From assembly GCF_004104055.1 (NCBI RefSeq), contig NZ_QOVJ01000004.1, positions 248,001 to 312,000 on the forward strand: a DNA stretch of 64,000 nucleotides, read 5' to 3'. Shown piece after piece: positions 1 through 64,000 of this stretch. This DNA is from Leeuwenhoekiella aestuarii. GTDB lineage: Bacteria; Bacteroidota; Bacteroidia; Flavobacteriales; Flavobacteriaceae. Position 1 is the first letter of the stretch. Every line of letters begins with the position of its first letter. The notes under the pieces are model-generated. The model was not told the origin of the DNA and searched no databases. It worked only from the letters and a program-made list of their open reading frames with translations. The translations under genes were made by a program, and so were the position numbers.

Positions 1-230
1 ATAATGTTACTTATATAAGAGCTCGTACCCTAGAGCTTGGATATTCATTACCAGATGATCTACTTAAAAAAATCAATGTATCGAGAGCACGCTTCTATGT
101 AAATGCATACAATCTTTTCTCTATAGACAATCTTGCTGAATTTGGTGTAGACCCTGAGATATCTGATGCCAACGGTTTACAGTATCCGCAAAATAAATTC
201 ATAAACGTAGGAGTAAATCTTTCACTTTAA
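1..230 (+). CDS. SusC-like TonB-dependent receptor, C-terminal fragment
   Basis: The reading frame is open from the window edge (first full codon at base 3) to TAA at 228-230. It encodes the last 75 or so residues of a SusC-type outer-membrane receptor. The visible text includes RARTLELGYSLPDDLLKKI and FYVNAYNLF, and the protein ends in VGVNLSL. That is the usual end of a SusC beta-barrel: the 'LGYxLP' strand, the 'ARFYVxAxNLF' strand, then a short final strand ending in a hydrophobic residue. A SusD gene follows within a few bases, as expected for a SusCD pair that imports oligosaccharides using TonB energy. Plug and signal regions lie outside the window. Confidence 0.9.
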   Translation, partial: NVTYIRARTLELGYSLPDDLLKKINVSRARFYVNAYNLFSIDNLAEFGVDPEISDANGLQYPQNKFINVGVNLSL

Positions 231-242
231 AAAATGAATGCA

Positions 243-2129
243 ATGAAAAAATATATATACTTTTTAATGATTCCTTTTCTGTTGGGCAGTTGTACATCAG
301 ACAGCGAATTTCTAGATCGAGAACCCACAAATATCTTAACCCAGGATCAAGCCTTTGGCAGTCCGGATATAGTTCTATCGGTATTGGCAAACCTATATAA
401 TCGGTATTATGATTTTGGTACAGTAGAAGACTGGTCTTCTCTGGCTCAGTTTAATGTTGCTTTCTGGTCTGAAGCAGGTAGATATGGATACTTCCAAAAT
501 GGAGGTTACGGCTATGGGGACTGGGGAACATGGGATTATGGTTATATCAGGGAAATGAATTTATTTTTAGAACGACTTGAACTTTCTGAAGCTCTTGATC
601 CTTCTGACAAAGCTCGTTTTGCTGCCGAAGGTCGATTTTTAAGAGCATCTTACTATTTCACCTTAGTAAAACGTATGGGTGGCGTACCGCTTATTCTCGA
701 ATCTGAAACCTATGACTTTAGTGGTGATGCTACCTATTTACAACATCCCAGAGAGACCGAAGCTGCGATTTATGACTTCATTTTAAATGAAGCAGATGCG
801 ATTTTAGCAGATCTACCGGCTGATGTAAATACAAAATCAAGAGCAAGTAAAGGTGCTGTTCTGGCTATGAAAGCAAGAGCTGCATTGTATGCTGGTTCTA
901 TTGCAAAATACGGAGCTTCAACTCCACAGGTATCTTTACCCGGTGGAGAAGTAGGCATCCCGACTTCTAAAGCAGATGCATATTATGATATTGCTTTAAC
1001 TGCAGCTCAAGCTATTATTAATGGAGATGTAGGTAATTACTCATTATATGAAAAGAAACCAGATCTTTCTGATAATTTCGCAAGTATTTTCTACGATAAA
1101 TCTAATAATCCTGAAGCCATTTTTGTAGAAGATTATAAACTACAAAGCGGTAAAGTGCACAGTTTTACCATTGCAAACCAGCCGCGTTTTGGTGCTGAAG
1201 AAGAAGAAGGTGGTCGCATCAATCCAGCTCTTAGTTTAGTTCAATCTTTTGAAACTTTAGATGGCCAATACAAAGCCTTTGAAACTACAACAACATCAGG
1301 AGATCCTGTATTCTATGAGAGTCCTCAGGACATTTTTGACGGTCGCGATGCGCGCTTAAAAGGTACTGTTATTGTACCGGGGTCTTCTTTTAAAGGACGC
1401 CCTGTTGATATCTGGGCTGGTGTTCAGTTAGCAGATGGTTCCATCGTTAGTGGCGATTCAAGAGGTCAGGAAAAAGAACTTCCGGGAAGTACAGGACAGG
1501 TTCAGGTTGTAGGTTTTGATGGTCCTATTGACGGACTAGAATTTACCGCACAAACAGGTTTTTACATTCGTAAATATCAAGATCCTAAAGCTGGTTCAGG
1601 TCAGCGTGGTACACAGAGTGATGTATGGTTTATACGTTATCGCTATGCTGAGGTTTTATTAAATGCTGCTGAAGCTGCTTTTGAATTAGACCAACCGGCT
1701 GTTGCCGCAGGTTACCTCAACCAAGTACGTTCTCGTGCAGGTATCATGACAGACCTTACTGCTACAGATATCACTTTTGATCGCATCGTTCACGAGCGTT
1801 TTGTAGAGTTTGCTTTTGAAGGCTTACATTTCTTTGATCTTAAAAGATGGAGAATCGCACATCAAGTTCTGGACGGAACTCCTATGGATGCTTCAACAAT
1901 TACTCAAAATATAGGTGATGCTACTAAGAGGCTAACGCAACCCTTCGGTCTCTGGCCTTATAAATATTACAATCCGGGAGATCCTAATGATGGTGATTAT
2001 CTTTACAAAATTGTAAAGCCTAACCGGGTAACCGGTGCAGACCGCTTTCAATTTGGAAATTACTACTCAGAGATAGGGCAGGATATTTTAAATAATAATC
2101 CACTTATAGTAAGAAACCCTAATCAATAA
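243..2129 (+). CDS. SusD/RagB-family glycan-binding lipoprotein
   Basis: A surface lipoprotein that forms the lid of its SusC partner and binds the oligosaccharide to be imported. The signal peptide ends in LLGSC, a lipobox, followed by the typical SusD start 'FLDREPTN'. The C-terminal half has hallmark strings: FYIRKYQDP, WFIRYRYAEVLLNAAEAAFEL, and 'RFVEFAFEGLHFFDLKRWR'. At about 628 residues it is at the long end for the family. I prefer the ATG at 243 (MKKYIYFLM) because it gives a compact lipoprotein signal; an in-frame ATG at 234 would add three residues. It begins just after the SusC stop at 230, so the two are co-transcribed. The bound glycan cannot be read from sequence; the neighbours suggest mannan. 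Confidence 0.93.
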   Translation: MKKYIYFLMIPFLLGSCTSDSEFLDREPTNILTQDQAFGSPDIVLSVLANLYNRYYDFGTVEDWSSLAQFNVAFWSEAGRYGYFQNGGYGYGDWGTWDYGYIREMNLFLERLELSEALDPSDKARFAAEGRFLRASYYFTLVKRMGGVPLILESETYDFSGDATYLQHPRETEAAIYDFILNEADAILADLPADVNTKSRASKGAVLAMKARAALYAGSIAKYGASTPQVSLPGGEVGIPTSKADAYYDIALTAAQAIINGDVGNYSLYEKKPDLSDNFASIFYDKSNNPEAIFVEDYKLQSGKVHSFTIANQPRFGAEEEEGGRINPALSLVQSFETLDGQYKAFETTTTSGDPVFYESPQDIFDGRDARLKGTVIVPGSSFKGRPVDIWAGVQLADGSIVSGDSRGQEKELPGSTGQVQVVGFDGPIDGLEFTAQTGFYIRKYQDPKAGSGQRGTQSDVWFIRYRYAEVLLNAAEAAFELDQPAVAAGYLNQVRSRAGIMTDLTATDITFDRIVHERFVEFAFEGLHFFDLKRWRIAHQVLDGTPMDASTITQNIGDATKRLTQPFGLWPYKYYNPGDPNDGDYLYKIVKPNRVTGADRFQFGNYYSEIGQDILNNNPLIVRNPNQ

Positions 2130-2147
2130 TATTTAAATCGTACGATT

Positions 2148-2837
2148 ATGAAAATAAGACACTATCTATATTTATCTGCATTGGCACTGATTTTTGCTTC
2201 CTGCGAGATTGACAACTACGATGAACCAGAGTCGTTTTTTACCGGGCGTATCGTCTATAACGGCGAACCTATTGAAGTAGGAGCACGTGAAGTTCGTTTT
2301 CAACTTTTTCAACCAGGATTTGGTAATCTGGCTCCATTAGATGTACATCTGGATACAGATGGCTCGTTTAGCGGTCGCTTTTTTGACGGGGATTATAAGC
2401 TGAAATTCCTTAACGGTCAGGGACCTTTTAAAGCCTATGAGGTTAATGAACAGCAAGGCGACACCATCTTTATTTCAATTCGTGGAAACACAGAAATGGA
2501 TTTTGAGGTCCTACCCTATTATATGCTGAATAGTTCACAGTTTAGCGCATCTGGTTCAACAATTACCGGAAGCGCTAATTATACGCAGGTCATTACAGAT
2601 GCAGACGCGCGTACTATAGAATTTGCAAGATTATACATTAACGATACGCAGTTTGTATCAAATAACGGAGATTATAATTTAGGTTTTAGTGATCTGGAAG
2701 TAAATACTGGTAGGGTTTCCGGAAACACAACATTACCTGATAATTATGATAAAGATTACATCTTCGCAAGAATTGGTGTAAAAATAGACGGTGTAGAAGA
2801 TTTATTATTCTGCCCGGTTCAAAAACTTGATCTGTAA
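2148..2837 (+). CDS. DUF3823-type SusCD-associated lipoprotein
   Basis: A 229-residue secreted lipoprotein with a signal ending in IFASC. After the lipid anchor comes a 'FxGRIVYNGEPIEVGAREVRFQLFQPGFG' type stretch and a second beta-rich half. This matches DUF3823 proteins, which sit directly after susD in many Bacteroidota loci. They are thought to be accessory surface glycan-binding proteins with a carboxypeptidase-regulatory-like N-terminal fold. It starts 18 bases after the SusD stop and is the last gene of the SusC-SusD unit, with a strong hairpin terminator 26 bases downstream. No catalytic motif is visible. Family assignment is from overall pattern; the binding role is inferred from position. 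Confidence 0.8.
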   Translation: MKIRHYLYLSALALIFASCEIDNYDEPESFFTGRIVYNGEPIEVGAREVRFQLFQPGFGNLAPLDVHLDTDGSFSGRFFDGDYKLKFLNGQGPFKAYEVNEQQGDTIFISIRGNTEMDFEVLPYYMLNSSQFSASGSTITGSANYTQVITDADARTIEFARLYINDTQFVSNNGDYNLGFSDLEVNTGRVSGNTTLPDNYDKDYIFARIGVKIDGVEDLLFCPVQKLDL

Positions 2838-2862
2838 AAAATCTATTTGTTTGCATAGCCCT

Positions 2863-2898
2863 AAAGATTTTCCGTGTACGTGTACACGGAAAATCTTT
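2863..2898 (+). terminator. Rho-independent terminator after SusCD-DUF3823 unit
   Basis: A perfect inverted repeat: left arm 2863-2879, right arm 2882-2898, centred on GTAC-rich bases. It is followed by TTTTTCTTTT on the plus strand. It lies 26 bases after the DUF3823 stop and before the operator and start of the next unit. Confidence 0.85.
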
Positions 2899-2985
2899 TT
2901 CTTTTAAAAAATCAATAACTATTGTGCCCTTTACGAATATAAATGTTAAAACCTAAAATTCCTATTCCATCAAATCAAGATAAAG

Positions 2986-2997
2986 TAAAACGTTTTA
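2986..2997. promoter_or_regulatory. Palindromic operator TAAAACGTTTTA (copy 1)
   Basis: A perfect 12-base palindrome with central CG, extending to 14 bases as GTAAAACGTTTTAC. It lies 81 bases before the GH92 start at 3079. The same sequence recurs in front of seven other places in this window. The central CG and A/T flanks fit LacI/PurR-family operators; the regulator itself is not encoded here. Confidence 0.75.
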
Positions 2998-3078
2998 CTA
3001 TATTTAAACCAGTATTTATCAATCGATGTAGATTTACATTCAATTTTCTGAATGATATAGGCGTATTAAACCATAATT

Positions 3079-5352
3079 ATGATAGTTAGATTTAGTGTAC
3101 TTCTAATCATTTTTACCGGCTGCTTAAAATTAACTGCACAGCAAGAGCTGGCAGATTATGTCAATACATTACAGGGAACAAATTCTAAACATGAATTAAC
3201 CCGCGGAAACACCTATCCAACTACAGCTCTTCCTTTTGGGATGAATACGTGGACTCCCCAAACCGGTAACAACGGTGATGGCTGGAAATATCAATATTTC
3301 AAAGAAACCATTAGAGGTTTTCAGCAAGCGCATCAATGCAGTTCTTGGAGTAACGATTATGCCGTTTTCTCTTTAATGCCCGTAACTCAAACCTTAAAAT
3401 TGAATGAGAATGATCGGCAATCTGGATTTTCTCACGATAATGAAACTGCAAAACCGCATTACTATCAAGTCTCTTTAGAAAATGGCGTAAATACCGAAAT
3501 GGCTCCTACAGAACGCGGGGTTCACATGCGGTTTTCTTATCCTAAAAATCAGAAAGCATTTCTCGTACTGGATGGGTATACAGGTCTTAGCAGCATAAAC
3601 ATAGACAAGAAAAATAAACGCATAACCGGTTATGTACATAATGGTCGCGGTATGGATCGCTTTGAGCATTTTAAAAATTACTTCATTATTCAGTTTGACA
3701 AGCCTTTTAAAACTTTTGGCACCTGGGATAATACAACTGGCGAAAAAAAGGATCAAGCAATTGCTGCCGAAGGTAAAGGCAAAGGAGCATATCTTCAGTT
3801 TAAAGATGGCGCTAAAGTTCAGGCAAAAATCGCTTCTTCTTACATAAGCCTTAAACAAGCTGAGGTTACTTTAAAATCTGAATTAGGCAAAGCCAAAAAT
3901 CTTGAAGCGACAGGGGCTAAAGCAAAAAAAATATGGAGTACTCATCTGAGTAAAATACGTGTTGAAGGAGGTTCTGAAACCAACTTTAAAACATTCTACT
4001 CTTGTTTTTTTAGAGCGAGTTTATTCTCCAGAAAATTCTATGAAATCAATGAGGCCGGAGAGCCTTATTATTTCAGTCCATATGACGGAAAGGTTCATGA
4101 GGGCTATATGTATACAGATACTGGTTTTTGGGATACATTTCGCGCTCAATTTCCACTCAATGCTTTGCTTTATCCAGAAATGCACGGTCGCTATGTCGCA
4201 GCTATTTTAGATGCATATGAGCAATGTGGGTGGCTACCCTCCTGGTCCTTCCCTAGTGAAGCAGGTAGTATGATAGGCAATCACGCCATCTCACTTTTAG
4301 CAGATGCCTGGGCAAAAGGTATACACACTTTTGATCCTGAAAAAGCTTTAAAAGCTTATTACCACGAAGCTACAGAGAAAGGCCCTTGGGGACCGGCAAA
4401 TGGGCGCCATGGTCATAAAGAATACTATACGCTGGGTTATGTTCCCTACCCAAAATATGGAGAGGCTACTGCAAAAACCTTGGAGTATGCCTATGATGAC
4501 TTCTGCGCATACAATTTGGCAAAAATGACGGGTAATGCTTTTTATGAAAATATATTTGGTCGTCAGATGTACAACTATAAAAATGTGTGGGATGACTCAG
4601 TAGGATTTATGCGTGGCCGAAAAGCAAACGGAAATTGGGTTGAAGATTTTGATGCCTACGAATGGGGCGGTCCCTTCACTGAAGGAAATGCCTGGCATTA
4701 TGTATGGTCTGTTTTTCAGGATCCTAAAGGCTTGATAGATCTTATGGGAGGTGAACAGCAATTTAACGCAAAAATGGACTCGGTTTTTAGTGTTCCTAAT
4801 ACGGTGCATGTAGGTACTTACGGCGGAAAAATACACGAAATGACGGAGATGGAACTAGCAGATATGGGCCAGTATGCCCACGGAAATCAGCCTATTCAAC
4901 ATATGATCTATCTTTATAACTATTCCGGTCAACCTTGGAAAACCCAGAGTCGGGCTAGACAGGTAATGAGCAAGCTTTACAACTATACAGAAAACGGATA
5001 TCCCGGTGATGAAGACCAGGGTCAAACATCATCGTGGTATGTTTTGAGTGCAATGGGTTTTTATAGCGTTTGCCCAGGCACAGATGAATATGTGTTAGGA
5101 AGTCCGGTTTTTGAAAAAACAACAATAACTTTAGAAAATGGCAATGAATTTGTGATTTCAGCAAAAAACAATTCAGATAAAAATGTTTTTATCAACAAAG
5201 CCAATCTCAACTCTGAAATCTTTACTAAAAACTATTTAACTTATAGCCAAATTATAAATGGAGGGTCTTTTGATTTAGAAATGACTAATACTCCAAATAA
5301 AACCAGAGGCTTAAAAGAAACAGATAAACCCTTTTCACTTACAGAAAATTAA
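3079..5352 (+). CDS. GH92 exo-alpha-mannosidase (paralogue A)
   Basis: A secreted member of glycoside hydrolase family 92, calcium-dependent inverting alpha-mannosidases that remove terminal mannose. A short hydrophobic signal ends near residue 20 (KLTAQQ). Family marks in order are 'RGNTYPTTALPFGMNTWTPQT' near residues 40-60, WDTFRAQFP, and 'LEYAYDDF'. EGNAWHY carries the expected catalytic acid Glu535. HGNQPIQH follows, then GDEDQGQTSSWY with the expected base aspartates Asp644/Asp646. The Glu-to-Asp spacing (109/111) matches the Bacteroides enzyme for which these residues were assigned. It is most like paralogue B (11490-13781). Both carry HGNQ rather than HGNE, so linkage specificity may differ from a classical alpha-1,2 enzyme. 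It opens a unit preceded by a palindromic operator, with the oxidoreductase gene 11 bases downstream. Confidence 0.93.
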   Translation: MIVRFSVLLIIFTGCLKLTAQQELADYVNTLQGTNSKHELTRGNTYPTTALPFGMNTWTPQTGNNGDGWKYQYFKETIRGFQQAHQCSSWSNDYAVFSLMPVTQTLKLNENDRQSGFSHDNETAKPHYYQVSLENGVNTEMAPTERGVHMRFSYPKNQKAFLVLDGYTGLSSINIDKKNKRITGYVHNGRGMDRFEHFKNYFIIQFDKPFKTFGTWDNTTGEKKDQAIAAEGKGKGAYLQFKDGAKVQAKIASSYISLKQAEVTLKSELGKAKNLEATGAKAKKIWSTHLSKIRVEGGSETNFKTFYSCFFRASLFSRKFYEINEAGEPYYFSPYDGKVHEGYMYTDTGFWDTFRAQFPLNALLYPEMHGRYVAAILDAYEQCGWLPSWSFPSEAGSMIGNHAISLLADAWAKGIHTFDPEKALKAYYHEATEKGPWGPANGRHGHKEYYTLGYVPYPKYGEATAKTLEYAYDDFCAYNLAKMTGNAFYENIFGRQMYNYKNVWDDSVGFMRGRKANGNWVEDFDAYEWGGPFTEGNAWHYVWSVFQDPKGLIDLMGGEQQFNAKMDSVFSVPNTVHVGTYGGKIHEMTEMELADMGQYAHGNQPIQHMIYLYNYSGQPWKTQSRARQVMSKLYNYTENGYPGDEDQGQTSSWYVLSAMGFYSVCPGTDEYVLGSPVFEKTTITLENGNEFVISAKNNSDKNVFINKANLNSEIFTKNYLTYSQIINGGSFDLEMTNTPNKTRGLKETDKPFSLTEN

Positions 5353-5363
5353 AACTCAAAAAC

Positions 5364-6812
5364 ATGAAAGAAAACAAAAATTCCCATTCTGGTCACAGAA
5401 GAGATTTTATTAAAAAAGCATCTATTGCTTCACTAGGTATATCTATTGTACCCAGACACGTATTAGGTGGTGTAGGTTTTACAGCACCCAGTGATAAACT
5501 AGTAGTTGCCGGGATTGGTGTAGGCGGAAAAGGAGAAAGTGATATTAAAAGTTTTGCAGATTCTGGCAAGGCAGAAATCGCATTTTTGTGTGATGTAGAT
5601 GATCGCAGAGCCGCAAACTCTCGAGCTCGCTTTCCTGGTGCAAAATATTATAAAGATTATCGCGAAATGCTAGAAAAAGAAGGCGATAAAATAGATGCAG
5701 TTTCAGTTTCTTCTCCAGACCATAACCACGCGGTACAAGCGATGGCTGCAATGAAAATGGGGAAACACGTTTATGTTCAAAAACCATTAACTCACGATAT
5801 TTATGAAGCACGTCAACTCACTGAAGGCGCAGAAAAATATAAGGTAGTTACCCAAATGGGAAATCAGGGAGCTTCTAACAATGGTACCCGTTTAATGAGC
5901 GAGTGGTATGATGCAGGACTTATTGGCGAGATTGAAGAAGTTTATTGCTGGACAGACAGACCCGTCTGGCCTCAAGGAATCCCTTGGCCTCAAACCCCAG
6001 ATACTGTTCCTAATGAACTGGATTGGGATCTGTGGTTGGGTACAGCTCCATATAAAGAATATGTAGGTGGTTTAGTTCCTTTTAACTGGCGAGGCTGGTG
6101 GGATTACGGTACAGGTGCATTAGGAGACATGGGTTGCCACCTGGTTGAAGTTCCTGTACGTGTACTTAACCTTAAGTATCCTAAAGATGTACAGTGTAGC
6201 GTAGGAAGTGTGTATGTAGATGAATTTAAACGCGGATATTTCCCGGATAGCTGCCCTCCTTCTAGCCACGTTACAATGACTTTCCCTAAAACAGATAAGA
6301 CTAAAGGCGATATCAAATTACACTGGATGGACGGTGGTATTCAACCAGCACGACCTGAAGAATTAGGTCCTAATGAAGTTTTTGGTGATGGCGGAAACGG
6401 TGTATTATTTATAGGAACTAAAGGTAAAATGATGTGTGGTACGTATTCTGAAAATCCACAGTTGCTTCCTACTTCTAAAACTGAAAGAACTAAAGTTGCT
6501 GAGAAATATGAGCGCGTTCCGGGAGAAGCTAACGGGCATTATGCACAATGGGTAGAAGCTGCTCTTGCAGGTTATGGCAAAAAAGAAGTGAGTTCTCCAT
6601 TTAGTGTTGCAGGACCATTAACCGAAACTTTATTGATCGCAAATCTTGCCATTAGAGGTTTTGATGTTCGTAAAGAACTTGAAGGTGGCAGAGTAGAATA
6701 TCCGGGGCGTTATATTGAAATGCTTTGGGATGCCGAAAAGATGCGTGTTACAAATTTTGAAGAAGCGAATCAGTTTGTAAAACGTAATTATCGAGAAGGC
6801 TGGAAATTATAG
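5364..6812 (+). CDS. Tat-exported Gfo/Idh/MocA-family oxidoreductase
   Basis: A 482-residue NAD(P)-dependent oxidoreductase-family protein with a twin-arginine signal: HRRDFIKKASIASLGISIVP at residues 11-30. Tat export would carry the folded, cofactor-loaded protein to the periplasm. A Rossmann nucleotide motif GIGVGGKG follows at about 50-57. The usual EKP signature is QKP here (VYVQKPLTHD, near residue 139), so the Glu is replaced. The 'LDWDLWLGTAP' and GDMGCHLVEVP strings place it with the large, secreted Bacteroidota subgroup that often sits in PULs. Some members of this superfamily act as NAD-dependent glycosidases (GH109) or 3-keto-sugar oxidoreductases; neither can be proved here. It is coupled to a GH92 gene 11 bases upstream, which suggests a sugar substrate. 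Confidence 0.85.
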   Translation: MKENKNSHSGHRRDFIKKASIASLGISIVPRHVLGGVGFTAPSDKLVVAGIGVGGKGESDIKSFADSGKAEIAFLCDVDDRRAANSRARFPGAKYYKDYREMLEKEGDKIDAVSVSSPDHNHAVQAMAAMKMGKHVYVQKPLTHDIYEARQLTEGAEKYKVVTQMGNQGASNNGTRLMSEWYDAGLIGEIEEVYCWTDRPVWPQGIPWPQTPDTVPNELDWDLWLGTAPYKEYVGGLVPFNWRGWWDYGTGALGDMGCHLVEVPVRVLNLKYPKDVQCSVGSVYVDEFKRGYFPDSCPPSSHVTMTFPKTDKTKGDIKLHWMDGGIQPARPEELGPNEVFGDGGNGVLFIGTKGKMMCGTYSENPQLLPTSKTERTKVAEKYERVPGEANGHYAQWVEAALAGYGKKEVSSPFSVAGPLTETLLIANLAIRGFDVRKELEGGRVEYPGRYIEMLWDAEKMRVTNFEEANQFVKRNYREGWKL

Positions 6813-6879
6813 AAATTTTGCTTTTATTATAATTCGGGGTCTGCTGCCTAAGGCTTACCCCTTTTTGAATAAAAATTTT

Positions 6880-6934
6880 GTATGAGTAATTGATAACCAA
6901 ACACTTTTTAAAGTTTTCTATCAATTACTCATAC
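6880..6934 (+). terminator. Long hairpin between oxidoreductase and phosphatase genes
   Basis: Perfect 16-base arms (6880-6895 and 6919-6934) flank a 23-base loop. TTTTTA follows on the plus strand, so it can act as an intrinsic terminator or attenuator. A shorter GGGGT/ACCCC hairpin with a T-run sits just upstream at 6836-6865. Together they probably limit read-through from the GH92-oxidoreductase pair into the phosphatase gene. Confidence 0.65.
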
Positions 6935-6967
6935 TTTTTATATTAAATACCTCCAATAAGAATGCTT

Positions 6968-8080
6968 ATGAAAATTATCAGAATTGTTTTGACCTGTCTT
7001 GTCTTTGCTTTGGCATCTTGCAAATCAACTCAAAAAGCACAAAAAATAGCCTCAACACCAAAAAATGTAATTCTCTTGATAAGTGACGGGACAGGTTTAT
7101 CTCAAATATCCTCAGCCTTTTACTTTAAAGATCAAATGCCAAACTATGCTCGCTTTAATACAATAGGCCTCATAAAAACGTCATCATCTCAAGAAGATGT
7201 TACAGATTCTGCTGCTGGAGCTACAGCATTTGCTTGTGGGATCAAGACGTATAATGGTGCTATTGGAGTAGATGATGACAAAGCTGATGCAAAGAATTTA
7301 GTAGAACTAGTTTCGCAAAAAAATGTCAAGACCGGGATGATAGCAACTTCTTCAATCACTCATGCTACACCCGCAAGTTTTTATGCGCATACAGCAAGTA
7401 GATCTTCTGAAGAAAAAATCGCAGAATATCTCGTTGATTCTGACATTGACTTTTTTGCAGGTGGAGGGCTTCAATATTTTAATAAACGAAAAGACAATCA
7501 AAACCTACTTAATAGCTTTAAAGAAAAAGGATTTACTATAAATACAAATACTCTTGATGTTTTTGAAAATATAAAATCTAAGAAAAAAGTGGGGTATTTA
7601 CTGGCAGAAGGAAGCATGCCTAAAATGGAAGATGGGCGTAAAAATTTTCTATCACAGGCTATAGACCTGGGCACTCAGTACTTGAGCAAAGACAAATCAC
7701 CTTTTTTTATGATGGCAGAAGGTTCTCAAATAGATTGGGGTGGTCATAATAATGACGCTCCGTATTTAATTTCTGAACTTCTTGACTTTGATAATGCTAT
7801 TGGAAAAGCATTAGACTATGCAGAAAAAGAAGGTAACACGCTAGTAATAGTAACTTCAGATCACGAAACTGGTGGTTTCACTTTAGCTGCAAAAAAGAAA
7901 AAGAGAGATGATGGTAGTGAATACAGTGACTATAGTGAGATAGGCCCTACATTTTCAACGGGTGGTCATTCCGCAACACTCATTCCTGTTTTTGCCTTTG
8001 GACCCGGTGCAGAACACTTTGATGGCATTTATGAGAATACAGCAATTTTTGATAAAATTCTGGAAGTAACAGGCTGGTAA
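6968..8080 (+). CDS. Alkaline phosphatase family lipoprotein
   Basis: A metal-dependent phosphomonoesterase of the alkaline phosphatase superfamily, predicted to be exported as a lipoprotein (LVFALASC). Conserved parts are in order: LLISDGTG (metal Asp), VTDSAAGATAFACG (nucleophile Ser about residue 81), EGSQIDWGGHNND (metal ligands), TSDHETGGF, and STGGHSA near the end. The length of about 370 residues is normal for the bacterial PhoA type. I chose the ATG at 6968 (MKIIRIV); another ATG lies six bases upstream. The setting in a mannan locus suggests removal of phosphate from phosphomannan-derived sugars, so that they can pass to exo-mannosidases or transporters. A simple phosphate-scavenging role is also possible. 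Confidence 0.9.
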   Translation: MKIIRIVLTCLVFALASCKSTQKAQKIASTPKNVILLISDGTGLSQISSAFYFKDQMPNYARFNTIGLIKTSSSQEDVTDSAAGATAFACGIKTYNGAIGVDDDKADAKNLVELVSQKNVKTGMIATSSITHATPASFYAHTASRSSEEKIAEYLVDSDIDFFAGGGLQYFNKRKDNQNLLNSFKEKGFTINTNTLDVFENIKSKKKVGYLLAEGSMPKMEDGRKNFLSQAIDLGTQYLSKDKSPFFMMAEGSQIDWGGHNNDAPYLISELLDFDNAIGKALDYAEKEGNTLVIVTSDHETGGFTLAAKKKKRDDGSEYSDYSEIGPTFSTGGHSATLIPVFAFGPGAEHFDGIYENTAIFDKILEVTGW

Positions 8081-8137
8081 ATCTAGATATAGATTTTTAT
8101 TTCTCTTGTTTATAACAACACCTAATCACGGCTAAGA

Positions 8138-8182
8138 TTTAGACTTTATCCATTTCGTGATTTTAATGTATAAAAGTCTAAA
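8138..8182. repeat. Inverted repeat in phosphatase-GH43 intergenic region
   Basis: Ten-base arms TTTAGACTTT (8138-8147) and AAAGTCTAAA (8173-8182). A second pair, AATCACG (8124-8130) with CGTGATT (8156-8162), overlaps it so that only one hairpin can form at once. It lies in the 214-base gap after the phosphatase gene. It may end transcription or be a regulatory RNA fold; no long T-run follows directly. Confidence 0.45.
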
Positions 8183-8242
8183 AATTGATGATTGATCAAA
8201 AAAGAATGAAAACGTCTTTAAAACAAAAATATTTTACGCAAC

Positions 8243-8254
8243 TAAAACGTTTTA
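8243..8254. promoter_or_regulatory. Palindromic operator TAAAACGTTTTA (copy 2)
   Basis: A perfect 12-base palindrome 40 bases before the GH43 start. It heads the five-gene plus-strand unit 8295-16819. Confidence 0.75.
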
Positions 8255-8294
8255 CGTTAACATATGCTTATATTTAAAACCTCAATTATATTTT

Positions 8295-9266
8295 ATGAAA
8301 ACATTATACTCAATACTTACTATATTAACCCTTACCAGCAGTTGCGCACAAAAGGAAGTTGCTAATAACAATCCAGTTTTCCCCGGTTGGTATGCAGATC
8401 CTGAGGGGATCATATTTGATGACACCTATTACATCTACCCAACTTTTTCTGCTCCTTACGATAAGCAAGTTTTTCTAGATGCATTCTCCTCTCCGAACTT
8501 AACAGACTGGACCAAGCATGAGCATATACTAGATACCGCTGCAATTAAGTGGGCAAAACGTGCCATGTGGGCACCTTCAATCATAAAAAAAGACAGTAAA
8601 TACTACCTCTTTTTTGGAGCCAATGACATTCAAAGTGACGCTGAATTAGGTGGGATTGGTGTTGCCGTTAGTGATTCACCCGAAGGTCCTTTTAAAGATC
8701 ATTTAGGAAAACCGCTTATTGGTAAATTTCATAATGGAGCACAACCTATAGATCAGTTTGTTTTCAAAGATAAAGACGGTTCGTATTACTTATACTATGG
8801 GGGATGGAGACATTGTAATGTGGCCAAACTGAATGATGACTTCACCGGTTTTATCCCTTTTGATGACGGAAGCATATTCAAAGAGATCACTCCTGAAAGT
8901 TATGTTGAAGGACCATTTATGTTTATCAAAGACGGTAAATACTACTTCATGTGGTCTGAAGGTGGATGGACCGGACCTGATTATAGTGTTGCCTATGCGA
9001 TTTCTGATTCTCCTTTTGGACCTTTTGAACGTGTCGATAAAATATTACAACAAGATCCTGATATCGCAACCGGTGCAGGGCATCATAGTGTGATTCATGC
9101 TAAGGACTCTGAAGATTATTATATGGTTTACCATCGCAGACCCCTTGATGAAACAGACCAAAACTCCCGCGAGACCTGTATAGACAAAATGCACTTTGAT
9201 GAAAACGGCCATATTAAACCCGTAAAAATCACAAATGAAGGTGTTGCTGAAGATCCGCTTCAATAA
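8295..9266 (+). CDS. GH43-type five-bladed propeller glycosidase
   Basis: A secreted enzyme of glycoside hydrolase clan F. A short signal ends near the SSCAQ at residue 17, which could be a lipobox. The three catalytic acids of GH43 are in place: the base Asp35 in WYADPEG, the pKa-modulating Asp153 in PIDQF, and the acid Glu205 in YVEGP. Blade repeats of the form 'kDgkYYLff/yG' are visible. At 323 residues it is a single-domain propeller without an accessory sandwich. Family members act mainly on beta-xylosides, alpha-L-arabinofuranosides or galactosides, so it would trim decorations rather than mannose. It leads a unit with a GH127-type enzyme 18 bases downstream, suggesting the two act on the same side chain. 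Confidence 0.88.
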   Translation: MKTLYSILTILTLTSSCAQKEVANNNPVFPGWYADPEGIIFDDTYYIYPTFSAPYDKQVFLDAFSSPNLTDWTKHEHILDTAAIKWAKRAMWAPSIIKKDSKYYLFFGANDIQSDAELGGIGVAVSDSPEGPFKDHLGKPLIGKFHNGAQPIDQFVFKDKDGSYYLYYGGWRHCNVAKLNDDFTGFIPFDDGSIFKEITPESYVEGPFMFIKDGKYYFMWSEGGWTGPDYSVAYAISDSPFGPFERVDKILQQDPDIATGAGHHSVIHAKDSEDYYMVYHRRPLDETDQNSRETCIDKMHFDENGHIKPVKITNEGVAEDPLQ

Positions 9267-9284
9267 ATTTAAAAATTTCATAGA

Positions 9285-11456
9285 ATGCAAAAACTAAGGT
9301 GCTTAGCTGTCATTGCCGGTTGTCTTTTTATGATTTCCTGCGATAATTTTAAAGAACATAAACTAGAGATTTCTACTGTCGTTGTTCCCTCTGTTGCTAG
9401 CACTAATGCAAATTATGTAAGTAATCGTGCTCCCCTTACACCGAGCCCACTGATTAAACTCCCGCTAGGGGCTATAAAACCAGGGAGCTGGCTTAAAGAA
9501 AGCTTACAGCGACAAGCAGATGGTCTTATGGGTAATCTGGGTGAAATAAGCGCCTGGTTACAAAAAGAAGATAACGCTTGGCTGTCTGAAGACGGTACTG
9601 GATCTTGGGGGTGGGAAGAGGTCCCTTACTGGTTAAAAGGTTATGCGAACACAGGCTATATTCTTCAGGATTCTTTGATGATTAAAGAGTCTCAGATCTG
9701 GTTTGAAGCTGCGCTCAAAAGTCAACGTGAGGATGGCAATTTTGGACCAAAAATGGTTTCAGATCGTGATGGTTCACAAGACTTTTGGTCAAATATGATC
9801 ATGTTATATTGTCTTCAATCTTATTATGAAGCAACTCAAGACCAGCGTGTAATTGATTTGATGACCAATTATTTTAAGTATCAAAACAGTGTGCCTGATG
9901 ACAAGATGTTATCTGGTGTGCATTACTGGCAAACACTTAGAGGGGGTGATAATCTGTACAGTGTGATCTGGCTGTACAACCGCACAGGCGATAAATTTTT
10001 ACTGGATTTAGCCGAAAAAATTCATCGTACTAATGCAGACTGGACGAAGCATGACAATTCATTAGATGAGATTCATAATCATAAAGAAACCCGCGACGGA
10101 TCAGAGTTTCCTGAATGGTATAGTAAATTGATTGACTGGCACAATGTAAATGTTGCACAGGGTTTTAGAGAACCAGCTCAGTACTATCAACTGAGTAAAA
10201 ATAAAGAAGACTTAAAAGCTACTTATGACGATTTTAAAATCATAAGAGAATATTTTGGTCAGGTTCCAGGCGGAATGTTTGGTTCTGATGAAAATGCACG
10301 CCCGGGATACAGCGATCCGCGTCAAGGAGTTGAAACCTGCGGAATGGTCGAGCAAATGAATTCTGATGAGCATTTATTGCGCATCACAGGAGATATTTTC
10401 TGGGCAGATCACGCCGAAGAAGTAGCATTTAATACCTACCCTGCTGCGCTAATGCCAGATTTTAGATCGCTGCGCTACATCACCAGTCCTAATATGGTTA
10501 TGAACGATGATCAAGATCACAGCCCGGGAATTGCGAATTCCGGACCGTTTTTGATGATGAATCCATTTAGCTCGCGTTGTTGCCAGCATAATCACGGACA
10601 AGGCTGGGCTTATTTTACCGAAAATTTATTTATGGCTACTCCAGACAACGGGCTCGCAGCTGTTTTATACGCTGCAGGTTCAGTTACTGCAAAGGTGAAT
10701 GCTGGTAAAGAAGTAACGATAACTAATGATTCAAATTACCCATTCACTGAAAGTTTAGATTTTACCGTAAACACTTCAAAACCGGTTAAATTCCCGTTGT
10801 ATTTTAGAATTCCAGCGTGGGCAAAAGATGCTTCAGTTGCTTTAAATGGCAAAGAGCTTGAAGCTAATCCTTCTGTTAATACTTATTTACGCATTAATCG
10901 AGAATGGAATGATGGTGATAAAATAACACTAACACTTCCAAAGGAATTGAGTTTAAGAACTTGGGAGGCCAATAATAACAGTGTAAGTCTTGATTATGGT
11001 CCATTGACATTCTCATTAAAAATTGACGAAGAATATAGTAAAGAAGACAGTGCACAAACTGCTATTTGGGATTCAAAATGGCAAAAAGATGCAGATGTTT
11101 CAAAATGGCCATCTTACGAGATACATCCTGCATCCCCCTGGAACTACGGGTTGATTTTAGATAAAAATAATCTCGAAGACTCTTTTACGATAGAAACAAA
11201 ATCTTGGCCAGATGACGATTACCCCTTCACGGTTGATGCCGCTCCACTTGTTATAAAAGCAAAGGGAAAACGCATCCCGCAATGGACTATAGATCAATAT
11301 GGTCTTGCCGGCGAATTACAGCAAAGTCCTGTAAAATCTGAAGATTCTTCAGAAACAATTGAATTAATCCCTATGGGAGCGGCTCGTTTGCGCATCAGTG
11401 CATTCCCGGTAATCGGAGAAGACGACAATGCTACCGTTTGGAATATCACTAAATAA
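9285..11456 (+). CDS. GH127-type (DUF1680) glycosidase
   Basis: A 723-residue lipoprotein (signal ending MISC) of the DUF1680 group that includes beta-L-arabinofuranosidases. An (alpha/alpha)6 catalytic part is followed by beta-sandwich modules. The zinc and nucleophile set known from the Bifidobacterium enzyme can be placed: Glu350 and Cys352 in VETCGMVEQM, then adjacent Cys432-Cys433 in SRCCQHNHGQGW. The first of the pair matches the nucleophilic cysteine. So the catalytic machinery looks intact. The SRCCQHNHGQGW surroundings differ from the founding GH127 enzyme, so the sugar released may not be arabinose. It sits between GH43 and two GH92 genes in one transcription unit. Confidence 0.82.
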   Translation: MQKLRCLAVIAGCLFMISCDNFKEHKLEISTVVVPSVASTNANYVSNRAPLTPSPLIKLPLGAIKPGSWLKESLQRQADGLMGNLGEISAWLQKEDNAWLSEDGTGSWGWEEVPYWLKGYANTGYILQDSLMIKESQIWFEAALKSQREDGNFGPKMVSDRDGSQDFWSNMIMLYCLQSYYEATQDQRVIDLMTNYFKYQNSVPDDKMLSGVHYWQTLRGGDNLYSVIWLYNRTGDKFLLDLAEKIHRTNADWTKHDNSLDEIHNHKETRDGSEFPEWYSKLIDWHNVNVAQGFREPAQYYQLSKNKEDLKATYDDFKIIREYFGQVPGGMFGSDENARPGYSDPRQGVETCGMVEQMNSDEHLLRITGDIFWADHAEEVAFNTYPAALMPDFRSLRYITSPNMVMNDDQDHSPGIANSGPFLMMNPFSSRCCQHNHGQGWAYFTENLFMATPDNGLAAVLYAAGSVTAKVNAGKEVTITNDSNYPFTESLDFTVNTSKPVKFPLYFRIPAWAKDASVALNGKELEANPSVNTYLRINREWNDGDKITLTLPKELSLRTWEANNNSVSLDYGPLTFSLKIDEEYSKEDSAQTAIWDSKWQKDADVSKWPSYEIHPASPWNYGLILDKNNLEDSFTIETKSWPDDDYPFTVDAAPLVIKAKGKRIPQWTIDQYGLAGELQQSPVKSEDSSETIELIPMGAARLRISAFPVIGEDDNATVWNITK

Positions 11457-11489
11457 ACCTTTAAACTTGTTAATTGCAAATTCACTCTT

Positions 11490-13781
11490 ATGAAAAAACT
11501 AATTTTAGGATTGTGTACCGGCTTGATGCTTACAACAGCAAACGCACAAGATGATCTTATCACAGCTATACAAAATCCTGTTGATTATGTAAATCCATTA
11601 ATGGGAACAGACTCCAGCCCGGCATTATCTAACGGGAACACTTACCCTGCGGTTGCTGTACCCTGGGGGATGAATTTATGGACTCCCCAAACCGGTACTA
11701 TGGGACATGGCTGGGCGTACACTTATAATGCAGATAAAATACGCGGCTTTAAACAAACCCACCAACCTTCACCTTGGATGAATGACTATGGTCAGTTTGC
11801 ATTAATGCCTGTAACCGGAGGAATGAAATTTAATCAAGATGATCGTGCAAGTTGGTTTTCTCATAAAGCGGAAGAATCTACTCCATACTATTACAAAGTT
11901 TATTTAGCAGATCACGATGTGACGGTAGAACTTACACCTACTGAACGCGCTGCTCAATTTAAAATGACCTTTCCTAAGGCAGACAGCTCGTATGTAGTTA
12001 TAGACCCTTTTGATAAAGGATCTTACGTAAAAGTAATTCCTGAAGAGAATAAAATCATTGGCTATACTACTAAGTACGCCCGTGGTAAACTCACAAATTT
12101 CAAGAATTATTTTGTAATTAAATTTGATAAACCTTTTAAAGATGTAAATACCTGGGAAGGTGACTCCCTTATCGTAGGACAAGCTGAAATGGAAGGCAAT
12201 CATGCGGGAGCTTTAGTAGGTTTTGATACCAAAGACGGTGCAGTAGTAACCGCAAAAGTAGCTTCTTCTTTTATAAGCTTTGATCAGGCAGAATTGAATT
12301 TAGACCGAGAGATCGGTGATGCAGACTTTGAGACAACTAAGCAAAATGCCCGTGACCTTTGGAATGAAAAATTAGGCCGAATTGACGTAGGTGGGGGTAC
12401 TATAGATCAGGTTAGAACATTCTACTCATGCTTGTACAGAACTTTGTTCTTTCCAAATAAATTATACGAGATTAATGAGAAAGATGAGATCGTACACTGG
12501 AGCCCGTATAACGGAGAAATTCTACCTGGATATATGTTTGCCGGCACCGGATTTTGGGATACATTCCGAGCTTTATATCCGTTCTTAAATCTCGCATATC
12601 CTTCGATAAATAAGGAAATGCAGGCAGGTCTTGCTAATGACTTTAAAGAAGGTGGCTGGCTACCAGAATGGTCTAGCCCCGGTTATGCTAATATTATGGT
12701 GGGTAACAACTCTGCATCAGTCGTTGCAGATGCTTATATTAAAGGTTTAAGAGGTTATGATACCGAAACATTATGGGAGGCTCTTGTAAACGGTGCTAAC
12801 AATGAAGGACCTATGAGTGCTGTTGGTCGTGCTGGAGCTCCATATTACAATGAGTTGGGTTATGTGCCTTACGATGTGGACATCAATGAAAGTGCTGCCA
12901 GAACGCTTGAATATGCTTATGATGACTTTGCTATTTACCAATTTGGTAAAGCAATTGGTAAGCCTAAAAAAGAAATCAAAAAGTACAAAGAGCGTAGTAT
13001 GAACTATAAGAATCTTTTTGATCCAAGCTACGGACTGATGCGCGGTAAAAATCAAGACGGTAGCTGGCAAGAAGATTTCAACCCGTTTAGATGGGGTAAT
13101 CCCTTTACAGAAGGAAACAGCTGGCATTATAGCTGGTCTGTTTTTCATGATGTTCAGGGATTAGTTGATTTAATGGGTGGAGAGAAAGATTTTGTTAAGA
13201 AATTAGATTCTGTTTTTTCTATGCCTCCAATTTTTGATGAAAGCGTTTATGGTGGTGTGATTCACGAAATACGTGAAATGCAAATTGCAGATATGGGACA
13301 GTATGCACACGGTAACCAGCCTATACAACATATGATCTATCTTTATAACTATGCTGGTGCTCCTTGGAAAACGCAGTATTGGGCTCGTGAAACTATGGAC
13401 CGTATGTATATGGCAACACCAGATGGGTATTGCGGTGATGAAGATAACGGACAAACTTCTGCCTGGTATGTATTCTCTGCAATGGGCTTTTATCCGGTTG
13501 CTCCTGCAACAGACCAGTATGTTCTGGGCGCTCCACTCTTCAAAAAAATGACGTTAAAGCTTGAGAACGGTAAAGAAGTTGTTATCAACGCACCAGATAA
13601 CAGCGATAAAAACCGCTATATTCAATCTATGAAAGTAGATGGCAAAACCTATGATAAAAACTGGCTGAGCCATAAAGAGTTGCTTAAGGGGGCTACAATA
13701 GATTTTGAGATGAGTGATGAACCTAATAAATCGCGTGGAACAGAAAAATCTGCATACCCATATTCTCTTTCAAACGAATAA
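11490..13781 (+). CDS. GH92 exo-alpha-mannosidase (paralogue B)
   Basis: A secreted GH92 enzyme of 763 residues; the signal peptide ends at NAQD near residue 20. It is closely related to paralogue A, sharing 'SNGNTYPAVAVPWGMNLWTPQT', WDTFRALYP, HGNQPIQHMIYLYNYAG and the tail NKSRGTEK. Catalytic positions are Glu541 in EGNSWHY and Asp650/Asp652 in GDEDNGQTSAWY. Like A it has HGNQ in place of the HGNE seen in paralogue C. It lies third in the 8295-16819 unit, with 33 bases before it and 25 after. A and B may be duplicates now tuned to different linkages or different depths in the side chain. Exact linkage is not readable. Confidence 0.93.
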   Translation: MKKLILGLCTGLMLTTANAQDDLITAIQNPVDYVNPLMGTDSSPALSNGNTYPAVAVPWGMNLWTPQTGTMGHGWAYTYNADKIRGFKQTHQPSPWMNDYGQFALMPVTGGMKFNQDDRASWFSHKAEESTPYYYKVYLADHDVTVELTPTERAAQFKMTFPKADSSYVVIDPFDKGSYVKVIPEENKIIGYTTKYARGKLTNFKNYFVIKFDKPFKDVNTWEGDSLIVGQAEMEGNHAGALVGFDTKDGAVVTAKVASSFISFDQAELNLDREIGDADFETTKQNARDLWNEKLGRIDVGGGTIDQVRTFYSCLYRTLFFPNKLYEINEKDEIVHWSPYNGEILPGYMFAGTGFWDTFRALYPFLNLAYPSINKEMQAGLANDFKEGGWLPEWSSPGYANIMVGNNSASVVADAYIKGLRGYDTETLWEALVNGANNEGPMSAVGRAGAPYYNELGYVPYDVDINESAARTLEYAYDDFAIYQFGKAIGKPKKEIKKYKERSMNYKNLFDPSYGLMRGKNQDGSWQEDFNPFRWGNPFTEGNSWHYSWSVFHDVQGLVDLMGGEKDFVKKLDSVFSMPPIFDESVYGGVIHEIREMQIADMGQYAHGNQPIQHMIYLYNYAGAPWKTQYWARETMDRMYMATPDGYCGDEDNGQTSAWYVFSAMGFYPVAPATDQYVLGAPLFKKMTLKLENGKEVVINAPDNSDKNRYIQSMKVDGKTYDKNWLSHKELLKGATIDFEMSDEPNKSRGTEKSAYPYSLSNE

Positions 13782-13806
13782 TAAAAGAACCAGAGACATT
13801 TAATAC

Positions 13807-16122
13807 ATGATACGAATTACATTAAAGAGTTTATGCACCGCCGCAAGTTTACTTGCGGCTGGTGTTTTTAACACCCAGGCACAAGAAGACCTTGCAAAAT
13901 ATGTAGACCCGATGATAGGTACTGCAAAAATGGGACACACGTATCCCGGTGCTACCGTTCCCTTCGGCAGTGTTCAACTAAGCCCTGACACAGATACGAT
14001 TCCGTATGGCGTTAACGGCAGATATAATCCTGATGTTTATAAATATTGTGCGGGATACCAATATGAAGATTCTACAATAGTAGGTTTTAGTCATACGCAT
14101 TTTAGTGGTACAGGACATTCAGATCTTGGTGATTTCTTAGTCATGCCAACTGTTGGTAAATTACAGCTTAATCCGGGCACCGAAGCGAATCCGGATAGCG
14201 GTTACCGCTCACGTTTTTCTCACGATGAAGAAAATGCTGAAGCCGGTTACTATAGCGTAAACTTAAAAGATTATGGCGTTAAAGCAGAGTTGACCGCTAC
14301 TACCCGAGTGGGTGTACACCAATATACGTTTCCTAAAAGTGAGGAGTCACACATCATTCTCGATCTCAAAGCCGGGATTTATAATTATGATGAAAAGAAT
14401 GTCTGGACGATTGTTCGTGTTGAAAATGACTCAACCATAACCGGTTACCGTCAAACCAGTGGTTGGGCGCGTACACGTAAGGTCTATTTTGCAATGACTT
14501 TCAGTAAAGCTTTTAAAAGCTACGGTCAGGAAAAACAAAAAGGCCAAGTCTATCGCGGATTCTGGGGACGCTTTGATCAGGAGCATAATTTTCCTCAAAT
14601 GGCCGGTAATGATTTACGCTTGTTTTTCGATTTTGATACCGAAGAAAATGAAGCAATTCAGGTGAAGATGGCTTTATCCCCCGTAAGTACTCAAGGTGCT
14701 CTAAAAAATATGGAAGCAGAAGTTCCCGGTTGGGATTTTGATACAGTAAAGCAACAAGCCCGCAACAGTTGGAATAAAGAATTACAAAAAGTTACTGTTG
14801 AAACTTTAGAAGAATCTGACAAAGTAAACCTGTATACAGCAATGTATCATGCTTTTTTAGGACCTACCGTTTATATGGATGTTGATGGCAAATATATGGG
14901 GCTTGACCGAAATGTTCACGAAGCAGACGGCTTTACCAATTACACCAGTTTCTCGCTTTGGGACACTTACCGAGCACTACACCCTTTATTTAATATTTTG
15001 CAACCACAACGCAATCAGGATATGGTGCAGTCTATGATGGTGCATCAGGAACAAAGTGTACATCACATGCTTCCTATCTGGTCACATTATGCCAATGAAA
15101 ACTGGTGTATGATTGGTTACCACAGTGCTTCAGTAATTGCTGATGCGATTGTAAAAGGAAATGCTGATTTTGATCAGAATGCGGCTTTAGATGCTTGTGT
15201 ACAAACTGCGAGAACACGTTATTTTGACGGAATTGGTGAGTATATAGATCGCGGTTATGTTCCTGAAGATAAAAATGGTGCTTCGGTATCTAAAACTTTA
15301 GAATACGCGTATGATGACTGGGCAATTGCTCAGGCTGCTAAAAAACTAGGCAGGGAAGAAATCTATACGGAATTTATTAAGCGTTCTTCGTATTGGAAAA
15401 ATGTTTACGATAAATCAATTGGTTTTATGCGTCCTAAATTAAGTGATGGTACGTTTAAAAAAGATTTTGATGCGTTAAATACCCACGGACAAGGCTTTAT
15501 TGAAGGCAATAGCTGGAATTACAGTTTATATGTACCTCACGATCCTGCCGGAATGATCGAATTAATGGGCGGAAAAGAAAAATTCAGCACGCATTTAGAT
15601 TCATTATTTACAATGGAACTACCTGATAAATACTTTGAAAATACTGAAGATATTTCTCGGGAAGGTATCATAGGGAACTATGTACACGGTAACGAGCCGT
15701 CTCACCACGTTGCTTACCTTTATAACTGGACAAACGATGCATATAAAGCTCAGGATAAAATCAGAATGATTTTAGATCAAAAATATATGACCGGTTCAGA
15801 CGGCTTAAGTGGTAATGATGATTTTGGTCAGATGAGCGCCTGGTACTTATTCAGCAGTTTAGGTTTTTATCCTGTTGCTCCGGGTTCTGTAGATTATGCA
15901 TTGGGTAGCCCTGCAGTAAAAGAAGCAACCCTGAATCTGGATAACGGAAACACTTTTGAGATCGAAGCAAAAAATCAATCTGCTAAGAATGTTTATGTGA
16001 GTAAGGTAGACCTTAACGGAAAAGCTCTTAACAAGCCATTTATTACGCACGATCAGGTTATGAACGGAGGAAAGCTTACCTTTTACATGAGCAAAAAACC
16101 AAACAAAAAACTTTATAACTAA
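13807..16122 (+). CDS. GH92 exo-alpha-mannosidase (paralogue C, HGNEPSHH type)
   Basis: A secreted GH92 enzyme of 771 residues with a signal ending NTQAQED. Sequence marks are 'GTAKMGHTYPGATVPFGSVQLSPDT', 'GFSHTHFSGTGHSDLGD', WDTYRALHP, EGNSWNYSLYVPHD (Glu566), HGNEPSHHVAYLYN (from His627) and GNDDFGQMSAWY (Asp671/Asp672). This is the most classical GH92 of the six here. It is the only one keeping the HGNEPSHH string, which I associate with alpha-1,2-acting members; that is recollection plus inference. It is followed after only four bases by the SGNH esterase gene, so the two are probably translated together. Confidence 0.93.
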   Translation: MIRITLKSLCTAASLLAAGVFNTQAQEDLAKYVDPMIGTAKMGHTYPGATVPFGSVQLSPDTDTIPYGVNGRYNPDVYKYCAGYQYEDSTIVGFSHTHFSGTGHSDLGDFLVMPTVGKLQLNPGTEANPDSGYRSRFSHDEENAEAGYYSVNLKDYGVKAELTATTRVGVHQYTFPKSEESHIILDLKAGIYNYDEKNVWTIVRVENDSTITGYRQTSGWARTRKVYFAMTFSKAFKSYGQEKQKGQVYRGFWGRFDQEHNFPQMAGNDLRLFFDFDTEENEAIQVKMALSPVSTQGALKNMEAEVPGWDFDTVKQQARNSWNKELQKVTVETLEESDKVNLYTAMYHAFLGPTVYMDVDGKYMGLDRNVHEADGFTNYTSFSLWDTYRALHPLFNILQPQRNQDMVQSMMVHQEQSVHHMLPIWSHYANENWCMIGYHSASVIADAIVKGNADFDQNAALDACVQTARTRYFDGIGEYIDRGYVPEDKNGASVSKTLEYAYDDWAIAQAAKKLGREEIYTEFIKRSSYWKNVYDKSIGFMRPKLSDGTFKKDFDALNTHGQGFIEGNSWNYSLYVPHDPAGMIELMGGKEKFSTHLDSLFTMELPDKYFENTEDISREGIIGNYVHGNEPSHHVAYLYNWTNDAYKAQDKIRMILDQKYMTGSDGLSGNDDFGQMSAWYLFSSLGFYPVAPGSVDYALGSPAVKEATLNLDNGNTFEIEAKNQSAKNVYVSKVDLNGKALNKPFITHDQVMNGGKLTFYMSKKPNKKLYN

Positions 16123-16126
16123 TTTT

Positions 16127-16819
16127 ATGAAAAAAATTGTCCAACTTTCGACATGTGTCTTTTTTATGGTATGGGGTTCTGTTTTTAATTTAAAGGCTCA
16201 AGACTGGCCTAATTTAAAGCGATATGCAGAAGCTAATGCACAGATAGATACTACTAATGCCAAAGAAGACCGCGTGGTCTTCATGGGCAATTCTATCACC
16301 GAAGGTTGGGTCAATAGCAACCCAGATTTTTTTACGAAGAATAATTTTATTGGTCGCGGGATTAGTGGGCAAACTACTCCACAAATGCTGTTGCGCTTCA
16401 GACAAGACGTGATTGACTTAGATCCAGTAGCTGTGGTAATCTTGGCCGGCACTAATGATATTGCAGGAAACACCGGCCCAATGACTAATGAGCAAATTGT
16501 AGATAACATTATTTCGATGGCAGAACTCGCTGAGGCAAATGGGATAAAAGTGATTGTCTCTTCTATTCTTCCTGCCGCAAAATATCCGTGGAAGCCAAAA
16601 GTAGAATCTGTTGCTCCTATTCTTAAAATCAACACAATGCTTAAGTATTATTGTGAAGGAAAAGGACTTGTCTATCTCGATTATTTTTCAAAAATGGCTA
16701 ATGAAGAAAACGGTTTACCTAAAAACCTTTCTGAAGACGGAGTGCATCCTACTGAAGCGGGTTACAAAGTTATGGAGCCGTTAGCTTTAGAAGCTCTTAA
16801 AAAATCGCTTGGAAATTAA
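16127..16819 (+). CDS. SGNH/GDSL-family secreted esterase
   Basis: A 230-residue hydrolase with a signal peptide ending NLKAQDW. All SGNH blocks are present: GNSITEGW with the nucleophile Ser56, a glycine in 'GRGISGQTT', GTND with the oxyanion Asn, and DGVHPTEAGY with the catalytic Asp/His. This is the small platelet-activating-factor-acetylhydrolase-like form common in PULs, where it usually removes acetyl groups from sugars. It ends the five-gene unit and lies 26 bases before a bidirectional terminator. Acetyl-mannan deacetylation is an inference from the setting. Confidence 0.88.
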   Translation: MKKIVQLSTCVFFMVWGSVFNLKAQDWPNLKRYAEANAQIDTTNAKEDRVVFMGNSITEGWVNSNPDFFTKNNFIGRGISGQTTPQMLLRFRQDVIDLDPVAVVILAGTNDIAGNTGPMTNEQIVDNIISMAELAEANGIKVIVSSILPAAKYPWKPKVESVAPILKINTMLKYYCEGKGLVYLDYFSKMANEENGLPKNLSEDGVHPTEAGYKVMEPLALEALKKSLGN

Positions 16820-16844
16820 TTCTCAACAAGTATAAAATAAAAAA

Positions 16845-16864
16845 GCCTGCTCAATTGAGCAGGC
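16845..16864. terminator. Bidirectional Rho-independent terminator
   Basis: The stem GCCTGCTC/GAGCAGGC has an AATT loop, flanked by A-runs on the left and T-runs on the right. It can therefore stop both the plus-strand esterase unit (stop 16819) and the minus-strand kinase gene (stop 16874), which converge here. Confidence 0.92.
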
Positions 16865-16873
16865 TTTTTTTAT

Positions 16874-18016
16874 TTAGTTTGATCCGATTTGTTCAACCGC
16901 TTCATATAAATTGGTCTTGTCTAGAAAATCAAGAGCCAGTGCATAAGCCCCAAAGCAAACCGCTGTACTTGTACCTAATTTACTAATGCCAATTGCTACA
17001 CGCTTTTCTTTATTATACGACGCTTTTTTAGAGCTGAATGGTATATTAACTTCAGTTTCTGAATCTGATAAAAAGTCTGCTAAATCTTTAGGATCGTCAA
17101 TGTTATAAACACCTGAAATTACTCGTGGCATAGCATTACCTTCAAGATCATAAATAGACCCTGATAAATGCTCAATAATTTTAGAAATAATAAAACGGGA
17201 AGCACCTGCAATCCCACCACCAATAACAACGGGAGCATCTATTAATGCAATCACATTAGCCAAGGATTCTGCAACAGCAACAGCCATTTCTTCAAAAGCC
17301 GCGATTGCAGCTTTTTTGTTTCCTTCAGCATCTCCACAAGCTATTTTAAATATATCTTTTGGAGAAAGAACTGTGCTATCTCCTGACTGTTCTGTATAAA
17401 CACGCTGAATCGCTCTGATACTTACACTTTCTTCGACCACAGTTTTAGGTTTAATAAAGTTTCGTGTAAGCCAGATTTCGCCAGCAGCGGAATTATCACC
17501 CAAACAAACCTGATTATTAACCACAATACCACCGCCATAACCGGTACCTAACGTAATCCCGATAAGACTTTTATATCTGCGTGATAAACCAGATTCTGCC
17601 AGTGACTTGTTTATAGTAGGTAACAACCCACCAACGGCCTCGCCATAAGCAAAAAGATCTCCATCATTATTTATAAGCGTAGGAATACCAAAAATTTCTT
17701 CGAGCATAGGTCCCAAAGCCACACCTCCTCTAAAAGCAGGTAGATTTACTAAGTCTCCTATAATTCCATTTTTGTAATCTGCAGGCCCGGGAAATGCAAA
17801 ACTTATCGCTTCGGGCTCCATTGTATTAAGCGATTTTTTTACCTCCTGAAAACCTTCAATTATAGTATGTAAACAAACTTCTAAATTATCAGAATTAGAT
17901 GCCAAGGTAATTGGCGTTATAATTTCTTCTCCAGATTGCAAAGCTGAGAAAACAAAGTTTGTTCCTCCCGCATCAAGCGTCATTACAATCCGTTTATCTT
18001 CGTAAATGTTTTTCAT
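16874..18016 (-). CDS. ROK-family sugar kinase-like protein
   Basis: A cytoplasmic 380-residue member of the ROK group in the actin/hexokinase fold. The ATP phosphate motif DAGGTN is near residue 15, AFPGPADY follows, and GITLGTGYGGGIV forms the second glycine loop. It is longer than typical ROK kinases (about 300). It also lacks the cysteine cluster and its partner histidine that bind zinc in many of them: where a GH...G would be expected the text reads SAAGEIWLTR. It probably phosphorylates mannose or another hexose released by the mannosidases. The gene has its own upstream region with a near-copy of the shared operator, and converges on the terminator at 16845. Confidence 0.83.
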   Translation of the reverse strand: MKNIYEDKRIVMTLDAGGTNFVFSALQSGEEIITPITLASNSDNLEVCLHTIIEGFQEVKKSLNTMEPEAISFAFPGPADYKNGIIGDLVNLPAFRGGVALGPMLEEIFGIPTLINNDGDLFAYGEAVGGLLPTINKSLAESGLSRRYKSLIGITLGTGYGGGIVVNNQVCLGDNSAAGEIWLTRNFIKPKTVVEESVSIRAIQRVYTEQSGDSTVLSPKDIFKIACGDAEGNKKAAIAAFEEMAVAVAESLANVIALIDAPVVIGGGIAGASRFIISKIIEHLSGSIYDLEGNAMPRVISGVYNIDDPKDLADFLSDSETEVNIPFSSKKASYNKEKRVAIGISKLGTSTAVCFGAYALALDFLDKTNLYEAVEQIGSN

Positions 18017-18081
18017 GTCTCGTATGGTACTCTAAAAACCTTTAATAATACCCTTCCGTTAACGTGCAAAAATAAAGCAAC

Positions 18082-18093
18082 TAAAAGGTTTTA
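18082..18093. promoter_or_regulatory. Near-copy of the shared operator (TAAAAGGTTTTA)
   Basis: It differs from TAAAACGTTTTA by one central base, which breaks the symmetry. It lies 65 bases before the ROK kinase start, a position like those of the perfect copies, so it may be a weaker site. Confidence 0.5.
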
Positions 18094-18165
18094 CTAAATT
18101 TAATCCTATAATATTTAATAATAATTTGACCTTCTTTATTCCTTACAAATTCGATATTTAAGAAA

Positions 18166-18975
18166 TTAATTATGTTCCTGTACAAAATTGATTAACAGCG
18201 GAAAAGCGGGATGTGTCATATTATGACCATAGCCTTGCATCTCGTATTGAGTAATATTTTCTTGACCAGCTACCTTCATCATTCTATAGAAATAAGCATT
18301 TTCTTCATATCTGCCCAGCATTTCCAGTTCACGATCTCCTGTAATTAATAGTGTAGGTGGTACATCATTACGTACAAAATATAGGGGTGCAAATTCATCT
18401 ATAATAGGCTGCTCTCCGGGAATACCTCGTTCTGATCTAATGGTAAAATGGGTTATAGTATGCCCACTAAACGGAACCAAACCCGCAACATCGTTTGCAT
18501 CGATATCATATTTATCAAGTCGGCTTTTATCCATAACCGTCATCAACGCAAGATATCCACCAGCTGAATGACCACTCACAAAAATAGAATCTGGATCACC
18601 GTTAAAGTCTGCTATATTTTTAAAAGTCCAAGCAACTGCAGCAGTAGCATCTTCTATGCAGGTAGCAGCTTTGACTTTAGGAGAAAGTCTGTACCCTACT
18701 CCTACTATGCAATATCCCTTTTCTTTTAAAGCTTGCGGAATTTCCTTACCGCCACCGGTTAAACCACCTCCGTGAAACCATACAATTACCGGTACGTCCT
18801 TTTTGCCTTCCGGATAATAGATATCTAAGCGACACTGAGCTTTTTGATAATCGCTTAAGCCTGAAGTATCCGGGTAATAACTGATGTTTTCAACAGTTTT
18901 ATAAGTTAGTTCCTGACTTAAACCAATGGAAGTAATAAGCAAAAAGAATAGGCCTACCAGTCTTACTTTTATCAT
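18166..18975 (-). CDS. Secreted alpha/beta-hydrolase esterase (HGGG type)
   Basis: A 269-residue serine hydrolase of the hormone-sensitive-lipase/carboxylesterase type, with a signal peptide ending at GLSQE near residue 21. It has the HGGG oxyanion motif at 68-71, the nucleophile Ser137 in GHSAGGY, and a late histidine in GYGHNMTHP. Such small exported esterases in PULs often remove acetyl or other acyl groups from glycans. It follows the GH97 gene by about 65 bases on the same strand and is probably the last gene of the GH125-GH92-GH97 unit. The ester it cleaves is unknown. Confidence 0.85.
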   Translation of the reverse strand: MIKVRLVGLFFLLITSIGLSQELTYKTVENISYYPDTSGLSDYQKAQCRLDIYYPEGKKDVPVIVWFHGGGLTGGGKEIPQALKEKGYCIVGVGYRLSPKVKAATCIEDATAAVAWTFKNIADFNGDPDSIFVSGHSAGGYLALMTVMDKSRLDKYDIDANDVAGLVPFSGHTITHFTIRSERGIPGEQPIIDEFAPLYFVRNDVPPTLLITGDRELEMLGRYEENAYFYRMMKVAGQENITQYEMQGYGHNMTHPAFPLLINFVQEHN

Positions 18976-19040
18976 TTTTTTGTGTTTATCAAATTTTGAC
19001 TGATCAAAACTTTACTGAATACTAAACTTTAAAATCTCGA

Positions 19041-20981
19041 TTATTTTTTAAAGGATGCTGCCCATCCTCCATTTCTCACTAATTTAATGGTAATTGTATC
19101 AGTCACATCAACATCAGCTTTGTTCAATTTATAATCCATTGCTTGTCTTCCGGCATTTATACCGTCTTCAAAAGAATTCATCATGTAAGTTTCTCCCTTA
19201 GTCAAAAAATCAAGTGATAATGTAAACGCTCTTTCACTTTCGTTTCCATTGGTAATTCCACCAGCATACCAGGTATCTCCCTTTCGCTTTGCAACTAAAA
19301 CATACTCCCCAATTTTTGCGTCTAGAATAACAGTCTCATCCCAAGTCGTAGGCACATCCGTTATGAAGTTAGTACACTCCTTTCCTCGGTAATAATTGGT
19401 AGGGTTATCTGCAAGCATTTGTAGTCCGCTTTCAAAAACTACAAACAATGCCATTTGATAGGCTCTGGTTCCCATTCCTGCAGAGTTGGGTCTTCTGCTG
19501 TAATATGCTTCTGGTTGCATATTAATCATCGCACCCGGTGTAAAATCCATAGGTCCTACTGCGTTGCGTATAAAAGGAAGGTAAAGACTGTTGTCTGTTG
19601 TTGCGCGTTCCATCTGCTCAAGTCCTAAAACCCCTTCATACGAAAGAATATTAGGATATTTGATCTCTAAGCCAGCCGGTTTAAATGAGCCGTGAAAGTC
19701 TACAAAGAGTTGATGTTTTGCCGCTTCTTTAGCAACACGCTCGTAATAATTAACCATCCATTGATCGCTTCGATCCATAAAATCAATTTTAACACCAGCG
19801 ATTCCCCATTCTTGGAATTTTTCAAAAAGCTCAAAATTATTCTCTACTGTTAACCAGGTAAGCCATAAAACAATCTTTACATCGCGCTCTTTTGCATAAT
19901 CTATCAATGCAAAAAGATCAATAGTTGGATTAGGTGTATACGGGTCTGTAGTAGACTTTGCCCAGCCTTCATCCATAATGATATAGGGAATCTCAAATTT
20001 TGAAGCAAAATCAATAAAGTATTTGTAGGTCTCTTCATTAAAACCGGCTTTAAAATCTACGTGATAAGGAGAAGCTCCGTTCCACCACTCCCAACTTACT
20101 TGTCCCGGTTTTAACCAATCTAAATCTCCTAACGCATTAGGCTGCGCTAATTTAGTTGTGAGGGTATTTGTCAATATGTCGCCGTCAGTTGAGGTGATTA
20201 AAAAGTAGCGCCACGGAAACGAGCGTTTTCCCGAGGTTTTTGCAATATAATCAGCTCTCTTTAAAATCTTTACACTCCGGTCACCGTCATCACCAAACTC
20301 TAGCGGATATAAAGGAAATTCTCCTGAAAGTGTATTGGGCTTTTCGGTATTTAAAAACATTGCAGGATAATCTGTCAAATCAGATTCCGAAATCAAGACT
20401 TTAATGGCATTGCTTTCAAGCAACACCGGAAGTGTAGATTTATTAGAACCTGCTTTAAACTCTGATGTTTTAATATGTGAATACGGGTACTCATAAGAGG
20501 TTTTGAACGAAGGGGTCTGCTGTAAATGTGCTGTAAATTCTTCGGCTAGATTTACCGTAAAATCTTCAGATTTCACCTCAATAGCTCCTTTAAAATCTGT
20601 TATAAATCGATAAGCAACTCCTTCATCAAAAACTCTGAATTCTACCGAATAATCTCCTTTAAAATTGATGCGTATCCCTTTATATTGATAGTTAAGAACA
20701 CTAAATTTTAAAGGAACTGCAGGTTGTGATTCTTCACGAGCACTTGTTTTTTTACTGCTTTTCACTTTAGGCATTTCCCCAAGTTTGCGGCCAGAAATAG
20801 TTAATGCTAACGTGTTATTCTCTAAAACAGTAGTACCTCTTTTTTTAACGGAATATGAAATCGCATCTCCAATCGAAATGGATAGTTCTAAATCACCTTT
20901 AGGAGAAACTACTTTATAGCTTTGCGCAGTAATTGTATTAATAAAAAATAAACTGACTAATAATACTAATGTATGCTTCAT
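19041..20981 (-). CDS. GH97 glycosidase, retaining (alpha-galactosidase-like) type
   Basis: A 646-residue exported GH97 enzyme (signal ending NTITAQS). An N-terminal beta-sandwich precedes a TIM barrel, with WEWWNGASP and IIMDEGWAKS marking the first barrel strands. The stretch GVKIDFMDRSDQ carries Asp400 where retaining GH97 enzymes have their nucleophile. The inverting SusB-type enzymes instead use paired glutamates and lack this Asp. A candidate acid/base Glu lies in SYEGVLGLE (449/455); the +55 spacing favours Glu455. Retaining GH97 members are alpha-galactosidase-like, so this enzyme may remove galactose caps from a galactomannan side chain. It follows GH92-D by 19 bases. Confidence 0.88.
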   Translation of the reverse strand: MKHTLVLLVSLFFINTITAQSYKVVSPKGDLELSISIGDAISYSVKKRGTTVLENNTLALTISGRKLGEMPKVKSSKKTSAREESQPAVPLKFSVLNYQYKGIRINFKGDYSVEFRVFDEGVAYRFITDFKGAIEVKSEDFTVNLAEEFTAHLQQTPSFKTSYEYPYSHIKTSEFKAGSNKSTLPVLLESNAIKVLISESDLTDYPAMFLNTEKPNTLSGEFPLYPLEFGDDGDRSVKILKRADYIAKTSGKRSFPWRYFLITSTDGDILTNTLTTKLAQPNALGDLDWLKPGQVSWEWWNGASPYHVDFKAGFNEETYKYFIDFASKFEIPYIIMDEGWAKSTTDPYTPNPTIDLFALIDYAKERDVKIVLWLTWLTVENNFELFEKFQEWGIAGVKIDFMDRSDQWMVNYYERVAKEAAKHQLFVDFHGSFKPAGLEIKYPNILSYEGVLGLEQMERATTDNSLYLPFIRNAVGPMDFTPGAMINMQPEAYYSRRPNSAGMGTRAYQMALFVVFESGLQMLADNPTNYYRGKECTNFITDVPTTWDETVILDAKIGEYVLVAKRKGDTWYAGGITNGNESERAFTLSLDFLTKGETYMMNSFEDGINAGRQAMDYKLNKADVDVTDTITIKLVRNGGWAASFKK

Positions 20982-21000
20982 AGTTCTTGATATATTTAAT

Positions 21001-23184
21001 TTACTGCGTTTTTAAAATTAGTTTACCACCTTGTATAAGTTGTTCCTGACTTAAGAAATATCCATCAACAGGCAATCCATTATATTCTATTTCCTTTAGT
21101 TTTCTTGATGTTCCTTCTTTTGATACTTCTAAAGAATTTCTTCCCAAATTCCACTTTACATGATCAAAGATAGGAAGGCTCACAAGATATTCATTATCTG
21201 CAGGTGATAGCGGGTACAATCCCGAAGCTGCAAAAACATACCACGCACTCATTTCACCGGCATCGTCCATTCCGCTAAAGGCTAAACCGGTCGTTCCAAC
21301 GCCATAATAATCTTTAAGAAGGGTATCTATAATGTTTTGTGATTTTTCAGGTTTATCGATAAAATAATAAGCAAAAGGTGCCTCGTGATCGGGCTGATTT
21401 CCGTGGCAATATTGCCCTAGAAATCCACTAACATTCCTAGCTATATGGTTGGGATTCCATGGCAGTGAAAACAAAGAATCAAGCTTTGCTTCAAAAGCAG
21501 CGTTGTTTTCATATAAATCTACAAGACCCGGCATATCGTGTGGTACATAGAATGAAAGCTGCCACGCGTTTGCCTCCCGATACATATACTCGTAATAAGG
21601 ATATTCTGAATCAAAAGGATTTATGAACGATCCATCTTGCAGCTTACCCCGCATAAAATGCGTCTTAGGGTCAAATACATTCTTATAATTTTTAGAGCGC
21701 TTGGCTAATTCTGCTGCGTGTTGCTGATCCCCTAAAGCTTCAGCTAAAAGCGATAAACTGTAATCATCAAGTGCATATTCTAAGGTTTTTGAAACTCCCG
21801 CATTAGCTTTGGTTTCGGTGTTAGGACTTTTAACGTCTGGATCTGATATAAAACCCTTCTCAATATATTCTTTAATGTGGGGCCGCGTTCCTCCCTCTTT
21901 GTATGCATTATTCAGCAGTAGCTCATAGGCCTTTTTTTCGTCAAAGTTTTTGATTCCTTTTCCGTAAGCCTGAGTAATAAAAGGAGCCGCATGATCCCCA
22001 TGAAAGAATGTAGGCATAAAACCGTTATGCTCGCCTTTATCAATCAACGATTGAATGATATCTCCGGTAACTTGGGGTGCAAGCAAACTGAGTAAAACCA
22101 ACTTGTTGCGGTAAGTATCCCAAAGTGACGGATTTGTATAATACCTGAATCCTTTATTCTGAACTTTTCCTTCAGCATCTGTAAAATCTCCGTTTATATC
22201 ACTTCGCAAAGCCGGCCATTGCATACTGCGATATAAGGAAGAGTAAAAAAGTTCTTTCTCTTTTTGGCTTCCGCCGGAAATCTGAATTCTTGATAAAACC
22301 TCATCCCAGATGTTCTCACCCAAACTCTTGACCTCTTCAAAATTCTTTTCTCCTATTTCCTGCTGAAGATTTTCTTTAGCATTTGCTGTGCTCACAAAAG
22401 ACAATCCGATTTTTAAAGTTACCGGCTTGTTTTTAGCGTGCAATTTTAGCATTGCATAACCATTAGACTCACCGGGATTAACCGTTAACAGCTCACCGAC
22501 ATCTTCATTTAACACTGCCGAAAAATAAATTTTATCGCCTCCCGTTCTCTGAAACCCTTCTAAGGTATTTTGGCTTGTTTGTCTAATCTGCCACTCGTCA
22601 ACCCGGTGATTGGTATGGCCTAAATCAAAAAGGATGGTATGAGCTTCATTATCATCAAAGGTATATCTATGAAACCCTGCCCGCAGTGTAGAAGTGATTT
22701 CAACCTCTACACCATAATCTTTTAAAAAAACTTTATAATAAGCAGGAGAAGCTTTTTCTGTCTCCTTATTAAAGGAAGATCTAAAAGGTGCCGAAGCATT
22801 TTCAGCAATGGGTAAAATAGGAATGTGGCATAAATTCCAGTGCCCCTTATTGGTATGTGTAAACCCTAAAATTTCGGTATCCTCATACTCGTATCCTGCG
22901 CCACTTCCATACTGAGTGATGGGACTCAGCTGCACCATCGCATTGGGAAGCGTTGAACCGGGATAGGTTAATCCTGCCCATACCCGCCAGCCGTCTGGTG
23001 GAGTATAACCTATAAAATCAGGATCTGTAAGTGGTGCGGTACCGTGAAAAGGATTTACGTAGGTAACAGGGTTCTCTACATATGCTTTTTGTTGTTGAGC
23101 AATTAAAAGCTGTTTTGCACTTGATAAAGTAAGTACAAAACAACATAATAATTTTAAATGGAAGGCGCTGGCGTTTTGTTTCAT
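21001..23184 (-). CDS. GH92 exo-alpha-mannosidase (paralogue D)
   Basis: A secreted 727-residue GH92 protein with a signal around LLCCFVLTLSSAKQLLIAQ. Family marks include 'GLTYPGSTLPNAMVQLSPIT', 'GFTHTNKGHWNLCHI', LWDTYRNKL and 'LEYALDDYSL'. The acid block reads REANAWQLSFYVPHD: Glu537 is kept but the usual following Gly is Ala. The HGNE region reads HGNQPDHEAPFAYYF and the base block SGMDDAGEMSAWY (Asp640/Asp641). It is diverged from A-C and probably has its own linkage preference. It lies 14 bases after GH125 and 19 before GH97, in a backbone-and-cap trimming unit. Confidence 0.92.
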   Translation of the reverse strand: MKQNASAFHLKLLCCFVLTLSSAKQLLIAQQQKAYVENPVTYVNPFHGTAPLTDPDFIGYTPPDGWRVWAGLTYPGSTLPNAMVQLSPITQYGSGAGYEYEDTEILGFTHTNKGHWNLCHIPILPIAENASAPFRSSFNKETEKASPAYYKVFLKDYGVEVEITSTLRAGFHRYTFDDNEAHTILFDLGHTNHRVDEWQIRQTSQNTLEGFQRTGGDKIYFSAVLNEDVGELLTVNPGESNGYAMLKLHAKNKPVTLKIGLSFVSTANAKENLQQEIGEKNFEEVKSLGENIWDEVLSRIQISGGSQKEKELFYSSLYRSMQWPALRSDINGDFTDAEGKVQNKGFRYYTNPSLWDTYRNKLVLLSLLAPQVTGDIIQSLIDKGEHNGFMPTFFHGDHAAPFITQAYGKGIKNFDEKKAYELLLNNAYKEGGTRPHIKEYIEKGFISDPDVKSPNTETKANAGVSKTLEYALDDYSLSLLAEALGDQQHAAELAKRSKNYKNVFDPKTHFMRGKLQDGSFINPFDSEYPYYEYMYREANAWQLSFYVPHDMPGLVDLYENNAAFEAKLDSLFSLPWNPNHIARNVSGFLGQYCHGNQPDHEAPFAYYFIDKPEKSQNIIDTLLKDYYGVGTTGLAFSGMDDAGEMSAWYVFAASGLYPLSPADNEYLVSLPIFDHVKWNLGRNSLEVSKEGTSRKLKEIEYNGLPVDGYFLSQEQLIQGGKLILKTQ

Positions 23185-23198
23185 CTACCTTTTAAGCT

Positions 23199-24629
23199 TT
23201 AAATAGTATTGAGTAGTTTTGGTTTTTCCTGATAGGTTTTCCATAAAAGCTCGCCAAACAAGGTGTTAGCCCATGCAAACCAGCTTCTGGAGAAATCCTC
23301 TGGATTATCTTTATTAAAAGACTCGTGCATAAAACCGGTTCCTCCGTGTGTATTCTTAAGCATCGTGATGCATTCTTTAATTTCGGCATCAGAAGTACTT
23401 GTGAGTCCGCGCATGGTGATTGCCATAGGCCAAATCATATCCATACCTACATGGGGTCCGCCTATACCTTCAGCCGCTGTTCCTTTAAAGAAAAATGGAT
23501 TATCTAATGACCAAACAAAACCACGCGTGTTCTGATAAATAGGATCATTGACGTCGATGGCGTCCAGATAAGGTAACGAGAGTAAGCTAGGCACATTGGC
23601 ATCATCCATCATCAGGTGATTCCCAAAACCATCGGTCTCAAAAGCATAGATTTTTCCATATTTTTCGTGCTCTGTAACTCCGTATTTGCCGATTGCTTCT
23701 TTAACTTCTACAGCCAAAGCTTTCAGTTCACTTGCAAGTTGATCTTCATCCTGAAGCGTTTCAACCATCTCTGCAGCCTGATTCAAACTTACTACAGCAA
23801 AAAAGTTAGACGGAATTAAAAAAGAATAAACTGTAGAATCATCACTTGGCCTAAAAGCGCTGCAAATAAGACCTACTGGTTTCACAGGGTATCCTTGTCC
23901 TTTTAAAAAGCGTGTATCTGTGCCGTTTGTAGTATTACGAGTAAAACTATAGGGGTTAGTACCGTCTTTTTCTTGCTGCTCTTTAAAAGTTTTTAAAATA
24001 TTCTTGATAGCTGCAAGCCATTGTGTGTCAAAAGGAGCGGTATCTCCCGTAGTTTTCCAGTAATTGTAGGCCAGTCGTATAGGATAACATAAAGAATCTA
24101 TCTCATATTTACGTTCGTGAACTCCTGGGAGCATTTTAGTATTATCAGACGTCCACTCTCCTTTTTTATTAGGATCGTTATAAAAAGCATTGGCATACGG
24201 GTCTTTTAATATTTGACGTGTCTGGCGATTAATCACACCTGCAATGAGGTGTTTTAGGTCTTTATCTTCATCTGCGAATTGCATATAAGGCCAAACCTGC
24301 GCCGAGCTGTCGCGCAGCCACATGGCATCAATATCACCGGTAATCACATAGGTGTCTGGTGCTCCGTTATGTTTTGAATAAGTCACTGTAGTGTCTAGCG
24401 TGTTAGGAAAACAGTTGTTAAACAACCAGGTCAGCTCATCATTATCAACATTCTTTGAAAATTCTTTAATTGCTTTTTCAATGGCTTTACTTTCAAAATT
24501 GCGTTGCCCTTGAGGCACACGTACTGTTGGGAATTTTTTAAAAGCTGTATTGGCAAAAATACCTGTAGGATTAACCATGGTTAATCCTCCTGCCATCGCT
24601 GTATTCTGAATAAACTTTCTTCTTTGCAT
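23199..24629 (-). CDS. GH125 exo-alpha-1,6-mannosidase
   Basis: A 476-residue GH125 enzyme, the inverting exo-alpha-1,6-mannosidase family that works on mannan backbone ends. The defining block GDIDAMWLRDSSAQVWPY is at 98-115. GGPHVGMDMIWPMAITMRGL and a SWFAWANTLFGELL end are also present. The N-terminus MQRRKFIQNTAMAGGLTM is a twin-arginine signal, so it should reach the periplasm folded. It opens a unit with GH92-D and GH97. A perfect shared operator lies 85 bases upstream, and GH76 lies further upstream on the same strand across a hairpin. Together GH76 and GH125 show that the target has an alpha-1,6-mannan backbone. Confidence 0.94.
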   Translation of the reverse strand: MQRRKFIQNTAMAGGLTMVNPTGIFANTAFKKFPTVRVPQGQRNFESKAIEKAIKEFSKNVDNDELTWLFNNCFPNTLDTTVTYSKHNGAPDTYVITGDIDAMWLRDSSAQVWPYMQFADEDKDLKHLIAGVINRQTRQILKDPYANAFYNDPNKKGEWTSDNTKMLPGVHERKYEIDSLCYPIRLAYNYWKTTGDTAPFDTQWLAAIKNILKTFKEQQEKDGTNPYSFTRNTTNGTDTRFLKGQGYPVKPVGLICSAFRPSDDSTVYSFLIPSNFFAVVSLNQAAEMVETLQDEDQLASELKALAVEVKEAIGKYGVTEHEKYGKIYAFETDGFGNHLMMDDANVPSLLSLPYLDAIDVNDPIYQNTRGFVWSLDNPFFFKGTAAEGIGGPHVGMDMIWPMAITMRGLTSTSDAEIKECITMLKNTHGGTGFMHESFNKDNPEDFSRSWFAWANTLFGELLWKTYQEKPKLLNTI

Positions 24630-24714
24630 AGTTGTAAATTTAGCTGCGATAAATTTTAATTGTTCTTATTCTGGTGCAGCGAAAATGATATATAATCGTA
24701 CTGGTGAAAATAAG

Positions 24715-24726
24715 TAAAACGTTTTA
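24715..24726. promoter_or_regulatory. Palindromic operator TAAAACGTTTTA (copy 3)
   Basis: A perfect 12-base palindrome 85 bases before the GH125 start, within the 216-base GH76-GH125 gap. It implies that the GH125 unit has its own promoter. Confidence 0.75.
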
Positions 24727-24791
24727 GTTAGGCAAGTTTTATGAATTCTATTTTACTTAAACACATTTTTAAAACGATTATATAATTGATT

Positions 24792-24826
24792 TTTTGAGGT
24801 CATACTTTTTAAATATGACCTCAAAA
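24792..24826. repeat. Hairpin in GH76-GH125 gap
   Basis: Thirteen-base perfect arms (24792-24804 and 24814-24826) around a 9-base loop, 20 bases past the GH76 stop. On the minus strand, the direction of both neighbours, no T-run follows the 3' arm. It is thus more likely an RNA-stability or pause structure than a classical terminator. Confidence 0.55.
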
Positions 24827-24845
24827 TTTTATTACCAAATATTTT

Positions 24846-26018
24846 CTATTCTGTGAGTAGTCCCTCAGCCTCTAGCTTTGCCATGGCTTCTACCAGCATA
24901 ATCCCACTCAGTTGTGTTTTAAGATCAACACGGTCTGGTGGAGCATTTCTCCAATCTGGACTTGATAACATTCCGGGACGACTCAATCCATTATTGTAAA
25001 AAGTTTCACCATTAAAAATCAAGAAATCTAAGAAGTCATTGTAGTCATCTTCACTAATGTCATCTTCCAGAATCATTTCTGTAAAATAGCGAACCAGTAT
25101 TCCTTTAAAAAGACCTCCATCTCCCTGGCCTTCATCCCTTAAAACTCCTTGGGTAGTAAGTTTTGGACTCGTTAATGTAGTTCTTGCGGATTGTAAAGCA
25201 TCATTAAGGTAACCTTGCTCTCCGGTTTCATTATACAATCTGAGTCCGGCTCCAATCCATGTTCCCATATTGTAAGTAAAAACCCAGTCTTTTTGTATTA
25301 CCGGATTACCATCTATAAGCTGTATGTTATCCCAAACTTCCCCATTTGTTGGATCTACGAGATTAGCCTTTTCCCACTCATAAAGATCTTTTGCCCAATT
25401 GAGATACGTCTCATCTCCTGTGGCATCGTATAAACGCATTCCAAGAATGATTGTTGGTCCGTTTGAAACTGCATTTTTAGAAAATGGCGTATCCTTTTTC
25501 CATGCTATTCCTCCCCCAAGAACTTCGCTATAACTTAACAGAACATCATCCCATAGAAATTTTGCAACCTCTAAATATTCTTCATCACCAGTAGCGTTGT
25601 ATGCACGCATCGTACTGTTACCCAACCACAGCATATCGTCATTAAATACATTACTGTATGTGTCTCCATTTTTGGACTTAATGCCTAGTAATAAAGACTT
25701 CATTTTTGGCAAGTATGATCCATCTTGTGTCCTTACATAAGCATCTACTAACACATGCAGTACGTGAGCATTAGGCCAATATTGAAAGGTAGTATTACCC
25801 TGATTATCGGTAACGTAAGTCCCTTCACTTCCTAAGTAAATATTATAAGAAGCATCCTGAATAGAATCTGCCGTTGCAGCCCAGTCTATCGGCACCTCCT
25901 CACCCGCAGTTAGTGAGGGGTCCCTCAAAGGTATGGGATCGTTATCACTACAGGATATGAGTGCCCCTCCTAACAATGTAAGAAGAAGCACAAAAGTTAT
26001 ATTAAATTGAAATCTCAT
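24846..26018 (-). CDS. GH76 endo-alpha-1,6-mannanase lipoprotein
   Basis: A 390-residue GH76 enzyme that cuts the alpha-1,6-mannan backbone internally. The lipoprotein signal ends ALISC (Cys23), so it is probably displayed at the cell surface beside SusCD. Catalytic Asp127-Asp128 lie in FNDDMLWLGNSTMRAY, the family hallmark. WPNAHVLHVLVDAY and a late WRNAPPDRVDLKTQLSGIMLVEA region complete the (alpha/alpha)6 fold. I place the start at 26018 (MRFQFNITF); an earlier in-frame ATG would overlap the preceding gene by 44 bases and spoil the signal peptide. It is the last gene of the SusC-SusD-SusE-GH76 unit, beginning 10 bases after the SusE-like stop. Confidence 0.93.
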   Translation of the reverse strand: MRFQFNITFVLLLTLLGGALISCSDNDPIPLRDPSLTAGEEVPIDWAATADSIQDASYNIYLGSEGTYVTDNQGNTTFQYWPNAHVLHVLVDAYVRTQDGSYLPKMKSLLLGIKSKNGDTYSNVFNDDMLWLGNSTMRAYNATGDEEYLEVAKFLWDDVLLSYSEVLGGGIAWKKDTPFSKNAVSNGPTIILGMRLYDATGDETYLNWAKDLYEWEKANLVDPTNGEVWDNIQLIDGNPVIQKDWVFTYNMGTWIGAGLRLYNETGEQGYLNDALQSARTTLTSPKLTTQGVLRDEGQGDGGLFKGILVRYFTEMILEDDISEDDYNDFLDFLIFNGETFYNNGLSRPGMLSSPDWRNAPPDRVDLKTQLSGIMLVEAMAKLEAEGLLTE

Positions 26019-26028
26019 AATTATTTTT

Positions 26029-27159
26029 TTAAAGCACAGTAATTTCGTGTGTGTATTCAGGCACATCTGCATTGAAATAGATTTTTAAGTCTGAATTAGC
26101 CTCATCTATCTCTGTTCTAAACTTAAAAGTGTTTGCCCAGTAGTCATCAGAGACCGGTACCATATAGTAAAAAGAGTCTGAAGTATCTGTACTTGGTCTA
26201 TTATTGTCTGCATTAACGCTACCAAACCATTCTTCCTGAGTATCACCTCCTGTTGTTACAGTAAACTTAAATTTATAGCGCTCATCTCTACCCCAACTTT
26301 CCTGCTTAAATTCAATATATTTATCTAAAGCCTCCCAAGTTCCATTACCCGCATAATCAAATGAAAACAAGTAGTCTCCGTTTGGAGGAAACCAAAGTTC
26401 TACTTTATCAATAGTTGCCATGCTAGTTGTACCGTCACTAAAATCAAGACGAATTCTGTATACTGCTTCAGTGCCACTAAAAGTAGTTTCACCATCCTTT
26501 TTTAATTTACTTTCACTATCTATATAAAATGATTCAGGTTCACCAGAATTACGGGTAACCATTTTATAAGTTCCGGGTTTTAGCTTTGTATAGACCTCAT
26601 AAGTAGTAGCCCCAGTTTTCACAAAAGGTATTGCTGCAGCAAGGTCATCTCCTCCTTCTGAAGCAGCTCCTGTTAAGAATAATTCATCTGGAGTAGGAAA
26701 ACCGGCAGGTCTTTCTACTTCTATGGTACGTATTTCAGAAGATTGTTTCACATTTAATCCTTTTGAGCTCCATACCGTCCATTGTAATTTACCAGTACTT
26801 TCAGAAGCAATACCTGCCATAGTAGCAATTTCATTTAAGCGGGTAAATGAAAGGTTTAATTTATTTGAAAACCCTTGTCCGTCTGAAGGAGTAACATATA
26901 AAGGTTCTGAAAAATCCCCTCCCTCTTCATCAAATACTACATCATACAGCACCACACCATTATCTGCTGATTTTGATGCCTGCCATTCAAAAATTGCAGA
27001 GCTTTGCGCGCCCAGGTTATAAAAAACATTATTTTCTGGACTATATAACGCCTCTACCTCTGATACTTCTGCTATGTTTAAAGAATCATCATCTTCACAG
27101 CTCACAAGCCCCAAAAACAGGGCAAATACTACTAAAATTTTACCGATTGCACTTTTCAT
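26029..27159 (-). CDS. SusE/SusF-like outer-membrane glycan-binding lipoprotein
   Basis: A 376-residue lipoprotein (signal ending GLVSC). The N-terminal part resembles the SusE immunoglobulin-like domain: 'AEVEALYSPENNVFYNLGAQSSAIFEWQAS' continuing to KLQWTVWSS near residue 130. Two beta-rich modules follow with 'ELFLTGAASEGG', typical of SusE/F starch-binding repeats. There is no catalytic motif. It lies 37 bases after SusD and 10 before the GH76 gene, the usual place of the surface binding protein that presents substrate to the endo-enzyme. Ligand alpha-mannan is inferred from GH76. Confidence 0.85.
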   Translation of the reverse strand: MKSAIGKILVVFALFLGLVSCEDDDSLNIAEVSEVEALYSPENNVFYNLGAQSSAIFEWQASKSADNGVVLYDVVFDEEGGDFSEPLYVTPSDGQGFSNKLNLSFTRLNEIATMAGIASESTGKLQWTVWSSKGLNVKQSSEIRTIEVERPAGFPTPDELFLTGAASEGGDDLAAAIPFVKTGATTYEVYTKLKPGTYKMVTRNSGEPESFYIDSESKLKKDGETTFSGTEAVYRIRLDFSDGTTSMATIDKVELWFPPNGDYLFSFDYAGNGTWEALDKYIEFKQESWGRDERYKFKFTVTTGGDTQEEWFGSVNADNNRPSTDTSDSFYYMVPVSDDYWANTFKFRTEIDEANSDLKIYFNADVPEYTHEITVL

Positions 27160-27196
27160 ATGTATATTATTTTATTTTTCTGTATTTCCTTTTTAA

Positions 27197-28825
27197 TTAC
27201 CAACCCGGGTTCTGTGTTAGATTAGGATTGATAAGGCGCTCATCTCTTGGAATTGGCCACAAATAATGTCTTGAGGGATCAAAAGTTCTTAAATTAACCC
27301 GAAGATATCCATCATCTATATCATCTGGTCCAAACTGCGCACCATGAGCATAACCGTTTAAAACATCTTCTGCTGTTTTCCATCTGCGGATATCAAAAAT
27401 GCGTAAACCTTCCATTGCCAATTCTACGCGTCTTTCATTTCTGATCTCTGTACGCATCTGTTGCTCACTTAACTCTGATGGATAGGTTAATGCCGCTGGA
27501 TCTGTAAAGCCTGCACGCGACCTTAATAAACCTATCGTATCATCCCAAATCGTTTCAGAAAATTCTCCCATTTCAAGTTTTGCTTCAGCATACATAAGCA
27601 ACACATCTGCATAACGTATGAGCATTAAATTTGTGCTGATAGCGATACCCGCCTCGTGGTTTGGATCAAAATATTTACGCACATAATATCCAGTAGAAGT
27701 CGTTGATCCTCCTGGAGCGTACTCATCTGTATTATCATCACTGGGGTCTGAACCTGGTTCTATATAAATTGTAGAGGTACCATCAAGATCCTGCCATTCA
27801 TAATTGTTATAGACTACTGTTGCTGTTAATCGCGGATCGCGATTTTCATAAGGATTATCTTCATCAAAATCAGAACCGGTTTCTTGAATATCCTGACCGT
27901 TGATCATTTTATAACTATCTACCAGCTCCTGAGTTGGAGCAAGAGCATTTACCCGACCCCCGACTGAAATAGGTATCATATCAAAAAGTTCACCCCAGGT
28001 TCTATTTATTGGTGCGTATTGTAGACTTAAAATATCTTCTGAACTGAATTGATTTTGAGCTGAAAATAATTCCGAATACGAATTGAATAATCCATAATCA
28101 CCAACACTTCCATTCATAATCATTTCACAATACGATGCAGCCTGAGACCAGTTACCTTCGTACAAATGAATTCTTGCTAAAAAGCCAGCCACAGCCCCGC
28201 GACTAATTTTACCCCTCTCTCCTTCGGTATAATCAGATTTTACCGGAAGGTCATCTAAAATATCTGTAAGCTCTGCAATAACAAATTGAAGAACTTCAGC
28301 TCTAGGTGTTCTGGTTATAGTTTGCGCCTCTTCAATAGAGGGATCACTTTCCAATAAAGGAATATCGCCAAACCAAGTCATCAAGTAAAAATGCTGCCAG
28401 GCTCTTAAAAATCGAGCTTCAGCAATCATTCTGGCTTTAATATCTTCGTCCATATCAGATATCCGATCAATATTTGCCAAAATAAGATTGGTGGTCTTTA
28501 TTCCTCCGTAGCGCTGGTCCCATTCAGACTGCATTCTTCCTAAAGAAGAATCATAGGTACCCGAAGCTATTGACGCAGCTCCTGCGTTATCACCTCTTCC
28601 GTTATAGGCATTATCAGATAAGCCTTCATTATAAATAAAGTGACTGCTACTCATCATCTGAGAATACGCTGTATTCAGAAATGTCTGTGCCTTCTGGGTT
28701 GATGTCCAGTAGGTCTCATCTGTAAATGTATTTTCTGGTACAAGGTCTAGCTTTTCACAATTTGTAAAAACTAAAGCCAAGCAAAGACCAAAAATTATTC
28801 TGTAGTTATTTGTCTTCATTTTCAT
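27197..28825 (-). CDS. SusD/RagB-family lipoprotein of the mannan SusCD pair
   Basis: A 542-residue SusD homologue. The signal ends LALVFTNC with 'EKLDLVPENTFTDETYW' right after the lipid anchor. The C-terminal family marks are MLIRYADVLLMYAEAKLEMGE, RNERRVELAMEGLRIFDIRRWK and the closing RDERLINPNLTQNPGW. It begins seven bases after its SusC partner ends, and the unit continues with the SusE-like protein and GH76. It should bind mannan fragments made by GH76 at the cell surface and pass them into the SusC barrel. Confidence 0.95.
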   Translation of the reverse strand: MKMKTNNYRIIFGLCLALVFTNCEKLDLVPENTFTDETYWTSTQKAQTFLNTAYSQMMSSSHFIYNEGLSDNAYNGRGDNAGAASIASGTYDSSLGRMQSEWDQRYGGIKTTNLILANIDRISDMDEDIKARMIAEARFLRAWQHFYLMTWFGDIPLLESDPSIEEAQTITRTPRAEVLQFVIAELTDILDDLPVKSDYTEGERGKISRGAVAGFLARIHLYEGNWSQAASYCEMIMNGSVGDYGLFNSYSELFSAQNQFSSEDILSLQYAPINRTWGELFDMIPISVGGRVNALAPTQELVDSYKMINGQDIQETGSDFDEDNPYENRDPRLTATVVYNNYEWQDLDGTSTIYIEPGSDPSDDNTDEYAPGGSTTSTGYYVRKYFDPNHEAGIAISTNLMLIRYADVLLMYAEAKLEMGEFSETIWDDTIGLLRSRAGFTDPAALTYPSELSEQQMRTEIRNERRVELAMEGLRIFDIRRWKTAEDVLNGYAHGAQFGPDDIDDGYLRVNLRTFDPSRHYLWPIPRDERLINPNLTQNPGW

Positions 28826-28832
28826 TGCTTTT

Positions 28833-31800
28833 TTAAAAAGTAATATCCAGTCCTAATCCATAGTAAATCAACGTTGGGTATGCTCTTGCGCTATTAGCCC
28901 CTCCGTTATTCAAGTTCGAATCAAACTCAGAAAGCTCAGGATCTAACCAGTCTGTTTTTGCCAGAGTAAGCAAATTGCTACCTGACACGTAAAACCGCAC
29001 TTTATTTAAACCCATTGCCTCTGTACTTGTTTTTGGGATAGTGTATCCCAACTGTAAGTTCTTTAAACGTGCATAAGCTCCGTCATAGAGGTACATATCT
29101 GATCCTCTTCTAAAATTGTTGGTATTAGACTGTGTACCATTATTAGCTAACCTAGGATAATAAGCGTCTGTGTTTTGAGGCGTCCAATAATCAAGTTGGT
29201 GTGTGTACATAGTCGCTCCATAATTAAAATGAAAAGGTTCTACCTGTTCTCCACGAACCATCATTGTACGCTTACCTACTCCCTGAACAAAGACGCTCAG
29301 ATCGAATCCTTTAACCTCAACATTATAAGTTAATCCAAAAGTGTATCGTGGAAATGGATTACCAAAAATGAACTTATCATCATCATCAATAACACCATCT
29401 TCATTAAGGTCAACATATTTATTATCTCCCGGAACCGGAGATAAGCCTACCGGTACAGCACTGTTCTCAATCTCATTAAAACTTTGAAAAATACCTTCAC
29501 GCTTGAGCCCTACATAAGATCTAAAAGGGACACCTTCTCTCAGTATAACTTGTAACTCCTCTACTCCGGTAAGAATTTCATTTCCTTGAAACTCGAGCAC
29601 TTCATTTTGAGTATCTCCAATATTTGCTGTAAGGGTATGACTAAACAGCTTTCCGGTATGGCGATAGGTAGCAGATAATTCCCACCCATAACTTTTAACT
29701 TTACCGGCATTAAAATCTGGAAGACCTGTACCATAAACCCCGGGAACCGCTGGAGCTACCAGAATATCTGATGTGATTTTATTAAACCAATCAAAAGTGA
29801 CAAACAAGGATTTATTAAAGAAGTCAAGATCTACAGCCAGGTTTAATGTTGCTGCGCGTTCCCATTGTAAATCAGGATTGGCAAAATTAAAACCAGTACC
29901 GCTTACTGCAGCGTTATTATATGCGTAAGCATTCTGGAAGGTGAAATAAGTCGTCTGATATTGAAAATTTCCTACATTCTGATTTCCTAAAACTCCGTAA
30001 GAACCTCTGAATCTAACCCCTCCCCATTTATCTTTATAATCTTGCAGGAAATCTTCATTAGTCACATTATAAATAAGTGATGCAGAAGGAAAGAAACCCC
30101 ATCTTAGGTCTTTTCTGAATTTTGAAGACCCATCATATCTAAAACTAAACTCTGCTGTATACCGGTTATCAAATGTGTAAGAAGCTCGACCAAAAGCTGA
30201 ATTTAAACTGTTCTTTGAAGAACTCTGGTTAGAATTATATGAACCTTCTTCTATAGTTGTTTCGCTAGTAGGAGTTCCTAAATCAGGGTCTGTATTAATT
30301 CTAAAAATACCTATCCCGCGATCGCTGTGATTTTCATTAGACACACCTAATAAAACATTTATATCATGTTTGTCTGCAAACGTATTATTGTATTCTGCTA
30401 AAAACTGTGTGTTTAAATCTAAACTCTTACGCATTTCATCACGCGTATTTCTGTTTTCACCATATACTCCTCCAGGAACAAAATCTACACGGGTAGTTCT
30501 CGCGTATAGAGAATTGTTGTAAAGTCTTCCTCCAAAAACCCCTCGTATTTTAAATTTATCTGTGATTGCATATTGCAATGACAGTGATCCAAACAAATCA
30601 TCGTTATCATAATGTCTAAATCCACCTTGCTCTAAAACCCCTAAAGGATTGAATTGTCCCAAAACATCATTGGTTAAATAATTGCCCTCTTCATCTTTTT
30701 GTGTGTAATATAAAGGCGTTCTAAATGCATCCACCATTAACGTACTGGTATTAAAAGAATGATCTTTGATTTTCTGTTTAGCATAAGATAATGTGGTTTC
30801 TATTCTAAACTTCTCAAACTCGCTGGTCAGATTTACTCTGTAATTGTAACGTTGCAACCCTTTTGAAGGACCAACAAAAATGTTTTTTTCATCAGTATAG
30901 CCCAGAGAAACTCTATAGGTTGTATTCTCGTTTCCACCAGAGATTGCTAAACTGTGATTCTGTTGTAAAGCTTCCTGCACGATTTCTTCTGCAAACCATT
31001 CTTCAGAACCATCTTCCTGAAGCTGTCTGATACGTTCCGGAGAAAAAACAGCGCTGCTTACGCCATCAGAATTAAAAGCAGCTTCATTTCTTAAGATTGC
31101 ATTTTCAAAACCTTCTACCGGTTTTGTAAAGAATTGTGGATTGTTAATTCCGCTAAGACCATTATACTGTATAGTCATAGCACGCCCTTTTTTACCTTTT
31201 TTAGTTGTAATTAAAACCACCCCATTATTTGCACGCGAACCATATATTGCTGCACTACCCGCATCTTTTAAAACTGATACACTTTCAATATCAGATGGGT
31301 TGAGTGAATTAAGATCTCCACCTACTATACCATCAATTACGATAAGCGGACTATTATTTCCTAGTGTACTAATACCCCTAATGTTAATATTGAGTCCTGC
31401 TCCTGGTTCAGAATTACGTTGCTGTATAACAAGCCCCGGAGATTTACCCTGTAAAGATTGTGTAACATTAGCTGAAGAACGCCCTTCAAAATCCTGAGCA
31501 CTAACCTGATCTACAGCTCCTGCAACTTTTGAACGCACTTGAGTACCATAACCCACTACCACCACTTCATCTAAAGCAGCTACATCATCTTTTAGAGATA
31601 CATCGATTGAGTTTCTAGCCCCCACTACTTCCTCAATCGTTTTCATTCCTACATATGAAAAGACGAGCACACTCTCTGCACTTGCTAAGGTAAGCGAGTA
31701 ATTTCCGTCAAAATCTGTCTGAACTCCGTTGTTGACCCCTTTTTCAATTACAGTTACACCCGGTAAAGGCAAACCGTTTGAATCACTCACCACCCCTGAA

Positions 31801-31934
31801 ACCGTTATTTCTTGAGCTTGAGCAGCAGCATTCAGAAATAGAAATACAAGAAAAATCCAGTTAAAGCTCTTGGTCAAAAGCTGTCGAGCAACTCTCTTTT
31901 GCCAAAAGATCTGGTAGAATAGTTGTTTTTTCAT
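28833..31934 (-). CDS. SusC/RagA-family TonB-dependent transporter (mannan pair)
   Basis: A 1033-residue outer-membrane receptor. A long signal region (about residues 1-41, ending AAAQAQE) is followed by a carboxypeptidase-regulatory-like domain ('VSGVVSDSNGLPLPGVTVIEKG' to 'FSYVGMKTIEEVVG'). Then comes a TonB-box/plug start ALDEVVVVGYGTQ, the plug block PLIVIDGIVGGDLNSLNPSDIESVSVLKDAGSAAIYGSRANNGVVLITTKKGK, and a 22-strand barrel ending LGLDITF. This is the energy-coupled importer for large mannan oligosaccharides. Upstream is the only gap over 300 bases, holding a shared operator and a second palindrome. It is first in a four-gene unit with GH76. Confidence 0.96.
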   Translation of the reverse strand: MKKQLFYQIFWQKRVARQLLTKSFNWIFLVFLFLNAAAQAQEITVSGVVSDSNGLPLPGVTVIEKGVNNGVQTDFDGNYSLTLASAESVLVFSYVGMKTIEEVVGARNSIDVSLKDDVAALDEVVVVGYGTQVRSKVAGAVDQVSAQDFEGRSSANVTQSLQGKSPGLVIQQRNSEPGAGLNINIRGISTLGNNSPLIVIDGIVGGDLNSLNPSDIESVSVLKDAGSAAIYGSRANNGVVLITTKKGKKGRAMTIQYNGLSGINNPQFFTKPVEGFENAILRNEAAFNSDGVSSAVFSPERIRQLQEDGSEEWFAEEIVQEALQQNHSLAISGGNENTTYRVSLGYTDEKNIFVGPSKGLQRYNYRVNLTSEFEKFRIETTLSYAKQKIKDHSFNTSTLMVDAFRTPLYYTQKDEEGNYLTNDVLGQFNPLGVLEQGGFRHYDNDDLFGSLSLQYAITDKFKIRGVFGGRLYNNSLYARTTRVDFVPGGVYGENRNTRDEMRKSLDLNTQFLAEYNNTFADKHDINVLLGVSNENHSDRGIGIFRINTDPDLGTPTSETTIEEGSYNSNQSSSKNSLNSAFGRASYTFDNRYTAEFSFRYDGSSKFRKDLRWGFFPSASLIYNVTNEDFLQDYKDKWGGVRFRGSYGVLGNQNVGNFQYQTTYFTFQNAYAYNNAAVSGTGFNFANPDLQWERAATLNLAVDLDFFNKSLFVTFDWFNKITSDILVAPAVPGVYGTGLPDFNAGKVKSYGWELSATYRHTGKLFSHTLTANIGDTQNEVLEFQGNEILTGVEELQVILREGVPFRSYVGLKREGIFQSFNEIENSAVPVGLSPVPGDNKYVDLNEDGVIDDDDKFIFGNPFPRYTFGLTYNVEVKGFDLSVFVQGVGKRTMMVRGEQVEPFHFNYGATMYTHQLDYWTPQNTDAYYPRLANNGTQSNTNNFRRGSDMYLYDGAYARLKNLQLGYTIPKTSTEAMGLNKVRFYVSGSNLLTLAKTDWLDPELSEFDSNLNNGGANSARAYPTLIYYGLGLDITF

Positions 31935-32044
31935 GAATTGTTATTTGTTAATTAAATCTTATTACATCGTTGTAGCAAATATGACAAAACGATATATCTT
32001 TTGTTTCTATAAAATACTACTAGTAAAGCAGTTTGATCTATAAT

Positions 32045-32068
32045 GTTATAATGTTCTAACATTATAAC
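32045..32068. promoter_or_regulatory. 24-base palindrome upstream of SusC
   Basis: Perfect 11-base arms GTTATAATGTT (32045-32055) and AACATTATAAC (32058-32068) with a two-base centre. The centre is too tight for an RNA hairpin unless the stem opens, so a dimeric-protein operator is the better reading. It lies 8 bases from the shared operator; I saw no second copy in this window. Confidence 0.55.
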
Positions 32069-32076
32069 AAATATAA

Positions 32077-32088
32077 TAAAACGTTTTA
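32077..32088. promoter_or_regulatory. Palindromic operator TAAAACGTTTTA (copy 4)
   Basis: A perfect 12-base palindrome, 142 bases before the mannan SusC start and 8 bases from the 24-base palindrome at 32045-32068. Confidence 0.75.
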
Positions 32089-32264
32089 CTTATGCAATAA
32101 TCTTGTTATGTTTTTGATTACTTAGACTATTGTTAAAAATTATTTTCTCTTTTAGATCGAGGTTATTACCCATAATCAATTCTAGAACTCATATCATGAA
32201 TTTTAAGAATTAATCTTTTGTAAAGCTGGATAATGCTGGACATAACTATTGAATTTTAATAGTT

Positions 32265-34613
32265 TTACTTAAACCATTCTTCATTAGGTTCAGAACCCAA
32301 GCTATACTCAATATCAGTTCCTCCTTTAAGCTTTTCTAGACTTATACTATTTGTATGATAGGCTTCCTCATCAACCATAACCGATTGTATATAATAATTA
32401 TCTTCTAGATTATTTTTAGCTTCAATACTAACCGTGCTTCCCCATCCTGTAGTAATTTCAACTTTATCAAATATCGGACTGGTTAGCTGAAATGAAGGAT
32501 TGATCTCAACGAGCCCCTTAACATCAAACAGCCCTATTGCTGCCATATTATACCAAGCGCCTAATTGCCCCTGGTCTTCATCTTGCCCATAACCATAACC
32601 GTGTATAGGTTCAACACCATAAAATCCATCACATATTTTTCGAATCCATTTTTGGGTTAGCCAAGGTGAGTCTGTATAATTAAACAGGTATGCGATATGC
32701 AAATTGGGCTGATTACCCTGATTGTATAAATAATTCAGTCCGGCAAATGCATCTATATTCTCTCCTCCAAATTTTGTTTTTTCTGAAACCGTAAATATGG
32801 AATCAAGTCTTTTAACAAATTTCTCTTCTCCCATTATCTCTACGAGCTCTTCAGGCTGATGGGGTACGTAAAAAGTATATTGCCAGGCATTCCCTTCCTG
32901 ATAACCTATCCACGGAGCGAAAGGATCAAAATTTGATAAAAAGTCTCCATTAGCATCTTTAGGTCTTATAAAATCACTCTCTTCATCATATAAATTTTTC
33001 CAGTTTTCAGAAAGCTTCATCAATTCTTCATACTCCTTTTCTTTACCTAATGCCTTCGCAAATTGGGCTACTGCATAAGAGCTATAGCAGTATTCTAGCG
33101 TATGGGAAACAGAAAAAGCTGAACCCTCAGGAGAAGTACCTCTCCCCTCAACATACGTTATGTAACCATCCTCAACAAAACCCTTTAAATCGGTTTTACC
33201 AGCACCTTCAATACGATCTTTATAACGTACCTCATTCTCATAAGCAGCTTTAAAAGCAAGCTCTACATCATAATCTCTAATTCCTGCCTGATATGCTGAA
33301 GCGATGATTAGACTAACAAAGTTTGTTCCTACTCCAGAAACAAAACGGGAGTTTGCCAAACCGTCTCCTAACCAGCCTGAGTTTTTATACACTGCCAAAT
33401 GGGTTTGGACCAGATCATTGTAATATTCAGGCCAGACCAACGTCCACAATTGTGTTAGATTCCAGAAAGCTCCCCAAATTGCATCAGTATTGTAAAAGTT
33501 GAATTCTGGATCTCCATCCTCATCAAGAGGAATCTGACCAATGCTTCCGTCATTTTCAGGAAACTGCCCGTTTACATCACCTGCAAGTCCTCTTCCTAAT
33601 AATGCATGAAAAAGACCAGTATAAAACTTGGTTTTATTAGTTGAAGAAGAATCAGTAATCTTAATTTTCGATAGTTCATTCTCCCAAGTTGATGTAGCCT
33701 GTGATAATGCATCATCAAATGTCATATCCTTTGCTTCAGCATTCAGGTTTTCTTGTGCATTTTCTATTGAAGTAAAAGAGAATCCTGCTTTAATTTCAAT
33801 CTCTTCATTTTCTTTGGTTTCAAAGCGCAGATAAAGCCCTACACCTTCTCCCTTATTCTTAAGCTCATTTTTAAATTGCTTCTCGTGTAAAAAAGTACCG
33901 GCTTCAACAGGTTTTTTATTCACCTCTCCAGATACAAACATTTTTACCTCAGCACCTTCCTGATACTTCTGTACATATTTAGGGTAAGTTGTAACCCAGC
34001 CATTAAATGTCTGGTTTTCTGCATCATATTCAACAGCAGCATCCTTAACATCCCCACTCTCCCCCAATTCATTACCTATATCAAGTATTACATATGAACT
34101 ATCGCTTTTTGGATAGGTATATTTATGAAAGCCTACACGTTTAGTTGCCGTTAATTCTGCAGTAACCTCATAATCTTTAAGGTTAACCTTATAATATCCG
34201 GGACGAGCAACTTCTTCTTCTCTGTCAAATCGCGAGCGATATCCTGTTTCTGGTTTATCTATTTCGCCGGGAACAGTTTGTAAATTTCCTGTTGTACCGG
34301 TGAACATAAAAGCACCTATCTGAAATTCGTGAAGATTAGCAAACCCCTCAATAGTATTATCTCTGGAGTCATAGCCTGTAGCTTCCCAGCCTTGTTCATT
34401 ACCCAGACTTCCGTTTGTAGAAGGTCCTAATTTTGCCATACCAAATGGCATGGAAGCTGGAGTATAAAAAAACCAGCGACTATGAGCTGTTCCTATATTA
34501 GGATCTACCCAGTTTAAAGGAGAATCCTTATCAATAAATCCTTGTTTTTCCTTTTTTGAAGTTTCACAAGAAACCAATAAAATGGCAACAGCAACTATGA
34601 CTAACTTATACAT
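32265..34613 (-). CDS. GH92 exo-alpha-mannosidase lipoprotein (paralogue E)
   Basis: A 782-residue GH92 enzyme. Its signal ends ILLVSC, so unlike the other GH92s here it has a clear lipobox. Early marks are 'PNIGTAHSRWFFYTPASMPFGMAKLGPSTNG', the acid block QEGNAWQYTFYVPHQ (Glu573), then QGNQPNLHIAYLFNYTDSPW and the base block GQDEDQGQLGAWY (Asp678/Asp680). Catalytic residues are therefore intact. It belongs to a divergent GH92 group with RWFFYTPA in place of GHTYPGA, implying another substrate. The start overlaps the end of the MFS gene by eight bases, so it is translationally tied to transport and phosphorylation functions. Confidence 0.91.
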   Translation of the reverse strand: MYKLVIVAVAILLVSCETSKKEKQGFIDKDSPLNWVDPNIGTAHSRWFFYTPASMPFGMAKLGPSTNGSLGNEQGWEATGYDSRDNTIEGFANLHEFQIGAFMFTGTTGNLQTVPGEIDKPETGYRSRFDREEEVARPGYYKVNLKDYEVTAELTATKRVGFHKYTYPKSDSSYVILDIGNELGESGDVKDAAVEYDAENQTFNGWVTTYPKYVQKYQEGAEVKMFVSGEVNKKPVEAGTFLHEKQFKNELKNKGEGVGLYLRFETKENEEIEIKAGFSFTSIENAQENLNAEAKDMTFDDALSQATSTWENELSKIKITDSSSTNKTKFYTGLFHALLGRGLAGDVNGQFPENDGSIGQIPLDEDGDPEFNFYNTDAIWGAFWNLTQLWTLVWPEYYNDLVQTHLAVYKNSGWLGDGLANSRFVSGVGTNFVSLIIASAYQAGIRDYDVELAFKAAYENEVRYKDRIEGAGKTDLKGFVEDGYITYVEGRGTSPEGSAFSVSHTLEYCYSSYAVAQFAKALGKEKEYEELMKLSENWKNLYDEESDFIRPKDANGDFLSNFDPFAPWIGYQEGNAWQYTFYVPHQPEELVEIMGEEKFVKRLDSIFTVSEKTKFGGENIDAFAGLNYLYNQGNQPNLHIAYLFNYTDSPWLTQKWIRKICDGFYGVEPIHGYGYGQDEDQGQLGAWYNMAAIGLFDVKGLVEINPSFQLTSPIFDKVEITTGWGSTVSIEAKNNLEDNYYIQSVMVDEEAYHTNSISLEKLKGGTDIEYSLGSEPNEEWFK

Positions 34614-35769
34614 TATTAATATTTTTTTTTATTATGAAGTAAGTAGCAAACACATAACCAGCGGCTATAACAAGCACTACAAAACTAAATTGAACACTAA
34701 AGAATTTATTTACTAAGCCCATAAGAGGTGGTATTACTGCTCCTCCCACTACTGCCATAATCATTAAACCTGATATCTCATTAGCCCGTTGCGGTATTCT
34801 ATTTACCGTAAGCGAAAAAATTAATGGAAATAGATTACCTGAACTGATACCTAACAAGAAGAGAAGTATATATGCTGTTGTACTGGAGGGTGCCAAAATT
34901 AGTCCTATGAGCAATACTGCGGTTAAAGAAGAGGACCAGTATAAAAATTTAAGGTTATCGATTTTAGAAAAAAGTATTGCTCCTAGAAATCGAGTGACCA
35001 TCAATGCTGTAAAATACAAACTGATACCAAGTGATGCTTGCTCCAGACCAATACCAAATCTCTGTGTTAGTAAATTCTGAATATTTGTATTTATCCCTAC
35101 ATCAAGTCCTACAATTAGAAAAATAGCTAAAACCATTGATGCTATAAAAGGTTCTTTTAAAAGGCTTAACGTAGATCTAAAAGTTGCTTTAAATGTTGAT
35201 GATGATTCTTTAACAGGTGTAATAACAAGCCATAAGCCCACAAACACTGAGGTAAAGCCATATACTAAAAAAACAAGTTTCCAATCATCATATTGAGCCA
35301 CAAAAAAGGTGACAATTACTGGCCCTAAAAGTGAACTTATAGCTTTTATAAATTGAGATAAACTCATGTAGCTCGAAAACTTTTCCTTGAGCACCACATC
35401 TTGTAACAGTGGATTTGAAGAAACCTGTATTATGGTATTCCCTATACCTAAGAACACAAAACAAACTAACAATACAGGGTAAGAATATTGTAGAAAAGGT
35501 AAAAACATTCCGAGCGATGTAAATAGTATTCCAAACAGTAAGACCTTTCTTTTACCAATATTGTGCTGCACCACACCAATAGGAATAGAAAGAATAAAAA
35601 ACCATATAAAAACCATTGAAGGTAATAATTGTGCCATCTCCGGTGAAAGGTCAAAATCTCGCTTTGCAAATCCTGTAGAAACCCCTACAATGTCAACAAA
35701 CCCCATTACTATATAGCACAACAGAACAGGAAGCATAACTCTAAAATTTACTTTTTTGTCATTCATCAC
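34606..35769 (-). CDS. MFS sugar transporter
   Basis: A 387-residue inner-membrane protein with about twelve hydrophobic segments and the MFS loop motif NIGKRKVLL after the second segment. Overall form suggests the sugar:proton symporter branch (FucP/NarK-like fold) seen in Bacteroidota sugar operons. It starts within the last four bases of the ROK kinase gene and overlaps GH92-E by eight bases at its end, so PMI-like, kinase, transporter and mannosidase form one tightly coupled unit. Mannose, or the sugar released by GH92-E, is the likely cargo; this is inferred from the neighbours. Confidence 0.87.
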   Translation of the reverse strand: MMNDKKVNFRVMLPVLLCYIVMGFVDIVGVSTGFAKRDFDLSPEMAQLLPSMVFIWFFILSIPIGVVQHNIGKRKVLLFGILFTSLGMFLPFLQYSYPVLLVCFVFLGIGNTIIQVSSNPLLQDVVLKEKFSSYMSLSQFIKAISSLLGPVIVTFFVAQYDDWKLVFLVYGFTSVFVGLWLVITPVKESSSTFKATFRSTLSLLKEPFIASMVLAIFLIVGLDVGINTNIQNLLTQRFGIGLEQASLGISLYFTALMVTRFLGAILFSKIDNLKFLYWSSSLTAVLLIGLILAPSSTTAYILLFLLGISSGNLFPLIFSLTVNRIPQRANEISGLMIMAVVGGAVIPPLMGLVNKFFSVQFSFVVLVIAAGYVFATYFIIKKNINNV

Positions 35770-36677
35770 ATCAACTTTAAAGTATCTTCAATTTTTTTAT
35801 AGAACATCTCGTCTAGTAAAAGTGCGCTTCCTATTATGGCTGCTTCTTCTCCAAATTCTGAAACATATATTTCTTCAAGAAAGCCGAGTTCTTTTTTTAA
35901 TGAATTACCAAAAACATCAAAAGCTCTAGAGATTTTGCCTCCCAAAACAAGGGTTTCTGCTTCAAACTCCTCCAAGTAAGGTTTTATAAAATCTCCTAAT
36001 TGGCTACCAAAATTTTCAAAAACAAGTTTAGCTTGATTATCTAGACCTACCTTATCATACAGCTCTTTAACATTTTTAATTTGTTCTCCTGTCATTTCCC
36101 TGTAAGCTTCAATTATACCACGTGTTGAAAACAACTCATCTGCAAGAACATTATTATAATATTGATTATAGAGATAACCACTATCTGGAACGTTTTCACC
36201 TTTTAAAATTGGCATTCCATTAATTGCAAAGCTTGCTCCCAGTCCTGTACCCAGTGTAATAGCAACAATTCTTTTATATGCTGAAGCTTTCCCTAAAGCA
36301 GCTTCAGCAATTGAAAATGCTGAAGCATCATTTATAAAACGTACCTGAGAAGGTTTCAGGTTGAGACTTTGAGCTATTTCTAATCGTAAGCTCACGTTAT
36401 ATAATGCTTGTAATTTATCTACTTCCTTTATTTTACTAATGCCCTTGTAATAATCAAAAGGTCCGGGTATCGCTAAACCAACACCAGCTATATTTCTATC
36501 TAAATGCGCTATCGATTCTTTTAGTGCGAGTAACCACGTTTTTAAAATCTCATCTTTTGTACCATGAGGATTTACTTTTTTATATGAAAAAGTCTCTTTC
36601 AGTAATTTTTTACTGGTGTGATCTAAAACACAGCAAGCAATATGACTCCCCCCTATATCTACCCCTAAACTTAACAT
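35766..36677 (-). CDS. ROK-family hexokinase-like protein
   Basis: A cytoplasmic 303-residue ROK protein. It has the phosphate motif VDIGGSHIACCVLD at the N-terminus, 'GLAIPGPFDY', the catalytic region FINDASAF, and ITLGTGLGASF. It lacks the zinc-binding cysteine cluster of standard ROK kinases: the corresponding region reads DSGYLYNQYYNN. It overlaps the MFS gene by four bases. With the PMI-like gene upstream it would turn imported mannose into mannose-6-phosphate and then fructose-6-phosphate. The other ROK gene in the window (16874-18016) also lacks the cluster. Confidence 0.86.
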   Translation of the reverse strand: MLSLGVDIGGSHIACCVLDHTSKKLLKETFSYKKVNPHGTKDEILKTWLLALKESIAHLDRNIAGVGLAIPGPFDYYKGISKIKEVDKLQALYNVSLRLEIAQSLNLKPSQVRFINDASAFSIAEAALGKASAYKRIVAITLGTGLGASFAINGMPILKGENVPDSGYLYNQYYNNVLADELFSTRGIIEAYREMTGEQIKNVKELYDKVGLDNQAKLVFENFGSQLGDFIKPYLEEFEAETLVLGGKISRAFDVFGNSLKKELGFLEEIYVSEFGEEAAIIGSALLLDEMFYKKIEDTLKLM

Positions 36678-36720
36678 GTGCTTTATACTTTGATTATTTT
36701 AAAGATTTGAAACGCTTTGT

Positions 36721-36751
36721 AATCATTAAGTCTCTAAGAGAAATAATGATT
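36721..36751. repeat. Intercistronic hairpin between PMI-like and ROK genes
   Basis: Eight-base arms AATCATTA/TAATGATT enclose an inner TCTC/GAGA pair. It lies in the 88-base gap of an otherwise overlapping operon. No T-run follows on the minus strand, so it more likely affects mRNA processing or stability than ends transcription. Confidence 0.45.
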
Positions 36752-36765
36752 CAATTGATATTTTT

Positions 36766-38568
36766 CTATTTTAAGTATGCATTAATAACTTTAGCTCTGC
36801 CGCTTCCTAAATTTGTAAGCTTAAATGTTTTAGCTGCAGCCGGCACTACAAAAGTTTCTGCATAGCTTAGCTTTTGGCTTTTACCGGTCTCTGTTTCCAA
36901 TTCAATTTGTTCTCCCTCAACCAACATCATAACATGACATGACCCTAAGGTTTCAATATTCATTGTTGTTTCAAAATCAAATCTTCTCACATCGTAAAAG
37001 TGTTCTTGATGTGTGGGATAATAAATAATTTCAAAATCTTTACCTTTTTCAATCTGCTGTGTATGAGAAAAAAGTTCTTTTTCTACTTTATCTCCCTTAA
37101 AATCAAACCTTAAATTATTGAAAGCGTGATCAATATTAATAGGTCTTGGGTTACCATCAAGATCTAACCTTAACCAATCATACATCTTAAATGTAAAAAT
37201 ATAAGGCGTAGCACTAATCTCAAGAACCATATTACCAGCTCCTGCACTATGCACTGTTCCGTTAGGTATTAAATACAAGTCGTGCTTCTTAGAGGGGTGC
37301 TGTTGTACATAATCTGTAATAGTAAGTTCAACGTTCTCTTCTTGACTTTTCACAAGTTCAGATCTGAACTTTTCAGCATCAATATCTTCCTGAAAACCTA
37401 GATATACACTTGCATCTTCATCGCAATCTAAAATGTAGTAACACTCGTCCTGCGTTATATTTTCACCAAATTTTTCTTGAATATATTTTAAACTAGGATG
37501 GCACTGTACAGAGAGATTGCCACCTTTATAGGTGTCTAAAAAATTAAAGCGAATAGGAAACTCATTACCAAATTTTTTATGATGTTTTCCGAGAATATTT
37601 TCTGCCTCCTGATGCATTAGAAAATCAAAAGAAAATTCCAGAAGGTGATTATCACTCTCAAGGATTAATCCATTTTCCGGGACTATCAAAGAAAAAGCCC
37701 ATGCATAATTAATGACATCTTTATTTAAACCTTCAATATGTTCCTTAATCCATTCTCCTCCCCAAGCTCCTGGCTCAAACCAGGGTCTTACTCTAAAAGA
37801 TGTAGTACTCATTTGTTTAAGAGCAGCTTTAACATCTTTCATAAATGCCCAGCTTGGCTCAAGTTGGTTTTGAGAATCAATTAGTATATCTATATATTTT
37901 GATAATCTGCGTTTTTCTGCATTCAATACTACCCAATCCACAAAGTAATACTGCTTATACATCTTAAAATTCTCTTTAGTAGCAGTTACTCCAAGATTAT
38001 AGACTTCCCCAGCACGCATGCGGTATTGAAGTTCATTTTTAGGCAGATCAAAATAGAGCAGAGTATGTTCAAAATTTACTAATGAGGCCCCAGATCCAAA
38101 AACAATAGTTACATCAACCTTTTCATCAACTTTAAGTGCATTTAACTTAGCATTATCAAAAAAATCTCCTATTTCAAGATTGCATCTGGTACCCCAAACA
38201 GACTCTTCGACACCAAGAAAAGGTCCTATCATTTCCTGAATTTGATCTTCGGGCTTTAAACTTTCTGAAATATCAATGAGATTAAATTTTAAACCTTTAG
38301 TGTTTAAATGATTGGCAACCTGTTCTATTATCTGGCTCCAATTAACACCTGAAAAACCATCTAAACAAACAGTTTTTTTAGTTGCTATGTAATTTGCAAG
38401 ACTATCAAACCCTCTATTTATTTTTTCTGAGCCCAAATCATGAGAAGGATACAAATCAAAATTTGAGTATTTATTCTGAGTTTCTCTTACCTCGGGGATT
38501 AAAAACTGTTCTGTTTTTCTTTTTAGAACTGAGGGTTCTAGGTGATAATCTTTTTCTAATTCCTGCAT
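36766..38568 (-). CDS. Class I mannose-6-phosphate isomerase-like protein with P-loop-like N-terminal domain
   Basis: A 600-residue cytoplasmic protein. The C-terminal half is a class I phosphomannose isomerase-type cupin. The metal-site strings are visible: SVQCHPSL (Gln355, His357), QDECYYIL and GTVHSAGAGNMVLEIS. The N-terminal roughly 230 residues resemble a nucleoside-kinase/uridine-kinase fold: VCLDGFSGVNWSQI in the Walker A place, LLYFDLPKNELQYRMRAG and YYFVDWVVLNAEKRRLSKYIDIL. The Walker A lysine is missing, so this part is probably a degenerate, regulatory or sugar-phosphate-binding domain. It heads the PMI-ROK-MFS-GH92 unit. Its role would be mannose-6-P to fructose-6-P. Candidate GntR sites lie just upstream. 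Confidence 0.8.
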   Translation of the reverse strand: MQELEKDYHLEPSVLKRKTEQFLIPEVRETQNKYSNFDLYPSHDLGSEKINRGFDSLANYIATKKTVCLDGFSGVNWSQIIEQVANHLNTKGLKFNLIDISESLKPEDQIQEMIGPFLGVEESVWGTRCNLEIGDFFDNAKLNALKVDEKVDVTIVFGSGASLVNFEHTLLYFDLPKNELQYRMRAGEVYNLGVTATKENFKMYKQYYFVDWVVLNAEKRRLSKYIDILIDSQNQLEPSWAFMKDVKAALKQMSTTSFRVRPWFEPGAWGGEWIKEHIEGLNKDVINYAWAFSLIVPENGLILESDNHLLEFSFDFLMHQEAENILGKHHKKFGNEFPIRFNFLDTYKGGNLSVQCHPSLKYIQEKFGENITQDECYYILDCDEDASVYLGFQEDIDAEKFRSELVKSQEENVELTITDYVQQHPSKKHDLYLIPNGTVHSAGAGNMVLEISATPYIFTFKMYDWLRLDLDGNPRPINIDHAFNNLRFDFKGDKVEKELFSHTQQIEKGKDFEIIYYPTHQEHFYDVRRFDFETTMNIETLGSCHVMMLVEGEQIELETETGKSQKLSYAETFVVPAAAKTFKLTNLGSGRAKVINAYLK

Positions 38569-38590
38569 AAAAGAAATTTATTTATTGTTC

Positions 38591-38606
38591 TTATGTACAA
38601 ACATAA
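38591..38606. promoter_or_regulatory. Candidate GntR operator (TTATGTACAAACATAA)
   Basis: Six-base inverted arms TTATGT/ACATAA around ACAA, 22 bases before the PMI-like start. It matches 14 of 16 bases with the site at 39442-39457 in front of the gntR gene itself. This supports a common regulator, most simply the GntR protein encoded between them. Confidence 0.65.
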
Positions 38607-38610
38607 TAAT

Positions 38611-38638
38611 TAATAAATAACAATATCATTATTTATTA
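38611..38638. repeat. Inverted repeat between gntR and the PMI-like gene
   Basis: Perfect 10-base arms TAATAAATAA (38611-38620) and TTATTTATTA (38629-38638). It sits next to the candidate GntR operator. It could be a second binding site, or a weak terminator for the gntR transcript, which ends at 38685 on the same strand. Confidence 0.5.
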
Positions 38639-38684
38639 ACTATTTCGAAAAAAAGTTCTTATTAATTATGAGATATTAATAATG

Positions 38685-39413
38685 CTACCTACTACTTTCT
38701 ACAGAATAAATAAAACTATCTGATTTGTAATACCCTAAATTATATTCAATTGGCCTTTCTCCCTGATCAAATACAAATCGTTTCCTGAATAAAACAGGGG
38801 TTTCTTTTTTAATCTTGAGTTTGTTTGAGATAAACTCGTCTGAAGCGGTTGCACTTATTTCTTCTTTAGACAAAGATGCTATGATTGCATGTTCTTGCTC
38901 CAGCATTTCATATAATGGTAATTTAAAGTCTTCCTCCCCTGTTAACCCCACACGTGGATGAAAGTAGGAGACAAAGTACACAAAGGGTTCATCTGTTTTA
39001 CCTCTAACTCGCTCCATTTTCAATACATTCTTATCTTTAGAAATTTCAAAAAACCGGGCGATATCATCTGAAGGCTTTACCCAGCTTAGATGTAATTCAA
39101 AATTTCTGATAGTAATTCCCCGCAATTTCATTTCCTGCGAAAAACTCAACCAGTTGTTTGACTTAGAGCTTACAGGTTTGGGAGCGACCTTTGTACCTGC
39201 CTTCTTTTTCCTAATCAATAAACCTTCAAAAACGAGTTTTTTTATAGCCTGCCTTACCGTAGATCGAGAAATCGCTAATCTATTACTAATCTCTACTTCA
39301 CTGGGTAAAACTTTCCCTTTTTGATATTCCTCCTGTTCAATTAACGCTCTTAACAACTCTTCAACCTGAGCGTGAAGAGGAACAGGACTTTTGTGATCTA
39401 CAGTAAATTTCAT
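38685..39413 (-). CDS. GntR-family (HutC/UTRA-type) transcriptional regulator
   Basis: A 242-residue regulator. The N-terminal winged helix-turn-helix reads 'PLHAQVEELLRALI...LPSEVEISNRLAISRSTVRQAIKKLVFEGLL'. It is followed by a UTRA ligand domain ('VLKMERVRGKTDEPFVYFVSYFHP' to PIEYNLGYYKSDSF). UTRA domains usually sense phosphorylated sugars or small metabolites. Its position before the PMI-like/kinase/transporter unit, and near-identical palindromes before both genes, suggest it represses that unit and itself until a mannose-derived phosphate appears. It does not look like the owner of the TAAAACGTTTTA sites, none of which flank it. Confidence 0.92.
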   Translation of the reverse strand: MKFTVDHKSPVPLHAQVEELLRALIEQEEYQKGKVLPSEVEISNRLAISRSTVRQAIKKLVFEGLLIRKKKAGTKVAPKPVSSKSNNWLSFSQEMKLRGITIRNFELHLSWVKPSDDIARFFEISKDKNVLKMERVRGKTDEPFVYFVSYFHPRVGLTGEEDFKLPLYEMLEQEHAIIASLSKEEISATASDEFISNKLKIKKETPVLFRKRFVFDQGERPIEYNLGYYKSDSFIYSVESSR

Positions 39414-39441
39414 AAGCTTGATTAATGAGGTCTTTTTATTT

Positions 39442-39457
39442 TAATGTATAAACATAA
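39442..39457. promoter_or_regulatory. Candidate GntR autoregulatory operator (TAATGTATAAACATAA)
   Basis: It matches the site at 38591-38606 in 14 of 16 bases. It lies 28 bases before the gntR start, a natural autorepression position. Confidence 0.65.
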
Positions 39458-39531
39458 TTCAAATGTAACAATTCAAAAAAAACCATTTAGTATTTCATCA
39501 ATAAGAAAATGAAGTTTCTTTTTAAATATAA

Positions 39532-39564
39532 AAAGCCACCTATTGAAATCATATAGGTGGCTTT
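39532..39564 (-). terminator. Rho-independent terminator of the SusC-SusD-discoidin unit
   Basis: Perfect 12-base arms (39532-39543 and 39553-39564) with a 9-base loop. On the minus strand the stem is followed by TTTTTATATTT. It lies 87 bases past the discoidin-protein stop and before the gntR promoter. Confidence 0.88.
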
Positions 39565-39650
39565 GGCTAAGTAAGACCTTCATATAAATATTGAAGCCCT
39601 TTTCTAATTATAATCTGATTTAAAATAAATCAAAACTTACCGCTAATTCA

Positions 39651-40451
39651 TTAAAATGGTAAGAGAAATAATCTCCATTCAGACATTTGAAATAAACTTG
39701 ATCCTCCATTACTCAGCACATTAAATCTGTAAAATTTGTATGCAGTATTGTTATCAAAATAGAACTCACGAGTCTGTGTACGGTCAGAAAAACTCATATC
39801 AGTTCTACTGTCTAAAGTTGTCCAGTTTTCACCATCTTGAGACCCTTGAATTTCCCAGTCTTTAGGATCTCTTCCCGGAGCATCATTTCCTGATGTAAAT
39901 GAATAATATCCCGCAACAATAGGTTCTTCAAATTCAAGGTTTACCCAAAACGGAGTTACAAATCCAGATAAATACTTAGTGCTTGTATCATTATCTATAA
40001 GTTTGGGAGAACCTTCACCACCAGTAGGGCCGTTACTGTTCTCACGGTTAACCGAGATCGTACTTTGGTCTGTAATGTCAACAGGAGGGCCTGCAATCAC
40101 TTTAACAGGAGCTGTAGCAGTTATTGTCTCATCATCTGTTGCAGTTATACTTAAAACTGTTTCACCAGAACCTGTAGCAGTAAGTGTTACAGATTTATCT
40201 TCATTTTGAACCAAATCTGCTACACTAGGATCATCTACCTCCCAAATGTAATCACGCTGAGGTGCAACATTGGGTTCAAAAATCGCAGTCACATCTAGCG
40301 AATTACCAGATTCTAATAAGATAATGTCATAATTACTAAGGTTAACACCGGTTTCTATGATATCATCAAACTCTCTTCTTCCCTCACAAGCCGAAAAAGC
40401 TATGAGAACGAATAAGAATAATGGTTTTATGTAATTTAATATTGTTTTCAT
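39651..40451 (-). CDS. Surface lipoprotein with Ig-like and discoidin (F5/8 type C) domains
   Basis: A 266-residue lipoprotein (MKTILNYIKPLFLFVLIAFSAC). An N-terminal Big2/Ig-like domain ends near VKVIAGPP. The C-terminal domain is discoidin-like: 'SPKLIDNDTSTKYL', 'FWVNLEFEEPIVAGYYSFTSGND', 'DPKDWEIQGSQDGENWTTLD' and a closing RFNVLSNGGSSLFQMSEWRLF. Such CBM32-like folds bind sugars, often galactose or N-acetylhexosamine. I set the start at 40451 because an upstream in-frame ATG would overlap the SusD gene and bury the signal peptide. It is third in the SusC-SusD unit, 10 bases after SusD, and fills the place of the surface glycan-binding protein. The ligand is unknown. Confidence 0.86.
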   Translation of the reverse strand: MKTILNYIKPLFLFVLIAFSACEGRREFDDIIETGVNLSNYDIILLESGNSLDVTAIFEPNVAPQRDYIWEVDDPSVADLVQNEDKSVTLTATGSGETVLSITATDDETITATAPVKVIAGPPVDITDQSTISVNRENSNGPTGGEGSPKLIDNDTSTKYLSGFVTPFWVNLEFEEPIVAGYYSFTSGNDAPGRDPKDWEIQGSQDGENWTTLDSRTDMSFSDRTQTREFYFDNNTAYKFYRFNVLSNGGSSLFQMSEWRLFLLPF

Positions 40452-40461
40452 AATATGGTGT

Positions 40462-42081
40462 TTAGTATCCAGGATTCTGAACAAGATTAGGGTTTGCTTG
40501 TAATTGTCTAAAAGGAATAGGATATAATGTAAGATTAGGATCTCCTGAAGGCTCATGATCCCACCAAGAATTGGTAGTAAATGCTCCAAAGCGAATTAAA
40601 TCTGTACGTCGCTTTCCTTCAAAAATAAACTCTCTACCACGCTCTGCAAGAAGCTCTTCCATAGTAAGAGTTGATGTAGTATAGGCCTCGTCTACCCAAT
40701 CATCTGCAGTAAAATAACGCACCTTACTTTGATTGATAAGATCTACAGCTTCTTGAGTTGCATTACCATTATTTAGTCTCATTAATGCTTCGGCCTTGTT
40801 GAAATACATCTCGGTGAGTCTATAAATAACATAGTCTCCTTCAAGATAATTAGGATCATCTTGTGTACCTGAGCGATATTTATGAAAACGCGCTCCACTA
40901 TTCTCTTCTCCATCTGTCATAGAACCTTCACCAGTTTGTCCTTCGGTATTTCTACGGATATTATTTACATAAATAAACGGCTGACCATTATATTCTTCTG
41001 AACCTAAAATAGGCTCATCTGTACCCAGCTTATACTGTGGACCAAATAAGAACCACTCCTGCTTACGGATATCATTTTCCTTATATGCATTGAATGCTGT
41101 AGGCACTACCACAAAAGCATTATTACCGCTGTAATTAACATCTAATGCTGCAGTCATATTAGAGAAGCCCATATAGAAAGACCTCCAGTCATAACCAAAG
41201 TCATTTTTACGGCTAAACGGAAACTGAAAAATATTCTCAGGAGAATCTTCATTTGTATTATTAAAAGGTCCTAAAGGGTCTTGATCTAATGCTATGTTTC
41301 CGGTTAAGGAACCACCGTCTCCGTTGATTACCTTATCAGAATACATAACGCTTTCTTCCCAACGAGGAGTACCTGACCATACTTCGGCATTAAGGTATAA
41401 TTCAGATAAAATAGAATATCCTACCGCTCTACTCATACGACCGATTAACTTAGGTGATAAAGGCTGAAGTTTCTCTACATTTTCGAGTAATTCTTGCTCA
41501 ATAAATGTAAAAACCTCTTCTCTAGATGCAGTTGCAGGATTATTAGGCTCTCCTACCGTTGTTACAATAGGTACATTCCCCCACATATCCATAATTTTCA
41601 TATAGTGATAGGCCCTCAATACTTTAGCTTCTGCTACAATAGAGGCCAATCGCTCTGGAGTTACCCCAATAGAAGCTGCATCTACAGCTTCTATACTTTC
41701 TATTGCTGTATTTACAAAACCTAAACCAGTCCACATCAACCTCCAGGCACTGTTTAAACGCCCTTCTTGCTCAGTCCACGTATGATAATGCTGTCTAATA
41801 TGATCTGCATTATCATAACCATGACGGCCTTTTTGTGGCCAAGCTGTCTGATCTGCTGAAAGTTCGTTATGATAATAGTAACCATTCTGACCAGACCAGG
41901 CTAACCAAGCCTGCATATGAGTAAAAGGTCTTAAATTGGCCTGAACGAGCTCTAGTTCAGTTTTATAAAAGTTAGATTCTGAAAGTTCAGAGTATGTAGT
42001 TTCTTCAAGATCTGTACACCCAATGGTAAGTAACACCCCCATTGCGCAAGCAGCCTTCTGAAATAAGTTTATCTTTTTCAT
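40462..42081 (-). CDS. SusD/RagB-family lipoprotein (second complete pair)
   Basis: A 539-residue SusD homologue with a signal MKKINLFQKAACAMGVLLTIGC. Family strings include LRAYHYMKIMDMWGNVPIV, YVIYRLTEMYFNKAEALMRLN, RGREFIFEGKRRTDLIRFGAF and the ending LQANPNLVQNPGY. I chose the start at 42081; an earlier ATG would overlap the SusC stop. It pairs with the SusC gene 10 bases upstream. This pair differs clearly from the GH76-linked pair, so it probably takes up another mannan fragment or another polymer. Confidence 0.94.
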   Translation of the reverse strand: MKKINLFQKAACAMGVLLTIGCTDLEETTYSELSESNFYKTELELVQANLRPFTHMQAWLAWSGQNGYYYHNELSADQTAWPQKGRHGYDNADHIRQHYHTWTEQEGRLNSAWRLMWTGLGFVNTAIESIEAVDAASIGVTPERLASIVAEAKVLRAYHYMKIMDMWGNVPIVTTVGEPNNPATASREEVFTFIEQELLENVEKLQPLSPKLIGRMSRAVGYSILSELYLNAEVWSGTPRWEESVMYSDKVINGDGGSLTGNIALDQDPLGPFNNTNEDSPENIFQFPFSRKNDFGYDWRSFYMGFSNMTAALDVNYSGNNAFVVVPTAFNAYKENDIRKQEWFLFGPQYKLGTDEPILGSEEYNGQPFIYVNNIRRNTEGQTGEGSMTDGEENSGARFHKYRSGTQDDPNYLEGDYVIYRLTEMYFNKAEALMRLNNGNATQEAVDLINQSKVRYFTADDWVDEAYTTSTLTMEELLAERGREFIFEGKRRTDLIRFGAFTTNSWWDHEPSGDPNLTLYPIPFRQLQANPNLVQNPGY

Positions 42082-42091
42082 GTATTTAATA

Positions 42092-45000
42092 TTAAAAATT
42101 AACATTGACACCTGCAGTTACAGTAACTGTTCTTGGGTAGAAGTTTCTATCGTCAATACCGGGATATAGCCCAGTATCCTGAACTTCTGGATCACGACCT
42201 GTGTAACCCGTGAACGTTGCTAGGTTTCTCGCGCTTCCAAAAATACGTAACGCAGTAAAAGGACTAGCTTCTGAAAGATTGAAATTATAACCTAGCGTAA
42301 GGTTATCTAATTTCACAAAATCCCCGCTTTCAAGGTAATAGTCTGAATATTGCGGAGCCTCACTAATCATACTGTATTGACCCAATGCAGAAGCAAGCAC
42401 GTTACCTGGTAATAAGCTTGGGTTTCCATAGAATAAGTCTACTGTGTTTAGAATATCGTATTTAAACTTACCTCGTAATAATACTGTAAGATCAAAATTC
42501 TTATATCTGAAGGTATTTGTTAAAGAAGCGTAATACTTAGGTAAACCATTACCTATTATCGCTTTATCCTCTTCAGTCATATCACTCGCTCTCCCTATAG
42601 TACCATCTGCTTTATGAAAAAGCCATTGACCATCAACTGTAAAACCGGCAAAGCGTTTTCCATAAAAGTTTCCTATAGGTCCTCCTTCAGTATTTCTAAT
42701 CGCATTTCCTAAATTTCCCGGGTTTCCTATATTACCACCATAGAGCTCACTAACTGAGAAAATTTGGTTTGAAAGTGTAGTAAGTTCGTTTTGCTGATAA
42801 CTACCTACAAGATCTACACTCCACTTAAAATCACCATCATCAATTACTCTATAGTTAAGTGCTACTTCAACACCATTATTAGTAATATTCCCTACGTTAG
42901 TATAAATACTTCCCTGTACAAACGGAGGTTGAGGCACGTCATAGCTTAGCAATAAGTCTTCAGTACGTCGGGTATAGTAATCTATAGACCCACTTAATTT
43001 ATTATATAAAATACCGAAATCAAGACCTATGTTGAATTCTTTTTTAGTCTCCCATTTTAGATCTGGATTTGGGTTTTTGACCGGTCCATACGTTTGATAA
43101 TAGGTAGCTCCATCAGCACCGTCTAAAAAAACCGGATATTTACCACCTGTGCCTAAGGTTACAATAGACTGATAATTGGGGATTCCCTGGTTACCGGTAA
43201 TACCATAGCCTGCACGCAGCTTTAAATTATTTAACCAGGTTGCATCCTGCACAAAATCTTCATCAGAAATCAACCAAGCACCAGATATCGCAGGGAAACT
43301 TGCCCATTTATTATTGGCTCCAAAACGTGAAGAACCCTCATGTCGTACAGAAGCCTGAAGAAAATAACGATCCTTATAATTATAACTTAATCTCGTGAAG
43401 TAAGCTATAAGTGTATTGTCTTCCTTAAAACTAGAAAGATTAGGTCTTGGTAAATCTGTATCTGTAATTGCATTTCCTGCTCCAAAATTCCAATCTTCAA
43501 AACCATCTGTAGTAAAACCACTATTATCCATCGAGTAGTTTTCGGTAGTTGAATATTGATAGCTATACCCCCCCAAAAGCTCAAAACTATTTTCACCTAT
43601 ATCTTTAGAAAATGTCATAGTAGGCTCAACCGTCTGTGTAAAATCTAGATGGCTTCCTTTGTAGGCATAACCCGTCCCAAAATAAGGACTACCCGTATTG
43701 TATTGCTGATAATCCTGAGTAGAACGGTAAAAACGATCATCCCAAGAATTTCTTTGGTAAGAACCAAAAACTGAAGCAATCAAACCAGGAAAAATTTCAT
43801 ACCCTACTTTTACATCTCCAGAAAATGTAAGTTGTTTACGCTGATTAAATCGGTTTGCATATTCAGAAAAAGGATTGTATCCGTTTTCTGGTTGGTAAAA
43901 TCCATAACGCCCTTGATTGAATAAAACACCTTCTTCTGAAGTATTAAACGGTGCATAAATAGGCGCAGTAGGATTCCAATCAGTAACAATACCAAATTGA
44001 CCACCACCTAATAGATTTGCATCATTAATATTAACAGCAGCACTTGATGAAAAGGTTAATTTGTCATCAAAACCCGTCTGATTAAAACTTGCACGTACAC
44101 CAAATTCTTCTCGACCATTTTCAAGTGCTATTCCTTGAGAATCTTTATAATACAGCGAAGCTCTATAATTACCGGTCTCACCACCACCCGAAGCTACAAA
44201 GTTGTGGTATTGTGTAAGATTTGACTTGTTTATTAACTCATCAAAAATATCTGTAGAAGCTCCTAAGTCGTTATTTGCACCTATAATCCCATCGGCAATT
44301 GCTTCTCTAAATTGATCAGCAGATAAAAAATCTGGTTTACTATTCACATAATCTCGTGAAACAAAAGTTGAGTAATTAAAAGTACTTACTCCTTTTTTAC
44401 CTTTTTTAGTAGTAATTAAGATAACACCATTTGTACCCCGAGTACCATAAATTGCTGCCGCAGCACCATCTTTTAACACATCAAAAGACTCTATATCATT
44501 TTGCTGAAGTAAATCAAGATTCCCTCCAGGAATACCATCAATTACGATAAGTGGTGAAGTTGACCCTGTAATTGAAGTAACTCCTCTAAGCTGAATTGCT
44601 GTCCCGCCATTAGGATTGTTACCGCCAGCTCTTGTTATTTGAAGACCTGCAACTTTACCCTGAATCAATTCTACAGCTGAAGATACAACACCTTGATTAA
44701 AATCTTCAGTTTCTACCTTAGTAACCGCCGTTGATACAGCTTTACGTTCTTGAGAACCGTAACCTATCAAAACAACTTCGTCTAGGGATTGCTCATCAGA
44801 TTCCATCGTTATAGTTAATGAATTTTGAGTACCTACCACCTGCTCAGTAGTGGTCATCCCAACATAAGAAAATTCTAATACCGAATTATTAGATGCTACA
44901 TCAATACTAAAGTTCCCATCAAAATCAGTCGCCACACCATTAGTGGTTCCTTTTTCCTTAACCGTAACTCCCGGAAGAGGCATCCCCCCAGAGTCTGTGA

Positions 45001-45106
45001 CTGTCCCGGTCACGGTCTTACTTCCTTGCGCAAGTATGTTTTGAGTGGTGATCATACCCATCGCACAGAAGAAAATCATAATAAATTTTCTTAGTTTTTT
45101 GTTCAT
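42092..45106 (-). CDS. SusC/RagA-family TonB-dependent transporter (second complete pair)
   Basis: A 1004-residue receptor with a signal ending QNILAQG. It has a carboxypeptidase-regulatory-like domain ('VTGTVTDSGGMPLPGVTVKEKG'), the plug start SLDEVVLIGYGSQ, the plug block PLIVIDGIPGGNLDLLQQNDIESFDVLKDGAAAAIYGTRGTNGVILITTKKGK, and a barrel ending VTAGVNVNF. It is preceded by three tandem copies of the shared operator, the densest regulatory array in the window, so this importer is likely under the strictest control. It heads a three-gene unit with SusD and the discoidin lipoprotein. Confidence 0.96.
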   Translation of the reverse strand: MNKKLRKFIMIFFCAMGMITTQNILAQGSKTVTGTVTDSGGMPLPGVTVKEKGTTNGVATDFDGNFSIDVASNNSVLEFSYVGMTTTEQVVGTQNSLTITMESDEQSLDEVVLIGYGSQERKAVSTAVTKVETEDFNQGVVSSAVELIQGKVAGLQITRAGGNNPNGGTAIQLRGVTSITGSTSPLIVIDGIPGGNLDLLQQNDIESFDVLKDGAAAAIYGTRGTNGVILITTKKGKKGVSTFNYSTFVSRDYVNSKPDFLSADQFREAIADGIIGANNDLGASTDIFDELINKSNLTQYHNFVASGGGETGNYRASLYYKDSQGIALENGREEFGVRASFNQTGFDDKLTFSSSAAVNINDANLLGGGQFGIVTDWNPTAPIYAPFNTSEEGVLFNQGRYGFYQPENGYNPFSEYANRFNQRKQLTFSGDVKVGYEIFPGLIASVFGSYQRNSWDDRFYRSTQDYQQYNTGSPYFGTGYAYKGSHLDFTQTVEPTMTFSKDIGENSFELLGGYSYQYSTTENYSMDNSGFTTDGFEDWNFGAGNAITDTDLPRPNLSSFKEDNTLIAYFTRLSYNYKDRYFLQASVRHEGSSRFGANNKWASFPAISGAWLISDEDFVQDATWLNNLKLRAGYGITGNQGIPNYQSIVTLGTGGKYPVFLDGADGATYYQTYGPVKNPNPDLKWETKKEFNIGLDFGILYNKLSGSIDYYTRRTEDLLLSYDVPQPPFVQGSIYTNVGNITNNGVEVALNYRVIDDGDFKWSVDLVGSYQQNELTTLSNQIFSVSELYGGNIGNPGNLGNAIRNTEGGPIGNFYGKRFAGFTVDGQWLFHKADGTIGRASDMTEEDKAIIGNGLPKYYASLTNTFRYKNFDLTVLLRGKFKYDILNTVDLFYGNPSLLPGNVLASALGQYSMISEAPQYSDYYLESGDFVKLDNLTLGYNFNLSEASPFTALRIFGSARNLATFTGYTGRDPEVQDTGLYPGIDDRNFYPRTVTVTAGVNVNF

Positions 45107-45162
45107 AATTGTTTTCTTGTTTTTCGGAATTTTAATTCCAATTGTTTCACATGTTTATTTAT

Positions 45163-45220
45163 TAAAACGTTTTTACAACGTTAAAGTAAAACGTTTTAGC
45201 AATTTTAATAAAACGTTTTA
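45163..45220. promoter_or_regulatory. Tandem array of three shared operators
   Basis: There are perfect TAAAACGTTTTA copies at 45187-45198 and 45209-45220, and a near copy TAAAACGTTTTT at 45163-45174. They start 24 and 22 bases apart, about two helical turns. They lie 56-102 bases before the SusC start and over 140 bases from the divergent GMC gene, so they may serve both promoters. Confidence 0.75.
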
Positions 45221-45363
45221 CTATAATTGCAATGAAAATGGTTAAATTTAGATAAATTAACATAATAGATGTTTTTAACAAGTAATTATTGATATTCGGC
45301 AATTATTGTGATTTTATATGCCAAATAATTAAACATAATTTAAATTTTTAGTATCCTTACTTT

Positions 45364-47082
45364 ATGCAAATAAAAGAATCATCAAAAATCTACGATGTCA
45401 TCATTGTCGGCTCTGGTGCCGGGGGTGGTATGGCAACAAAAGTTCTGGCAGATGCCGGACTCAAGGTTGCAGTGGTAGAAGCAGGTCCTTATTTTGACCC
45501 TGCCGCCCCAGAACAACGCACTCAATTAAAATGGCCTTATGAGTCTCCCAGACGTGGTGCTTCTAACCGAAGACCTTTTGGTGATTTTGACAGTGCATAC
45601 GGTGGTTGGGAGATAGAAGGAGAACCTTATACTCAAAAAGATGACACGCAGTTTGACTGGTTTAGATCTAGAATGCTGGGTGGGCGTACCAATCACTGGG
45701 GGCGTATTTCTTTGCGTTTTGGAGAGCGAGATTTTAAACATTATAGCTATGATGGACACGGTGATGACTGGCCTATAGGTTATGAGGATGTCAAGCCTTA
45801 TTACGACAAAGTAGATAAACTTATAGGTGTTTTTGGTACTAAAGAAAATATAGAAAATGAGCCTGATGGCTTTTTCTTACCCCCACCCAAACCCAGACTT
45901 CACGAACTTTTCTATATAAAAGGAGCACGTAAATCTAACATACCAGTGATTCCATCACGTATGTCTATGCTTACTAAAAAGATAAATGAAGATCGTGGTA
46001 TTTGTTTTTATTGTGGGCAATGCTCTCGTGCGTGTGCGGTATATGCTGATTTTTCTGCAGGAACATGTTTGATCTTTCCTGCTCAAAAAAGTGGAGGTCA
46101 GATTGATCTTTTCGTGAATTCTATGGTACGTGAAGTAACCACAAATGAAGAAGGAAAAGCTACTGGGGTTTCTTACATTAGCAAAGACGATCGTAAAGAA
46201 TATAAACTCAAAGGCCGTGTCGTTGTGCTAGCAGCTTCTGCTTGTAGTTCTGCGCGAATTCTTTTAAACTCAAAAAGTGAGCAACATCCTAATGGTTTGG
46301 GTAATAGCAGTGATATGGTAGGTCGATATTTGCACGACTCTACCGGCGCTAGCCGTTCAGCTTTTATTCCAGATTTAATGAACCGGGATACCTATAATGA
46401 AGATGGTGTAGGCGGAATGCACGTATACACACCTTGGTGGGGCGATAATAAGAAACTGAATTTCCCTCGTGGATATCATATTGAAGTTTGGGGAGGTCTG
46501 GGAATGCCAAGCTATGGTTTTGGTTTTAACCCTAATGACCTCAACCGCTTTTTTAATCAGAAAGTTGGCGGCTATGGAAACAGTCTTCGTAAAGATATCA
46601 AAAAATATTACGGCTCTACAATAGGTATGGCTGGCCGTGGTGAGTCTATCGCTATGAAAGACAATTATTGCGAGATAGATCCTACCACGGTAGATGAGTT
46701 TGGTATTCCTGTGCTTCGTTTTAATTATAAATGGTCTGAACACGAAGTTAACCAAGCCAAACATATGAACGATTCTTTTGAAGAAATTGTGCACAATATG
46801 GGAGGTACTATGCTACAAGATGCTCCTTCAAAAGCGTCTAATTACGGATTAGAAAATCCTGGACGTATCATTCACGAGGTAGGAACCACCCGTATGGGAA
46901 GCGATCCTAAAACTTCAGTAGTAAATGAATTTCAACAATTGCACGATGTAGACAATGTGTTTATAGTAGACGCCGGTCCTTTTGTATCTCAAGCCGATAA
47001 GAATCCAACCTGGACTATTTTGGCGCTTTCGTGGAGAGCTTCAGACTACATCATAGAACAACTTAAACAGCAAAATATTTAG
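45364..47082 (+). CDS. GMC-family FAD oxidoreductase with Fe-S cysteine motif (sugar 3-dehydrogenase-like large subunit)
   Basis: A 572-residue flavoprotein. It has an N-terminal FAD motif DVIIVGSGAGGGMA, the GMC 'MLGGRTNHWGRISLRFG' block, and a C-terminal HEVGTTRMGSDP...NPTWTILALSWRASDYI carrying the catalytic His/Asn region. Cysteines 214, 217, 220 and 224 form CX2CX2CX3C, consistent with an iron-sulfur cluster like that of multi-subunit sugar dehydrogenases. No signal peptide is present. The next gene, four bases on, encodes a Tat-signal small subunit, so the large subunit probably hitch-hikes through Tat as a complex. Relatives oxidise gluconate, glucose, fructose or the C3 hydroxyl of glycosides. 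The DUF1080 and Gfo/Idh neighbours favour the last. Confidence 0.88.
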   Translation: MQIKESSKIYDVIIVGSGAGGGMATKVLADAGLKVAVVEAGPYFDPAAPEQRTQLKWPYESPRRGASNRRPFGDFDSAYGGWEIEGEPYTQKDDTQFDWFRSRMLGGRTNHWGRISLRFGERDFKHYSYDGHGDDWPIGYEDVKPYYDKVDKLIGVFGTKENIENEPDGFFLPPPKPRLHELFYIKGARKSNIPVIPSRMSMLTKKINEDRGICFYCGQCSRACAVYADFSAGTCLIFPAQKSGGQIDLFVNSMVREVTTNEEGKATGVSYISKDDRKEYKLKGRVVVLAASACSSARILLNSKSEQHPNGLGNSSDMVGRYLHDSTGASRSAFIPDLMNRDTYNEDGVGGMHVYTPWWGDNKKLNFPRGYHIEVWGGLGMPSYGFGFNPNDLNRFFNQKVGGYGNSLRKDIKKYYGSTIGMAGRGESIAMKDNYCEIDPTTVDEFGIPVLRFNYKWSEHEVNQAKHMNDSFEEIVHNMGGTMLQDAPSKASNYGLENPGRIIHEVGTTRMGSDPKTSVVNEFQQLHDVDNVFIVDAGPFVSQADKNPTWTILALSWRASDYIIEQLKQQNI

Positions 47083-47085
47083 ATT

Positions 47086-47799
47086 ATGGATAGAAGAGAC
47101 AGTTTAAAATCTATGTTTTTAGGTTCTCTAGGAACCGGTCTTTTTCTTACTGGATGCAATACTGATGTGTCTGCTCCAACTCCAGAAATTGCAAAAGCAG
47201 CTGAAGATTATTTTGGCCGAACCCCTGAAGAAGCTGCATTAATAGAAGAACTGAATTCTGAACAGTTTTTTAATGAGCACGAGATGGAAACCTTAAATAT
47301 TTTGTGTGCGCTCATTTTACCGGCAAACGATGAGTACGGGAGTGCTACAGATGCCGGGGTACCTGATTTTTTAGAGTTTATTGTTAAGGATATGCCCCAT
47401 TTAAAAACTCCAATACGCGGGGGATTGATGTGGCTGGATCACGCTTCTAATTCCAAATTTAATACTGAATTTAAAGAGGCATCTGAAGAAAACCAAAAAG
47501 CTATTCTTGATACCGTAGCTTTTCCTGATCCTGATAAGCCCGGTTGGGAACAACCCGTACAAGTACAGTTTTTCTCTTTGATGCGAAATCTTACGATGAC
47601 AGGATATTATACTTCAGAAATGGGTATTAAAGATCTGGACTATAAAGGAAATCAACCAAACATTTGGGATGGTGTTCCCGAAGAAGTTTTACAAAAGCAC
47701 GGCGTAAGCTACGATCCGGAGTGGATTGCAAAATGTGTTGATCAAAGTCAGCGTGGGGTTACAGCAGAATGGGACGATGAGGGAAATTTAATCACCTAA
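47086..47799 (+). CDS. Gluconate 2-dehydrogenase subunit 3-family protein (Tat lipoprotein)
   Basis: A 237-residue small subunit of the gluconate/sorbitol/glucoside dehydrogenase type. The N-terminus MDRRDSLKSMFLGSLGTGLF is a twin-arginine signal ending in a lipobox LTGC (Cys24), so the complex should be anchored to a membrane from the periplasmic side. The core has 'LNILCALILPANDEYGSATDAGVPDFLEFIV' and 'FFSLMRNLTMTGYYTSEMGIKDLDYKGN', typical of subunit 3. It lies four bases after the GMC gene and is followed by a strong terminator. No cytochrome c subunit is encoded beside it, so the electron acceptor must come from elsewhere or be a different carrier. Confidence 0.88.
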   Translation: MDRRDSLKSMFLGSLGTGLFLTGCNTDVSAPTPEIAKAAEDYFGRTPEEAALIEELNSEQFFNEHEMETLNILCALILPANDEYGSATDAGVPDFLEFIVKDMPHLKTPIRGGLMWLDHASNSKFNTEFKEASEENQKAILDTVAFPDPDKPGWEQPVQVQFFSLMRNLTMTGYYTSEMGIKDLDYKGNQPNIWDGVPEEVLQKHGVSYDPEWIAKCVDQSQRGVTAEWDDEGNLIT

Positions 47800-47820
47800 T
47801 AAAGTTTTAGCTATAGCACA

Positions 47821-47849
47821 CAAAAGCCTCCTGTATCAGGAGGCTTTTG
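47821..47849. terminator. Bidirectional terminator between convergent oxidoreductase units
   Basis: Perfect 13-base arms CAAAAGCCTCCTG and CAGGAGGCTTTTG around TAT, flanked by T- and A-rich runs. It serves the GMC unit (stop 47799) and can also stop the minus-strand unit that ends at 47960. Confidence 0.9.
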
Positions 47850-47959
47850 TATTTATAAAAGAATTTAATGACTCTAGTAAACTCTACCTTAAGGAAAAAC
47901 CGTGAAGCTTTTAAAGCTCGATTATCGAGTAAAACCTAGGATAAATTAAAGTTGAACGA

Positions 47960-49147
47960 TTAAATAGTATGCTTAGGATTCCATTGTACAATTTCATTAT
48001 TTAGCATAGAATCTATAGCCATCTGAACGCATATAGCCGTGTTTGCACCGGTTTTTAAGTCAGACAAAGGTTTTGTGTTATTCTTGATCGAATCTCTAAA
48101 ATCCATTAAAGCTTGTTTACTGGGATCTGCGTGACTAAACTCAAACGGAATACCTTTACCAGCTTCCCAAGGTATTGTTGCTCCTGCAACACCATCTACA
48201 TCTGCGCGTTTTTTAGTATAGTTTCCTTCCGGGTAAAACCATCCATTTACATAATCTAAAATGATGGTACCTTTATCACCCATTACTATAATTTGGTAAT
48301 CGTCTTTTGCATTTGTAGTGAGACAGGTAAATGTAGCCTCTACCCCGCTGGGATATGAAAACAGGTGGTGTACATTATCATAAGTTTCCCTGCCGTCCTT
48401 CCAGTAATCAATTCCACCGGTACCAAAAACTTGGGAAGGTGTTTCTCCTAGAACCCAGTTTACAAAATCAATTTGATGCGAACACAATTCTGCTGTTAAT
48501 CCACCTGAATATTCCCGGTACATGCGCCAGTTTATCATACGCTCTAATTCTGGTTTGGGAACATTACGTCGCCAATTACCACTGCGATTCCATTGACACT
48601 CAAATGCGGTTATCTTACCAATTTTTCCATCTTTGATAAGATCTACAACATGAGTATACAATCTGGAACTGTGATACTGATGACCAGTTTGAAAAACCAA
48701 ATCTCCTTTTTGAGCATCAACTACATTTAAAATATCTTCATAACCCTTAGCCATGGTTTTCTCTCCATAGACGTGCTTCCCAGCTGCCAAAGCATCTAAT
48801 TCTATCTGACCATGAGTACTGAACGGTGTGGAAACTAAAACTGCATCAATACTCTTATTTTCCAGCAATTTTCGGTAATCGGTATATGCTTTTGCAGAAT
48901 CACCAGCTCTCTTCATTCCATTATCTAAACGAAACGGAATAATATCACAGCAACCGACAACTTCTATCCCTTCGATACCATTCATTACAGAAATCAATCC
49001 ACCACCCCGATCTCCGGTACCAATAACGCCGATACGTATGGGCGCATTAGTTCCTATGTGTTTATTGATATAAGCAAATCCCGGACTAACAGATGAAACT
49101 GCCGCCGCCGCGAGACTGCTTTTTATTACAAAATCTCTACGCTTCAT
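47960..49147 (-). CDS. Tat-exported Gfo/Idh/MocA-family oxidoreductase (second of pair)
   Basis: A 395-residue NAD(P)-dependent-type oxidoreductase. The Tat signal is MKRRDFVIKSSLAAAAVSSVSPGFA. The Rossmann motif is GVIGTGDRGGG, the EKP signature is GEKTMAKG (Pro replaced by Thr), and the substrate-side block is SGGLTAELCSHQIDFVNW, with a His at the place where this superfamily usually has its catalytic His. It follows the related gene by six bases and closes the DUF1080 unit. The pair resembles the oxidoreductases of the Bacteroides 3-keto-glycoside locus, where they oxidise or reduce C3 of sugars with a tightly held cofactor. That assignment is an inference. Confidence 0.85.
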   Translation of the reverse strand: MKRRDFVIKSSLAAAAVSSVSPGFAYINKHIGTNAPIRIGVIGTGDRGGGLISVMNGIEGIEVVGCCDIIPFRLDNGMKRAGDSAKAYTDYRKLLENKSIDAVLVSTPFSTHGQIELDALAAGKHVYGEKTMAKGYEDILNVVDAQKGDLVFQTGHQYHSSRLYTHVVDLIKDGKIGKITAFECQWNRSGNWRRNVPKPELERMINWRMYREYSGGLTAELCSHQIDFVNWVLGETPSQVFGTGGIDYWKDGRETYDNVHHLFSYPSGVEATFTCLTTNAKDDYQIIVMGDKGTIILDYVNGWFYPEGNYTKKRADVDGVAGATIPWEAGKGIPFEFSHADPSKQALMDFRDSIKNNTKPLSDLKTGANTAICVQMAIDSMLNNEIVQWNPKHTI

Positions 49148-49153
49148 TTCTCA

Positions 49154-50491
49154 CTAAATTTTCGGTTCCCAATTAGGTTCATAATCCCGACTCCAAAGTT
49201 GCATAGCATCCCGATCATAAATTCGACCTGTTTTATCATCTATGTCAAAACCGTGACCTACCCGGTATGCCATATTTGCATAATGCACCATCGCCATACT
49301 TACTGAAGCATCTTCAATGGGTGCTTTCAAGGTTTCTTTTCCGCGAATGCTTTCAAAGAAATTGACCATATGTGCAGTTGAAGAGTCACCTCCACCCCCC
49401 AGTGCGAGTCCACTTTCATCGGTCTCATCACTCTGCTTAATTACTTTTCCACCGCGATCCATCAACAGATAATTAGAACGATCTACAAGTACTGAACCTT
49501 CGGTTCCAAAAATTAACGTACCGCGACCACGACCGTAAGTGTTATACCCATTGCGACTTTTGCCATCCCAATTGATGACTTTATCTTCTTCAAAGTTGAA
49601 CGTTGCATACATTGTATCATACATCTCCCAGCCATCGTTTTTAAAATGTCTTTTTTCAGCTTGAACCTCAGCATATTTTGGAAAATTTACGCCTAATGCC
49701 CAACGTGCAATATCCAATTCATGTGTTGCATTATTTCCGGTTTCTGCGGTACCATATGCCCAACCATACCAGTGCCAATTGTAATCCCATGTTTCACTGG
49801 TATACGCTCTTCTTGGTGCCGGCCCTTGCCATAAATCCCAATCGAGTCCGGCCGGTACAGCAGCCTTTTGTTGAATTGGCGTTTCTCCTCGTGCATTAGA
49901 ATAAAAAGCCACAGCTTTATATACGTCGCCAATTACACCTTTATGAATCTGATTGATGATATCTATCGTATGTAAAGAAGAGCGCTGCTGATTGCCCATT
50001 TGCACTTTTTTATCAAACTTTTTTGCAGCTGCTACCAGCAATTCATTTTCATTCATATTGTGACTACACGGCTTTTCTACATAAACATGTTTTCCAGCTT
50101 TTAAAGCCATAACAGAGCCCGGAGTATGCCAGTGATCTGGTGTTGCATTAACTAGAATATCTACATCTTTATCATCAATAACTTTACGTATGTCGTTCTC
50201 GAGTTTAGGACTGTAATCAATATGCTCTTTAAAATTCTTAAGCGCATTAAGTCGGCTTTTTTCCATCACGTCACATAGATATACTAAACGCGCATTAGAT
50301 TCTTTACGAGCTATGGGCGCATAATAAGCCCCCAGGCGACGACCAAGTCCTGCAACAGCAACATTAAGTCTGTCATTTGCTCCTATAATATTGCGATAAC
50401 TACTGGCAGCCATACCCATTGTGGTGTTACTCAAAGCCAAAGCCGTACCGCCTAAAAGTGATTTATTTAAAAAAGATCTCCGTGTTGTCAT
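49154..50491 (-). CDS. Tat-exported Gfo/Idh/MocA-family oxidoreductase (first of pair)
   Basis: A 445-residue protein with Tat signal MTTRRSFLNKSLLGGTALAL. Rossmann motif VAGLGRRLG, intact EKP signature VYVEKPCSHN, then 'DWDLWQGPAPRRAYTSETWDYNWHWYGWAYGTAETGNNATHELDIARWAL', with GNNATHELD at the usual catalytic-His position. It differs from its partner in length and signature, so the two probably have different substrates. It begins two bases after the DUF1080 stop. A periplasmic NAD(P) enzyme must bring its cofactor bound through Tat and recycle it in place, which fits a paired oxidation/reduction. Confidence 0.86.
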   Translation of the reverse strand: MTTRRSFLNKSLLGGTALALSNTTMGMAASSYRNIIGANDRLNVAVAGLGRRLGAYYAPIARKESNARLVYLCDVMEKSRLNALKNFKEHIDYSPKLENDIRKVIDDKDVDILVNATPDHWHTPGSVMALKAGKHVYVEKPCSHNMNENELLVAAAKKFDKKVQMGNQQRSSLHTIDIINQIHKGVIGDVYKAVAFYSNARGETPIQQKAAVPAGLDWDLWQGPAPRRAYTSETWDYNWHWYGWAYGTAETGNNATHELDIARWALGVNFPKYAEVQAEKRHFKNDGWEMYDTMYATFNFEEDKVINWDGKSRNGYNTYGRGRGTLIFGTEGSVLVDRSNYLLMDRGGKVIKQSDETDESGLALGGGGDSSTAHMVNFFESIRGKETLKAPIEDASVSMAMVHYANMAYRVGHGFDIDDKTGRIYDRDAMQLWSRDYEPNWEPKI

Positions 50492-50493
50492 AA

Positions 50494-51870
50494 TTAAAGT
50501 TCTTTGATTTTGATGTTTTTAAAAGCTACACGATCTCCGTGATCCTGAAGTAGTATGTTTCCCTTTTCAAATGTTCCGAAGCCTGGCCAGTCTTTATATT
50601 TACTTTCTTTAACCAGTTGTAAAAAAGCATCGGTATTTCTATCATATTCAAGCACTTTTACATCATTTAACCAATGTGCTACATGATTATCTTTACTCAC
50701 AATTCTTGCGGTGTTCCATTCTCCTATAGGATTCACTGGTTTAGCAGGGTCTGCCTGAATTAAATCGTACAAAGAAGCCAATGTGCGACTACCTTCGTGA
50801 TTACCTAACTTAGCATCTGGATGACGCATATCATCTAAAATCTGATACTCTAAACCAATTGAAGAACCTTCTCCTTTATTCAAGTCTGTATCTACATAAT
50901 ACTTAATACCACTATTTGCACCTTCAGTGATTTTAAAATCTACTTTGAGTTCAAAATCCTGATATTGTTTTGTAGTCACAATATCTCCTCCTGCCGCAGA
51001 CTCTTCACCTCCGGTAGCAAGTACAATAAGTTCTCCATTCTCTATAACCCACCCCTTTTCAGGGAAATGATCTAGTTTTCCTCCACGCCAACCATCAGTG
51101 GTTCTACCATTCCATAATAGTTGCCAACCGCTTTCTTTTTCGGCTTGTGTTAAACTGTTTTTCGTATTGAATGCCTCCAGCCCCATTGGCTTTGCATACT
51201 GTTGTACATTTTCTGTAATAATGTTGATATTCTTCCAACGAATTTCTTTACCCGGCTTATCGTTATTTCCGATTGAGTGAACCTGCAGTGCTATAAAACC
51301 TGATGCAGTCTGGTCATCAATTAAGTGCGCAGCCTCCACCCCATTGATCCAGGTTTTTAAAGTATCACCCAAAGCTTCTACCCGATAGTGATTCCATTCT
51401 CCTTGCTTAAAAGCTTGCTGTGCTTTTGTATTTCCTGTTAACGGATATAGCCATCCCTTGCGCGCCTCATCATAAATACCAGCACTCCAGGCCCGGTCTG
51501 AAGGATCAATCTCGATCTGATAACCATGTACTCTTCCATCCTTAAAATCAGGTTGGCTTAAACTGCGGATTTGTATTCCGGAATTCATAGTAGAATCTAC
51601 TTTATAGTCTAATTCTAAAATAAAATCTCCATAATCCTGAGTCGTTGCCAAAAAAGAATTAGGAGTATTCGCTACTGTAGTTCCCACAATTTCATCCCCG
51701 TCTATTTGATAATCTGCTTTACCATTCAACTGCTCCCAACCGGTAAGAGATTCTCCATCAAACAAAGGTTCCCAGGGTTCGTTACTGTCTTGATTTGATT
51801 CTTTACAGGAATTTAATACGAGAACTCCTGCTATAAAGAGTGGCAAGAGCTTCAAATTCTTTGTAATCAT
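50494..51870 (-). CDS. Tandem DUF1080 (3-keto-glycoside-acting) lipoprotein
   Basis: A 458-residue lipoprotein (signal ending GVLVLNSC, Cys22). It holds two DUF1080 concanavalin-like jelly rolls: one of about residues 35-215 ('[17 protein letters not shown]' to 'WKNINI') and one of about 235-458 ('[16 protein letters not shown]' to '[11 protein letters not shown]'). DUF1080 is the family now linked to cleavage or hydration of 3-keto-glycosides. Each repeat keeps the NSGI(Q/K) string: MNSGIQIRS and [10 protein letters not shown] set the start at 51870 (MITKNLKLL); an upstream ATG would extend into the preceding terminator. Two domains may allow sequential elimination and hydration, or one may only bind. 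Gfo/Idh genes follow with two- and six-base gaps. Confidence 0.85.
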
Positions 51871-51939
51871 AAAATAGTATTTAATTAATATATAGTCTCT
51901 TTTTAAATTTACGCAATCGACCTTGTAATACTTATAAAA

Positions 51940-51975
51940 AAATAGCGGAAGCCTCTTTAGGTTCATCCGCTATTT
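51940..51975 (-). terminator. Terminator between GH92-F and the DUF1080 unit
   Basis: Ten-base arms AAATAGCGGA (51940-51949) and TCCGCTATTT (51966-51975), loop 16 bases. On the minus strand the stem runs into TTTTTTTATAAG. It begins only three bases past the GH92-F stop, so the DUF1080-Gfo/Idh genes need partial read-through or their own promoter within 51871-51940. Confidence 0.85.
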
Positions 51976-51978
51976 AAC

Positions 51979-54024
51979 TTAGTTTAATTCAACTTTTGTT
52001 ATAAAAGAATGGGTTGTTCCCCAACCCGTATTAGGTATTTTACTGGTTTCGATAATTAAGTTTCCGCCAGATTGTATTTCCTGATGTGTCAACCAGTTTC
52101 GGTTTATAGGTTTACCGTTTAAACTAGCTGATTTCACATAAAAATGGTCTTTATTGTAATTCTTCACTGAAATTTTAAACGTTTTACCCGGAGCTATATT
52201 CAGTTTTACTTCCTCAAAAATGGGCGCTGTCAAATAATAAATAGGGCTCCCAACATTTGCTACCGAAAGACCGATACTGTGTAACACAAACCAGGAAGAC
52301 ATGGTCCCTGCATCGTCATCCATCGTGCGTAAATAGGCTTTGGGTTTATTTTGATATATACGCCCAATAAACGGATCGATCCCTTTACTATTGTCATTAA
52401 AATACGTCTGCACTACGGTATCCAGAAGAATTTCTCTAAATAACTTTTGTGACTTCCAAGGTTGGTTTGTGGCGTTATACAATCCCGGGACTTGCAAGTC
52501 TGGCTGATTGGCATGATTGTAATTGAACTGTTCAAAAAATTGATCTAACTGATTTGTAAAATTTTCTGAACCACCTGCCAAACTTTGTAATCCTTTTATA
52601 TCCCAGGGTACAAACCAGCGATATTGCCAAATAGTTCCCTGATAGAGCCCCCTTGCCTGCATACGGTCTACATCATTTTTAGTCAGATCTTTAAAATCCT
52701 TATCCCAATAAGCTTTATAATCTAAAGCCTTATTCAAATATTCTTTGCCGGCATCTGTATCGCCCATCACCTTAAAGATCTCACTCATTGCCCACAAATC
52801 GTAAGAAGATTCTAAAGCTTTATCCGGCGCACCAAAATCGAGCGTTTTACTCTCATCTATTAAAGAATCTCTTATCGCTTTAAAATCTACCTGATACCCT
52901 TTTTTATAGGCATCAAGCAAAACAACCATTGCATGTTCAGTACGAACGGTAGGCGAAGTTTCATGTTCTGTTGCCCAATTCTTTTTCCCGAAGCGATACA
53001 GGTTTGCAATGCTCGTAGTGATATCTTGATAAACATCAGGATATACCAGAGAAAGTAGGGGCAACTGCTCTCTGTAATTATCCCAGATTGCCCAACCGTT
53101 ATACACCTTATAATCTTCATTCTGAACAGAGCCATCTGTTGCTCTAAAGGTACCATCTTCTTCGGAAACTAAAAACGGAGACTGTGCGGTACGATACAGT
53201 AAAGAATAGAATAAATCTACGCGATCCTGCTCACCTTTGACCTCAATATGATTCAATTGTTTTTCCCAACTTGCCGAAGCTTCTTCTTTAAGTTGACTGA
53301 AGGATTTAGAAGTAATTCTCTTTTTTGCATAACCTTCATTTACCGAAGAAAAACCAACCTGAACTTGAGCTGCTACCCCAACTGATTTAACAAGCAATCT
53401 GTGTGCATCAAGCTCTTGAATAATCGCTGTTTCCGGCAATTTAATCGCGTAATAAATACGGTAAGTCCCCGCGTGGCAAGTTGTTTTAGTATCTATATAA
53501 CCCGAAATTAAATTTCTTCTGATCTCGTGAGTTTCTGAAACAAAGCGATTGCTCAACGCAAAAGACAGATCAATGAATAAACCGCTGTTTGTATTAGGAA
53601 AACTGTAGTTGTGCATCCCCAGATTTTGAGCAACGGTCATTTGTGCTTCAATTCCATTTTCAAAATTCACCTCATAATAACCGGGTGTTGCTTGCTGCTT
53701 GGTGCGTATCAAATCAGTCTCAGCATCTGCATTGAGTATGGGTTTTATAAGAATATTACCACCGCTTCCGGTACAACCTACACCTTCCATTCTGGTATGT
53801 GTAAAGCCATCAAATTCTTTAGCATAATACTCATACCCCGTATGCTGGTGTGGATTAGTCTGCGGCCCCAGATTCATCATATTAAAAGGCGTAGTCGCTG
53901 AAGGGGACATCTGCCCGTGATCGCCACTCGTACCTAAAAAGACGTTTACAGATCTATTTTTTTGTTGCTGTGTATAACCAGATAGTGCAAGAAAACAAAG
54001 GAGAATCGGGATAATTTTATTCAT
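51979..54024 (-). CDS. GH92-family protein with Gln at the catalytic-acid position (paralogue F)
   Basis: A secreted 681-residue GH92 protein (signal ending LSGYTQQ), the shortest of the six. Early marks are 'FLGTSGDHGQMSPSATTPFNMMNLGPQT' and GFTHTRMEGVGCTGSGGNI. The acid block reads YQGTIWQYRWFVPWD: position 462 is Gln (codon at 52639-52641) where the other five have Glu in E(G/A)N(A/S)W. The base block MDDDAGTMSSWF (Asp569-571) is kept at the right distance, so this is not a decayed gene. I recall the same Glu-to-Gln change in a bacterial GH92 that removes mannose-1-phosphate caps, where no acid help is needed. A phosphodiester-cleaving or otherwise unusual mannosidase is therefore plausible. 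It shares a unit with the MFS gene 47 bases upstream. Confidence 0.87.
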   Translation of the reverse strand: MNKIIPILLCFLALSGYTQQQKNRSVNVFLGTSGDHGQMSPSATTPFNMMNLGPQTNPHQHTGYEYYAKEFDGFTHTRMEGVGCTGSGGNILIKPILNADAETDLIRTKQQATPGYYEVNFENGIEAQMTVAQNLGMHNYSFPNTNSGLFIDLSFALSNRFVSETHEIRRNLISGYIDTKTTCHAGTYRIYYAIKLPETAIIQELDAHRLLVKSVGVAAQVQVGFSSVNEGYAKKRITSKSFSQLKEEASASWEKQLNHIEVKGEQDRVDLFYSLLYRTAQSPFLVSEEDGTFRATDGSVQNEDYKVYNGWAIWDNYREQLPLLSLVYPDVYQDITTSIANLYRFGKKNWATEHETSPTVRTEHAMVVLLDAYKKGYQVDFKAIRDSLIDESKTLDFGAPDKALESSYDLWAMSEIFKVMGDTDAGKEYLNKALDYKAYWDKDFKDLTKNDVDRMQARGLYQGTIWQYRWFVPWDIKGLQSLAGGSENFTNQLDQFFEQFNYNHANQPDLQVPGLYNATNQPWKSQKLFREILLDTVVQTYFNDNSKGIDPFIGRIYQNKPKAYLRTMDDDAGTMSSWFVLHSIGLSVANVGSPIYYLTAPIFEEVKLNIAPGKTFKISVKNYNKDHFYVKSASLNGKPINRNWLTHQEIQSGGNLIIETSKIPNTGWGTTHSFITKVELN

Positions 54025-54071
54025 TAAATATTATTTTGATTTTAAACTTTAAAAGTAAAGTTTTGCTGCAC

Positions 54072-55391
54072 TTAGGCTATTTCGGCAATGTTATGTTTTT
54101 TATGAATCCACATCCCATAAATCGCGACACTCACAAAACAGATAACGGGTAGTAAAAAAGACAAGTTCATTTCTGATAGACCCATTACGGTAATGTCATT
54201 AACTTCTACTCCTCCTAAATCTATAATCATTCCTTGTAGCTTAGGTAACAATGCTCCACCTACGATTGCCATAACCAGACCTGCAGCGCCTATTTTAGAC
54301 TGGTCTTCTTTTAAACCTTCTAAAGCGATACCGTAAATAGTAGGGAACATAATCGAAAGAAAAAGGGAAACCATCACCAAACTGTATAAACCAGCATCTC
54401 CCTCTAAAACGACTGTTCCTAAAGCAAATAGACCTCCTAATGATGAGAAATAAAATAACAATTTGCCCGAACTTATAAACTTCAATAAATAAGTACCTAT
54501 CGCACGCCCTACCGTAAACAAGATGAATGCAACCAATTGATAATTTGCAGCTGTAGAACTGGAGATCCCTTTGGATTCAGCATATTGGTAAATGTAGGTC
54601 CAGCATCCTATTTGCGCACCCATATACAATACTAACGATATCACGCCCAGGGTGTACTTCTTATTTTTAAACAACTCTGCAAATGTATCTTTAATGCTAG
54701 GCATAGCCCCATCTCCTTTAGCCTGCGGCATTTTGTTCACCGCGATTAGGATTAAAATAGCTAAAACAACCAGACCTAAAATCACATACGGGTTCCGAAT
54801 CACCATCAAATCTGCAGATTTTATAAGGAGCTTTTGAGCTTCCGGCAGTGCCGAAAAATTCTCAACATCGTCAGATTGTAACAAATCAAGAACAAAGAAT
54901 TTTGCTACCATCAAGCCCACAATCAACCCAACCGGATTGAATGCCTGCGCCAGATTTAAACGCTGTGTGGCTGTTTTTTGATCTCCCATCGCAAGAATAT
55001 ATGGGTTTGCGGTAGTCTCTAAAAATGCCAGACCAAAGGTAAGAATGTACAATCCTAAACAGAAAAACCAGAATTGCCCGGTTGTTGCTGCGGGGTAAAA
55101 TAATAAGGCGCCACCGGCGTAGAGCGTGAGACCAACCAAAACTCCTGACTTGTACGAGAACTTACGTACGAAAAGTGCCGCCGGAAGCGCCATGCAAAAA
55201 TATCCTCCATAAAAAGCCATCTGTACCCATGCGGCTTGTGAATTGGATAATTCTAATACTTTTTTAAAAGCCTGAACCATTGGATCTGTTACCGCATTTG
55301 CAAACCCCCATAGTGCAAATAAAGATGTAACCAGAATAAAAGGGAGTAGTAATTTTTTAGGGACAACCGGAGTTGCTTGAGATGTATTCAT
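54072..55391 (-). CDS. FucP-type MFS sugar:proton symporter
   Basis: A 439-residue inner-membrane protein of the fucose/glucose-galactose permease branch. The first segment contains the family string FALWGFANAVTDPMVQAFKKVL with the transport-linked Asp. YGGYFCMALPAALFVRKFSYKSGVLVG follows, and 'LETTANPYILAMG' marks the middle. About twelve membrane segments are visible. It is first in a unit with GH92-F, and a shared operator lies 134 bases upstream. It probably imports the monosaccharide released in the periplasm (mannose is likeliest). This branch differs from the other MFS gene (34606-35769), so two cargos or affinities are possible. Confidence 0.9.
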   Translation of the reverse strand: MNTSQATPVVPKKLLLPFILVTSLFALWGFANAVTDPMVQAFKKVLELSNSQAAWVQMAFYGGYFCMALPAALFVRKFSYKSGVLVGLTLYAGGALLFYPAATTGQFWFFCLGLYILTFGLAFLETTANPYILAMGDQKTATQRLNLAQAFNPVGLIVGLMVAKFFVLDLLQSDDVENFSALPEAQKLLIKSADLMVIRNPYVILGLVVLAILILIAVNKMPQAKGDGAMPSIKDTFAELFKNKKYTLGVISLVLYMGAQIGCWTYIYQYAESKGISSSTAANYQLVAFILFTVGRAIGTYLLKFISSGKLLFYFSSLGGLFALGTVVLEGDAGLYSLVMVSLFLSIMFPTIYGIALEGLKEDQSKIGAAGLVMAIVGGALLPKLQGMIIDLGGVEVNDITVMGLSEMNLSFLLPVICFVSVAIYGMWIHKKHNIAEIA

Positions 55392-55525
55392 TTATTTAAT
55401 ATTAAAACCATTGCATTTCTGAAATCGAACCCACACAATCGTTGTAGTTGAGTACTTTCAGAAATTTTAAAACGATGTTTGTGTAAAACCTGAATTAGCG
55501 AAAACGATATCTAAAACAACACCAC

Positions 55526-55537
55526 TAAAACGTTTTA
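55526..55537. promoter_or_regulatory. Palindromic operator TAAAACGTTTTA (copy 7)
   Basis: A perfect 12-base palindrome 134 bases before the MFS start, in the gap after the CE1-like esterase. It would control the MFS-GH92-F unit. Confidence 0.75.
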
Positions 55538-55584
55538 CTTTTGTAAATCTATATTTTAAAAGTCAAAAATAAAAGTGCAATTAT

Positions 55585-56394
55585 TTATTTCTTAAAATAG
55601 GAGTTAAAAAATACCAGTTGGTATTTGATAGCATTACGCCAAAAATCCCAGGTATGCCCTCCCGGACTTGAGATAAACGTATGCGGTATATTAGTGTATT
55701 CAAGCTTCTCGTGCAGGTTTACATTAACCTTGTAAAAAAAATCAGATGTACCACATTCTATAATTAGTTTTAATGAATCAGGTGTTAATAGGTTTGTAAG
55801 GTTGATCACCGTATTGGCCTCCCATCGCTCTTTATGTTCTGCATACGACCCCAGATATGAAGCCAGTTCCCAATTGTTAGGAAATGGAGTTATATCTACG
55901 CCGCCGCTCATACTACCGGCAAGTGCATATATATCCTGATGCTTAAAAGCCAGATACAATGCACCATGTCCTCCCATACTCAAACCGGTGATTGCTCTTC
56001 CACTCTTATCATTAATAGTACTGAAATGCTGATCTACCCAATGCACCAATTCTTTTGCAACATAAGTGTCATATTTACTTTCAGGCTTAACTTCACTGTC
56101 AAAATACCAGCTACCATAGTTTCCATCAGGACATACGATAATCAGCTGGTATAGATCTGCATAATCATCCAAATCAGGTACTTGTTTTGACCACTCTGTG
56201 TAATTTCCGGAATAGCCATGTAGCAAATAAACTACTGGATATTCTTTTGATGTCGAATATCCTTCAGGAGTAATTACAATAGCATTGATATCTTTCTGCA
56301 TCGCGTCACTGTGTGTCGTAACCGTTTGTATTTTTCCGGCATAAGCCGAAATAGAAAAAGAAAGAGCCAAAAAATAAATACCTAACAAACGCAT
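55585..56394 (-). CDS. CE1-like secreted esterase
   Basis: A 269-residue alpha/beta hydrolase of the esterase-D/feruloyl-esterase form, with a signal peptide ending AYAGK. The triad is Ser139 in GLSMGGHGAL, Asp218 in GTSDFF and His247 in SSPGGHTWDFW; YLLHGYSGNYTEW gives the oxyanion region. Family members release acetyl or aromatic acyl groups from polysaccharides. It follows the sulfatase gene by 30 bases and should work with it in stripping ester groups. The acyl group is not known. Confidence 0.87.
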   Translation of the reverse strand: MRLLGIYFLALSFSISAYAGKIQTVTTHSDAMQKDINAIVITPEGYSTSKEYPVVYLLHGYSGNYTEWSKQVPDLDDYADLYQLIIVCPDGNYGSWYFDSEVKPESKYDTYVAKELVHWVDQHFSTINDKSGRAITGLSMGGHGALYLAFKHQDIYALAGSMSGGVDITPFPNNWELASYLGSYAEHKERWEANTVINLTNLLTPDSLKLIIECGTSDFFYKVNVNLHEKLEYTNIPHTFISSPGGHTWDFWRNAIKYQLVFFNSYFKK

Positions 56395-56424
56395 AGCTGA
56401 TTTTTTAGATTGAAAAGTTAGCTA

Positions 56425-58137
56425 TTAATTTGGGAAAACATCGGTTTCCTGTGCCATTGTATTCCATTCTTCTTGCATCGCAGATACCCGGTCTGGAAAT
56501 TGAGTTGCAAGATTATGCATCTCGGTACGATCTTCTTTAAGATTATACAATTCCCAAGGTGCATTAGCGTCTAACTTAACCAGTTTCCAATCACCCTTAC
56601 GCAAAGCAGCAGCTCCAAAATGTTCCCAAAACAAGGTTTCATTTATCGTGGTTTCTTCAGCATTTTTAATTGCAGAAACCATACTGTTACCCATATATGG
56701 GTCTATCTGCTTCCCATTAAATTCCTCGGGATATTCTGCACCAGAAAGCTCTAGAACGGTAGGCATAATATCTATAATATGTGCTGCAGATGATTTTACA
56801 CCTCCACGTTCTTTAATTCCGTTAGGCCAGTGAACGATAAATGGAGAGGTGATTCCTCCCTCATAAACACGTGCTTTCCAATATCTAAAAGGTGTATTGG
56901 CCACATTAGCCCATACCGGACCGATACCAGACATTACCGTTTCGGGTCCGGGAAGGTGCTCCTCACTTTTCTTTACAGGATAGTGTATCTCTTCCCCTTC
57001 TCGGGTTTCTGAAGGTCTGTCAAAACCAATTCCGTATTGTGACGGGCGCTCAGAACTTGCTCCGTTATCAGACATAAACAAAATTACTGTATTGTCTAAC
57101 TGACCGGTCGCTTCTAGCTTGTCTATAAGTTTCCCTATATTTTGATCCATACGGTCTATCATTGCTGCGTGAACCGCCATTGCTCGGGAATCCCACTTCT
57201 CATCTTTGTTTTTTGCCCAGTCTAAATCAGGAAACATAAATTCTGAAAGCTTTGTGGTATCTCCTTTAAAAATTCCTTTTTCGATCAGTTTTTTATAACG
57301 TTCTTCTCTGATTTTTTGCCATCCAGCATCGTAAACCTGTTCGTACTTTTTGATCTCTTCTTCCGGAGCCATTAGTGGCCAATGCGGTGCACAATGCGCT
57401 ACATATAGAAAGAAAGGTTTTTCTTCTTTTACAAAATGATCCACATAAGCTACTGCAGAATCCCCTATGGCATCTGTATAATAAAAATCATCTGGCACTT
57501 CTTTTACCGGCTCTGTACCATTAACCAAAGCAAACGGATCAAAATAGTCTACCACACCCCAAATGTTTCCATAATATTTATCAAAACCCCGTGCTGTTGG
57601 ATAGGTGTCTAAATCTGAAAAAGTTTCCTTTTCGGTTTGATGATTCAACCATTCTAATTGCTCATTGCCTCCCAAATCTTCAGTGGGTGAAACGTGCCAT
57701 TTTCCTACCATTCCGGTTTTATATCCCGCAGTTTTTAGAACTTCGGCTAAAGTCACTGTCTCATCATCTAGGCGACCCCGATAACCTGGAAGGTTACGAT
57801 CCATCGTCATCTGCCCTATCCCTGCCTGATGTGGATATTGTCCGGTAAGTAAAGCTGCCCGAGAAGGGCAACACCGGGAAGTATTATAAAAAGAATTGAA
57901 ACGCAAACCACCCGCCGCAAGACTATTGAGGTTAGGGGTATCAACTTCACCGCCGTAACATCCCAGATCTGAAAAACCCAAATCATCTGCCATGATCAAA
58001 ACGATATTAGGCTGATTTACCGCTGTTCCTTCGGCCTTGGCGGTATCTGTATTAGCATTTCTACAGTTAATAAACAACAAAGAAGCTGTTGATAATAGCG
58101 CAATTTTTTTAAAAAAGTTGTGAGACTTATAATTCAT
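56425..58137 (-). CDS. Type I (formylglycine) sulfatase
   Basis: A 570-residue exported arylsulfatase-type enzyme of family S1, with a lipoprotein-like signal (LLFINC). It has the metal motif MADDLGFSDLGCYGGEV and the maturation signature SRCCPSRAALLTG. Cys89 is the residue to be oxidised to formylglycine in the CxPSR form; a second Cys follows directly. VGKWHVSP, HCAPHWP and LFMSDNGASSE complete the site. A sulfatase with mannosidases suggests that the natural polymer carries sulfate, as some marine mannans do. No formylglycine-generating enzyme is encoded here, so maturation must rely on one elsewhere. A shared operator lies only 11 bases before the start codon. Confidence 0.93.
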   Translation of the reverse strand: MNYKSHNFFKKIALLSTASLLFINCRNANTDTAKAEGTAVNQPNIVLIMADDLGFSDLGCYGGEVDTPNLNSLAAGGLRFNSFYNTSRCCPSRAALLTGQYPHQAGIGQMTMDRNLPGYRGRLDDETVTLAEVLKTAGYKTGMVGKWHVSPTEDLGGNEQLEWLNHQTEKETFSDLDTYPTARGFDKYYGNIWGVVDYFDPFALVNGTEPVKEVPDDFYYTDAIGDSAVAYVDHFVKEEKPFFLYVAHCAPHWPLMAPEEEIKKYEQVYDAGWQKIREERYKKLIEKGIFKGDTTKLSEFMFPDLDWAKNKDEKWDSRAMAVHAAMIDRMDQNIGKLIDKLEATGQLDNTVILFMSDNGASSERPSQYGIGFDRPSETREGEEIHYPVKKSEEHLPGPETVMSGIGPVWANVANTPFRYWKARVYEGGITSPFIVHWPNGIKERGGVKSSAAHIIDIMPTVLELSGAEYPEEFNGKQIDPYMGNSMVSAIKNAEETTINETLFWEHFGAAALRKGDWKLVKLDANAPWELYNLKEDRTEMHNLATQFPDRVSAMQEEWNTMAQETDVFPN

Positions 58138-58148
58138 ACTAAAGATGG

Positions 58149-58160
58149 TAAAACGTTTTA
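58149..58160. promoter_or_regulatory. Palindromic operator TAAAACGTTTTA (copy 8)
   Basis: A perfect 12-base palindrome only 11 bases before the sulfatase start codon. It must overlap the leader or transcription start, a place suited to repression by roadblock. Confidence 0.75.
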
Positions 58161-58191
58161 CTTTGTGTTAAAATTAGATTTAAAAAAAGCA

Positions 58192-58232
58192 AAATCACAG
58201 TTCTCTATTAAAAAATTAGAGAACTATGATTT
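58192..58232 (-). terminator. Rho-independent terminator after GH2
   Basis: Arms 58192-58207 and 58217-58232 pair with one internal mismatch. The minus-strand 3' side continues TTTTGCTTTTTTT. It begins 22 bases past the GH2 stop and separates GH2 from the sulfatase unit. Confidence 0.82.
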
Positions 58233-58253
58233 TAAAATACTTTCTAAGATCTA

Positions 58254-60062
58254 TTAGTTATGGAGTTCATGGATAACTTCGGAATTGATTTTATTCACAC
58301 GTTTGACATCAAGTTTATCAATATCACGGTCATAGGTCATAAGACCGTTTACCTCCCCTTCTACATCTGTCGTTTGCGTATATATCGCTCCAGAAAACCC
58401 AGCACTTACGAGCTCTTTTAGCTTTTCGGCATAAGCAACATACTCGTCTGTAACTTCTTTAGAATTGTTGAATTTCACATAACCCCAGTTGTTACCTGTT
58501 TTCCATAAATGCCCTTCTAATGGCAAACCTATGCCGCCATACTCACCAATCACATTAACGCGGTTTGCATCGTACAAATACATTTTAGGAGCCGGATAAT
58601 GGTGCAGATCTAAGATGTCTCCGGTCTGGAAAAAGTTACCGCCACTTGCCGAATTCACTAAACGTGAGGGGTCGTATTCATTAGTCCAATCTGTGATCTC
58701 TACAGTTTTAAACTGCCCCCAGGATTCATTAAACGGCACCCAGATCACGATACTTGGGTATGAGTATAAATAATCCATGATTTCTTTCCACTCTTTACGG
58801 TAGATCGCTTCAGACTTGGCGCTGCGTTCAAACTCATTACCTTTATGATAATTTTGATTTTGCCAATCACGAGAATCATCCCCATTAGGCATGTCTTGCC
58901 AAACCAAAATCCCCAGGCGATCGCAATGCGTATACCAGCGTGCCGGCTCAACTTTAACATGCTTACGTATCATATTATACCCATAATCTTTGGTCTTGAT
59001 GATATCGTATTTTAAAGCTTCATCAGTAGGCGCTGTATATAAACCATCAGGCCACCAGCCTTGATCTAAAGGACCAAACTGGAAATAATCTTTATTATTC
59101 AACTGCATACGCACGATACCTTTATCATCCCGTTTTTTAGAGATTTTTCGCATAGCGAAATACCCTTTAATCACATCCTGAGATTTTCCGTTGGCGCTAA
59201 GTTCTATTTTAGTATCATACAAGAATGGAGATTCTGGAGACCATAATTTTGCGTCTGGAATAGTTATCATCAGTTGCTGACCAGCAGCTGCTTTTGCTGT
59301 TGCGATCGTTTTGTTTCCATCTAAAACCGAAACTTCAACAACATCACCATAACTAAAATCTGCTGAAGCAACATCAAACGTAACCGTGCTCTTATCAATA
59401 TCAGCAGTGGTACGCACATCTTCTATATGCTTTGCCTGCACAGGTTCTAACCAGACGGTTTGCCAAATCCCGGTTACCGGAGTATACCAGATGCCATCAG
59501 GTTTTTTAACTTGTTTCCCTCGAGGCTGTGGCCCATCGTTTGTAGGATCCCACACTTTTACCGTCAATTCTTGTTTGCCGCTTTTTAAAAACGGACTAAT
59601 ATCAAATGTAAAGGGTGTAAAACCTCCTGTATGTGAACCTATTTTAACTCCATTGATCCATACTTCAGTTTCCCAATCTACCGCACCAAAATGCAATAAA
59701 ATTTCTTTATTCTTCCAACTTGATGGAACCGTAAACTCCCGGTTATACCATACTTCTTTAGCAGCACCTACTTCTTTCATCACGCCAGATAAACTTGACT
59801 CTACCGGAAAGGGCACTAAGATCTCCCCCTCGTATGCGGTAGGTGCAGCAGCTCCTCTATTCAGAATACTATACTCCCAAAGACCGTTTAAATTCTGCCA
59901 CGTATCGCGTTGCATAATAGGACGTGGATATTCTGGTAAGACATTATTTACATCTAGTTGAGAAGCCCACTTAGTCTTAATCTTGTCACCCGCAGGTTTC
60001 CATTGTGCAGATACTGACGCAGCAACGAATAGCAGGACCGCTAAAAGTTTATTTTTTTTCAT
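58254..60062 (-). CDS. GH2-family beta-glycosidase (short form)
   Basis: A 602-residue exported GH2 enzyme (signal ending SVSAQW). It has a sugar-binding jelly roll ('NLNGLWEYSIL', VPFPVESSLSGV, WYNREFTVP, FGAVDWETEVWINGVKIGSHTGGFTPF), an Ig-like domain and a TIM barrel. The acid/base Glu446 is in PFNESWGQ and the nucleophile Glu507 in IGEYGGIG. It lacks the extra C-terminal domains of LacZ-size members. GH2 covers beta-galactosidases, beta-mannosidases and beta-glucuronidases; the specificity is not readable here. It is a single-gene unit, divergent from the hybrid sensor gene, with a CG-centred palindrome upstream. Confidence 0.9.
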   Translation of the reverse strand: MKKNKLLAVLLFVAASVSAQWKPAGDKIKTKWASQLDVNNVLPEYPRPIMQRDTWQNLNGLWEYSILNRGAAAPTAYEGEILVPFPVESSLSGVMKEVGAAKEVWYNREFTVPSSWKNKEILLHFGAVDWETEVWINGVKIGSHTGGFTPFTFDISPFLKSGKQELTVKVWDPTNDGPQPRGKQVKKPDGIWYTPVTGIWQTVWLEPVQAKHIEDVRTTADIDKSTVTFDVASADFSYGDVVEVSVLDGNKTIATAKAAAGQQLMITIPDAKLWSPESPFLYDTKIELSANGKSQDVIKGYFAMRKISKKRDDKGIVRMQLNNKDYFQFGPLDQGWWPDGLYTAPTDEALKYDIIKTKDYGYNMIRKHVKVEPARWYTHCDRLGILVWQDMPNGDDSRDWQNQNYHKGNEFERSAKSEAIYRKEWKEIMDYLYSYPSIVIWVPFNESWGQFKTVEITDWTNEYDPSRLVNSASGGNFFQTGDILDLHHYPAPKMYLYDANRVNVIGEYGGIGLPLEGHLWKTGNNWGYVKFNNSKEVTDEYVAYAEKLKELVSAGFSGAIYTQTTDVEGEVNGLMTYDRDIDKLDVKRVNKINSEVIHELHN

Positions 60063-60095
60063 ATTTGGAATTTGATTTAATTTCGATCATAAAAA

Positions 60096-60111
60096 TTTAC
60101 AACGTTGTAAA
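60096..60111. promoter_or_regulatory. 16-base palindrome TTTACAACGTTGTAAA
   Basis: A perfect palindrome with central CG, 33 bases before the GH2 start. It resembles but differs from the TAAAACGTTTTA operator. A partial copy (TTTACAACGTTAAAG) occurs at 45172-45186 beside the SusC operator array. It may bind a related LacI-type protein. Confidence 0.6.
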
Positions 60112-60315
60112 TCTTGAGAATACATTCTTTTAAGAAGTTCAAAGTAATATATACAATCACTTATTTAAAACGGGTTTTTGTATCAATTTGACATTAAATC
60201 AATTCAAAAACACCTTATTTCTAAATATTTAAAGCTATATGGGACGATATGTTGAAAGGCTGAACTGTTTTATTGCTTTGATAACTGTATCTTTTGACTC
60301 CTAATTTATTAGACC

Positions 60316-63300
60316 TTGAAATATTTTATTTACACCTTTTTTCTAACCCTTTTTTTAACGCAAAATCTGATTGCTCAGGATTATTATTTTGAGCATTATA
60401 CTGTAGAAGATGGTCTATCGCATAATACGGTTTTATCTTCTTTACAAGATTCAAAAGGTTTTTTATGGTTTGGTACTAAAGATGGTTTGAATCGTTTTGA
60501 CGGTTATTCTTTTAAACGTTTTCAGTATAAAACAAATGATAAAAAACAACTTTTAGGTAATTACGTAGAATCACTACTAGAGCTAGACGGACATATTTAT
60601 GCCGGTACAGATAATGGCTTATTTCAGTATGATTATAAGCAAGAGAATTTCACTTTAATTGAAGGTACTGAAGATATAATCATACACGATATCGAATCTG
60701 ATAGCTCGGGTAATCTCTGGTATATAGGCAACGGAACGATTTACAGATTCAATCCCGCTACAAAAACAACTATAAACTTTCCTCCCAGTAATTACTTCAC
60801 TTGTACACAGCTTTTACAAACGCCTAACGGGGCTATCATTGCTGCAGGTTTAGATGAACTTTATCTCTATGAAGAAAGCAGCGATTCTTTTAAAAGCTTA
60901 GGCTTTAAAATACCCAATGTCTTATTGTCTGCCTTTAACATCAACGCACTTCTTATGCTTAATGAAGATGTGATATTGATGGGGACACATAATTTTGGAG
61001 TGCTTTCTTTTAACCTCAAGACTAAAGAAACCGAACAGTTTTTACCGGTTGAAAATCCGTTTTATATTCACAGCCTGGCGTTACGTGACAACAAGGAACT
61101 CTGGGTCGCTTCAGAATCTGGTATTCACATTTACAATTTAGAAACTAAAGAGTATACCAACCTTACCAAAAATTACAACGACCCGTATGCCCTTTCTGAT
61201 AATGCCATCTACACCTTAACCATAGATAATAATGACGGTATCTGGGCCGGCACTTATTTTGGTGGAGTGAATCATTACACTCCTACTTCTCGATTCTTTA
61301 AAAAGTTCTTTCCCAAGCCTGCCGAAAATTCAATTGTAGGTAATGCTGTTAGAGAAATTAAAGCAGACCATAACGGCAATATTTGGATAGGTACAGAGGA
61401 TAATGGCCTTAGTAAATACAACCCTAAAACGGATACATTTACAAACTTTAAGTCTAAAGAATCCGGTGGGATCTTAACGCATCACAATATTCATGCATTA
61501 ATGCCTGATGGTGATCGCATGTGGGTGAGCTATTTTGACAACGGTATAGACCTCATAGACATCAATACCAACCGGATTTTAAAACATTATCAAGTAGGTA
61601 CTCTGGGCAAACAACGTAATAATTTTGTATTCAGTCTGGTCAAAACAAAAGAAGGAAAAGTCTATGCTGCGACAGTGCGTGGTATCAAAGTATTAGATCC
61701 CAAAACTGACCAGTTTATTATAAGCGATTATTTTCCTGAAAACTACCATTATACTTCTTTTATTGAAGATTCTCGAGGTGTACTCTGGGCCGGTACATAT
61801 TGGGATGGCATCTATTATTACAACCCTAAAAATCAAGAAAAAGGATACTATCAGGAGGAAAATTCAAAAAACAGAACAATAAGTCACAATCACATAAATG
61901 GTATTTATGAAGATGCCTCGCAGCGCTTGTGGGTTACAACAGAAAATGGATTAAATCTTTACAATCCAAATTCACAGGAATTTAAAACCTATACTACTCA
62001 AGACGGTTTTCCCAGCAACGTCTTCTATGCAATTCTAGAAGATGACTCGGGTAAATTATGGACGACTACTTCTAATGGACTAACTTCATTTGACTCCGAC
62101 TTTAAAAATTTAAATACCTATACTAAAGCACAAGGATTATTGGGTAATCAATTTAATTATAACAGTGCTTACAAAGATCCAAATGGGCGTATTTATCTGG
62201 GAAGTGTGAATGGGATGGTTAGTTTCAATCCGTCAGAATTTATGGAAAACAGCCTAGAGTCACCCTTATACCTCACTGGCTTACAGATCAACAACAAAGA
62301 AATTTCGGTAAATGAAACGGATAAAAATCCCATTTTGCCAGAATCTATCACAACATTAGATAAACTCAAACTAGGTCCTGAAGACTCATCCTTCAGTATC
62401 AATTTTGCAGCATTGGGTTATAATGCCCCTCAAATGACACAATACTGGTACAAGTTAGACGGCCTGAATACAAACTGGGTTGCTCTAGGCACCACAAACA
62501 CCGTACACTTTACAAAACTGAGCCCAGGCGATTACACGCTACACGTAAAATCGCAAAACAGTAATGGAGTTTGGAGTCAGGAAACAACTCCTTTACAAAT
62601 TGAAATTCTCCCGCCGTTTTATCTTTCTACCCTTGCATTTGTAGTGTATGCACTCTTTATAATACTGCTTATTGCTGTTGCTTTTCGCGTATATCATCTT
62701 TATCTGGCGCGAAAAAATAACCGTCGCATGAAACTTGCAAACGATAAAAAAGAAAAAGAAGTCTATCAGGCTAAAATTGAATTCTTTACCAATATTTCTC
62801 ACGAGATACGCACTCCCTTAACCCTGATTAAAAGTCCGTTGGAAAAGATCTTAAACAATAAAAAAGCATACCCTGAGATCTCAAGTCATCTTTCCATAAT
62901 GAATAAGAATACCACGCGTATTCTGAATCTCGTGAACCAGTTATTGGATTTTAGAAAAACGGAAATTGAAAATATGAGTCTCACCTTCGTTCAGACTGAC
63001 ATCTCACAACTGGTACGTAAAACAAAGAGTAGGTTTACGGAAGCTATTGCAGATAGAAATATGGAACTGCATCTGGATATTGAGGACAATGTTGTCGCCT
63101 TTGTAGATGCAGAAGCGCTTAAGAAAATAGTGAGCAATCTCATTAGTAATGCTCTAAAATACGGAGATAAACAGATCTATATCCAACTTAAAAAAGAAGC
63201 GATTCATTTTACAATTAGTGTTAAGAACGACGGGTATATCATCCCTGAAACAATGAGCAAAAAAATATTCGAGCCTTTTTATCGCCTTTCTGAAGGCGAG

Positions 63301-64000
63301 AATCAATCAGGTACTGGTATCGGTTTATCGCTTGCGCACTCGTTAACCGAGATGCACGACGGCAGTCTTAAATTGGTGACTTTAGACAAAACCTTAAATA
63401 CATTTGTGGTGCAGCTTCCTATTCATCAAAAAAATCATTTTGAGTTGTACGATAAGAAAACTCCAGAACAAGAACCAGTAGTTATTCCCAAAAAACCTGA
63501 GAAACTAACTTCAGGAACTAAACCGGTTATCATAGTCGCAGAAGACAATAAGGATCTGCGGGACTTTGTAGCAAAAGAATTGCAGGAACACTACAAGGTT
63601 TACACTGCAGAGAATGGGGAAATCGCTTTAAATCTTTTAGAAAAACATAGCGCGCACCTTGTTATCAGTGACATTGCTATGCCGGTGCTAGATGGTTTTA
63701 TGCTTTGCAAAGAAATTAAAACAAATATTGAAACCAGTCACATACCGGTTATTTTACTCACTTCTAAAAACGCGTTATCTGCAAAAATAGAAGGATTAGA
63801 GAGCGGTGCAGATGCTTATGTAAGCAAGCCATTTTCTGTAGCTTTTTTAAGTAAACAGGTTGAAAATCTCATCGAGAACCGAAAGCATATTATGCAGCAT
63901 TATGCCACGTCTCCACTCGCACATATGCGCAGTATTGCAAATACTAAAACCGATGAAGCATTTATTAAAAAGTTAGACGATACCATTGCTGATAATATGG
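60316..64000 (+). CDS. Hybrid two-component sensor/regulator (HTCS), 3' end cut off
   Basis: The frame is open from a stop at 60310-60312 to the window end, giving 1228 visible residues. The only suitable start is TTG at 60316, giving a signal peptide (M)KYFIYTFFLTLFLTQNLIAQ; no in-frame ATG lies near. Order of parts: two propellers of Reg_prop repeats (about 20-690, e.g. DSKGFLWFGTKDGLNRFDG), a Y_Y_Y domain (about 690-765), a membrane helix (about 770-793), a HisKA domain with His829 in FFTNISHEIRTPLTL, an ATPase domain with NLISNALKYG and GTGIGLSLA, and a receiver with Asp1119 in VISDIAMP. The AraC-type DNA-binding end lies beyond the window. HTCS proteins bind a glycan fragment in the periplasm and turn on the PUL. 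Confidence 0.93.
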   Translation, partial: MKYFIYTFFLTLFLTQNLIAQDYYFEHYTVEDGLSHNTVLSSLQDSKGFLWFGTKDGLNRFDGYSFKRFQYKTNDKKQLLGNYVESLLELDGHIYAGTDNGLFQYDYKQENFTLIEGTEDIIIHDIESDSSGNLWYIGNGTIYRFNPATKTTINFPPSNYFTCTQLLQTPNGAIIAAGLDELYLYEESSDSFKSLGFKIPNVLLSAFNINALLMLNEDVILMGTHNFGVLSFNLKTKETEQFLPVENPFYIHSLALRDNKELWVASESGIHIYNLETKEYTNLTKNYNDPYALSDNAIYTLTIDNNDGIWAGTYFGGVNHYTPTSRFFKKFFPKPAENSIVGNAVREIKADHNGNIWIGTEDNGLSKYNPKTDTFTNFKSKESGGILTHHNIHALMPDGDRMWVSYFDNGIDLIDINTNRILKHYQVGTLGKQRNNFVFSLVKTKEGKVYAATVRGIKVLDPKTDQFIISDYFPENYHYTSFIEDSRGVLWAGTYWDGIYYYNPKNQEKGYYQEENSKNRTISHNHINGIYEDASQRLWVTTENGLNLYNPNSQEFKTYTTQDGFPSNVFYAILEDDSGKLWTTTSNGLTSFDSDFKNLNTYTKAQGLLGNQFNYNSAYKDPNGRIYLGSVNGMVSFNPSEFMENSLESPLYLTGLQINNKEISVNETDKNPILPESITTLDKLKLGPEDSSFSINFAALGYNAPQMTQYWYKLDGLNTNWVALGTTNTVHFTKLSPGDYTLHVKSQNSNGVWSQETTPLQIEILPPFYLSTLAFVVYALFIILLIAVAFRVYHLYLARKNNRRMKLANDKKEKEVYQAKIEFFTNISHEIRTPLTLIKSPLEKILNNKKAYPEISSHLSIMNKNTTRILNLVNQLLDFRKTEIENMSLTFVQTDISQLVRKTKSRFTEAIADRNMELHLDIEDNVVAFVDAEALKKIVSNLISNALKYGDKQIYIQLKKEAIHFTISVKNDGYIIPETMSKKIFEPFYRLSEGENQSGTGIGLSLAHSLTEMHDGSLKLVTLDKTLNTFVVQLPIHQKNHFELYDKKTPEQEPVVIPKKPEKLTSGTKPVIIVAEDNKDLRDFVAKELQEHYKVYTAENGEIALNLLEKHSAHLVISDIAMPVLDGFMLCKEIKTNIETSHIPVILLTSKNALSAKIEGLESGADAYVSKPFSVAFLSKQVENLIENRKHIMQHYATSPLAHMRSIANTKTDEAFIKKLDDTIADNM

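Follow-up and report, generated by a model that had tools for sequence, protein, structure and literature searches.

Do the redox genes embedded in an alpha-mannan locus of Leeuwenhoekiella aestuarii form a single pathway that oxidises C3 of mannosides resistant to GH92 enzymes, as was originally predicted? In the 64,000-nucleotide stretch analysed (the window), these genes encode a GMC flavoprotein with its subunit 3, two Gfo/Idh/MocA proteins (GfoA and GfoB) and a lipoprotein with two DUF1080 domains. The best explanation, which we consider rather probable, is that they make up two neighbouring periplasmic redox modules under an apparent LacI-type switch of the Leeuwenhoekiella alpha-mannan locus.

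The locus and its two convergent units

The window has the susCD pairs, GH76, GH125 and several GH92 genes of an alpha-mannan PUL. Its tally includes GH92 (six), GH43, GH125, GH2 and GH76, with GH97 and GH127 too, and the presence of GH76 and GH125 implies an alpha-1,6-mannan backbone. All five redox and DUF1080 genes are intact open frames where they had been placed, each above the Pfam cut-off for its claimed family. Their arrangement in two convergent units is also borne out: GMC and subunit 3 on the plus strand face a minus-strand unit of FucP-type MFS, GH92, two-domain DUF1080, GfoB and GfoA, and an inverted repeat with perfect 14-nt arms lies between them.

5364..6812, plus strand: Gfo0, third Tat-signal Gfo/Idh/MocA protein (NF058561 483.2 bits, E 7.5e-145; 8tdf E 2.3e-98; RR)
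42092-45106, minus strand: susC, divergent from GMC
45364..47082, plus strand: GMC flavoprotein, large subunit (Pfam PF05199/PF00732, GMC_oxred_N/C)
47086..47799, plus strand: subunit 3 (Gluconate_2-dh3), Tat lipoprotein (Pfam PF13618, E 1.4e-34; RR; lipobox LTGC)
47820..47850, no strand: terminator-like bidirectional hairpin (perfect 14-nt inverted repeat, 3-nt loop) between the convergent units
47960..49147, minus strand: GfoA, Tat-signal Gfo/Idh/MocA protein (Pfam GFO_IDH_MocA; RR; EKT replacing the EKP motif in the alignment)
49154..50491, minus strand: GfoB, Tat-signal Gfo/Idh/MocA protein (Pfam GFO_IDH_MocA; RR)
50494..51870, minus strand: lipoprotein with two DUF1080 domains (PF06439 twice, 302 bits)
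51979..54024, minus strand: GH92-like protein (Pfam match; Gln in the presumed general-acid motif)
54072..55391, minus strand: FucP-type MFS sugar transporter (TIGR00885 487.5 bits, cut-off 280.4), which opens the cassette operon

Although the DUF1080 gene can be read from as far out as 51966 in its longest frame, it is the start at 51870 that yields a lipoprotein signal, whose box is LNSC. Where the GH92-like protein of this operon has Gln in the presumed general-acid motif, the other five GH92 proteins of the window have Glu; the same Gln is found in the GH92-like protein of loci L008 and L126.

A conserved DUF1080/Gfo cassette

The current Pfam name of DUF1080 (PF06439) is '3keto-disac_hyd'. 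Its occurrence in one operon with two Gfo/Idh/MocA proteins that have confirmed twin-arginine starts (intergenic distances 2 and 6 bp; export predicted) supports the resemblance, proposed originally, to the known non-hydrolytic 3-keto-glycoside route. The set is likely to carry out C3 oxidation, elimination and hydration. The lipoprotein has the same two-domain architecture as the solved 4jqt, with a 431-residue chain aligned across both domains (E 2.5e-173); 4jqt itself carries only the name 'putative glycosyl hydrolase'. Each domain retains its own set of invariant residues in the alignment, and His198 and His444 are kept in 81/81 aligned rows. Between the C-terminal domain and the single DUF1080 protein in the C1 cluster of the same genome identity is 38%; the latter adjoins a protein matching the solved '2-hydroxy-3-keto-glucal hydratase' 8ro4 (E 2.3e-165). 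No hydratase of the AP_endonuc_2 type is among the 37 window proteins scanned, which counts against the two-module explanation; there is one on C1. The two-domain protein is proposed to be a 3-keto-glycoside lyase/hydratase. A B. thetaiotaomicron 3-keto-O-glycoside lyase, of which there is an H275N variant, is presumably a DUF1080 protein as well. The variant is described as hydration-deficient (PMC13273386), from which it would follow that one lyase is able to do both steps.

The best relative of GfoB among solved structures is 8tdf ('Dehydrogenase'). GfoA, GfoB and Gfo0 score 90.3, 139.5 and 483.2 bits with the BT2158 equivalog NF058561 (cut-off 750) and 38.8, 38.5 and 39.9 bits with the BT2159 equivalog NF058563 (cut-off 650), all below the cut-offs, and the large shortfall of GfoA and GfoB counts against the two-module explanation. 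Judged in this way, Gfo0 has its closest counterpart in the known glycoside 3-dehydrogenase BT2158, i.e. it is BT2158-like. It is flanked by GH92a and a phosphatase gene, and lies outside the segment considered in the original prediction, where it was overlooked. BT2158 is a periplasmic glycoside 3-dehydrogenase required for growth on trehalose (PMC11300592).

The two-domain DUF1080 gene and a Gfo gene constitute a conserved cassette. Of 59 Flavobacteriaceae loci from other genera, 56 have a Gfo gene immediately after the DUF1080 gene in the same orientation (best labelled GfoB in 51 and GfoA in five; two have another gene and one was unusable), as do 14/20 loci from other families. The 40 control stretches yielded no DUF1080 and two Gfo. 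Among 299 Flavobacteriaceae genomes sampled, 96 encode the two-domain protein or part of it (E <= 1e-60).

A palindrome shared with the mannan genes

Overlooked in the original prediction was a palindrome, TAAAACGTTTTA. No other of the 4096 12-bp palindromes is as frequent in the window: it has eight copies, the next best two. All eight are intergenic (intergenic DNA is 5.4% of the window), and 10 of the 13 copies in the genome fall within a 65-kb locus, C4:240991-306160. None of 40 control stretches contains the 12-mer, though single 10-bp palindrome cores are present in four of them. The window copies are:

2986..2997, no strand: TAAAACGTTTTA before GH92a-Gfo0-phosphatase
8243..8254, no strand: TAAAACGTTTTA before GH43
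24715..24726, no strand: TAAAACGTTTTA before GH125-GH92-GH97
32077..32088, no strand: TAAAACGTTTTA before susC-susD-susE-GH76
45163..45220, no strand: TAAAACGTTTTA three times (one mismatch in the first copy), in the gap separating GMC from the divergent susC
55526..55537, no strand: TAAAACGTTTTA upstream of FucP-GH92-DUF1080x2-GfoB-GfoA
58149..58160, no strand: TAAAACGTTTTA before a sulfatase gene

A LacI-family gene (C4:239775-240806) is next to the first copy of the locus. Palindromic sites with a central CG thus precede the units and a regulator gene adjoins them, as in a LacI-type regulon. Since the palindrome is common to the mannan units, the GMC side and the cassette operon, a LacI-type switch is predicted to control both modules together with the mannan genes, the regulator presumably binding at these sites. 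Co-expression is what the shared palindromes predict, and they give no indication of the outcome ('never co-expressed') on which the original prediction was to be abandoned. One or two copies are also found near GMC in six other genomes of the genus. However, two cassettes of the genus (L272 and L273) are outside the mannan locus and without the palindrome, and the 12-mer is in 0/59 cassette loci of other genera, so that the link to a mannan switch would be special to one sub-lineage.

The substrate of the cassette

That the substrate is a mannoside received no direct support; the recurrent context of the cassette elsewhere is hexuronate catabolism. UxaC, UxuA or TRAP (DctM) genes are in 15/59 cassette loci, at least two of the three in 11 of them, and in 1/40 controls (Fisher p 0.002, uncorrected for kinship). 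Over the DUF1080 tree the uronate label is scattered (20/80 labelled rows, at least 12 changes). Loci L067, L073, L074 and G201 have GMC, subunit 3 and the cassette within uronate-type operons, with each of the five gene types read the same way, and in L192 a different GMC and the cassette are beside uronate-type genes. A solved relative of GfoA, 8tdi, is named glucuronide-3-dehydrogenase (it ranks below 8tdf), and UxaC and UxuA are present elsewhere in L. aestuarii's own genome. Possibly, and we hold this only tentatively, the cassette acts on uronic-acid glycosides such as glucuronides, and here strips an acidic or unusual decoration of the mannan, not mannose. Against this stand the implied alpha-1,6-mannan backbone, the 44/59 cassette loci lacking all three markers in the up to 20 kb read of each, and the few markers at other loci: 2/20 in other families and 13/79 around GMC, nine of the 13 bearing Arenibacter titles. 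Nor is there DUF1080 in the 20 kb read around the genome's own uronate operon on C10.

The GMC flavoprotein and subunit 3

The CX2CX2CX3C motif attributed to the GMC protein is present (Cys214, 217, 220 and 224), and an alignment of 24 sequences, that of the window included, shows no change at any of these residues. No signal peptide was seen on the large subunit; subunit 3, with its twin-arginine start confirmed and a lipobox (LTGC) as well, is presumed to be its carrier. A subunit-3 gene lies within 400 bp downstream of 84/86 GMC copies, in 78/79 loci. Large subunit and subunit 3 are what a LacABC-type enzyme would have, but the CxxCH haem motif of a cytochrome c subunit is absent from all 37 proteins of the window that were tested (a protein running off the right end is outside the 37), which again counts against the two-module explanation.

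The solved sequences nearest to the GMC are FAD-glucose dehydrogenase 6a2u, with Cys of which three of the four loop Cys align, and fructose dehydrogenase. The match to 6a2u is distant and covers part of the chain (E 9e-38), and the window lacks a haem protein. Together with the 72/79 GMC loci that have no DUF1080 in the stretch covered, these relatives could mean that GMC and subunit 3 oxidise C1 or C2 of a free sugar rather than C3, as an energy side-branch, a reading we regard as doubtful. Against it, a DUF1080, Gfo or AP_endonuc_2-type neighbour, as expected for 3-keto chemistry, occurs in 36 of the 79 GMC loci (many from related genera) and 2/40 control stretches, and in L060 and L077 a BT2158-like Gfo, DUF1080, GMC and subunit 3 are consecutive (separated in L060 by 81, 36 and 5 bp). 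The genome's second GMC, 34% identical, is on C1 with the single-DUF1080 cluster.

Two separable modules

GMC with subunit 3 and the DUF1080/Gfo set are separable and do not form a fixed single pathway. All 13 genus genomes have the GMC, four of them without two-domain DUF1080. In L270 and L271 GMC and subunit 3 are beside susCD or mannan genes without it, and in L272 and L273 the cassette has no GMC in the 12 kb read, the GMC being on another contig. In L. palythoae (L008) other genes intervene between the units. Across the family the two sets are within 20 kb in only 3/47 genomes that have both, two of the three in the window's genus (a count that leaves out G139, where a single-domain DUF1080 match is 86 bp from GMC). 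The originally predicted single pathway, from GMC through to DUF1080 on GH92-resistant mannosides, is accordingly not borne out, and we now consider it decidedly unlikely. It can draw on the G139 arrangement, the shared palindrome, the co-directional GH92, GMC and subunit 3 of L032, L036 and L041, and the 5/9 genus genomes with both genes in which GMC is within 10 kb of two-domain DUF1080. The four co-directional uronate-type loci also speak for it, but all belong to a single starred clade on the DUF1080 tree and may represent one event. The hairpin between the units counts against it too, and no evidence singles out mannose as the unit that is oxidised.

A further reading makes the DUF1080 protein a conventional hydrolase and has the Gfo proteins working on small molecules of no relevance to it. 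This is very improbable given the almost constant pairing of tandem DUF1080 with Gfo genes and the DUF1080 protein's solved relatives. In its favour, and against the two-module explanation, a Thermogutta DUF1080 protein is described as an ordinary endo-xanthanase (PMC10881899).

Proposed mechanism

In the favoured two-module explanation, module A would be the two-domain DUF1080 lipoprotein with two Tat-exported Gfo/Idh/MocA proteins, in one operon with the MFS transporter and the GH92-like protein. A Gfo protein, its NAD bound at export, would oxidise C3 of the glycosyl unit, after which a DUF1080 domain would eliminate the C1 leaving group to give a 2-hydroxy-3-keto-glycal, to which water would be added by the other domain or again by that one. 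Reduction of the 3-keto sugar by a Gfo protein would let the nicotinamide cycle without a soluble pool, and the MFS protein would import the free sugar. Module B, GMC and subunit 3, would be a Tat-exported FAD/Fe-S sugar dehydrogenase passing electrons to the respiratory chain; potentially it supplies 3-keto sugars to module A, of which it is not a fixed part. It is unlikely that the alpha-mannan regulon thereby has its own redox glycosidase (three Tat Gfo proteins, a fused DUF1080 lyase/hydratase and a respiratory GMC) for mannosyl units beyond GH92, e.g. capped, phosphorylated or acid-decorated ends. In that case, as elimination erases C2 stereochemistry, 3-keto-glucose would be what is released from a mannoside, and glucose the final product.

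Relation to known systems and significance

The non-hydrolytic glycoside route of B. thetaiotaomicron reportedly involves BT2157 as hydrolase/lyase and BT2158 as dehydrogenase. The window resembles it in having DUF1080 and Gfo/Idh/MocA proteins, predicted here to be periplasmic, with a BT2158-like Gfo0. It differs in the two DUF1080 domains in one protein, in GfoA and GfoB being distant from BT2158 and BT2159 with no adjoining hydratase gene seen, and in the predicted regulatory sites common to the alpha-mannan locus.

The combination had been thought not to be described. In print, however, LacABC-type GMC glycoside 3-dehydrogenases are near DUF1080 in Caulobacter, Halomonas, Algoriphagus and Indibacter, and so also in Bacteroidota (PMC9007349); what still stands is the addition of a GH92 locus, which was not found in open-access literature among the matches listed. 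Those systems share with the window a GMC-type dehydrogenase near DUF1080, predicted here to be periplasmic, but the window has no cytochrome gene and its GMC belongs to a Flavobacteriaceae-wide group. The same paper reports that none of 10 Pedobacter DUF1080 genes had a lactose phenotype, which counts against the two-module explanation. A Salegentibacter sp. locus has the same five-family tally (GH92 six times, GH43, GH125, GH2, GH76), to which the window adds GH97 and GH127; the main text describing that locus uses neither 'dehydrogenase' nor 'oxidoreductase'. Sulfated-mannan and glucuronomannan PULs of marine Flavobacteriia likewise combine GH92, sulfatase genes and susCD (PMC6298971, PMC9723552, PMC13063451); 'oxidoreductase' is absent from these main texts, and 'dehydrogenase' occurs twice in that of PMC6298971, for mannitol.

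The chemistry is thus already known from other bacteria, and what appears new is its placement within an alpha-mannan locus and the palindrome common to the mannan enzymes. The palindrome is a cheap test of which genes belong together, and in the fused two-domain DUF1080 protein elimination and hydration should be separable in one enzyme by single-domain mutation. With the cassette as widely distributed as it is, its substrate is a general question for Flavobacteriaceae. If the explanation is right, a cassette that cuts bonds without hydrolysis has become part of a mannan regulon in marine Bacteroidota, and hydrolase counts alone would understate the digestive range of such loci.

The locus and its genes

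All five genes of the original prediction are intact and belong to the families named there: a GMC flavoprotein, its subunit 3, the Gfo/Idh/MocA proteins GfoA and GfoB, and a two-domain DUF1080 protein (DUF1080x2). Subunit 3, GfoA and GfoB have twin-arginine starts; subunit 3 also has a lipobox, as does the DUF1080 protein. The cysteine motif of the GMC protein is also present, with its Cys invariant across 24 aligned sequences; three of the four align with Cys of the FAD-glucose dehydrogenase 6a2u, where the aligned loop presumably carries an iron-sulfur cluster. (Structure prediction for the GMC protein, with 24 close sequences as input, gave a mean pLDDT of 41.4, and no conclusion is drawn from that model.) The two units are convergent, with a perfect hairpin of 14-nt arms, detected through an inverted-repeat search, between them. 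Intact genes, family matches, signals, motif and hairpin together confirm the genes and their arrangement. Scans of the window for promoters (24 vs 27.3 in shuffles) and terminators (5 vs 6.7) did not rise above shuffles.

Features of the window
5364-6812, plus strand: Gfo0, a third Gfo/Idh/MocA protein with a twin-arginine start, beyond the stretch of the original prediction
36766-38568, minus strand: 600-aa protein between ROK and GntR genes
45364-47799, plus strand: GMC and subunit 3
47820: hairpin
47960-51870, minus strand: the cassette, DUF1080x2-GfoB-GfoA, in an operon with the order FucP-type MFS, GH92, DUF1080x2, GfoB, GfoA
51979-54024, minus strand: GH92-like protein
60316-64000, plus strand: sensor/regulator protein (propeller, kinase, receiver) running past the right window edge

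The window (C4:248001-312000, in a genome of 4.43 Mb) is a single large alpha-mannan-type locus, for which the comparison system is Hel_I_6 (PMC9213526). Its glycoside hydrolases are six GH92 together with GH76, GH125, GH43, GH2, GH97 and GH127, and it further holds several SusC/SusD genes, esterases, one sulfatase, one phosphatase and ROK-family genes. The host is taken as a marine member of the Flavobacteriaceae, Leeuwenhoekiella, the genus being assigned because the GMC protein shares 97% identity with its counterpart in Leeuwenhoekiella palythoae (locus L008). Neither Pfam nor NCBIfam gave a match (E <= 0.001) for the 600-aa protein, whose C-terminal end by eye is like a mannose-6-phosphate isomerase-type cupin. 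The sensor/regulator is a possible second regulator of the locus. To the left of the window, a DUF1080 gene interrupted by an in-frame TAA adjoins a susC gene (C4:219746-220438, locus L007) and is probably a decayed copy.

In the GH92-like protein encoded beside the cassette, Gln (YQGTIWQY) takes the place of the Glu found in the window's other five GH92; L008 and L126, also of the genus, share this Gln. The Glu so replaced is taken here to be the general acid of solved GH92 enzymes. Gln at that position marks enzymes freeing mannose from mannose-1-phosphate caps; with a phosphatase gene in the locus, phosphomannan is therefore a possible substrate. The general acid of solved GH92s is Glu533/535/531 (PMC5930347).

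Two separable modules

GMC with subunit 3 on the one hand, and the cassette on the other, are two separable modules. The GMC pair is itself close-knit: for 84 of the 86 GMC copies a subunit-3 gene follows no more than 400 bp downstream, and the pair is found in 78 of 79 GMC loci (the best kept of 583 relatives, some ending at contig ends). Within the genus, all 13 genomes have a GMC match and nine of the 13 a match to the two-domain DUF1080 protein, one of the four genomes without the latter being 81% complete; where both occur, they are within 10 kb in five of nine. At the four of 14 places in the genus where surroundings were read, GMC and subunit 3 adjoin the same susC/susD pair, or lie between FucP and ROK/GDSL/GH92/Gfo0, in two genomes without the DUF1080 protein (G679, G685), and in two others (G687, G682) DUF1080x2-GfoB-GfoA is separate from GMC, which occupies another contig. 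Across the family, both GMC and two-domain DUF1080 are present in 47 of 299 genomes, at most 20 kb apart in three (98 DUF1080 matches counted, eight partial or distant ones dropped, including that of genome G139). The co-occurrence odds ratio of 5.6 ignores kinship and no conclusion rests on it. The idea of one conserved unit is rejected, as each module occurs without the other nearby in the genus and the two are seldom close in the family. (L008 and genome G683 are probably the same strain, because the distance between their GMC and DUF1080 genes is equal.)

A purely accidental meeting is spoken against by three sets of observations. Full sets in one direction occur in three loci and a genome (L067, L073, L074, G201), though these belong to one clade of the DUF1080 tree, a quick build with support by SH-aLRT only. 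In L060 and L077 GMC adjoins a BT2158-like Gfo and a single DUF1080, and in G139 a one-domain DUF1080 match lies 86 bp from GMC. A 3-keto-type neighbour is present in 36 of 79 GMC loci (DUF1080 7, Gfo 14, isomerase type 29) vs 2 of 40 controls. Neighbours were labelled by their best BLASTP match (E <= 1e-15) in a reference set made up of the window, a cluster on contig C1 of the same genome and a few loci; some matches are below 30% identity, the identical rule being applied to controls. The 40 control stretches come from 34 cassette-bearing genomes at hand-chosen round-number positions rather than a program draw; one (L218) contains UxaC and UxuA and another (L242) a C1-type cluster. The claim that the five genes make up one periplasmic 3-keto-glycoside pathway is weakened by separability in the genus and the three close cases among 47 family genomes, though the full set does stand together in a few loci.

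Immediately upstream of GMC and subunit 3 in five loci (L067, L073, L074, L075, L076) is a gene for a seven-CxxCH cytochrome, a candidate electron acceptor; none was seen in the window. Arenibacter-type loci (L027, L030, L034, L035, L037, L048, L053, L071) have tandem GMC and subunit 3 pairs, two per locus, and a UxuA-type gene is present in every one of these eight stretches.

The combination with an alpha-mannan locus had also been thought undescribed. GMC-type dehydrogenases near DUF1080 are published for lactose users, including Bacteroidota (PMC9007349). Among the papers listed by searches whose coverage leaves out most subscription journals, none brought DUF1080 and GMC together with a GH92 locus. 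DUF1080 and GH92 enzymes are mentioned for xanthan, in different organisms, in a review (PMC10881899).

A shared palindrome

The 12-bp palindrome TAAAACGTTTTA has eight copies in the window, the top of all 4096 12-bp palindromes (runner-up: 2), and all eight are intergenic where the intergenic share is 5.4%. Its 10-bp core, AAAACGTTTT, occurs nine times vs 0.27 expected from shuffles. The genome as a whole contains the 12-mer 13 times (a reversed control, 3 times), ten of these 13 sites lying at C4:240991-306160.

Positions of the palindrome
upstream of GH92a-Gfo0-phosphatase
upstream of GH43
upstream of GH125-GH92-GH97
upstream of susC-susD-susE-GH76
between susC and GMC
upstream of FucP-GH92-DUF1080x2-GfoB-GfoA
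upstream of the sulfatase
left of the window: two more copies
C4:239775-240806 (L095:11775-12806), left of the window: LacI-family regulator gene, 0.2 kb from the leftmost palindrome

Two genes follow that of the LacI-family regulator, one encoding a BSP-type peptidase and the other a DUF5127/glutaminase A-type protein, and palindromes lie near them. Six other genomes of the genus have copies near GMC (G144, G681, G680, G683, G679, G685); there is none in three short GMC loci (L267-L269), whose GMC is 78-80% identical, nor at the cassettes L272 and L273, which stand alone. None of the 59 cassette loci of other genera and none of the 40 controls contains the 12-mer, and among the 79 GMC loci only L008 does; the predicted switch is therefore a trait of the organism's own sub-lineage. 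The core by itself turns up in 7 of the 59 cassette loci and 4 of the 40 controls, so a single core means little and clustering is the evidence. The shared palindrome predicts co-expression of both modules with the mannan enzymes, and strengthens the proposed co-regulation with the mannan genes; the overall interpretation is partly supported, stronger in co-regulation and weaker in the integrated pathway.

The cassette and its putative chemistry

Matches at E <= 1e-60 to the two-domain DUF1080 protein, which has the same architecture as solved chain 4jqt, occur in 96 of the 299 Flavobacteriaceae genomes sampled and in 80 of the 395 sampled from Bacteroidota, some of them spanning one domain only. 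A Gfo gene is next on the same strand in 56 of 59 cassette regions from other Flavobacteriaceae genera (60 loci fetched out of 106 listed matches, mostly top-scoring, two genomes contributing two each, minus the genus's own L126) and in 14 of 20 from other families; the 40 controls have DUF1080 in none and a Gfo gene in 2. In four genomes of one other Bacteroidota family (L186-L189) a shared run of unlabelled genes, without susCD labels, follows DUF1080x2-GfoB-GfoA.

Each domain has its own invariant residues, including His198 and His444, both in 81 of 81 aligned sequences. The C-terminal domain shares 38% identity with the single-domain DUF1080 of the C1 cluster, which also holds another Gfo protein and a second GMC (its MFS, unscanned, was named by eye, and no conclusion uses the name); a further protein of that cluster matches the solved 2-hydroxy-3-keto-glucal hydratase (E 2.3e-165). 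A Bacteroides 3-keto-O-glycoside lyase with an H275N variant is presumably a DUF1080 protein. That lyase eliminates and hydrates, and H275N is hydration-deficient (PMC13273386); its His275 would be equivalent to His444. With enzymes of different fold, a 3-keto-glucoside is eliminated to 2-hydroxy-3-keto-glucal, which is then converted to 3-keto-glucose (PMC10628242). On the most economical reading, the fused DUF1080x2 protein would carry out elimination and hydration within one molecule.

For the glycoside 3-dehydrogenase family of BT_2158 (NF058561) Gfo0 scores 483.2 bits, GfoB 139.5 and GfoA 90.3, all under the curated cut-off of 750, and Gfo0 matches solved chain 8tdf (E 2.3e-98). By these scores the characterised BT_2158-type enzyme is closest to Gfo0, rather than to GfoA or GfoB.

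The substrate

Predicted membership of the regulon points to mannosides as a possible substrate of the cassette. GH92 genes occur at 4 of the 59 cassette loci and 5 of the 79 GMC loci, and at none of the 40 controls. Uronosides are suggested by UxaC, UxuA or TRAP genes, present at 15 of the 59 cassette loci vs 1 of 40 controls and spread across the tree, where they imply at least 12 changes; such genes are in 2 of 20 cassette loci of other families and 13 of 79 GMC loci. No uronate genes were found in the alpha-mannan locus, and inspecting its GH2 by eye for a glucuronidase motif gave no result; the genome's own uronate genes are on contigs C10 and C7, with no DUF1080 within the stretch read. 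If a mannoside takes the route, its C2 configuration would, from the glycal product, be lost at elimination, and glucose, not mannose, would therefore be expected as end product, which would be a sharp discriminator.
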